From Gemmatimonadaceae bacterium (GTDB lineage: Bacteria; Gemmatimonadota; Gemmatimonadetes; Gemmatimonadales; Gemmatimonadaceae): DNA of 32,551 nucleotides. Of this stretch, positions 1-32,551 are shown piece after piece (position 1 is the first letter of the stretch; every line of letters starts with the position of its first letter). Location of the stretch: assembly GCA_019694735.1 (NCBI GenBank), contig JAIBBJ010000139.1, positions 1-32,551 on the forward strand, in the 5' to 3' direction. A program made the translations under genes and the position numbers. The notes below the pieces were generated by a model. That model saw only the letters and a program-made list of their open reading frames with translations. It was not told where the DNA came from and did not search any database.

Positions 1-1597
1 CCACGCAGGTCGCGGCGGCGATGACGACCGGGTACCAGAGGCCGGAGTAGATGTTCCCGGTGGACGCGACGATGGCGAACGCCGTCGTCGGGAGGAATCC
101 GCCGAACCACCCGTTCCCGATATGGTACGGGAGGGACATCGACGTGTAGCGGATTCGCGTGGGGAACATCTCGACGAGCATCGCCGCGATCGGACCGTAG
201 ACGAGCGTCACGTAGAGCACGAGCACGAACAGCACGAGCACGACCATCGGCCGGTCGATGCGCGCGGGATCGGCCGCGACGGGATAGCCGGCGCCGTCCA
301 GCGCCGCCTTGAGGGCCCCGTCGAAGCGGGCCTTGTCGGCCGCCACGATCGCCGCGCCACGCGCCGGCGCCGCGTCATAGCTCTCGATCACGGTCCCGCC
401 GACCCGCACGACCGCGGTACCGCTCCCGCCCGCCGGCGCGTTCTCGTAGGGGACGCCGCGCGCCACGAGCGCGGCCTTCGCGACGTCGCAGCTCGACGTG
501 AACTTCGCGGTCCCCACCGGATTGAACTGCACGGCGCACGGCGACGCGTTGGCCGCGACGGTCACCGGGGCAGCCGCCTGCGCGTGCTCGAGGGCCGGAT
601 TCGCGTAGTGCGTCAGGGCGCGGAAGAGCGGGAAGTAGGTGAGCGCCGCGAGGGCGCACCCGAGCAGGATCACCGGCTTGCGGCCCACCCGGTCGGAGAG
701 CACGCCGAAGACCACGAAGAACGGGGTGCCCAGCAGCAGCGACACCGCGACGAGGATGTTCGCGGTCTGCGGGTCCACCTTGAGGATCTGCGTGAGGAAG
801 AACAGCACGTAGAACTGCCCGGTGTACCACACGACCGCCTGACCGGCCGTGAGGCCGAACAGCGCCAGCAGCACGATCCGCAGGTTCGCCCACTGCCCGA
901 ACGACTCGCGCAGCGGCGCCTTCGACCCGTGCCCGCCCGCCTTCATCGCCTTGAACACCGGCGACTCGTCGAGCGCGAGGCGGATCCAGACCGAGATGCC
1001 GAGCAGCAGCAGCGACACCAGGAACGGGATGCGCCAGCCCCACGCCTCGAAGGCCTCCGTGCCGAGCGTGACGCGGCAGGCGAGGATCACCAGCAGCGAG
1101 AGGAAGAGGCCCAGCGTCGCGGTGGTCTGGATCCACGACGTGTACGCACCGCGCTGCCCGGGCGGCGCGTGCTCGGCGACATAGGTCGCGGCACCACCAT
1201 ACTCGCCGCCGAGCGCGAGACCCTGCAGCAACCGGAGCAGGATGAGGATCACCGGTGCGGCGAGGCCGATCCGCGCGTAGGACGGGAGCACCCCGACGAT
1301 GAAGGTCGAGGCGCCCATCAGCAGGATGGTGACGAGGAAGGTGTGCTTGCGCCCGACGAGGTCGCCGAGGCGGCCGAAGACGAGTGCGCCGAACGGGCGC
1401 ACCGCGAACCCCGCGGCGAAGGCCAGCAGCGCGAAGATGAACCCGGCCGTCGGGTTCACGCCCGAGAAGAACTGCTTGGAGATGATCGCCGCGAGCGATC
1501 CGTACAGGTAGAAGTCGTACCACTCGAAGACCGTGCCGAGGGACGAGGCGACGATCACCTTGCGGGCTTCGCGTGTGGTGTCCGGGAGGAGGGGCAT
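1..1597 (-). CDS. MFS transporter, metabolite:H+ symporter (MHS) type, 3' end cut by the window edge
   Basis: The reading frame runs from an ATG at 1597 down to base 1 with no stop, giving at least 532 residues; the C-terminus lies outside the window. The N-terminus MPLLPDTTREARKVI is followed by GTVFEWYDFYLYG, typical of MHS-family proton symporters for organic acids, betaines or shikimate-like substrates. Two MFS loop signatures are visible, GRLGDLVGRKHTF after the second helix and GVLSDRVGRKPV in the second half. Between about residues 332 and 447 there is an insertion of roughly 115 hydrophilic residues with two cysteines, most likely on the outer face of the membrane. The substrate cannot be read from sequence. 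It lies 64 bases after the DUF5916 gene on the same strand, with a hairpin between them, and I see no clear Shine-Dalgarno. Family is confident, substrate unknown. Confidence 0.88.
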   Translation of the reverse strand, partial: MPLLPDTTREARKVIVASSLGTVFEWYDFYLYGSLAAIISKQFFSGVNPTAGFIFALLAFAAGFAVRPFGALVFGRLGDLVGRKHTFLVTILLMGASTFIVGVLPSYARIGLAAPVILILLRLLQGLALGGEYGGAATYVAEHAPPGQRGAYTSWIQTTATLGLFLSLLVILACRVTLGTEAFEAWGWRIPFLVSLLLLGISVWIRLALDESPVFKAMKAGGHGSKAPLRESFGQWANLRIVLLALFGLTAGQAVVWYTGQFYVLFFLTQILKVDPQTANILVAVSLLLGTPFFVVFGVLSDRVGRKPVILLGCALAALTYFPLFRALTHYANPALEHAQAAAPVTVAANASPCAVQFNPVGTAKFTSSCDVAKAALVARGVPYENAPAGGSGTAVVRVGGTVIESYDAAPARGAAIVAADKARFDGALKAALDGAGYPVAADPARIDRPMVVLVLFVLVLYVTLVYGPIAAMLVEMFPTRIRYTSMSLPYHIGNGWFGGFLPTTAFAIVASTGNIYSGLWYPVVIAAATCV

Positions 1598-1612
1598 GGC
1601 GCGGGAATATGG

Positions 1613-1661
1613 GCCGCGCCGTCCCGGGCCGCGACGGTGCGCGCCGGGGCCCGGGCGCGGC
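1613..1661 (-). terminator. GC-rich hairpin after the DUF5916 gene
   Basis: GCCGCGCC at 1613-1620 pairs with GGCGCGGC at 1654-1661. After a short bulge, CGGGCC (1625-1630) can pair with GGCCCG in the opposite arm. The structure begins right at the DUF5916 stop codon and fills most of the gap before the transporter start at 1597. There is no U-tract, so it may attenuate or protect transcript ends rather than act as a classical intrinsic terminator. Confidence 0.35.
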
Positions 1662-4223
1662 TCACGGATTCAGCCAGTACGACAGCTTCACCAGCAGCGT
1701 GTTGTCGGGGTGCGTGTAGAAGAGGTCACGCAGGTCGCGCCCGGCATCGAAGGTCCCGGGGTTCCGGGCGTCGGCCCGGCCCTGCTGCCAGACGACGAAG
1801 AGCACCGAGCCCGGCCGGTACTCCCAGCGCAGGACCGCGTTCGAGTTGAACTGCTTGCTGTTGAACCCGGCCGGCACCGCGCCGGCGCCCCACGGCGCAT
1901 AGCGGTCCGGGTACCGCCGCGCCCGCGGGTCGGTCATCTCGCGCCAGTCCGAGTACGCGCCCGACGCGACGAACGGCTGCGCGTAGAGCTGGAGGCTCAG
2001 CGTCGGTGACAGCGTGACGTTCGCGCGCACCGTGACGCCGAGGATGTCCTGCTGGAGCGCGGCGAACGTGTAGTGCACGGTGTCGCTGAAGAGCGCGCCG
2101 TAGTTCCGGACCGGCTGCGTGTCGTCGGACCGCCGCTCGTACGACGCCTGCGCCTCGAGCGAGGTGCGCGTCCCCACGCGCCCGAGCACCCCGACCGCCC
2201 CCTGCACCGCCCAGGAGCGGCCCTCGTCGCCCGTCGCGACGCGGAGGTCCACCGACGGCGTCACCGCCCGGCGGGCATCGCCGTCGAACGTGAGGGACAC
2301 GCGGTGGTACGGCGAGACGCGCAGCAGCGGCCCGCCGCGCGCGCAGCTCACGCAGAGCGTGTTGCCGAGGTTGGAGAGGTTGTACGTGACGGAGGCGCTG
2401 AGGAAGTTCACGAATTCCGCCGCGCCGTGGAGCTGCAGCGTCGCCCCGGTGGGGAGCCCGCCGGTGGTCCAGTGGTTCTCGGTCGTCGCCACCGCGTTGG
2501 CGCGGCGCGTGAGCCGGGTGGGGCGCACCGTGACGAGCGAGAGCTGGTTCCGGACCTGGGCATCGTTGACCAGCGTCACGAAGCCGAGGTCGTTCAGCTC
2601 CGTCCCGGCCTCGGCGTAGCGCGTCATCGTCTCCCACCGCACGCGGCCGGCATAGCGCCGCAGCGAGAGCGAGGTGACGCCGCCGTCCATCGCCGTGCGC
2701 GCGGAGTCGAACGTCTCCTCGTGGTCGGGCCGCTGGAAGTAGTGCACGCTCGAGAGCTGCGTCCGCGCGATCGCCGCGCGGCTGCCGCGCGCGACCGAGC
2801 GGCCCGCGTAGCCCGAGACCTCCCAGCGGTCCGCGAAACGGTGGTAGCCCTGCAGCAGCGCCGTGTACGCCTCGCGGCGCAGGAACGGCGCCGTGTCGTC
2901 GTCGAGGTCGCGGGTGAGCGCGGTCAGCATCGTGCCGAGCTGCGAGCGCCCGCCGCGGAAGTCCTGCACCAACCGCCCGACGAGCGTGGAGGTCGCCGGC
3001 TCGATCGTCTGCCCCGCCTGGCCGCGCTCCCGGTCGGAGCGCACCGCCACCAGGCCGAACTGGGCGCCTCCCGCGAACCGCCCGGTGACCTTCGCGGCCC
3101 CGAGGATCGCGCTCGTGCGCGGATCGCGGGGGCTCGAGGCGAGCTGCGGCGGGCGGCCCATCCGCCGCGTGTAGAAGATCCCCTCGCACGGCCCGTTGCA
3201 GCGGAAGATGTTCGTGCCCTCGAGGAAGAACGGACGCCGCTCCTCGAAGCGGACCTCGAAGGCGCTGAGGTTCAGCACCGCCGGGTCCGCCTCGACCTGC
3301 CCGAAGTCGGGGTTGATCGTCGCATCGAGCGTCACGTTCGGGCCGAGGCCGGCCTTGAGGTCGAGCCCGGCGGACTGCTGCTGCGGATGCTCCCAACCCG
3401 CGACCGTGCCCGGCGTGGGGCCCGGCACCGCCTGGGTCACGTTGCGGCTCACGACGTACGGCATCAGCTCGAGCCGGCGGTTGCGGCCGATGTCGCGGAT
3501 GCCGACCAGGTCGCCGAGCTGCGAGGCGAAGGTCTGGCGCGACGGCCGGTACACCGGCCACGCGTCCCGCTCCGCGAACCGCGCGACATCGCGCCACACG
3601 CCGAATCCGAACGTCAGCGCCGCCGCGTCGTCATAGCGGAGCTGCGAGAACGGGATCGCGAACTCCGCGGTCCAGCCGAGCGAGTCGGTGCGCACCGCGA
3701 CGTCCCAGACGCCGTCCCACGCGTTGTCCTCCTGCACGTCCTGGAAGACGGTGGCGTCGCGCTTCACCCCGGCCGGGTTCACCATGAACTGCATGGCGCT
3801 GCGGCGGTCGTGGAACCCGTCGATGACCACCTTGATCCATTCCGACGGCGTCTTCACGTCGCGGCGGGACAGCAGCGACACGATCGAGTCGGGACGCGGA
3901 TCGTACATCCGCGTGAAGACGTAGAGCGTGCGGTCGTCGTAGGCGACCTGGAAGGCGGTCCGGAAGCGCGCCGGGACCGCCTCCGCCGGCGTGAACTGGA
4001 AGAACTCGTCGGTGACGGGCGCGGCGCGCCACACGGGATCGTCGTCGCGGCCGTCGAGCTGGACCGGCGCGGTGGTGCGGACCGCGCGCGCCGTCGCGAC
4101 CGCCGGCGCGGCGGGCGACCCTTGGGCGGGGAGCGGCCGCACCGGTGCGGCGGCGGTCAGGAGCAGCAGCGCCAGGAGGCCGGCGCGCGGGGTGACGCGG
4201 GAGGGGACGCGGGAGCTGGGCAC
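1662..4223 (-). CDS. DUF5916 / CBM9-like domain outer-membrane protein
   Basis: About 853 residues from a GTG at 4223. That start is chosen because it directly precedes a signal peptide (MPSSRVPSRVTPRAGLLALLLL, then an Ala/Pro-rich cleavage area ending PAQG) and lies downstream of the previous gene's stop; the longer open frame upstream overlaps that gene. Residues about 45-200 look like a family 9 carbohydrate-binding module fold (VQLDGRDDDPVWRAAP, then YDDRTLYVFTRMYDPRP). The rest matches DUF5916: NPDFGQVEADPAVLNLSAFE, FFLEGTNIF, then alternating hydrophobic/aromatic strands ending in YWLNP, as expected of a beta-barrel. Two CxxxC/CxxC-like pairs (RCNGPCEG, CVSCARGG) could form disulfides. 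The family is common in Bacteroidota and Gemmatimonadota; its exact role is unknown, and the CBM9 resemblance does not prove sugar binding. Confidence 0.85.
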   Translation of the reverse strand: MPSSRVPSRVTPRAGLLALLLLTAAAPVRPLPAQGSPAAPAVATARAVRTTAPVQLDGRDDDPVWRAAPVTDEFFQFTPAEAVPARFRTAFQVAYDDRTLYVFTRMYDPRPDSIVSLLSRRDVKTPSEWIKVVIDGFHDRRSAMQFMVNPAGVKRDATVFQDVQEDNAWDGVWDVAVRTDSLGWTAEFAIPFSQLRYDDAAALTFGFGVWRDVARFAERDAWPVYRPSRQTFASQLGDLVGIRDIGRNRRLELMPYVVSRNVTQAVPGPTPGTVAGWEHPQQQSAGLDLKAGLGPNVTLDATINPDFGQVEADPAVLNLSAFEVRFEERRPFFLEGTNIFRCNGPCEGIFYTRRMGRPPQLASSPRDPRTSAILGAAKVTGRFAGGAQFGLVAVRSDRERGQAGQTIEPATSTLVGRLVQDFRGGRSQLGTMLTALTRDLDDDTAPFLRREAYTALLQGYHRFADRWEVSGYAGRSVARGSRAAIARTQLSSVHYFQRPDHEETFDSARTAMDGGVTSLSLRRYAGRVRWETMTRYAEAGTELNDLGFVTLVNDAQVRNQLSLVTVRPTRLTRRANAVATTENHWTTGGLPTGATLQLHGAAEFVNFLSASVTYNLSNLGNTLCVSCARGGPLLRVSPYHRVSLTFDGDARRAVTPSVDLRVATGDEGRSWAVQGAVGVLGRVGTRTSLEAQASYERRSDDTQPVRNYGALFSDTVHYTFAALQQDILGVTVRANVTLSPTLSLQLYAQPFVASGAYSDWREMTDPRARRYPDRYAPWGAGAVPAGFNSKQFNSNAVLRWEYRPGSVLFVVWQQGRADARNPGTFDAGRDLRDLFYTHPDNTLLVKLSYWLNP

Positions 4224-4275
4224 GATGCGGATTACGCGCGCGCGGGAAGCAGCGTTCGGACGTCGGCGCGGCCCA

Positions 4276-5430
4276 TCACCACCCGCGGTGGTTCGCCCAG
4301 CGCGCGACGAGACGCTCGCCCTCGTGCACCTCGTAGTGGGCGAACTGCGCGGCGGTGAGGCACGAGTGGTTCGCGACCACCCGCACGCGCGCCCCCACGG
4401 CGAGGCGGTCGAGCAGCGGCTCCGGCACACCGTCCACCCAACCATGCTCCTGCGAGAGCGCGGTCACCCGGAGGCCGAGCGGCTCGCCGTCGAGGGTGAC
4501 GAGATGCCCGTAGTGCGTCACCCCGTCCGCGTCCGCGATGCCCGCGTCCTTGCTCAGCGCGATCGCCCCGGCATCGACGACGAGGCGGCCGCGCACGCGG
4601 TCCCGGTGCACCACCGCCGTGAGCACCGTGAGGGCGCAGTCGGCGGCCGCGCAGGTGCCGATGCGGACCTGCATGCCGTCATGGAACACGTAGTTGCCGG
4701 TGCGGACCTCGTCGATGCCCTCGAGATGGTCGACGTGGGTCGCGGTCGGCGTCGAGCCGATGCTGGCCACGGGCACCGGGATGCCGCGGGCGGCGAGCGT
4801 CGCCCGCGCGGCGACCATCGCGTCGCGCTCCTCGCGCGCGACGGCGCGGCACTCGTCCGCGCTGCGGGCCCGGTAGGCGTGGCCCGCATGGGTGAGGAGC
4901 CCCGCGAACCGGAGCGCGGTCCGCTCGCCGATCCGCTGCACGAGCTCCCCGAAGGCGGGGGTGGACGGGTCGACGCCGCAGCGGTGGTAGCCGCAGTCCA
5001 CCTTCACGTACACGTCGAGCGTGACCCCCGCGCGCTGCGCCGCGGCGGCGAGCGGCCCCGGCACGTCGAGGTCATCGGTCAGCACCGCGAGGCGCGTCCC
5101 GGCGGCGACCATCGCCGTGACGGCCGCGAACTTCCCCGGCTCGACCGGCACCGCGTACGTGATGTCGTCGAAGCCGTGCGCGGCGAACGCCCGCGCCTCG
5201 GCGAGCGTCGAGACGGTGATGCCGCGCATCCCGGCCGCCTGCTGCAGCCGCGCGACCTCGATCGCCTTGTGCGTCTTCACGTGCGGCCGCAGCGCCGCGC
5301 CCATCCCGGCGATGCGCGTGCCCATCCGCTGCACGTTGCGCACGACGATCGCGTGGTCGGCGAGGAGGCTCGGCGTGGGGAGCGTGCCGATCGTCGGGGG
5401 GCCGGCGGGCGCGGCGGCGGGGGCGCTCAC
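4276..5430 (-). CDS. PLP-dependent D-serine dehydratase / D-threonine aldolase family enzyme
   Basis: 384 residues. An alanine-racemase-type N-terminal TIM barrel is followed by the D-serine dehydratase-like C-terminal domain. The PLP lysine is K52 in RPHVKTHK. The metal site typical of this fold is visible as NHSC near the end (H355 and C357). Both eukaryotic-type D-serine dehydratase (DSD1) and D-threonine aldolase share these features, so substrate cannot be fixed from motifs. Its ATG overlaps the stop of the upstream RidA gene by four bases (ATGA), so the two are probably translated together. D-serine dehydration releases 2-aminoacrylate, the classic RidA substrate, so this pairing favours a dehydratase over an aldolase; that is inference. 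The protein has no signal peptide and is probably cytoplasmic. Confidence 0.88.
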   Translation of the reverse strand: MSAPAAAPAGPPTIGTLPTPSLLADHAIVVRNVQRMGTRIAGMGAALRPHVKTHKAIEVARLQQAAGMRGITVSTLAEARAFAAHGFDDITYAVPVEPGKFAAVTAMVAAGTRLAVLTDDLDVPGPLAAAAQRAGVTLDVYVKVDCGYHRCGVDPSTPAFGELVQRIGERTALRFAGLLTHAGHAYRARSADECRAVAREERDAMVAARATLAARGIPVPVASIGSTPTATHVDHLEGIDEVRTGNYVFHDGMQVRIGTCAAADCALTVLTAVVHRDRVRGRLVVDAGAIALSKDAGIADADGVTHYGHLVTLDGEPLGLRVTALSQEHGWVDGVPEPLLDRLAVGARVRVVANHSCLTAAQFAHYEVHEGERLVARWANHRGW

Positions 5431-5813
5431 GCGCGCACCGCGGCGATGCAGTCGATCTCGCAGAGCACGCCGGGCTTGAGCTCGCGCGTGGGGATCACCG
5501 CGCGCGCCGGCCGTGCGTCACCCAGCACGCGGGCGTAGGTCGCGTTCACCGCGCCCCAGAGCGCCATGTCGGGGACGTAGACGGTGAGCCGGAGGGCGTG
5601 CGCCCAGTCGCTCCCGGCCGCGACGAGCACGGCCTCGATGTTCCGGAGCGTGCGCTCCAGCTGCGCCTCGAGGCCGCCGGGGACGAGCTCGCGCGTGGCC
5701 GGATCGAGCGGGAGCATCCCCGCGACGTAGACCACGCCCTGGTGGACGGTCGCCTGCGAATAGTGGCCCGCGGGGGCCGGGGCGTCGGGGGTCGAGACGT
5801 AGCGGACGGTCAT
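5427..5813 (-). CDS. RidA family enamine/imine deaminase (canonical active site)
   Basis: 128 residues, the usual length for the RidA/YjgF trimer fold. Visible signatures are PAGHYSQATVHQGVVYVAG near the start, the catalytic arginine R104 in RPARAVIP, and E119 in the CEIDCIAAV strand. Retention of the arginine places it with the active Rid1-3 type, which hydrolyse reactive enamines/imines such as 2-aminoacrylate to 2-keto acids. The next gene on the same strand, a D-serine dehydratase-like PLP enzyme, starts inside its stop codon. The likely job is to clear 2-aminoacrylate made by that neighbour. Compare the second Rid protein at 14133-14531, which lacks the arginine. Confidence 0.9.
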   Translation of the reverse strand: MTVRYVSTPDAPAPAGHYSQATVHQGVVYVAGMLPLDPATRELVPGGLEAQLERTLRNIEAVLVAAGSDWAHALRLTVYVPDMALWGAVNATYARVLGDARPARAVIPTRELKPGVLCEIDCIAAVRA

Positions 5814-5877
5814 CGCGGCGGCGGACGGCGGGAGGGGACGCGGCGCGCGGCCGCGGGCGGGCGCTGGCGCGCCGGCG

Positions 5878-6420
5878 TCAGGCGTCGAGGTACGGCGACG
5901 GCCCGTCGTCGGGTCCGAACAGCTCGCGCGCGCTCTTGCGGCGCGGCGCCTTGTGCGCCCGCGGCATCGGCAGGGCGGGCCATTCGTCGGGCGGCAGGAG
6001 GTCCTTCACCATCTCGACGAGCTGGTGGCTGAGATGCTGGCCGTACTTGAAGAGGCCGATGACCCGCGCGCGGTTCGCGAGCAGGAAGGCGAGGATCGGC
6101 GTGTCGGCCTTGGCGGCGTTGCAGCTGCGGCAGCAGAGGACGAGGTTGTCGCGCCGGTCGTAGGCGGTCTGCCCGCGGCGCGGCGTGACGTGGTCGAGCG
6201 TGATCGTGCGCTCGGCGACGCGGCGCTCGCAATAGGCGCAGACCGGCCCCCATCGGTCGAGGAGCCACTCGCGCGTCTCCACGTACGCGGCCCGCCCCGT
6301 GGGCAGCGAGGTCAGTTGGGGCTGCCGGGGCGCCGCCGGTCCCTTGCCGCCCTTGCGGCGGCGTGCGCCGCCGCGCCGGGAGCGTCCGCCGCGCGCGCTG
6401 CTCTTCTTGGAGGTGGCCAT
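5878..6420 (-). CDS. HNH endonuclease with basic N-terminal tail
   Basis: 180 residues. The HNH core spans about 58-108: zinc-type cysteines C61/C64 (CAYC) and C97/C100 (CRSC), the catalytic D76-H77 in LDHVTPRRG, and N92 in DNLVLCC. The first ~30 residues are very rich in Lys, Arg, Ser and Gly, like a histone-type tail, and probably bind DNA or RNA non-specifically. Nothing next to it suggests a restriction system, intron, toxin or phage packaging gene. Solitary HNH proteins of this general form are widespread in soil bacteria; their targets are mostly unknown. It is transcribed divergently from the aromatic operon, with its ATG 230 bases from the operon start codon. Confidence 0.85.
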   Translation of the reverse strand: MATSKKSSARGGRSRRGGARRRKGGKGPAAPRQPQLTSLPTGRAAYVETREWLLDRWGPVCAYCERRVAERTITLDHVTPRRGQTAYDRRDNLVLCCRSCNAAKADTPILAFLLANRARVIGLFKYGQHLSHQLVEMVKDLLPPDEWPALPMPRAHKAPRRKSARELFGPDDGPSPYLDA

Positions 6421-6591
6421 GCCGGCGGAGCGGGTGGAAGGGACGGAGGGAACCGGACGCCGGGGAATCTAGTCGAACGGCACGGCGGCCGTCGGCGCGC
6501 GGGTGCGCCGCGCGGGGGCGGCGCGCGGGCGCTGCCCCGGCGGCGCGAGGCGGAAGAACCGGAGGCCGCCACCCCATGCGGGATCCATCGT

Positions 6592-6609
6592 TGCTTGATA
6601 TTTCAAGCA
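6592..6609. promoter_or_regulatory. Palindromic operator, probable MarR binding site
   Basis: A perfect inverted repeat, TGCTTGA-TATT-TCAAGCA, with 7-base arms and a 4-base spacer, AT-rich in an otherwise very GC-rich region. It overlaps the -35 element of the promoter of the downstream catabolic operon, which contains a MarR-family gene. MarR dimers typically bind palindromes of about 16-20 bp placed over promoter elements. That the operon's own MarR binds here is inference, but position, symmetry and size all fit repression by promoter blocking. Confidence 0.72.
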
Positions 6610-6623
6610 TCACGCCGTACGTT
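6595..6623 (+). promoter_or_regulatory. Sigma-70-type promoter of the aromatic-CoA operon
   Basis: The -35 TTGATA (6595-6600) and -10 TACGTT (6618-6623) are separated by exactly 17 bases. Transcription would start near 6630, leaving a short leader with AGGGGAT (6639-6645) as Shine-Dalgarno before the GTG at 6651. The -35 lies inside the palindrome at 6592-6609. Confidence 0.65.
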
Positions 6624-6650
6624 CGCCCCCGACCTCACAGGGGATCGCGC

Positions 6651-9080
6651 GTGCGCGTGCTCGTCGTCGGCGGGGGACCGGGAGGGCTCTACGCGGCGCT
6701 GCTCCTGAAGCGCCGCGACCCTGCGGCGCACGTCGAGGTGCGCGAGCGCAACCGGCCCGACGACACCTTCGGCTGGGGCGTCGTCCTCTCCGACCAGACG
6801 GTGGACAACCTCGTCGCCGCCGACCCGGCCGGGGGCGCGGCGATCCGCGACCGCCTCCATCGGTGGGACGACATCGCGGTCCACTTCGGCGGCTGCACCG
6901 TCCGCTCCGGCGGGCACGGCTTCAGCGGGATCGGCCGCCACGAGATGCTGCGGCTCCTCCATGCCCGTTGCCGCGAGGTCGGCGTGGTCCTCCGCTTCGA
7001 GACCGAGACCGACCCCGACCTCGGCGCGCTCCTCGCCCGCGAACCGTTCGACCTCGTCCTCGCCGCCGACGGCCTCAACAGCCGCGTGCGCGAGCGCTAC
7101 GCCGACGCCTTCCGGCCCGCCGTGGACCTGCGCGCCTGCCGCTACACCTGGCTCGGCACGCCGCGCCGCTTCGATGCCTTCACCTTCGACTTCGTCGAGA
7201 CGCCGCACGGCTGGTTCCAGGCCCATGCGTACCAGTTCGACGGGACGATGAGCACGTTCATCGTCGAGACGCGCCAGGAGACGTGGGAGCGCACGGGGCT
7301 CGACGCGATGGACGCCGACGCGTCCATCGCCTTCTGCGAGCGGCTCTTCGCCGCCCGTCTCGACGGCGCGCCGCTCCGCAGCAACGCCCACCATCTCCGC
7401 GGCTCCGCCGCCTGGATCCGCTTCCCGCGCATCACCTGCGCCTCGTGGGTCCACCACCTCGATGCGCCGCACGGTCGCGTGCCGGTGGTCCTCCTCGGCG
7501 ACGCCGCGCACACGGCCCACTTCTCCATCGGGTCGGGCAGCAAGCTCGCCCTCGAGGATGCGATCGCGCTCGACCGCATCCTCGCCGCACGCCCGAGCGA
7601 CACGGCAGCGGCGCTCGCGGCCTATCAGGCCGAGCGCAGTGTCGAGGTGCTCAAGCTCACCAACGCCGCGCGCAACTCGACCGAGTGGTTCGAGCACGTC
7701 GCACGCTACGCGACGCTGGCGCCCGAGCAGTTCGCCTACTCGCTGCTCACGCGCTCGCAGCGCATCTCGCACGAGAACCTGCGCCAGCGCGACGCCGGCT
7801 ACGTCGCCGCGTTCGAGCGCTGGTTCGCCGACCGCGCCACCGCGGCGGCGACCGATCCGCCGGACGCCGCCCGCGAGGGCCTCGCGTCCGCGGCGGAGCC
7901 GCCCGCGGCCGCGAGGCCGGCGCCCCCGCCGCTGCTCACGCCGTTCCGTGCGCGCGGGGTCACGCTGCCCAACCGCGTCGTCGTCTCGCCGATGGCGCAG
8001 TACTCCGCCCTCGAGGACGGGACGCCGAGCGAGTGGCACCTCGTCCACCTCGGCGCGCGCGCGAGCGGCGGCGCCGGCCTCGTGATGACGGAGATGACCT
8101 GCGTCGCCGCGGACGCGCGCATCACGCCGTGGTGCCCCGGCCTCTGGACGACCGGCCACCGCGAGGCGTGGGCGCGGGTCGTGCGCTTCGTGCACGAGTG
8201 GACACCGGCGCGGATCGGGCTGCAACTCGGGCACGCGGGCGCGAAAGGCTCCACGAGGCGGATGTGGGAGGGGATCGACCAGCCGCTCCCCGAGGGGAAC
8301 TGGCCGCTCATCGCGCCAAGCGAGACCGAGTACCTCGCCGGGGTCTCGCAGCGCGCCCGGGCGATGACCCGCGCCGACATGGACCGCGTGCGCGACGAGT
8401 TCGTCCGTGCCACGCGGCTCGGCGCCGAGGCCGGCTTCGACTGGCTCGAGCTGCACGCGGCGCACGGGTACCTGCTCAGCGCGTTCCTCTCGCCGCTCAC
8501 CAACCGGCGCACCGACGCGTACGGCGGCGATGCGGAGGCCCGCGCGCGATTCCCGCTCGAGGTGTTCGCCGCGATGCGCGCCGCGTGGCCCGCCGACCGC
8601 CCGATGTCGGTGCGGCTCTCGGCGCACGACTGGGCGCCCGGCGGCAACACGCCGGACGATGCGGTCGTGCTGGCGCGGCTGTTCAAGGCGGCGGGGGCGG
8701 ATGTCATCGACGTCTCCGCGGGCCAGGTCGTGAAGGCCGAGCAGCCGGTGTTCGGGCGCATGTGGCAGACGCCGTTCGCCGACCGCGTGCGGCAGGAGGC
8801 GGGGGTAGCCACGATCGCCGTCGGTGCGATCACCGATGCCGACCAGGCGAACGGCATCATCGCCTCCGGCCGCGCCGACCTCGTCGCCGTCGGCCGCCCG
8901 CACCTCGCGAACCCGGGGTGGTTGCTGACCGAAGCCGCCCGCTTCGGCTACGCCGGCACCGCGCCGCTCTGGCCGCCGCAGTACCGGGCGGCGAAGCAGC
9001 AGCTCGACCGGCTGATGGAGCGCGAGCGCGCGGCGATGGGCGCCGCCGCGGGCGCGCCCCCCAAGGGAGAACTCACGTGA
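6651..9080 (+). CDS. Bifunctional aryl-CoA monooxygenase/reductase (2-aminobenzoyl-CoA monooxygenase/reductase or salicylyl-CoA 5-hydroxylase type)
   Basis: 809 residues from a GTG chosen for its Shine-Dalgarno (AGGGGAT) and because MRVLVVGGGPGGLYAA begins the FAD-binding fold. Residues 1-390 are a group A flavin monooxygenase: GGGPGG at 7-12, the D140-G141 motif, and the GD motif at G283-D284 (LLGDAAHTAHF). A low-complexity Ala/Pro linker (about 398-425) leads to an Old Yellow Enzyme barrel at 428-790 (SPMAQYSALEDG, QLGHAG, ELHAAHGYLLS, SPLTNRRTDAYGG). This architecture is the one known for 2-aminobenzoyl-CoA monooxygenase/reductase of Aromatoleum/Azoarcus, which hydroxylates and then reduces the ring of anthraniloyl-CoA. 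The automatic name for relatives is salicylyl-CoA 5-hydroxylase/oxidoreductase. The aryl-CoA ligase and Rid protein downstream favour an amino-aromatic substrate. It is first in the operon. Confidence 0.87.
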   Translation: MRVLVVGGGPGGLYAALLLKRRDPAAHVEVRERNRPDDTFGWGVVLSDQTVDNLVAADPAGGAAIRDRLHRWDDIAVHFGGCTVRSGGHGFSGIGRHEMLRLLHARCREVGVVLRFETETDPDLGALLAREPFDLVLAADGLNSRVRERYADAFRPAVDLRACRYTWLGTPRRFDAFTFDFVETPHGWFQAHAYQFDGTMSTFIVETRQETWERTGLDAMDADASIAFCERLFAARLDGAPLRSNAHHLRGSAAWIRFPRITCASWVHHLDAPHGRVPVVLLGDAAHTAHFSIGSGSKLALEDAIALDRILAARPSDTAAALAAYQAERSVEVLKLTNAARNSTEWFEHVARYATLAPEQFAYSLLTRSQRISHENLRQRDAGYVAAFERWFADRATAAATDPPDAAREGLASAAEPPAAARPAPPPLLTPFRARGVTLPNRVVVSPMAQYSALEDGTPSEWHLVHLGARASGGAGLVMTEMTCVAADARITPWCPGLWTTGHREAWARVVRFVHEWTPARIGLQLGHAGAKGSTRRMWEGIDQPLPEGNWPLIAPSETEYLAGVSQRARAMTRADMDRVRDEFVRATRLGAEAGFDWLELHAAHGYLLSAFLSPLTNRRTDAYGGDAEARARFPLEVFAAMRAAWPADRPMSVRLSAHDWAPGGNTPDDAVVLARLFKAAGADVIDVSAGQVVKAEQPVFGRMWQTPFADRVRQEAGVATIAVGAITDADQANGIIASGRADLVAVGRPHLANPGWLLTEAARFGYAGTAPLWPPQYRAAKQQLDRLMERERAAMGAAAGAPPKGELT

Positions 9081-9847
9081 AGCCCCTCGCAGGAGAGCAC
9101 GTCCTCGTCACCGGCGCCAACCGCGGCATCGGCGCGGCCATCGTCCGGCATCTCGCCCGCGCGGGCGCCGACGTCTCGCTCCTCGTCCGCACCGCCGCCA
9201 CCGCGGAGCCGCTCGCGGCGGAGGTCCGCGCGGCCGGCGGCCGCGCCGTGGTCGTCACGGCGGACGTCACCGACACCGCCGCGCTCACGCGCGCCATCGG
9301 CGAGGCGGCCGCCGCGCTGGGACCGGTGCGGGTGCTCATCAACAATGCCGGCTCCGCCGAGACCGTCCCCTTCCTCAAGAGTGATGCGGCGCTCTTCCAG
9401 CGCATGCTCGCGATGCACCTCCTCGCGCCGATGCACGCCGCGCAGGCGGTGCTGCCGGCGATGCTCGCGCGCGGCGAGGGGCGCATCGTGAACGTCGCCA
9501 GCATCGCCGGGCTCGGCGGCGGCCCCTACATCGCGGCGTACGTGAGCGCGAAGCACGCCGAGATGGGGCTCACGCGTGCCCTCGCGGCCGAGTTCGCCGC
9601 CAAGGGGATCCGCGTCAACGCCGTCTGCCCGGGCTACGTGGACACCGACCTGGTCAGCGAGTCCGTCGCGCGCATCGTCACGAAGACGGGCCTCAGCGCC
9701 GAGCAGGCCCTCGCCACCATCCTCAAGGAGTCCGGCCAGCGTCGGCTCGCGACGGTGGACGAGGTGGCGGAGGCGGTGATGCGGTTCGCCCGGCCCTCCG
9801 GCACGGAGACGGGCCAGGCGGCGGTGGTGATGGGGGAGCCGGCGTGA
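9077..9847 (+). CDS. SDR family oxidoreductase (probable hydroxyacyl-CoA dehydrogenase step)
   Basis: 256 residues from a GTG overlapping the preceding stop by four bases (GTGA). It is a classical short-chain dehydrogenase: cofactor motif TGANRGIG (12-19), LINNAG at 87-92, and the full catalytic set S142, Y155 and K159 (YVSAK). [10 protein letters not shown] follows, as usual in FabG-like enzymes. In this operon it would oxidise or reduce a ring or chain hydroxyl/keto group of a CoA intermediate; which step is inference. Confidence 0.86.
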
Positions 9848-10395
9848 GCACGCGCGCCCCGGCGGCGGGCACCCGGCGGCGGGCACGCGCGGCGCGTCCG
9901 CCGGTCGGTCGCGCGACGCCGCGCGACCCCGAGACGCGCCTCCAGGGCGACGACCACGAGTCGCTGCGGCTCTGGCTGCGGCTCTTCACCTGCACGACGA
10001 TGGTGGAGCGCGAGATCGACCAGCTGCTCAAGCGGTCGTTCGCCTCGTCGCTCCCGCGCTTCGACGTGCTCGCGCAGCTGGAGCGCGCGCCCGACGGCCT
10101 GCGGATGAGCGAGCTCTCCGCCGCCACGCTCAGCACCGGCGGCAACGTGACCTGGCTCGTCGCCGCGCTCGAGGACGAGGGGCACGTGCGCCGGCGGACC
10201 GCCTCCGAGGACCGCCGCGCGACCATCGTCACGCTCACCGCCGGCGGCCGCCGCCACTTCGCGGCGATGGCGCGGGCGCACGAAGCGCTGATCGTCCGGC
10301 TCCTCGCCGGCCTGAGCGCCGGCGAGCGCCGCGCCCTGCACGCCCTGCTCGGGCGCGCCAAGCAGCATCTCCGACACGAGGGGACCCCGACGTGA
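9844..10395 (+). CDS. MarR family transcriptional regulator
   Basis: 183 residues from GTG, again with a four-base overlap upstream (GTGA). Residues about 40-180 form the MarR winged-helix domain: [23 protein letters not shown], a recognition helix near 97-112 ([19 protein letters not shown]), and the wing with the conserved DRR (123-125) followed by LTAGGRRHF. The first ~35 residues are an Arg/Ala/Pro-rich tail beyond the usual MarR length. It lies inside the operon it probably controls, which would make it autoregulated through the palindrome at 6592-6609. By analogy with MarR regulators of aromatic-CoA pathways such as CouR, the ligand may be an aryl-CoA thioester; that is inference. Confidence 0.9.
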
Positions 10396-11234
10396 CCGAC
10401 CCGATGACCGCGATGCGCCGCCCGCTCGGCGGCCGAACGCCGACCCACTTCGACTGGGCGCTCACGCACGGCGGCCGCGTCGGCGTGATCACGCTCCGTC
10501 GCCCCGAGCGCAAGAACCCGCTCACGTTCGAATCGTACGCCGAGCTGCGCGACCTCTTCCGCGACCTCCCGTACGCGAGCGACGTCCGGGCGATCGTGCT
10601 CACCGGGGCCGGCGGGAACTTCTGCTCCGGCGGCGACGTGTTCGAGATCATCGAACCGCTCACGCGGATGGCCGTGCCCGAGCTGCTCGCCTTCACCCGC
10701 ATGACCGGTGACCTCGTGAAGGCGATGCGCGCGTGCCCGCAGCCGGTGATCGCCGCGGTGGACGGCGTGGCCGCCGGCGCCGGCGCGATCCTCGCGATGG
10801 CGAGCGACCTCCGGCTCGCGACGCCGCGCGCGCGCACGGCCTTCCTCTTCACGCGCGTCGGCCTCGCCGGCTGCGACATGGGGGCGTGCACGATCCTGCC
10901 GCGCCTCATCGGGCAGGGGCGCGCGGCGGAGCTCCTGTTCACGGGGCGCGCGATGGACGCCGCGGAGGGCGAGCGGTGGGGGTTCTACACGGCGCTCGTC
11001 GAGCCGGAACGGCTGCGCGACGAGGCCATCGCCCGCGCCGGCACGCTCGCTGACGGTCCGGCCTTCGCGCACGCGATGACCAAGCGCATGCTCGAGCAGG
11101 AGTGGAGCGTCGGCGTCGAGCAGGCGCTCGAGATGGAGGCCCAAGCGCAGGCGCTCTGCATGGGCACGCAGGACTTCCGTCGCGCCTTCGAGGCCTTCGC
11201 CGCGAAGCGCCCGCCCGTGTTCGAGGGCGACTGA
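10392..11234 (+). CDS. Enoyl-CoA hydratase/isomerase (crotonase) family protein with non-canonical active site
   Basis: 280 residues from GTG, overlapping the MarR stop by four bases. The crotonase fold is clear: [15 protein letters not shown], the oxyanion-hole block [13 protein letters not shown] (71-83), [19 protein letters not shown] (125-143) and [18 protein letters not shown]. By hand alignment the two glutamates of true enoyl-CoA hydratases are absent. I133 stands in the first position, and threonine or arginine (T154/R155) near the second. An aspartate, D162 in GCDMG, is kept, at about the place of the catalytic Asp of dienoyl-CoA isomerases and related crotonase-fold enzymes. So simple hydration is doubtful; isomerisation or hydrolytic ring opening of a cyclic ketoacyl-CoA is possible. 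The operon context supports an aromatic-derived CoA substrate. Confidence 0.85.
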
Positions 11235-11257
11235 CATGCGCCGCCCCGGAAGGTCCG

Positions 11258-12490
11258 ATGCCCGCTGAACGGCCCACGCTACCCGGCCCGTCGCACCTCG
11301 AGTGGCCGTTCCTCGGCGACGAGCATCGCGCGCTCGCCGCGGAGGTGGCACGGTTCCTCGCGCACGCGCCCGCCACGGATGCCCCGGCGCACGCCCCGGC
11401 GCACGCCGACCCGCACGACCACGCGACAACGGACGCCGCCTGCCGACGCTGGGTGCGCGCGCTCGGCGACGCCGGCCTGCTGCGCCACGGCGTGCCGGCG
11501 CCGTTCGGCGCCCATCCGGCGATCTCCTCGCGGGCCCTCTGCGTCCTCCGCGAGGCCCTCGCGGCCCACGACGGCCTCGCCGACTTCGCCTTCGCGATGC
11601 AGGGGCTCGGTGCCGGTCCGATCTCGCTCGGCGGGACGCCGGCGGCGCGCGAGGCCTGGCTCCCGCGCGTGGCGAGCGGCGACGCGATCGCCGCCTTCGC
11701 GCTCTCGGAACCCGACGCGGGGTCCGATGCGGGCGCGCTCGCCTGCCGCGCCACGCGCACCGACGGCGGGTGGCGGCTCGACGGCGTCAAGACCTGGATC
11801 TCGAATGGCGGGATCGCCGACTTCTACTGCGTGTTCGCGCGCAGCGACGCTGCGTCCACCGGGGCCAAGGGCGTCAGCGCCTTCCTCGTGCCGGCGACGA
11901 CGCCGGGCCTCGACGCGAGCGCGCGCCTCGCCACCATCGCGCCGCATCCGCTCGCCACCGTCCGCCTGGACGGCTGCGTCGTCCCCATCGACCACCTGCT
12001 CGGCGAGGAGGGGCGCGGCTTCGCGCTCGCGATGCAGGTGCTCGACATCTTCCGCACGTCGGTCGCGGCCGCGGCAGTCGGTTTCGCGCGCCGGGCGCTG
12101 GCCGAGGCGCTCGGCCACGCCGGGCGGCGCGCGATGTTCGGCGGCACGCTCGGCACGCAGCCGCTCGCCCAGGCGATCCTCGGCGACATGGCGACCGACG
12201 TGGACACCGCCGCGCTCCTGACGTACCGCGCCGCCTGGCAGCGCGATGTGACCGGCACCCGCACGACGATGGTCGCGGCGATGGCGAAGCTCGGCGCGAC
12301 GGAGCTTGCGCAGCAGGTCATCGACCGCGCGGTGCAGCTGCACGGCGGGCAGGGGGTCGCGTCGGGGGCGGTCGTGGAGCGGCTCTATCGCGAGATCCGC
12401 GCACTCCGCATCTATGAAGGGGCGAGCGAGGTGCAGCGCCTGCTCATCGGGCGCGAGGCGCTGAAGGCCGCCGGCGCGGAGGGCCGATGA
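11258..12490 (+). CDS. Acyl-CoA dehydrogenase
   Basis: 410 residues from an ATG with GGAAGG four bases upstream; the longer open frame overlaps the previous gene and is not used. Visible signatures are FALSEPDAGSDAGALA and WRLDGVKTWISNGG in the middle domain, and the C-terminal YEGASEVQRLLIGREAL with the probable catalytic base E387. The N-terminal region carries a His/Pro/Ala-rich low-complexity stretch around residues 38-60. It would introduce a double bond into a CoA thioester, passing electrons to electron-transfer flavoprotein, which is not encoded here. A 23-base gap separates it from the crotonase gene, and its stop overlaps the start of the ligase gene. Confidence 0.9.
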   Translation: MPAERPTLPGPSHLEWPFLGDEHRALAAEVARFLAHAPATDAPAHAPAHADPHDHATTDAACRRWVRALGDAGLLRHGVPAPFGAHPAISSRALCVLREALAAHDGLADFAFAMQGLGAGPISLGGTPAAREAWLPRVASGDAIAAFALSEPDAGSDAGALACRATRTDGGWRLDGVKTWISNGGIADFYCVFARSDAASTGAKGVSAFLVPATTPGLDASARLATIAPHPLATVRLDGCVVPIDHLLGEEGRGFALAMQVLDIFRTSVAAAAVGFARRALAEALGHAGRRAMFGGTLGTQPLAQAILGDMATDVDTAALLTYRAAWQRDVTGTRTTMVAAMAKLGATELAQQVIDRAVQLHGGQGVASGAVVERLYREIRALRIYEGASEVQRLLIGREALKAAGAEGR

Positions 12491-14136
12491 CCGCGACATC
12501 GCATCCCAGCGCGCACCGGGACGACTGGCCGCGCCGACAGCTGCCGCCGGCGGCGGAGTGGCCGGTGCTCACCGCCGAGCCGCCGTACGCCTATCCGGCG
12601 CGCCTCAACTGCGTCACCCGCCTCCTCGATGACGCGATCGCCGACGGGCAGGGCGACCGCGTCGCGCTCGTCGTCCCCGACGCGCACGGCGGATGGACCG
12701 AGGTCAGCTACGCCTCGCTCCAGGCGGAGGTGGACGCACTCGCGCACGTACTCACGCAGGACCTCGGACTGGTGCCCGGCAACCGCGTGCTGCTGCGTGG
12801 CTTCAACGGGCAGTGGATGGCCGCCGCGTGGCTCGCGACGCTCAAGGCCGGGCTCGTCGCGGTCACGACCATGCCGCTGCTGCGCGCGAAGGAGCTCGGG
12901 GTGCTCATCGAGCGCGCGCAGGTGCAGGCCGCCCTCTGCGATGCGCGCCTCGTCGACGAGCTGCGGCACGCCCTGCGCGCCCCGCTCGCACCCGAGGCGA
13001 TCCTCTGCTGGGGCGACGCGGGCGCGCAGGGCCTCGTGGCGCGGATGGCCCGCCACGGGCGTCCCTTCCCCGCCGTCGCCACCGCCAGCGACGACGTGTG
13101 CCTCATCGCGTTCACCTCCGGTACCACCGGCGTGCCGAAGGGCTGCATGCACTTCCACCGCGATGTGCTCGCGATGTGCGACGGCTTCTCGGCGCAGGTG
13201 CTCGGCCTCCGCCCCGGGGACCGCTGCCTCGGCACGCCGCCGCTCGCCTTCACGTTCGGGCTCGGCGGGCTCCTCGCGTTCCCGCTCGCGGCGCGCGCGA
13301 GCACGGTGCTGGTCGAGAAGGCCACGCCCGAGACACTGCTCGAGACGGCCGCCGCGACCGGCGCCACCGTGACCTGGACCGCGCCGACCTTCTACCGCCA
13401 GATGGCGCTCGCGATGCAGCGCGCGCCGGGCCGCTTCGACACGCGCAGCCTCCGCGCGTCGGTCTCCGCGGGCGAGGCGCTGCCGGATGCGACACGCACG
13501 CTCTGGCGCGACGCCACCGGCCTCGAGATGCTCGACGGCATCGGCGCGACCGAGATGATCCACATCTTCATCGCGGCCGCGGGCGCCGACGTGCGCCCCG
13601 GCGCGATCGGGCGCGCCGTGCCCGGCTACACGGTGGCGATCCTCGACGACGAGCTGCGGCCGGTGCCGCCCGGCACCGTCGGGCGCCTCGCCGTGCGCGG
13701 CCCCACCGGATGCCGCTACCTCGCCGACCCGCGCCAGCGCGACTACGTGCGCGGCGGCTGGAACCTCACCGGCGACGCCGCGGTGATGGACGCCGACGGC
13801 TACGTCTTCTTCAAGGCCCGCACCGACGACCTCATCCTCTCCTCGGGCTACAACATCGGTGCACCCGAGGTGGAGGCGGCGGTGCTGCAGCATCCCGATG
13901 TCGCCGAGTGCGCGGTGGTCGGCGTGCCCGACCCCGACCGCGGCCAGGCGGTGAAGGCCTTCGTGGTGCTGCGGCCCGGCGTGACCGGCGACGACGCGCT
14001 CGCGCGCGCGCTGCAGGACTTCGTCAAGGCGACCATCGCCCCCTACAAGTATCCGCGGCTCGTGGAGTTCGTGGCCGCGCTCCCCAAGACCGACACCGGG
14101 AAGCTCCAGCGCTTCCGCCTCAAGGAGGGCACGTGA
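12487..14136 (+). CDS. Aryl-CoA ligase (benzoate/2-aminobenzoate-CoA ligase family)
   Basis: 549 residues, with an ATGA overlap at its start. It is an adenylate-forming enzyme with the phosphate-binding loop TSGTTGVPKG (210-219), the motif GIGATEM (351-357), the hinge region FKARTDDLILSSGYNIGAPEVE, and the catalytic lysine K539 in PKTDTGKLQRF. The overall form, with GIGATEMIHIF and a compact C-terminal domain, resembles benzoate- and 2-aminobenzoate-CoA ligases. It would activate the aromatic acid with ATP and CoA and so feed the FMO-OYE fusion enzyme. Anthranilate is the favoured substrate because of that partner; benzoate or salicylate cannot be excluded from sequence. Confidence 0.87.
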   Translation: MTATSHPSAHRDDWPRRQLPPAAEWPVLTAEPPYAYPARLNCVTRLLDDAIADGQGDRVALVVPDAHGGWTEVSYASLQAEVDALAHVLTQDLGLVPGNRVLLRGFNGQWMAAAWLATLKAGLVAVTTMPLLRAKELGVLIERAQVQAALCDARLVDELRHALRAPLAPEAILCWGDAGAQGLVARMARHGRPFPAVATASDDVCLIAFTSGTTGVPKGCMHFHRDVLAMCDGFSAQVLGLRPGDRCLGTPPLAFTFGLGGLLAFPLAARASTVLVEKATPETLLETAAATGATVTWTAPTFYRQMALAMQRAPGRFDTRSLRASVSAGEALPDATRTLWRDATGLEMLDGIGATEMIHIFIAAAGADVRPGAIGRAVPGYTVAILDDELRPVPPGTVGRLAVRGPTGCRYLADPRQRDYVRGGWNLTGDAAVMDADGYVFFKARTDDLILSSGYNIGAPEVEAAVLQHPDVAECAVVGVPDPDRGQAVKAFVVLRPGVTGDDALARALQDFVKATIAPYKYPRLVEFVAALPKTDTGKLQRFRLKEGT

Positions 14137-14531
14137 CCCAGCGGATCCTGCAGCCGGAGGGATGGCCGCGCCCGCGCGGCTACGCGAACGGCATCTCGTC
14201 GCCGAGCGGCCGGACGATCGTCGTCGCCGGCCAGATCGGCTGGGACACCGAGGGCCGGCTGATGCCGGGCGGCCTCGTGCCGCAGGCGCGCAAGGCGCTC
14301 GAGAACATCGTCGCCGTGCTCGCCTGCGACGGCGCGCGGCCGGAGCACATCGTCCGGCTCACGTGGTACCTCACCGACATCGCCGACTACCGCGCCTCGG
14401 GCCTCGCGCTCGGCGTCGCGTACCGGCAGGTGATGGGCAAGCACTTCCCGGCGATGACCGCCGTCGCGATCACCGCCCTCGCCGAGCCGGGTGCCGTGGT
14501 CGAGATCGAGGCGACCGCCATCGTGCCCTGA
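14133..14531 (+). CDS. Rid family (YjgF/YER057c/UK114) protein lacking the catalytic arginine
   Basis: 132 residues from GTG, overlapping the ligase stop by four bases. The Rid fold is evident: GYANGISSPSGRTIVVAGQIGWD, ALENIVAVLACDGARPEHIVRLTWYLTD and the final VVEIEATAIV strand. At the position of the catalytic arginine (RPAR in the canonical protein at 5427-5813) this one has FPAMTAV, with methionine M108. It therefore resembles the arginine-less Rid4-7 groups, which are not active on 2-aminoacrylate and are often tied to specific pathways. Placed after an aryl-CoA ligase and an anthraniloyl-CoA-type monooxygenase, it may act on the enamine nitrogen of a cyclic CoA intermediate. This is inference. 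Confidence 0.86.
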   Translation: MTQRILQPEGWPRPRGYANGISSPSGRTIVVAGQIGWDTEGRLMPGGLVPQARKALENIVAVLACDGARPEHIVRLTWYLTDIADYRASGLALGVAYRQVMGKHFPAMTAVAITALAEPGAVVEIEATAIVP

Positions 14532-14558
14532 CCCCGACGCCACGCGGCCATGGGCCGC

Positions 14559-14586
14559 TTGACGCCTTCCCCCCGCGCCGCATCTT
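14559..14586 (+). promoter_or_regulatory. Possible internal promoter before the KAS III gene
   Basis: TTGACG (14559-14564) and CATCTT (14581-14586) are spaced 16 bases apart, in the 66-base gap between the Rid and KAS III genes. The -10 match is weak. The ATG at 14598 follows 11 bases after it, and there is no evident Shine-Dalgarno. Confidence 0.35.
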
Positions 14587-14597
14587 CCCGCCTCACG

Positions 14598-15725
14598 ATG
14601 ACCTACGCCGCGATCACCGGGTGGGGCAAGTGCATGCCCCCCGCCGTCCTCACCAACGCCGACCTCTCGACCTTCCTCGAGACCTCGGACGAATGGATCG
14701 TCTCGCGCACCGGGATGCAGGAGCGCCGCATCTCCCATGTCAGCGCGATCGAGATGTCCACCATCGCCGCGAAGCGCGCCCTCGCCTGCGCCGGCGTCGC
14801 CGCCGCCGACGTGGACCTCATCATCTACGGCGGCTGCTCCAACGACGAGCTGGTCCCCAACAGCGCGAGCGGCGTGCAGATCGCGCTCGGCGCGACCCGC
14901 GCCGCCGCGATCGACCTCAACACCGCGTGCACGAGCTTCTGCTACGGACTCGCCACCGCGACCGCGATGATCCGCAGCGGCCTCGCGCGGACGGCGGTGG
15001 TGATCGGCGTCGAGCTCATCTCGCGCTACATGGACTGGTCCAACCGAAATGTCGCCGTGCTCTTCGGCGACGGGTCGGCCGCGGTGGTGCTCCAGGCCAC
15101 CGACCGCGAGGAGGGGATGCTCGGCGCGGTCATGGGCTGCGACGCCGAGGCGCGGCAGACGCTGCGCGTGCGCGGCTTCGGCTGCACCTACGCCGGCCGG
15201 CACGTCTCGTTCGGCGACACGATCTGGGACTTCGACGGCCAGGCGATCTTCAAGCGCGCCGTCGGGGCGATGGCGAGCGCGTCGGTCAAGGTCCTCGCCG
15301 ACCAGGGCGTCGCGCCCGAGCAGGTGCATCTCGTCGTGCCGCACCAGGCGAACCTGCGCATCATCGAGGCGGTCGCGAAGCACGCCGGGCTGCCGATGGC
15401 GAAGGTCATGCTCACGGTGCAGAAGTACGGCAACATGAGCGCCGCCACGGTGCCGGTCGCGCTCGTCGAGGCGCTCGAGGAAGGGCGCGTCGCGCCCGGC
15501 GGCTGGCTCCTCATGCCGGCCTTCGGCGGCGGGCTCACCTATTGTTCGCTGCTCGTGAAGTGGGGCGACCGCGTGACGCCGCTCGGCACGAGCGATGCGG
15601 AGCTGCCGCCGGTCACGCGCACCGCCCTCGAGATGGTCAACGCGATCCGCGCCGAGCAGGACCCGCATGGGCGGTCGCTCGCGGGGCTCATGGCGCCCTC
15701 GTTCGCGGAGACTTGGTCTACCTGA
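14598..15725 (+). CDS. KAS III (3-oxoacyl-ACP synthase III-like) enzyme with C-terminal extension
   Basis: 375 residues from the ATG giving MTYAAITGWGKCMPP; an in-frame ATG at 14550 would add an unlikely basic leader. The KAS III catalytic triad is complete: C111 in NTACTSFCYGLA, H249 in VVPHQANLRI, and N279 in KYGNMSAATVP. TSDEWIVSRTGMQERR is the usual KAS III start block. After KWGDRV (about 326) a tail of about 50 residues goes beyond the usual ~320-residue FabH. No other fatty-acid synthesis gene is near. PqsD, a KAS III relative, acts on anthraniloyl-CoA, so use of an aryl- or cyclic acyl-CoA here is plausible. Alternatively it may stand in for the thiolase that the operon lacks. Confidence 0.87.
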   Translation: MTYAAITGWGKCMPPAVLTNADLSTFLETSDEWIVSRTGMQERRISHVSAIEMSTIAAKRALACAGVAAADVDLIIYGGCSNDELVPNSASGVQIALGATRAAAIDLNTACTSFCYGLATATAMIRSGLARTAVVIGVELISRYMDWSNRNVAVLFGDGSAAVVLQATDREEGMLGAVMGCDAEARQTLRVRGFGCTYAGRHVSFGDTIWDFDGQAIFKRAVGAMASASVKVLADQGVAPEQVHLVVPHQANLRIIEAVAKHAGLPMAKVMLTVQKYGNMSAATVPVALVEALEEGRVAPGGWLLMPAFGGGLTYCSLLVKWGDRVTPLGTSDAELPPVTRTALEMVNAIRAEQDPHGRSLAGLMAPSFAETWST

Positions 15726-15730
15726 CGATG

Positions 15731-15764
15731 CCGGGGTCGACGCGGCCGCCGTGCCGACCCCCGG
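15731..15764 (+). terminator. Hairpin at the end of the aromatic-CoA operon
   Basis: GGGGTCG (15733-15739) pairs with CGACCCC (15755-15761), extended by two more pairs after a one-base bulge. The loop contains a second GC-rich palindrome. It starts six bases after the KAS III stop codon. No U-tract follows, so termination strength is uncertain. Confidence 0.42.
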
Positions 15765-15799
15765 AGATCCGCCGCCGTCCCCCACCCCCGGAGGTCCCG

Positions 15800-16483
15800 A
15801 TGCCCTCGACCCGCCGTCACTTCCTCGACACGCTCGCGCTCGGGGCCACCGCGCTCGGGGCCGGCGCCGCGCTGCCCGCGACGCTGCGAGCACTGCCGGC
15901 CGAGTTCGCGGCGCCGCCGGTGCAGGGCGAATGGGACACGCGGTGGCCGGCGCGGCTCACGGGCCGCGTGCGCACGGTGTTCGATGTCCCCGAGATCGAG
16001 AGCGGCTACGGCGTCTGGCGGGCCTCGGTCTGGGCGACCCAGTTCCAGCGGGTGCTCGGCCACACGCCGACCGACCTCTCCACCGCACTCGTGATCCGCC
16101 ACAACGCGATCGTGCTGGCGATGCAGCAGGCATTCTGGGACCGGTACGGCATCGGCAAGTCGCGCAACGTCACCCATCCCGCGACCGGCCAGCCCACCGA
16201 CCGCAACCCGGCGCTGATGGGCGCGGGCGACGGCATCGAGGCGCTGCAGGTGGACTTCGCCCTCGGGCCGTTCATGCGCCGCGGCGGCATCGTGCTGGCC
16301 TGCAACCTCGCGCTCGAGGACCTCGTCGCGCTGGTGCAGCAGGCCGACGGCGTCAGCGAGGCCGAGGCGCGGACGCGCACGCGCGCGGCGCTGGTGCCGG
16401 GCGTCATCCTGCAGCCGTCGGGCGTGTTCGCCGTGCTGCACGCGCAGCAGGAGGCGAAGGCGCTCTACATCCGCGCGAGCTGA
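15800..16483 (+). CDS. Tat-exported protein of unknown function, possibly DsrE-like fold
   Basis: 227 residues from an ATG preceded by GGAGG. The N-terminus has a twin-arginine signal (STRRHFLDTLALGATALG, then an Ala-rich segment), so the protein is probably exported folded. The mature part has no motif I can assign with certainty. Alternating hydrophobic segments such as ALVIRHNAIVLAMQQAFW, GGIVLACNLALEDLVA and a late VLHAQQEAKALYI loosely resemble DsrE/DsrF-fold proteins of periplasmic type, with a single cysteine (in LACNLALED) in the region where DsrE proteins carry theirs. It follows the KAS III gene after 74 bases that include a hairpin, so it may be a separate unit. Function unknown. 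Confidence 0.75.
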   Translation: MPSTRRHFLDTLALGATALGAGAALPATLRALPAEFAAPPVQGEWDTRWPARLTGRVRTVFDVPEIESGYGVWRASVWATQFQRVLGHTPTDLSTALVIRHNAIVLAMQQAFWDRYGIGKSRNVTHPATGQPTDRNPALMGAGDGIEALQVDFALGPFMRRGGIVLACNLALEDLVALVQQADGVSEAEARTRTRAALVPGVILQPSGVFAVLHAQQEAKALYIRAS

Positions 16484-16541
16484 ACGGCAGCCCTGCGCGA
16501 CGACCGCGCCAGGGGACCGCGCGCGGACGGGAGCATCACGG

Positions 16542-18944
16542 TCACTCGTCCACGCGGATCCGCACCTCGCTCGCCGCGCCGTTCGCCGCGACGGCGCGGA
16601 TGACGTGCGGCCCGGGCCGCAGCGACCAGCGCGACCGTTCGTGCGCCACGCCGTCCACGAACCACCGCACGTCGCCCGTCGCGCCCGCGGCCCGGAGCGC
16701 GACGGTCGCGTAATCCACCGGGACGCCGGGCGGCAGCCGATACACGTCGCCGTCCGCCGGGGACGTGATGCGGAATCCGCGCGCGGCGGGCTCAGCCGCG
16801 CGCAGCGCGTCGCCCTCGCGCGGGGCGCGCGCGACCGCCCGCTCCGGTGGCGCCTCCTCCGCATCGGCCGCATCCGAACCGGAGGCGACGGCCGCCGATG
16901 CGCCGCCGATCCCCGGCCCCGCGCCCGACTGCGCGACCCACTCCGCGTACGCCTCCGGGAGCGACACGCGTCCGCCGCGCACCCAGGTGTCGGCTTCGCG
17001 CGGGACGCTGCCAGCGAGGAACCATTCGCGCACCCCGGGGCACTCGCGCGTCGCGAGCAGGCCGGAGACGCGGCAGACCTCCGCCGGCACGAGCCCCGCG
17101 TCCGCGGGCGTGACGAGCACCCCCGGCGCGACGCGGGCCGCGGTGACCATCACCGCGCGGTGCAGCAACGGGCCCGCGCCGGTCACGCCGCTCACGCCCT
17201 GCATCGGTCGGCCCGACACGTCCCCGGCCCACACCGCGACGGTGAAGGCGCCCGCCACGCCGATCGCCCAGTTGTCCGTGAAGTGGCGGCTCGTCCCCGT
17301 CTTCACCGCGACGGGGAACGGGAAGTCGAACGGCGTCTGCACGCCGAACCCGGGCACGCGCGCCGCCGGGTCGGCGAGGATGTCGAGCGTGAGCGCGGCC
17401 GCCCCGGCCGACACGACCTTGCGCCCGTCCCCGGGCGCGGCCGTCTCGTCCAGTCGCCAGTGCCAGCCGCGGTAGCGCCCGCCGTTCGCGAGCGCGCGGT
17501 AACCGTTCGCCACCTCGAGCAGCGTGACGTCGCCATTGCCCAGCGCGAGTCCCAGCCCGTAGTGGTCCGCCGTGCGCCGGAGCGAGGCGAGTCCGGCGAG
17601 GTGCAGGGTGTGGAGCAGGGCGCCCACGCCATGCTCGCGCGCGAGCAGCACCGCGGGGACGTTGTACGAGCTCGCGAGCGCCTCCCGCGCACGCACCGGG
17701 CCACGGAACCGGCGGTCGTAGTTCCGCGGCAGGTACGGCCCGCTGACGGTGTTGAACGTCGTCGGCACGTCGGCGAACACCGTCGCCGCGGTCGTGCCGC
17801 GGTCGAAGGCCATCGCGTACAGGAACGGCTTCAGCGCCGAACCGGGCTGCCGCGGCGACGTCACGAGGTCGGTCTGGCCCGTCACGGGGTCATCGAAGTC
17901 CGGGGAGCCCACCCACGCGAGCACGCCGCCGCTCGCGTTGTCGAGCACCACGACCGCGGCCTGGCGCACGCCGCGCTCCGCGAGCAGCGCGACCGACTGC
18001 CGGACCTCCGCCTCGAGGGCCGCCTGCAGTCCGGCGTCGAGGGTCGTGCGCACGGTCGCGTCGTGCGCGTCGGGCGGGACCTCCTGCAGCACGCGCGTCG
18101 TGAAGTGCGGCGCCAGGAACGGCTCCCGGGCGCGTCGCGCGAGCGCCGGCTCGCGGTCGGCCTCCGCGGCCACCGCCTCCGGGATCGCGCCGGCGCGTAC
18201 CATCCGCGCGAGGGCGACCCGCCGCCGCGCGACCGCGCGCGCGGTGGAGCGCACGGGATTGTCGCGCGACGGCGCATGTGCGAGCCCCGCGAGCATCGCC
18301 GCCTCGCCGACGCTCACCTCATCCGGCTCCGCACTCATATAGAAGCGTGTCGCCGCCGCGACGCCGGCCGTGTTCTGCCCGAGGTGCACCCGGTTCAGGT
18401 ACTGCTCGAGGATCGCCTGCTTCGACAGGTGCCACTCCAGCCGCACCGCCCACGCCGCCTCGCCCAGCTTGCTGCGCCACCCGCGCGCGGCCGGCCGGAG
18501 GAGGCGCGCGGTCTGCATCGAGATCGTGGACGCGCCCGAGACGATGCGGTCGCTGCGCCAGTTGTCGCGCGCCGCCCGCGCGACCGCGCGCAGGTCCACC
18601 CCATGGTGGTCCCAGAAGCGGCGGTCCTCCACCGCCACGAAGGCGACGATGAGGTCCGGGTCGATGCGCGTCAGCGGGACCCAGCGGCCGCGTGTGCCGT
18701 CCTCGGCCCGCGTGGTGCGCAGCAGCACGCCGTGCCGGTCGAGGATGCGCACGCCCGGCTCGGGCGGCGGCGCCAGCAGCGCGGCCGGCACGGGCATCGC
18801 CACCCACGCCGCGAATGCGGCGCACGCCACCACCGCGAGCGTCGCGCCCGCCGCAACGGCCCGCACCGCCCGCCGCGTGCCCCGCGCGCGCCGACGCGCC
18901 GCCGCTCCCTCCCCGACCCGGTCGCGCACCGCCCTCACCGCCAT
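16542..18944 (-). CDS. pbpC: Penicillin-binding protein 1C (peptidoglycan glycosyltransferase/transpeptidase-fold)
   Basis: 800 residues from the ATG at 18944, preferred over the GTG at 18950 because GAGGTGA, overlapping the upstream gene's stop, is then a well placed Shine-Dalgarno. One N-terminal membrane anchor lies near residues 27-55. The family 51 glycosyltransferase follows, with catalytic E106 in AVEDRRFWDHHG and the block SGASTISMQTARLL. The penicillin-binding domain has S369-ALK, S426-YN and K548-TG. The C-terminal ~85 residues (FRITSPADGDVYRLP onward) are the BiPBP_C domain typical of PBP1C. Only a single base separates the upstream alpha-2-macroglobulin stop from the longer possible start, so translation is likely coupled. 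It acts in the inner membrane/periplasm. Confidence 0.94.
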   Translation of the reverse strand: MAVRAVRDRVGEGAAARRRARGTRRAVRAVAAGATLAVVACAAFAAWVAMPVPAALLAPPPEPGVRILDRHGVLLRTTRAEDGTRGRWVPLTRIDPDLIVAFVAVEDRRFWDHHGVDLRAVARAARDNWRSDRIVSGASTISMQTARLLRPAARGWRSKLGEAAWAVRLEWHLSKQAILEQYLNRVHLGQNTAGVAAATRFYMSAEPDEVSVGEAAMLAGLAHAPSRDNPVRSTARAVARRRVALARMVRAGAIPEAVAAEADREPALARRAREPFLAPHFTTRVLQEVPPDAHDATVRTTLDAGLQAALEAEVRQSVALLAERGVRQAAVVVLDNASGGVLAWVGSPDFDDPVTGQTDLVTSPRQPGSALKPFLYAMAFDRGTTAATVFADVPTTFNTVSGPYLPRNYDRRFRGPVRAREALASSYNVPAVLLAREHGVGALLHTLHLAGLASLRRTADHYGLGLALGNGDVTLLEVANGYRALANGGRYRGWHWRLDETAAPGDGRKVVSAGAAALTLDILADPAARVPGFGVQTPFDFPFPVAVKTGTSRHFTDNWAIGVAGAFTVAVWAGDVSGRPMQGVSGVTGAGPLLHRAVMVTAARVAPGVLVTPADAGLVPAEVCRVSGLLATRECPGVREWFLAGSVPREADTWVRGGRVSLPEAYAEWVAQSGAGPGIGGASAAVASGSDAADAEEAPPERAVARAPREGDALRAAEPAARGFRITSPADGDVYRLPPGVPVDYATVALRAAGATGDVRWFVDGVAHERSRWSLRPGPHVIRAVAANGAASEVRIRVDE

Positions 18945-18951
18945 CGTCACC

Positions 18952-21900
18952 TCAGGGCGCCTTCGGCGTGACCGTGAACGTGCCGCCGTCGCTCCGCCCG
19001 TTCACGCCCGGGTCGTACATCTCCTCCGCGCGCGCCGGCGGCTTCAGGAACGTGCCCGGCGTCGTCGCACGCGCGACGTACGCGATGTCCCACGTGCCCC
19101 GCCCGAGCCACGACGCCGCCCACAGCACGCGGTCGTCGCGGATCTCCCGGAAGTCCCACGGGGACCACCAGCCGCCTTCGTACCGGCCGTAATCGAGTGC
19201 GTCGGACTCCCCCTCGTCGCCCTCGCCCTCCGCCTCGTCGGCCCGCGACGGTGCGCGCGGCGCACCGCCCACCAGCGAGGACGTGCGGAGGCTCAGGTCC
19301 ACGGCCTCGAGCCCCGCCGGCAGCGCATCGTCCACCACCACGAAGCGGCGCTCGGTGGGGACCGTGATGCGCAACCGGACGCGCACGAGCTCGCCCTCCG
19401 CCACCGCCGTCACCGGACGCGCGTCCGCGTAGCGCTCGTACCAGCGCTCGACGCGGATCCCGGCGTCCGACGGCGTCGTCGGGGGCTTCGCCGCCATCTC
19501 GACCAGCGCGACGTGGAAGAAGCTCGGGAGCGCCGCGACGCCCTCGGCCCGCACGAACAGCTGCACCGTGCGCTCGCCGTCCCGGACCGGCCCCAGCAGG
19601 GCCCCCACCGCGAGCGTGGTGTCGTGACGCGCCGTCGCGGTGCGCAGCACGACCTTCCCGGCGCTGCGCACGACCACCGGCCGCGGCGCCACCGCCGCGA
19701 AGGTGCGGTCGTAGATCGCGATCGCCCGCACCGCCGAGGCGATGTCCTGCGTGTTCCACCACACGTCGCGCCGCGGCGTCATCGCGAGGCGCTCGACGAG
19801 GGCGCCCACCAGCGGATGGCCCGGGTCGGTCGCGAGCGTCGCCGTCAGCAGCCACGCCACCTCGCGGGTCGCCGACGTGAAGTACCAGCGCGCGGTGTCG
19901 GCCGGCAGGGACGCGCTCCGCCCCTCCACGCGCGCCGAGGCCCACACCGGGGCGAGCAGCCGGCGCGCCTCCGCCGTCGCGCCGCGCCGCGCGAGCACCT
20001 CCGCGAGTCGGATCCGGTCCGCGCGGTCGAGCAGCCCCGCGCTGCGGACCAGTTCATTCTCGGCGGCGACATCCGCCCGCCCGACGCGGCTCAGCAGGTC
20101 CACCGCGGCCACCTGGTCCGCGAGGCGCGTCGCGCGCCGTTCGTACCACGCGGCGATCGGTCCCGTCCGCGTCGGCGCCTCCCGCAGCGCGGCCGCGAGG
20201 TAGTCGCCGACGCGCGCGAGCGCACCCGAGTCCACCGGCACGCCGACCTCGCGCGCCTCCACCAACGCCTCCGCGGCGTACGCCGAGAGCCACGGCGACG
20301 TCCAGTCGCCGCTCCCCCAGTAGCCGATGCCGCCGTCGGCGCGCTGCCGCCCGACGAGCACCGCGAGCCCACGCGCGACCTCCTGGCGGGCCCGGCGCGC
20401 CTCCGCGGAATCGAGCGCGCCTTCGGCGCGCAGCAGCGCGAGCAGCGGCAGCACCCGGCTCGTCACCTGCTCGGTGCACTCGTACTCGTACACGCGCAGC
20501 ATCTGCCGCATCCCGCGCACCAGCGTGAGCGGCGTGTTCCCCATCGTGAAGGTGAGCGTGGACCGCCGCGGGTCGATGTCCGCCGGCACCGTGAAGCGCA
20601 GCGTCGCCGTGTCGCGCAGCATCCCCGAGGCCACCAGCGTGCGCCCGAACACGTCGGGCTTCACGGGCACCGCGACGCGCACGGCGTCGCCGTCCGCGCC
20701 GGACCGCACGTCGAAGCGGAACGCGGCGCTGTCGCCGGCGGTGGCCGCGAACCGGAAGCGCGCCTCGACGCCGCGCCCCGCCGCGAGCGGCACGGTGCGC
20801 TGCGCTGCGCCGACGAGGCGCACGCCGCTCGCCTGCGCGCGCACCGTCGCCTGCGCCGCGCTCCCGTCGCGGCGGTTGATCACGGTGCCTGCGGAGAGCG
20901 TGTCGCCCGGGCGCACGAAGCGCGGCAGCGCCGGCCGCGCCACCACCGGACGCGTCACGAGCAGCGGCGTCTCGCCGCTCCCGTACCGGTCGGCATCGGT
21001 CGCGGCGACGGCCATCACGCGGAAGGTCGTCAGGTTGTCGGGCAGCGCCGCCTTCACCTCGGCGTTCCCCGCCGAGTCGGTGACGACGCTGCCGAGATAG
21101 AATGCCACGGTGCGGAAGCGCGACCGCAGCACCTCGGCGCCGTCCGCGCCACCGCCGCCGCCGGGCGCGCGCTGTCCCTTCTCGCCCGCGGCGACCTGCG
21201 GCGTCACCGACACGAGGTTGCTCGCGAGTCGCACGCCGAGCGCGCGCTCCTGGTAGATGAGGTCGAGCGGGTCAGGCGTCCGGTAGCCGGTGAGCGCGAG
21301 GACGCCCTCGTCCACCGCCCACAGCGCGACTTCACTGCGCGCCCCCGCGTTGCGGCGGTCGCGCACCGCCACCCGCACCAGGGCCGTGTCGGCCGGGCGG
21401 TACTCGGGCCGGCCGAGCGTGAGGTCCACGCGCAGGCGCTTCACCTCCGGCGTCACGCGGAGCCGCGCATAGCCGACGCGCATCGTCGGCCGGCCGGGGT
21501 CATCGAGCTTGCCCGGCGCCGCGCTGCGGCCGCGCACCATCACGATCGAGACGTAGGCGTTCGGCGCCATCGCCTCGGTGATCGGCACCTTCACCAGCTG
21601 CGAGCCCGACGTGATGCGCAGCCGGCGCTGCTCCAGCACCTGCTCGCGCTCCACGGTCAGCCACGCCTCCGCGTCGGTGAACGGCGCCGCCACCAGCAGC
21701 TCGGCCGTGTCCCCCACCGCATAGCGCTCGCGATCGGCGAAGAGCTCCATCTTGAACTGCGACTCGTCGTTCCACGGCACGAAGTCGCGCCCGGCCACCC
21801 ACCGCGTGAACGACGTCACCGCCGCGCGCCCCGCCTCGTCGGTGGCGCGGAACTCGATCGTGTGCACGCCGCCGCCCGTCGGCGTGAGCGTGCAGGCCGC

Positions 21901-24663
21901 CGGCTCCGCGCCGATCGTCGCCTGGCAGGTGCCCACGGTGTCGATCACCATCTCGCCCACCATCTCGGCGATGCCGTCGCGCTCGCGGCGGACGCGATGC
22001 CACTCGCGCCGGATGAGGCGGCCGGTCACGCGCACGTCCGACCGCGCGCTCCCATCGGGACGCACGGCGCGGACCGCGATGCGCTGCGCCGCGCCGGTCC
22101 GCCAGAACCACTCCGAGCCCTGCACCTTCGCCGCGAGGTAGAAGGCCGCCGGATGCACCACCGTCGCGACCGTCGTGCCCACCACCTGCCGGTTCACGTC
22201 CGTCACCGCTGCCGCGAGCACCACGCGCGACGTCGCGCCGCTGGTCCGCGCCGGGATGGTGAGCGTGAGCTCCCGGTCGCCGCGCGCGTCGAGCGTGTCC
22301 TGCCCCGAGGCGAACGTCCCCGCCACGCCCTGGTCACGCGCGGCGTCCCAGCGGTTGTCGCCCACCATCCAGCCGTCGGTGCCGGGGATCGTCAGCTCCC
22401 ACGGCCACACGCGCTCCTCGCGCGCCTCCCAGTTGAGCTGCGCGCGCCCCATCGGCGCCCCGAACAGGTAGCGCGCGGTCACGCCGAGGCGGACCGTGCC
22501 GCCCGGCCCCGTGGCGGGCGACCGCACGGCGCCGTCCACGAGGAACTCGGGCGGCCGGTACTCGCCGACGCGGAACGACGTGCGCGCGACCGTCCGCCAG
22601 CCGCCGCGCCGCCTGAGCAGGACGCGCACGGCCTGCGTGCCCACCGGCGCGCCCGCCGGCACGTCGTGCACGTACTGCGAGGTGCCGAACTCGGAGAGCG
22701 CGACCGTGCGCGTGGTGACGTCGTTCCCCTCGCGGTCGCTGAGCACCCACTTGAGCGAATCGGTGCCGGCCGGCCGCCGGAGCGCGCCGAGCGGACCGGT
22801 GCGCACGATCGCCTTGAGGTTCACCTGCTCGCCCGGACGGTAGATGCCGCGGTCGGCGAAGAGCGCGCCCGCGAGCGGCCAGCGCTCGTCCCCCCACGCG
22901 GCGGGGAACCCGAACGTCCAGCTGTTGAGGTCGGGATCGTACGCGTTCACGGCGACGAGCGCCCGGTCGCCGCCGAGCTGCACGGCGACGTACGCCCCGT
23001 CGTTCGACCCGCCCTCCGACTCGTCCTCCTCCGGCGCCGCGATCGGCTCGCGGAAGCCGGTGAGGCGCGCGAGGCCCTGCGCGTCGGTGCGGGCGCGCGC
23101 GACGAGCGCGCCGTCGGCGGACCGCAGCTCGACGTCCGCGTTCGCGCGCGGGCGGCCGTCGCTCACGCCGGTCACCCACACCGCCCCCTCCTCGGTACCG
23201 ATGCGCGCGGTGACGCCGAGGTCGGTCACCTGCACCAGCGAGAGCGTCGCGTTCGCGATCCCGTACCCCTTCGCGTCGAGCCCGCGGCTTCCCACCTTCA
23301 CCGCGAAGAGCGTCGGCGCGTCGGCGCGCGTGGCATCGGCGACCGGCATCGTGAGCCCCGTCAGGGCCCCGCGGTCGCGCGACGCGCGCACCGGGATGCG
23401 CTGCGGCCGCGCGAGCGGCGCCAGCGAGTCCCAGAGCCCGCCGTACCCCCAGCTGTCCCGCGCGAGGAACGCCGCCTCGAGCCGCCGCGGCACGCCGACC
23501 ACCATCGCGACGAGCGTGTCCGCGTTCACGTGCTCCACCGGCAGCGTGCGGAAGCCCACGCGCTCCACCGTCTGCCGTCCGAAGGGATAGTTCACGTACG
23601 GCTCATAGCCCGTGGTCGTGATCCCGAGCGACCGCTGGCCGCCCACCGGCTGGCCGTAGACGTCGCGGAGCGCCGAGTCCACGAGCACGGCGTAGGTCGC
23701 GTGCGGCGTGAGCGGCGCCTCGAGCGTCCACGTGGTCGCGCTCGCGGCGGTGTCGCGCACCGTGTAGGGGGTCGCCGGCACGAGCCGCAGGTTCCGGAGC
23801 AGCTGCGCCCCCGTGACCGGGGTGCTGAACGTCACGCGTACCGGGCCGCGCGGGCAGGCCGTGCCGGAGTAGCCGCAGGCCGCCGACACCAGCGCGAGGC
23901 CGCCGTAGGTGCGGAATCCCCAGCGCGTCAGCTCCTGCGGCGCGATCGCCGACACCTCGGTCGGCAGCACGAGTTCGCCGGCGCACGCGCGCGGCAGCGG
24001 CTGGCGCGGGAAGAGCGTCACGACGCGCCGCAGCGAGTCGAGCGCACGGTCGCGGTCCCAGCCGCCGGCATTCTGGTACGGCCACGGGTCGCCGTCCCGC
24101 ACGCGCCGCTGTCCCGCCGCGCGCAGCCGGATCACCCGCGGCTCGCAGGTCGAGGCCATCTCGACGAAGCCGCGCGCACCCAACCGCTCGAGGTCCACCG
24201 AGTCCGAGTAGATGACCTCGAACCGCTGCTGCGGCCCCACCTGGTCGGGCGCCTGGTCGGGCCCCACCGGCGCCCCCGCGAGGAGCATCGGCCCTCGCAC
24301 GCGGAACGCGAAGCGGTGCGGCTCCGCGAGCCGCGAGCCGTCCATCGCCGTGAAGTCGGTGCCCACGGTCGCCACCACGCGGAGGTCCGCGGGCAGGCGC
24401 GCTGCCGGCACGAACCGCACCGTCACCGGGTCGCGCCATTCGTACCGCCCCTCGAGCGCCGGTTCGAGCGTCAGGACCTTCCGCGGGTCCACCGCGCCCT
24501 CGAGCGACCCGGCGACCGGTCGGTCGAACGACACGGAGATCTCGGTGAGCGGGCCCGTGACGCCCACCGGGGCGGTGCGGATCACGCGAAGCGGCGCCGC
24601 GTACGCGGCGAGGGCGGCGGTCGTCATGACCGCGAGCGGCAGGAGGCGGGGCGCGAGCATCAT
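18952..24663 (-). CDS. Alpha-2-macroglobulin family protein with thioester motif
   Basis: 1903 residues. A signal peptide (MMLAPRLLPLAVMTTAALAAYA) is followed by many macroglobulin-type beta domains, recognisable by GALFADRGIYRPGEQVNLKA, GEYRPPEF and VALWAVDEGVLALTGY. The thioester motif is intact: CTEQ with C1396 in YEYECTEQVTSR, followed by the alpha-helical barrel (GGIGYWGSGDWTSPWLSAYAAEAL). Gly-rich and acidic low-complexity linkers occur before and after. The protein is longer than the E. coli homologue YfhM and has no lipobox cysteine, so it is probably periplasmic and not a lipoprotein. Bacterial A2M proteins with thioesters are thought to trap invading proteases and are commonly encoded with PBP1C, as here. 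TTG and ATG codons cluster at 24658-24666; I use the ATG at 24663. Confidence 0.94.
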   Translation of the reverse strand: MMLAPRLLPLAVMTTAALAAYAAPLRVIRTAPVGVTGPLTEISVSFDRPVAGSLEGAVDPRKVLTLEPALEGRYEWRDPVTVRFVPAARLPADLRVVATVGTDFTAMDGSRLAEPHRFAFRVRGPMLLAGAPVGPDQAPDQVGPQQRFEVIYSDSVDLERLGARGFVEMASTCEPRVIRLRAAGQRRVRDGDPWPYQNAGGWDRDRALDSLRRVVTLFPRQPLPRACAGELVLPTEVSAIAPQELTRWGFRTYGGLALVSAACGYSGTACPRGPVRVTFSTPVTGAQLLRNLRLVPATPYTVRDTAASATTWTLEAPLTPHATYAVLVDSALRDVYGQPVGGQRSLGITTTGYEPYVNYPFGRQTVERVGFRTLPVEHVNADTLVAMVVGVPRRLEAAFLARDSWGYGGLWDSLAPLARPQRIPVRASRDRGALTGLTMPVADATRADAPTLFAVKVGSRGLDAKGYGIANATLSLVQVTDLGVTARIGTEEGAVWVTGVSDGRPRANADVELRSADGALVARARTDAQGLARLTGFREPIAAPEEDESEGGSNDGAYVAVQLGGDRALVAVNAYDPDLNSWTFGFPAAWGDERWPLAGALFADRGIYRPGEQVNLKAIVRTGPLGALRRPAGTDSLKWVLSDREGNDVTTRTVALSEFGTSQYVHDVPAGAPVGTQAVRVLLRRRGGWRTVARTSFRVGEYRPPEFLVDGAVRSPATGPGGTVRLGVTARYLFGAPMGRAQLNWEAREERVWPWELTIPGTDGWMVGDNRWDAARDQGVAGTFASGQDTLDARGDRELTLTIPARTSGATSRVVLAAAVTDVNRQVVGTTVATVVHPAAFYLAAKVQGSEWFWRTGAAQRIAVRAVRPDGSARSDVRVTGRLIRREWHRVRRERDGIAEMVGEMVIDTVGTCQATIGAEPAACTLTPTGGGVHTIEFRATDEAGRAAVTSFTRWVAGRDFVPWNDESQFKMELFADRERYAVGDTAELLVAAPFTDAEAWLTVEREQVLEQRRLRITSGSQLVKVPITEAMAPNAYVSIVMVRGRSAAPGKLDDPGRPTMRVGYARLRVTPEVKRLRVDLTLGRPEYRPADTALVRVAVRDRRNAGARSEVALWAVDEGVLALTGYRTPDPLDLIYQERALGVRLASNLVSVTPQVAAGEKGQRAPGGGGGADGAEVLRSRFRTVAFYLGSVVTDSAGNAEVKAALPDNLTTFRVMAVAATDADRYGSGETPLLVTRPVVARPALPRFVRPGDTLSAGTVINRRDGSAAQATVRAQASGVRLVGAAQRTVPLAAGRGVEARFRFAATAGDSAAFRFDVRSGADGDAVRVAVPVKPDVFGRTLVASGMLRDTATLRFTVPADIDPRRSTLTFTMGNTPLTLVRGMRQMLRVYEYECTEQVTSRVLPLLALLRAEGALDSAEARRARQEVARGLAVLVGRQRADGGIGYWGSGDWTSPWLSAYAAEALVEAREVGVPVDSGALARVGDYLAAALREAPTRTGPIAAWYERRATRLADQVAAVDLLSRVGRADVAAENELVRSAGLLDRADRIRLAEVLARRGATAEARRLLAPVWASARVEGRSASLPADTARWYFTSATREVAWLLTATLATDPGHPLVGALVERLAMTPRRDVWWNTQDIASAVRAIAIYDRTFAAVAPRPVVVRSAGKVVLRTATARHDTTLAVGALLGPVRDGERTVQLFVRAEGVAALPSFFHVALVEMAAKPPTTPSDAGIRVERWYERYADARPVTAVAEGELVRVRLRITVPTERRFVVVDDALPAGLEAVDLSLRTSSLVGGAPRAPSRADEAEGEGDEGESDALDYGRYEGGWWSPWDFREIRDDRVLWAASWLGRGTWDIAYVARATTPGTFLKPPARAEEMYDPGVNGRSDGGTFTVTPKAP

Positions 24664-24723
24664 CAACGATGTTGTGGGGCGCGCGACGCGTCCATAGCGG
24701 CCGCGCAGCCCCTCCCGACGACG

Positions 24724-25560
24724 CTACGGCGCGCGGCGCAACGCCTCGATCTCCCGCAGCATCCCCGCGACCATCGCCTCGACCACGACCCGTCCCTTCT
24801 CGCGCGTCGCGAGGGTCGCATCGCCCCAGACCCCGCTCGGCGAGTAGGTCTTCGTGGTCCCCGGCGTGCGCCCGAGTCCCCCCTCGCCGCGCGGCGAGTC
24901 GTCGCGCACCGCCCGCGACATGTCCACGCGCGTCGAGTCCATGTAGAGCATCATGGACGTCTCGATCTCGTCGGCGTGCGTGCCCCGCACCTGCTGGCGC
25001 ACGCGGTCCTCCGCCTCCTTCCCGACGTTCAGGATGTCGGTGTAGCTGAACCGGATCCCCTCCGCACGCAGGATCGCCGCCGCGTCCGCCAGCGGGACGA
25101 GCGTCGAGACCCCCGTGTTGAGCACGTAGAACCGGCGCGGCCCGTATGCCGCGAGCGTGCGCACGATGTCCACGATCAGGTCGCGCGCGACCTCGCGCCG
25201 GAGGTGCGTCGAGCCGGGATACTCCACGAACGATGGGTAGTAGTGGTAGTTCACCGTGGGCGCGACGATCACGTCGGCCGACGCGAGCACCCGACCGCGG
25301 AAGTACTCGGCGAGCCGCCGGTCGTTGTCGAGCCGCAGGTGCGGCCCGTGCTCCTTCGCCTCGGCGCCCAACGGGATCACGATGACCGCGTCCGCGGTCA
25401 GCACGCGCTCCGCCTCGACCCAGGTGAGGTCACCGAGGACGAGGCCGCGCTGCCCGGCTGCGGGCGCGGGCCGCTGCGCGGCCATCGGGACCGGCGCCGC
25501 GAGGCCGGCGCACACGGCGAGCAGGACGAGTGGACTCTGGATGCGGACAGGGCGGGACAT
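24724..25560 (-). CDS. Exported creatininase-family protein with altered metal site
   Basis: 278 residues from an ATG preceded by GGAGG. A signal peptide (MSRPVRIQSPLVLLAVCAGLAAP) indicates export, unusual for creatininase/amidohydrolase relatives, which are mostly cytoplasmic. Family blocks are present: PLGAEAKEHGPHLRLDND (63-80), PTVNYHYYPSFVEYPGS, and THADEIETSMML (194-205). By hand alignment, H71, D80, H195 and E200 are kept. The usual NGH metal motif reads N148-T-G (VLNTGVSTL), and the first glutamate position is shifted or replaced by K69. Whether it is an active amidohydrolase is uncertain. It lies 60 bases upstream of the macroglobulin gene on the same strand and diverges from the 4Fe-4S gene. 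Confidence 0.83.
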   Translation of the reverse strand: MSRPVRIQSPLVLLAVCAGLAAPVPMAAQRPAPAAGQRGLVLGDLTWVEAERVLTADAVIVIPLGAEAKEHGPHLRLDNDRRLAEYFRGRVLASADVIVAPTVNYHYYPSFVEYPGSTHLRREVARDLIVDIVRTLAAYGPRRFYVLNTGVSTLVPLADAAAILRAEGIRFSYTDILNVGKEAEDRVRQQVRGTHADEIETSMMLYMDSTRVDMSRAVRDDSPRGEGGLGRTPGTTKTYSPSGVWGDATLATREKGRVVVEAMVAGMLREIEALRRAP

Positions 25561-25591
25561 CGGGCCTCCGGGATGTCCTCCAACTTACGGT

Positions 25592-25621
25592 TTGACCGCA
25601 CCCTCCAGCGAACCGCACCTT
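25592..25621 (+). promoter_or_regulatory. Possible promoter of the 4Fe-4S protein gene, leaderless type
   Basis: TTGACC (25592-25597), an 18-base spacer, then CACCTT (25616-25621). Only six bases separate this -10 from the ATG at 25628, and no Shine-Dalgarno is present, so the mRNA could start at or next to the start codon. The -10 match is weak. Confidence 0.4.
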
Positions 25622-25627
25622 TCCTTC

Positions 25628-26593
25628 ATGGCCCGCCTGCACGTCCTTCCGCCTGACGACCGCGCCGAGCGCCTCTGGGCACTCGGGCGCTGGGGCGGCC
25701 TGCTCGGGTTCGCGGCGCTGCTGCTGGCACTCGTCGTCGAGCCACGGCCGGCGCTCGCATCGCTCTGGAACATCGCGGTGCCGCTCCTGCCCGCGAGCTT
25801 CTTCGTCGCGCCGGCCTTCTGGCGGGGCGTCTGCCCCCTCTCGACACTCAATGCGTTCGGCAACCGGCTCGGTCCCGCCCGCCTGATGACCCCGGGGCAG
25901 TCCGCCGCCATCGGCGCCCTCGGCCTCGTGCTCTTCCACGTCATCGTGCCGGCACGCCACCTCGGCCTCAACACCGACGGACCGCTCCTCGCCGGCGCCC
26001 TCGGCGCGATCGCGCTCCTCGCCCTCGGGCTCGGCGCGGCCTTCGCCTCCCGGAGCGCCTTCTGCAACGCCCTCTGTCCCGTGCTCCCCGTGGAGCGGCT
26101 CTATGGACAGGCGCCGCTCCTGGCCGTGTCCCGCGGCCGCTGCGGCACCTGCACCGTCTGCACCCCGGTCGGCTGCCTCGACCTCGCCGACGACAAGGCG
26201 ATGCGCCAGCTGATCGGCCCGGCCCGCGGGCTCGGCCGGTGGACCGTCACCCCGTTCGGCCTCTTCGCCGCGTCGCTCCCGGGGTTCATCATCGGCTACG
26301 GCCTCACCCCGGACGTCGGCGGCCACGCGTGGCCGCGCGTGTACGCCGCCACGCTCGGCGGCGCGGCCGCGAGCTATGCCATCGTGGCGCTCGCGGTGCG
26401 GCTCCTGCGGCCTCGGCCGATGCGCGCGGTCACGGCCTGCGCCGCGCTCAGCGGCGTCCTCTACTATTGGATGACGGCGCCCATCGTGGTCCGGAACCTG
26501 GCGCTGCCACCGGCCATCGCGCCCGGCATCCGCGGGGCCGCGCTCGTCGGCATCGGCCTCTGGGCCGTGCGCGCCCTCCGCCGGGCCGACTAG
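25628..26593 (+). CDS. Membrane 4Fe-4S protein, NapH/RdxA-like
   Basis: 321 residues with about six to seven hydrophobic segments. Cysteine motifs are typical of membrane polyferredoxins of the NapH/NosR/RdxA group. They are C69-P after a helix (WRGVCPLST), C146-x3-C150-P (FCNALCPVLPVERLYG), and a ferredoxin-like cluster C172-x2-C175-x2-C178-x4-C183. Only one clear iron-sulphur cluster motif is seen, where NapH has two; the last spacing is x4 instead of the usual x3. It would pass electrons at the membrane, but no terminal reductase, maturation or cytochrome gene lies nearby, so its partner is unknown. It could be an independent gene or co-transcribed with proline dehydrogenase, 52 bases downstream. 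Confidence 0.82.
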   Translation: MARLHVLPPDDRAERLWALGRWGGLLGFAALLLALVVEPRPALASLWNIAVPLLPASFFVAPAFWRGVCPLSTLNAFGNRLGPARLMTPGQSAAIGALGLVLFHVIVPARHLGLNTDGPLLAGALGAIALLALGLGAAFASRSAFCNALCPVLPVERLYGQAPLLAVSRGRCGTCTVCTPVGCLDLADDKAMRQLIGPARGLGRWTVTPFGLFAASLPGFIIGYGLTPDVGGHAWPRVYAATLGGAAASYAIVALAVRLLRPRPMRAVTACAALSGVLYYWMTAPIVVRNLALPPAIAPGIRGAALVGIGLWAVRALRRAD

Positions 26594-26645
26594 AATTCAG
26601 GTGGCCGGCGACCGGTGCCGACCCTCCCCCAAACTCCCCCCGACC

Positions 26646-27572
26646 ATGTCCCTCGGTCGTTCGATCCTCCTCCGCGCCGCGCAGAGCCGGGCGCTCAACG
26701 AGTTCGCGCTCAAGAGCCGCGTCGTCAAGCGCGCCACCAAGGCCTTCATGCCCGGCGAGCGTCCCGAGGACGCCCTCGACGCCGGGGCCGCGCTCGCCCG
26801 CGACGGCCGCCGCATCCTCTTCACGAAGCTCGGCGAGGCGATCACCTCCCTCGCCGAGGCCGACGCGGTCCGGGACCATTACCTCGGCTTCTTCGACCAG
26901 GTCGCGGCGCGGAAGCTCGACGCGCATGTCAGCATCAAGCCCACGCAGCTCGGGCTCGACCAGTCCGAGGCCAAGTGCCTCGAGCACTGCCTCCGCCTCG
27001 CCGCCAAGGCCGAGTCCGTCGGCTCGGCGCTCTGGATCGACATGGAGGACTCGAGCTACGTCGACCGCACCCTCGCGCTCTACGAGGCGGTGAAGGCCCG
27101 GCATCCGGGCACCGGCCTCGCGCTGCAGGCCTACCTGTTCCGCACCCCGAAGGACCTCGAGCGGCTGCGCCCGCTCAAGCCGGTGATCCGGCTGGTGAAG
27201 GGCGCCTACGCCGAGCCGGCGACGGTCGCGTTCCCCAGGAAGGCCGACACGGACTCCGCGTACGAGGCGATCGCGCGGACCATGCTCGACTGGGCACGCA
27301 CGGGCGAGTGCACCCCGATCCTCGGGACCCACGACCTCCAGCTCATCGACCGGCTGGTCGCGTACGCCGATGGCATCGGTCTCCCGAAGGGGCGCTACGA
27401 GATCCACATGCTCTACGGGATCCGCGCGAAGGACCAGGACCGTTACCGCGCCCAGGGCCACGGGGTCGCGACGCTGATCAGCTACGGCAACGCGTGGTTC
27501 AAGTGGTACATGCGGCGACTCGCCGAGCGGCCGGCGAACGTGACGTTCGTCGTCAAGTCGATGTTCGGCTGA
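26646..27572 (+). CDS. Monofunctional proline dehydrogenase
   Basis: 308 residues, the length of single-domain PRODH enzymes as in Thermus and Bacillus. Family blocks are SIKPTQLGLD, WIDMEDSSYVDRTL, RLVKGAYAEPATVAF, GTHD, and the C-terminal EIHMLYGIRAKDQDRY plus WYMRRLAERPANV, whose paired arginines bind the proline carboxylate. It oxidises proline to pyrroline-5-carboxylate with FAD and passes electrons to the quinone pool. The matching P5C dehydrogenase is not in this window. Only four bases separate it from the downstream gene, so the two are probably one operon. TAGAAT overlaps the stop codon of the upstream 4Fe-4S gene, but no -35 partner is visible. Confidence 0.93.
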   Translation: MSLGRSILLRAAQSRALNEFALKSRVVKRATKAFMPGERPEDALDAGAALARDGRRILFTKLGEAITSLAEADAVRDHYLGFFDQVAARKLDAHVSIKPTQLGLDQSEAKCLEHCLRLAAKAESVGSALWIDMEDSSYVDRTLALYEAVKARHPGTGLALQAYLFRTPKDLERLRPLKPVIRLVKGAYAEPATVAFPRKADTDSAYEAIARTMLDWARTGECTPILGTHDLQLIDRLVAYADGIGLPKGRYEIHMLYGIRAKDQDRYRAQGHGVATLISYGNAWFKWYMRRLAERPANVTFVVKSMFG

Positions 27573-27576
27573 GCGG

Positions 27577-29256
27577 ATGTCCCGCGGACGCCTCGGACGC
27601 CTGCACGCCTTGCGCGGGACGTTCGGGGACGCCGCGGCGCGCGAGCGGTCGACCCTGCTCGCCGCGCTCGCCCGCGCGGACTGGCACGATCCCGGCGCCC
27701 TCGCCGCGTGGCACGATGAACTGCTGTTCATGACCGCCTTCCCCGCGAACCTACGGGAGTGGCGCGCGGCCGCGCGCGGACGCGGGGAGATCCTCGAGCG
27801 GGTGCGCGCATTGTCCGCAGCCGGGCGCGCAGCGCTCGCCGACTCGGGCATCGCCGGGACCTGCACCACCACGACCTTCGGATACGGCGCGGCCCGGTGG
27901 CTCGCGGCGCGCGGCGAGTGCATCGCGTTCGAGTGGGCGGCGCCGGACGACGCGACGCGGCTCGACCCGCTGCTCCGGCTCGCGCTCGTCCCGAGCGAGA
28001 GCGACCGCTTCGAATCAGGCGAGATCTCCACGACCGCCTGGCTCGACGAGGCCGCGGCGCGGACGGTGCACCGCGCGCGCCGGGCCCCGGGGACGGCCTA
28101 CTGGTTGCTCGCGCACCCGCCGGCCGCGCCGGAGCCGGTGCTGCGGACGCTCTACGACGAGGCGGAGCCGCCGCTGCGGTGGGAGATCGGCGATTCGCGC
28201 GCCAGCACGACCCGGGCCGTCCGCCCCGGACGCCCGGTCATCCGCTCCGCCTTCCGCCCCGCCCCGGCCGACCCGGTCGCCCACGTGCAGCGGCCGCTCG
28301 CCGGCATCCGGCGCGCCTCGCCTGCCGAGGCGCGCCGGTGGCACGACCTCGCGTGCGGCGCCCTGCTCGCCCGCACGCGCGAGGTGTTCCCCATCGTGCA
28401 CGCGTCGCTGGGGGAGGTCCACCTCGCGCCGCTCGGCCTGGGCGTCATGCTCGTGCTCTTCGGCACCGCCCCCAGCGACCGCTCGGCGCTCGAGGCGAAC
28501 TACGGCTACCTCCTCGCGGCGAATGGCGTGCCCATCGGATACGGCGGCGTCACGACCTTCGGCGCGCAGGCGAACACCGGCATCAACATCTTCGAGGCGT
28601 TCCGGCGCAGCGAGGCCGCGTTCGTGTTCGCGCAGGCGCTGCGCGCGTTCCGCACGCTGTTCGGCGTCACGCGCTTCGTCGTGAATCCCTTCCAGTTCGG
28701 TGCCGGCAACGCCGAGGCCATCGCCTCCGGCGCGTACTGGTTCTACGACCGGCTCGGGTTCCGCCCCCGCGATAGCGTGGCCGCGGCGCTCGCCGACCGG
28801 GAGCGCGCGGCGATGCAACGCGACCCCACGCACCGCTCCTCGGTGCGGACCCTGCGGGCGCTCGCCCGCGGGGACCTCGTGCTCACGCTCGCCGACGCGC
28901 GTGGCGACGGGCCGACGCCGGAGTCGCTCCTCGTCGCCGCCGGCCGCATGGCGACGCACGCCCTCTCCGATGTCCCCGCGGGCGAACGCGAGGCGTGGAT
29001 CGACCGGCACGCCCGCGCGCTGAAGCGACGCCTGACCGGGCGCACGGGCCGACTGACCGCGGCCGAGGCGCGCGGCGCGCGCCACCTCGTGCCGGTGCTG
29101 GTCGCACTCGGTCCGCAGCTCGCGCGATGGCCGCGCGCGGATCGCGCGGCGGTGTGGTCGCTCGTCGCGCGGAAGGGCGCGACGCAGGAACTCGCGTTCG
29201 CCCGTGCGGCGGCGCGCCTCCCGCGCCTCTGGGACTTGCTGGCCGCGCGCGCCTGA
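27577..29256 (+). CDS. Conserved-looking protein of unknown function with GNAT-like block
   Basis: 559 residues, starting four bases after proline dehydrogenase. I do not recognise a named family. The N-terminal ~250 residues are Ala/Arg-rich and largely helical in appearance. Residues about 310-400 contain an acetyltransferase-like stretch: YGYLLAANGVPIGYGGVTTF, then GINIFEAFRRSEAAFVFAQ, NPFQFGAGNAEAIASGAYW, and FYDRLGFRPRD, the last resembling the end of a GNAT domain. The C-terminal ~130 residues are again helical and basic. Tight spacing suggests a role linked to proline catabolism or simple co-expression; no function is assigned. There is no signal peptide. Confidence 0.78.
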   Translation: MSRGRLGRLHALRGTFGDAAARERSTLLAALARADWHDPGALAAWHDELLFMTAFPANLREWRAAARGRGEILERVRALSAAGRAALADSGIAGTCTTTTFGYGAARWLAARGECIAFEWAAPDDATRLDPLLRLALVPSESDRFESGEISTTAWLDEAAARTVHRARRAPGTAYWLLAHPPAAPEPVLRTLYDEAEPPLRWEIGDSRASTTRAVRPGRPVIRSAFRPAPADPVAHVQRPLAGIRRASPAEARRWHDLACGALLARTREVFPIVHASLGEVHLAPLGLGVMLVLFGTAPSDRSALEANYGYLLAANGVPIGYGGVTTFGAQANTGINIFEAFRRSEAAFVFAQALRAFRTLFGVTRFVVNPFQFGAGNAEAIASGAYWFYDRLGFRPRDSVAAALADRERAAMQRDPTHRSSVRTLRALARGDLVLTLADARGDGPTPESLLVAAGRMATHALSDVPAGEREAWIDRHARALKRRLTGRTGRLTAAEARGARHLVPVLVALGPQLARWPRADRAAVWSLVARKGATQELAFARAAARLPRLWDLLAARA

Positions 29257-29271
29257 CCCGTCACGACGATG

Positions 29272-29290
29272 GCGCGCGACCGGCGCGCGC
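29272..29290. terminator. Hairpin between convergent genes
   Basis: GCGCGCG (29272-29278) and CGCGCGC (29284-29290) flank a five-base loop, in the 36-base gap between the stops of the convergent unknown-function and histidine kinase genes. Position fits a bidirectional terminator, but there is no U-tract and simple GC repeats form such stems by chance. Confidence 0.35.
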
Positions 29291-29292
29291 GG

Positions 29293-30021
29293 CTACGACG
29301 CCAGGCGCGTGCGCGCCATCTCCGCGGCCGGCAGCTCGAGCGCGACGGTCGCACCGCGGAGCCCGCCCGTCACCGACAGCGTGCCGCCCATCGCCTGCGC
29401 CGCCAGCTGGGCGAAGGTCAGCGGCAGCCCCCGCTCGTTGGCGGCGCGGAGCGCCGTCGCCGGCCGCACGCCGGCCGCGAATGCCTCGACCGCAGCATCG
29501 GCGAGACGCTCCCCGGTGTCCGTCACCGCGATGCGCGTCATGCCGGAGGGGTCCTGCGTCAGCTGCAGCACCACCCGGCTCCCGCGCGGCGCCCGTTTGA
29601 GCGCGAAGGCCAGCAGGTTGTCCATCACGCGCCGCACGACCTGCGCGTCCACGTCGCCGGACACCGGGCCGTCGGCCGCGACCTCCACCCGCACCTGTCT
29701 CGGTTCGGCGAGCACCGACACCGCCTCCGCGCACGAGTGCGCGAGCGCGAGGAGGTCCGTCCGGTCGGGCCGCAACCTGAGTCCGCCCTCGCGGATGTCG
29801 CCGAAGTGGCGCAGCGTGTCGAGGATGGACGCGATCCGCGTGACCGACGCGTCGAGCAGCTCGACGCGCCGGCGCTCCGCGGCCGGCAGGTCCGCCGTGC
29901 GCAGCAGGTCGGCGAGGAGCTGCACCGCCGCCACCGGGTTCAACAGGTCGTGGACCGTGGTGGCGGCGAAGACGTCGCGCTGCCGGATGGCCTCTCCCAG
30001 TGAGCGTTCGGCGGTCTGCAT
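29293..30021 (-). CDS. Soluble orphan sensor histidine kinase
   Basis: 242 residues from ATG. The phospho-acceptor H24 is in TTVHDLLNPVAAVQ, followed by a HisKA-like two-helix region. The ATPase domain has the N-box around N135 (RRVMDNLLAFALKRAP) and a G1 box D168-T-G; the later glycine-rich lid is weak (NERGLPLTFAQLAAQAMGG). There is no membrane segment and essentially no room for an N-terminal sensor, so input must come from a partner protein or from another sensor subunit. No response regulator lies next to it. Because the G2 region is degenerate, kinase activity should not be assumed. It is divergent from the TonB-like gene. Confidence 0.86.
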   Translation of the reverse strand: MQTAERSLGEAIRQRDVFAATTVHDLLNPVAAVQLLADLLRTADLPAAERRRVELLDASVTRIASILDTLRHFGDIREGGLRLRPDRTDLLALAHSCAEAVSVLAEPRQVRVEVAADGPVSGDVDAQVVRRVMDNLLAFALKRAPRGSRVVLQLTQDPSGMTRIAVTDTGERLADAAVEAFAAGVRPATALRAANERGLPLTFAQLAAQAMGGTLSVTGGLRGATVALELPAAEMARTRLAS

Positions 30022-30106
30022 CGGTCGGGATCGTGAAGGGGGTGTGCGACTTCCTGATACGAATAAGAAGTGGACGGCGTCGCGCTCCTAGCCGGGCCCT
30101 TACGAA

Positions 30107-30120
30107 GTGACGCGCGTCAC
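30107..30120. repeat. 14-base perfect palindrome in a divergent intergenic region
   Basis: GTGACGCGCGTCAC is its own reverse complement. It lies between the divergent histidine kinase (start 30021) and TonB-like (start 30266) genes, 86 and 145 bases from their start codons. It could be an operator serving either side, but there is no regulator gene beside it. Confidence 0.4.
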
Positions 30121-30265
30121 CTTGCCGCGCCGACGGCCATCGAGACCTCACGTGGCCGTCACCGATTCCTCATCCGCCGTTCATCGGCGCGCAGGGCCGC
30201 GCGGGTACGATCGTGGTGAACGGCTCCGCGACCTCGGGTCGCGGGCCCCCACCGCGGAGGGGACG

Positions 30266-30985
30266 ATGCTGCAGCAGCTGCTCGAGTCGAAGCCCGCGCG
30301 CGAGCGTTCGCGCGCCGCCGCCGCCGTGTCCGTCATCGCGCACACGACGCTGATCGCGGCCGCGATCGTCGCGACCCGGACGATCGTGGATCCGCCGGTC
30401 GTGGACGCGACGCCGACCATCACGCCGATCTACCGTGCGCCGGACACTCCGCGGCCCGCGCCCGTGCCGCGGCGCACCCCGCCGCGGCCTGCCGCGCCCG
30501 ATGCGCCGCCCGTGCCCGCACCGGCGCCGACCACGCCGACCGTCGCCGTGCCCACCGACGTGCCCACCGGCATCCCCGACCCGGACCCCGGCCCGGTGCT
30601 GACGATGGACCCCGTGATCGGCACCGGCACCCCCGGTGTCGGCGGCGACGACACCACCGGCACCGGCGGCACACCGGGCGGCGAGCCGTTCTGGGGTGAC
30701 GAGGTCGAGCGCGTCGCCGCGCCGATCGGCCGGCAGCGCGAGCCGCGCTATCCCGACGTGCTGCGCGCGCAGCGCATCGAGGGCGCGGTGACGGTCGCGT
30801 TCGTCGTCGGCACCGACGGGCGCGTCGAGCCCGCGTCGGTGCGCGCCGTCGAGTCCACCCACGCGCTCTTCGAGCCGGCGGTGCGGGCGGCGCTGCTCCA
30901 GCAGCGCTTCCGCCCCGCCGAGTGGCGCGGGCGGAAGGTGCGGCAGCTCGTGCAGCAGCGCTTCGTCTTCACGCTCGCGCGGTGA
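30266..30985 (+). CDS. TonB-like energy transducer protein
   Basis: 239 residues from an ATG preceded by GGAGGGG; the open frame extends further upstream but without a better start. One membrane segment lies at about 17-38 (AAAAVSVIAHTTLIAAAIVA). A long Pro/Thr/Gly-rich periplasmic linker follows (about 48-150), then the TonB C-terminal domain: REPRYPDVLRAQRIEGAVTVAFVVGTDGRV and FRPAEWRGRKVRQLVQQRFVFTL. Such proteins couple the inner-membrane proton gradient, via ExbB/ExbD, to outer-membrane receptors. ExbB/ExbD and receptor genes are not in the window. Single TonB paralogues without partners are common in this kind of genome. Confidence 0.9.
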   Translation: MLQQLLESKPARERSRAAAAVSVIAHTTLIAAAIVATRTIVDPPVVDATPTITPIYRAPDTPRPAPVPRRTPPRPAAPDAPPVPAPAPTTPTVAVPTDVPTGIPDPDPGPVLTMDPVIGTGTPGVGGDDTTGTGGTPGGEPFWGDEVERVAAPIGRQREPRYPDVLRAQRIEGAVTVAFVVGTDGRVEPASVRAVESTHALFEPAVRAALLQQRFRPAEWRGRKVRQLVQQRFVFTLAR

Positions 30986-30998
30986 GGACGGGTGACGC

Positions 30999-31004
30999 TA
31001 CATT
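30999..31004 (+). promoter_or_regulatory. Candidate -10 element of the cupin gene
   Basis: TACATT sits exactly six bases before the ATG at 31011, the same distance as in the candidate promoter before 25628. There is no Shine-Dalgarno and no clear -35, so a leaderless transcript is possible but unproven. Confidence 0.3.
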
Positions 31005-31010
31005 CGCGGG

Positions 31011-31382
31011 ATGACCCCTCCCATCCAATACCGCCGCTGGGCGGACATCCCGCACGAGAAGGTCACCGACCAGATCTCGCGCAAGCTGATCACCGGCCAG
31101 CAGATGATGCTCGCCCAGGTCTTCCTCGCGAAGGGCGCGGTGGTGCCCAAGCACCAGCACCACAACGAGCAGTTCACGTACATCCTCACCGGCGGGCTGC
31201 GGTTCTACATGGGGGACGACGGCGCCGAGGTCATCGACGTGATGGCGGGGGAGGTGCTGCACATCCCGTCCAACGTCTGGCACAAGGCCGAGGCGCTGGA
31301 GGACACCCTCGACGTGGACATCTTCAGCCCGCCGCGTGAGGACTGGCTGAACCACACCGACGCCTACTTCCACCGGAAGTAG
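31011..31382 (+). CDS. Small cupin-domain protein
   Basis: 123 residues, one single-domain cupin. The metal-binding set is complete: H48, H50 and E53 in KHQHHNEQFTYILTGGLRF, and H91 in PSNVWHKAEA. The family covers isomerases, dioxygenases and sugar- or small-molecule-binding proteins, so the reaction cannot be assigned. Only two bases separate it from the downstream atypical SDR gene; the two probably act on the same small-molecule substrate. No signal peptide. Confidence 0.87.
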   Translation: MTPPIQYRRWADIPHEKVTDQISRKLITGQQMMLAQVFLAKGAVVPKHQHHNEQFTYILTGGLRFYMGDDGAEVIDVMAGEVLHIPSNVWHKAEALEDTLDVDIFSPPREDWLNHTDAYFHRK

Positions 31383-31384
31383 CG

Positions 31385-32173
31385 ATGGACCTCGGACTCC
31401 GGGGGCGCGTCGCGTTCGTCGCGGCCGCGTCGCAGGGCCTCGGCCGGGCGATCGCCGACGAGTTCGCGCGCGAGGGAGCGCGCGTCGCGGTCTGCGCGCG
31501 CTCCGAGCGGATCCACGAGGTCGCCGCCGCCATCGGCGCGGCACACGGCGCCGAGACCCTCGGTGTCGTCGCCGACGTGTCGGTGCCGGCCGACGTGGAG
31601 CGCGCCATCGCCGCCACCGTCGCGCGCTTCGGGCCGGTCGAGGTGCTCGTCACCAATGCCGGCGGCCCGCCGCCCGGCCCGTTCGAGTCGCACTCGAGCG
31701 AGGCGTGGGGGAAGGCGGTCGCCCTCAACCTCGACAGCGTCGTGAACCTCGTGCGCGCGGTGCTGCCGGGGATGAAGGCGCGACAATGGGGACGCATCCT
31801 CAACGTCACCTCCATCGCCGTGAAGCAGCCGGTGGACGGGCTGATCCTCAGCAACGCCGTCCGCGCCGCGGTGACCGGCTTCGCGCGCACGCTCGCCAAC
31901 GAGGTCGCGCCGTTCCACATCACGGTGAACAACCTGATGCCCGGCTTCACCCGCACCGAGCGGCTCGACGCGCTCGCCGCGCACAACGCGCAGGCCAAGG
32001 GCACGACGGTCGCCGAGGCGTTCGGCACCTGGGAGCAGCAGATCCCGATGCGGCGGGTCGGGGAGCCCGCGGAGTTCGCCGCGCTGGCGGCGTTCCTCGC
32101 CTCCACCCGCGCGAGCTACATCACCGCGCAGAGCATCGCGGTGGACGGGGGCTGGATCCGGTCGCTGCTCTGA
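31385..32173 (+). CDS. Atypical SDR family protein (Ser/Arg in place of Tyr/Lys)
   Basis: 262 residues. The Rossmann fold is clear (RGRVAFVAAASQGLGRAIA, VLVTNAGG, C-terminal AVDGGW). The usual TG at the start of the cofactor motif is AA (A14-A15). The catalytic serine S143 is kept (NVTSIAVK), but the Tyr-x3-Lys pair reads S156-NAV-R160 (LSNAVRAAV). This Ser/Asn/Arg pattern defines a recognised divergent SDR group and is probably not a sequencing error, as the frame is otherwise intact. Chemistry likely differs from ordinary alcohol dehydrogenases. It is paired with the cupin two bases upstream. Confidence 0.87.
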   Translation: MDLGLRGRVAFVAAASQGLGRAIADEFAREGARVAVCARSERIHEVAAAIGAAHGAETLGVVADVSVPADVERAIAATVARFGPVEVLVTNAGGPPPGPFESHSSEAWGKAVALNLDSVVNLVRAVLPGMKARQWGRILNVTSIAVKQPVDGLILSNAVRAAVTGFARTLANEVAPFHITVNNLMPGFTRTERLDALAAHNAQAKGTTVAEAFGTWEQQIPMRRVGEPAEFAALAAFLASTRASYITAQSIAVDGGWIRSLL

Positions 32174-32194
32174 GCGTTCGGCAGGGCGCGGGGC

Positions 32195-32217
32195 GGCGGC
32201 GCGTGGAAAGCGCCGCC
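32195..32217. terminator. Strong hairpin between convergent genes
   Basis: GGCGGCGC (32195-32202) and GCGCCGCC (32210-32217) form a perfect 8-base stem with the loop GTGGAAA. It lies 22 bases after the SDR stop and 24 bases from the convergent DinB-type gene's stop. Its position suits a bidirectional terminator; there is no U-tract. Confidence 0.5.
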
Positions 32218-32240
32218 CGCGCGCCGTCCGGGTGCGTCGC

Positions 32241-32551
32241 TCAGGCCCGTCCGAGCGCGGCCCGCGCCAACCGCTTCAGCAGCGACACCTGCCCGCAATG
32301 ATACAGGTCGTGCTCCGCGAGCGAGCGGAGCATCGTCGCGATCGTGATCCCCGTGCCCGCCGGCTGCTCCGGCGTCGCGCCCACGTACTCGCCGAGCCGC
32401 GCCGGCGGCAGGCGGCGGACCACCGCGCACAGCTGCTCGTGCGCCGCCTCGAGCGACGCGAGCGCCTCGCGCCACGCCGCCTCGCTGCGGTCGGGGATCG
32501 GCGGCCAGTCGCCGCCGACCGGCGACTCCGACTCCCGCCGGCCGTCGACCG
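32241..32551 (-). CDS. DinB-fold protein, 5' end cut by the window edge
   Basis: The open frame enters from base 32551 and ends at TGA 32241-32243, giving about 102 C-terminal residues. The visible part reads as a helical bundle: EAAWREALASLEAAHEQLCA, a polar loop, then TMLRSLAEHDLYHCGQVSLL with the HxxxH pattern (EHDLYH) that supplies metal ligands in DinB/YfiT-type proteins. A full-length relative has about 150-180 residues, so the N-terminal third is missing. Members include putative thiol-dependent transferases; no substrate can be named. Confidence 0.78.
   Translation of the reverse strand, partial: VDGRRESESPVGGDWPPIPDRSEAAWREALASLEAAHEQLCAVVRRLPPARLGEYVGATPEQPAGTGITIATMLRSLAEHDLYHCGQVSLLKRLARAALGRA

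Follow-up and report, generated by a model that had tools for sequence, protein, structure and literature searches.

A Rid protein with methionine in place of the RidA arginine as a candidate deaminase of CoA-dependent anthranilate degradation

The ABM gene run and its Rid protein

The window, i.e., the whole stretch of 32,551 nucleotides analyzed here, contains on its forward strand a run of genes coding, in this order, for a 2-aminobenzoyl-CoA monooxygenase/reductase (ABM), a MarR-family regulator, an enoyl-CoA hydratase, an acyl-CoA dehydrogenase, a ligase of the benzoate-CoA ligase type, a Rid protein, and a FabH-like condensing enzyme (Table 1). ABM joins a flavin monooxygenase and an old-yellow-enzyme domain in one protein, and its RefSeq family carries the name "bifunctional salicylyl-CoA 5-hydroxylase/oxidoreductase". 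With a fused ABM and with an aryl-CoA ligase and β-oxidation-type genes together, the run has a gene composition that fits the CoA-dependent aerobic anthranilate pathway. The real start of the acyl-CoA dehydrogenase probably lies downstream of the listed GTG. The FabH-like gene adjoins ABM only in the genus of the window (8 of 80 loci from the phylum Gemmatimonadota, plus locus L120); its product carries motifs with Cys (NTACTS), His (HQANLR), and Asn (YGNMSAA) and may be a thiolase or a ring-cleaving enzyme. Farther downstream, a gene for penicillin-binding protein 1C (16542-18950, minus strand) and a neighboring 1904-aa ORF on the same strand (18952-24666) are possibly the known PbpC/alpha-2-macroglobulin pair.

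Clusters for 2-aminobenzoate in Azoarcus evansii, reportedly described by Schuehle et al. in 2001, are said to comprise the ligase, ABM, β-oxidation genes, and a MarR gene, and a "putative translation inhibitor" is reportedly listed among their products as well, which we take to be an old name for the Rid family. Both the Rid family and this type of gene cluster were known before, and the neighborhood itself is not new; the window differs from the A. evansii clusters in having a FabH-like gene beside Rid.

Table 1. Features of the window discussed in the text.
Feature	Positions	Strand	Evidence or remark
PLP-dependent Ala-racemase-N / D-serine-dehydratase-like enzyme	4276..5430	-	PF01168, PF14031; NF045642 130.9 bits, below cut-off
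Second Rid protein, Arg104 kept in RPAR	5427..5813	-	PF01042, alignment
2-Aminobenzoyl-CoA monooxygenase/reductase (ABM)	6654..9080	+	NF006101 1238 bits, cut-off 1078; PF00724, PF01494
MarR-family regulator	9844..10395	+	PF12802, PF01047
Enoyl-CoA hydratase/crotonase-family protein	10392..11234	+	PF00378; NF006107 469 bits, cut-off 330
Acyl-CoA dehydrogenase	11102..12490	+	PF00441, PF02770, PF02771
2-Aminobenzoate (aryl)-CoA ligase	12487..14136	+	TIGR02262 360.6 bits, just below cut-off 375; PF00501
ABM-type Rid protein (PF01042), 132 aa, Met108	14133..14531	+	PF01042, alignment, AlphaFold2
Met108 codon ATG	14454..14456	+	replaces carboxylate-binding arginine of RidA
FabH-like condensing enzyme (end of the run)	14550..15725	+	TIGR00747 319.8 bits, cut-off 292

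The Rid protein of the run is clearly recognized by the profile of its family (E 1.5e-22, 80.2 bits versus a cut-off of 27.3). Its gene starts with GTG, carries AAGGAGG immediately 5' of the start, and shares positions 14133-14136 with the end of the ligase gene, stop codon included; in view of this overlap and of the AAGGAGG its translation is probably coupled to that of the operon. In place of the FPAR motif of RidA the protein has FPAM, Met108 aligning with Arg105 of E. coli RidA, as the earlier note had read it, whereas Tyr17, Glu124 (RidA E120), and Glu126 (RidA E122) are retained. Against TIGR00004, the model of the RidA subfamily, for which Arg105 is diagnostic, it scores 54.9, below the cut-off of 106.25.

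The AlphaFold2 monomer (pLDDT 95.6, pTM 0.91) is predicted to adopt a RidA-type fold, with a Foldseek E-value of 4.5e-13 to RidA and, in VIA, with Z 19.2 to RutC and Z 18-19 for many RidA chains. Among solved structures this protein has no close relative, the best match being 5v4f at 74.8 bits.

The source genome has five Rid genes, and the others include Arg-bearing ones. One of them is the second Rid of the window, which indeed contains two Rid proteins, as had been claimed before. This Arg-type Rid, divergently placed near ABM, is found only in the genus of the window, where it forms a tight clade of its own. Its gene overlaps that of a PLP enzyme of the D-serine dehydratase / 3-hydroxy-D-aspartate aldolase type (window 4276-5813, minus strand), a plausible source of 2-aminoacrylate. 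With the PLP enzyme next to the Arg-type Rid, the two Rid types of the window would each lie beside a possible enamine maker.

Occurrence and phylogeny of ABM-linked Rids

For the phylum Gemmatimonadota, to which the window belongs, the neighborhoods of 80 ABM genes were fetched, and 73 besides the window contain a full Rid gene at most about 10 kb away and on the same strand as ABM. At the position of Arg105, 71 of these 74 linked proteins have Met, the other 3 have Ile (loci L093, L109, and L113, the only ABM-linked Rids with Ile), and none has Arg. A contig scan, either with Rid peptide patterns from which the column of residue 105 was excluded or with the whole protein, returned loci beyond the Gemmatimonadota, namely from Pseudomonadota, Chloroflexi, Deinococcota (Meiothermus), Acidobacteria, Rhodothermales, Eremiobacterota, and SAR324; in all, the ABM-linked Rids span at least seven phyla. 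All 84 loci from genomes outside the phylum and from four plasmids (84 entries among which L120 duplicates G087, a genome of the same genus as the window) have Met. ABM is present in the locus or elsewhere in at least 76 of the 84 genomes or records, and the remainder are mostly short or truncated contigs. Altogether, relatives lying beside ABM or in ABM-bearing genomes have Met in 155, Ile in 3, and Arg in none of 158 cases, and in an independent sample of Pseudomonadota Met occurs in 34 of 34 Rid members. A selection artefact of the search can be ruled out as the origin of the Met, because the patterns stem from other parts of the protein and the even genome sample agrees. Chance or a sequencing error at the Met108 codon is likewise ruled out, Met or Ile being fixed in 158 loci.

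Two further features of these loci deserve mention. A second layout occurs within the phylum (L090-L115, e.g., L098), in which Rid lies about 3 kb upstream of ABM; Rids of this layout mostly have Trp instead of Tyr at position 17, and a Trp 2,3-dioxygenase gene often adjoins ABM. In several loci from Pseudomonadota, L116-L119 and others, a small thioesterase gene is situated directly upstream of Rid, sometimes overlapping it, which suggests that both products act on related CoA esters.

A tree of 119 Rids gathers the ABM-linked proteins in a single group (support 100/99), which persists when residue 105 is masked (SH-aLRT 91-92). Its neighbors are Rids with Ser, Thr, Asn, Ala, Gly, or Ile at position 105, i.e., other Arg-less Rids without Met, and the Arg-type Rids stand on the other side. 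Met is fixed in this ancient clade, which stands alongside other Arg-less Rids, and on these grounds a recent loss of the arginine within the operon is ruled out. The loss that the earlier note had proposed is thus real in the sense that the arginine is absent, but it is not a recent event. Some of the sampled ABM-bearing genomes also encode a sister paralog (six cases, L272-L277, 136-142 bits; G315 is a Bradyrhizobium) with Ser at position 105, Phe17, and Lys92. As the paralog has Ser within ABM-bearing genomes, Met follows ABM and not the host. Around the paralog of L272 (4644-5204, minus strand), the one whose surroundings were examined, no gene in the 10-kb locus matched the pathway queries.

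ABM is encoded in 140 of 298 Gemmatimonadota genomes. A profile of the ABM-type Rid separates its members from the other Rids of the phylum by a clean gap (at least 117 versus at most 90 bits), and by this measure 132 genomes possess both Rid and ABM, 8 ABM only, 5 Rid only, and 153 neither. In the discordant cases the genes lie mostly on contigs of 3-9 kb that end in or beside the cluster. In an independent, even sample of genomes from Pseudomonadota, Rid and ABM occur in the same 34 genomes; with the center genome left out, 33 have both, none has only one of the two, and 215 have neither. The corresponding p-values (Fisher, 2.6e-67 for the Gemmatimonadota; 8e-42 for the Pseudomonadota) are descriptive, as the counted genomes are related by descent. 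In two Pseudomonadota, G406 and G438, the genes for Rid and ABM are far apart, so the tie between them is more than physical linkage. This strict co-occurrence, together with the linkage elsewhere, supports the earlier suggestion of a pathway-dedicated Rid.

Cleft residues and relation to known Rids

Positions 73 to 122 are given here in the numbering of E. coli RidA, in which Arg98 and Met108 of the window protein are positions 92 and 105. Arg105 of RidA contacts the carboxylate of the substrate (PMC4433059, PMC4960622). In AtRidA, R165 and T167 bind the carboxylate and carbonyl of the ligand, F147 and P174 line the site, and E180 of the adjacent subunit lies 3.26 Å from the ligand carbonyl (PMC4960622); in our own alignment these residues are equated with positions 105, 107, 84, 114, and 120, respectively. 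Glu120 and Tyr84 are invariant among the ABM-linked Rids (each 158/158). Compared with the Arg-type Rids, they have Gly88 instead of Asn88 (155/158), Ala, Leu, or Val instead of Thr or Cys107, and a hydrophobic residue instead of Pro114. With Glu120 kept and positions 105, 107, 84, and 114 altered, the water side of the cleft seems to be conserved and its carboxylate side changed. Arg/Lys73 and Glu122 are retained as well; a salt bridge between K/R73 and E122 has been described at the subunit interface of AtRidA (PMC4960622), and the alignment shows that this interface pair is kept in the ABM-linked Rids, which presumably form homotrimers with clefts between the subunits. The nearest conserved arginine is Arg92, which occupies an aligned position different from that of Arg105. 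The earlier note had regarded a conserved arginine nearby as evidence against its reading, and on this point the outcome is mixed, because Arg92 is displaced from the site of Arg105 but is itself a nearly invariant gain of the clade (154 Arg and 3 Lys of 158).

With RidA/TdcF/UK114 (2-iminobutanoate/2-iminopropanoate deaminase), the ABM-type Rid shares the fold, Glu120, Tyr17, Gly31, and the pair K/R73 and E122, but it is distinguished by Met105, Gly88, Ala/Leu/Val107, invariant Tyr84, and Arg92. The Arg-less groups Rid4 to Rid7, whose function has been described as unknown (PMC4433059), are similar in lacking Arg105 while keeping the Glu, and the ABM-linked clade groups with Arg-less Rids. 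However, Rid4 and Rid7 have Trp at position 105, where all 158 ABM-linked proteins have Met or Ile, and Rid5 and Rid6 are variable there, in contrast to a clade in which Met is fixed and which is tied to one pathway. The tree places the clade among Arg-less Rids in general, and a relation to Rid5 or Rid6 in particular is conceivable. AmnE (2-aminomuconate deaminase) resembles the proposed case as a Rid dedicated to ammonia release in the catabolism of an amino-aromatic compound, but it acts on a free-acid enamine, keeps Arg117 (PMC6742747), and shares 24% identity with the window Rid in a structural alignment. Similarly, RutC (3-aminoacrylate deaminase) is a Rid of one catabolic operon that speeds a step which water also brings about; in contrast, its substrate is a free acid, and its Arg104 is present and essential (PMC8113886). 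The literature searched mentions neither a fixed Met at this position nor a separate clade with a one-to-one association with ABM in at least seven phyla, nor the thioester argument developed below.

Proposed role in the anthraniloyl-CoA pathway

Tryptophan seems a fitting origin of the anthranilate degraded by this pathway, as suggested by the neighboring genes: Trp 2,3-dioxygenase lies beside ABM in 26 and kynureninase in 5 of the 80 phylum loci, and in Thalassospira kynU and kynA belong to the same gene run as Rid. The source genome has a match for Trp dioxygenase and a weak, kynureninase-like match below the cut-off. The earlier assignment to an amino-aromatic CoA pathway is thus supported, and these genes speak indirectly for anthranilate, and not salicylate, as the compound degraded. 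Models for catabolism in GapMind omit the route from tryptophan through ABM because too little was known about it (PMC9007349).

Judged from sequence comparison and gene context, the Rid protein of the run is probably a deaminase that acts by hydrolysis and is dedicated to the CoA-dependent degradation of anthranilate. The ligase would activate anthranilate to its CoA ester, and ABM would convert the latter to 2-amino-5-oxocyclohex-1-enecarbonyl-CoA, the ABM product described in the literature. This cyclic β-enamino thioester is the most reasonable substrate that can be proposed for Rid. It would be held in the cleft between subunits of the presumed Rid trimer, where the changed residues (Met105, Gly88, Ala/Leu/Val107, Tyr84, and Arg92) might accommodate the ring and the thioester, and Glu124 may help to place or activate a water molecule at the amino-bearing carbon. 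Ammonia and 2,5-dioxocyclohexanecarbonyl-CoA, a β-keto thioester, would be released, and the hydratase/crotonase and the acyl-CoA dehydrogenase would then cleave the ring and oxidize the β-keto thioester. Arg105 would be dispensable in this reaction, because the carboxyl group of the substrate is a CoA thioester and offers no free carboxylate as partner. As the arginine of RidA binds the substrate carboxylate, its absence fits a thioester substrate and not a loss of catalysis. More generally, an ancient and separate Rid subfamily may well hydrolyze a β-enamino-CoA thioester, its arginine having been replaced for want of a free carboxylate, and may in this way account for deamination in the anthraniloyl-CoA route of tryptophan and anthranilate breakdown; no other Arg-less Rid is known to have a defined substrate.

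A CoA ester of the composition C7H8O4, perhaps a cyclohexanedione carboxylate, is reported for Arthrobacter Rue61a from cells grown on anthranilate and from no others, and the enamino-CoA is described as unstable at pH values below 5 and as yielding cyclohexanedione by hydrolytic deamination and decarboxylation; the portion of the article drawn on here names no enzyme for the formation of C7H8O4-CoA (PMC3534580). This composition is that expected for the deamination product of the ABM product. In the literature searched, a scope outside which many subscription papers lie, there is no named enzyme that deaminates 2-amino-5-oxocyclohex-1-enecarbonyl-CoA.

The main rival is that the enoyl-CoA hydratase of the same operon carries out the deamination, which it could do in principle, by adding water onto the β carbon to give a carbinolamine that loses ammonia, and that Rid only clears a stray imine or enamine by-product, e.g., a reactive tautomer formed before ring reduction. 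Hydrating α,β-unsaturated CoA esters is normal chemistry for hydratases, and within the cluster its gene is conserved to the same degree as that of Rid (78 of 80 phylum loci). Also, Rid proteins often pre-empt damage (PMC4433059, PMC8113886). However, Rid is present just as strictly as ABM itself, even in genomes in which the two genes are unlinked, which appears too strict for a minor clean-up role, and the hydratase is needed for later steps too; we therefore consider this division of labor unlikely. Still less probable is a catalytically inert Rid that serves as regulator or binding protein, e.g., as sensor of a CoA intermediate. Loss of the arginine abolishes the activity of RidA and RutC, and the Arg-less Rids assayed to date have no deaminase activity (PMC8113886), which counts against the proposed deaminase as well, but such inactivity is expected if other substrates are needed. 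The invariance of Glu120 and Tyr84 and the many newly fixed cleft residues speak against an inert protein, and regulation is already provided in the window by the MarR gene. That the protein is a general deaminase for enamines and imines of the 2-aminoacrylate type, present in the operon by happenstance, is highly improbable, since in spite of its PF01042 membership the arginine is missing, the same genome has Arg-bearing Rids, and its presence tracks ABM and not general metabolism. If Rid is the deaminase, a mutant may nevertheless grow, as under laboratory conditions the pathway served by RutC can do without it (PMC8113886).

The idea put forward in the earlier note is largely supported in substance, with the loss of the arginine now read as an old, substrate-linked change. 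An Arg-less Rid group is thereby tied almost one-to-one to an enzyme with known product chemistry, and the function of Arg-less Rids as well as the anthraniloyl-CoA route of tryptophan could both be addressed by one coupled assay. The proposal also offers a rule for the family, according to which Rids acting on free-acid enamines would keep the arginine and a Rid acting on a thioester would lose it.
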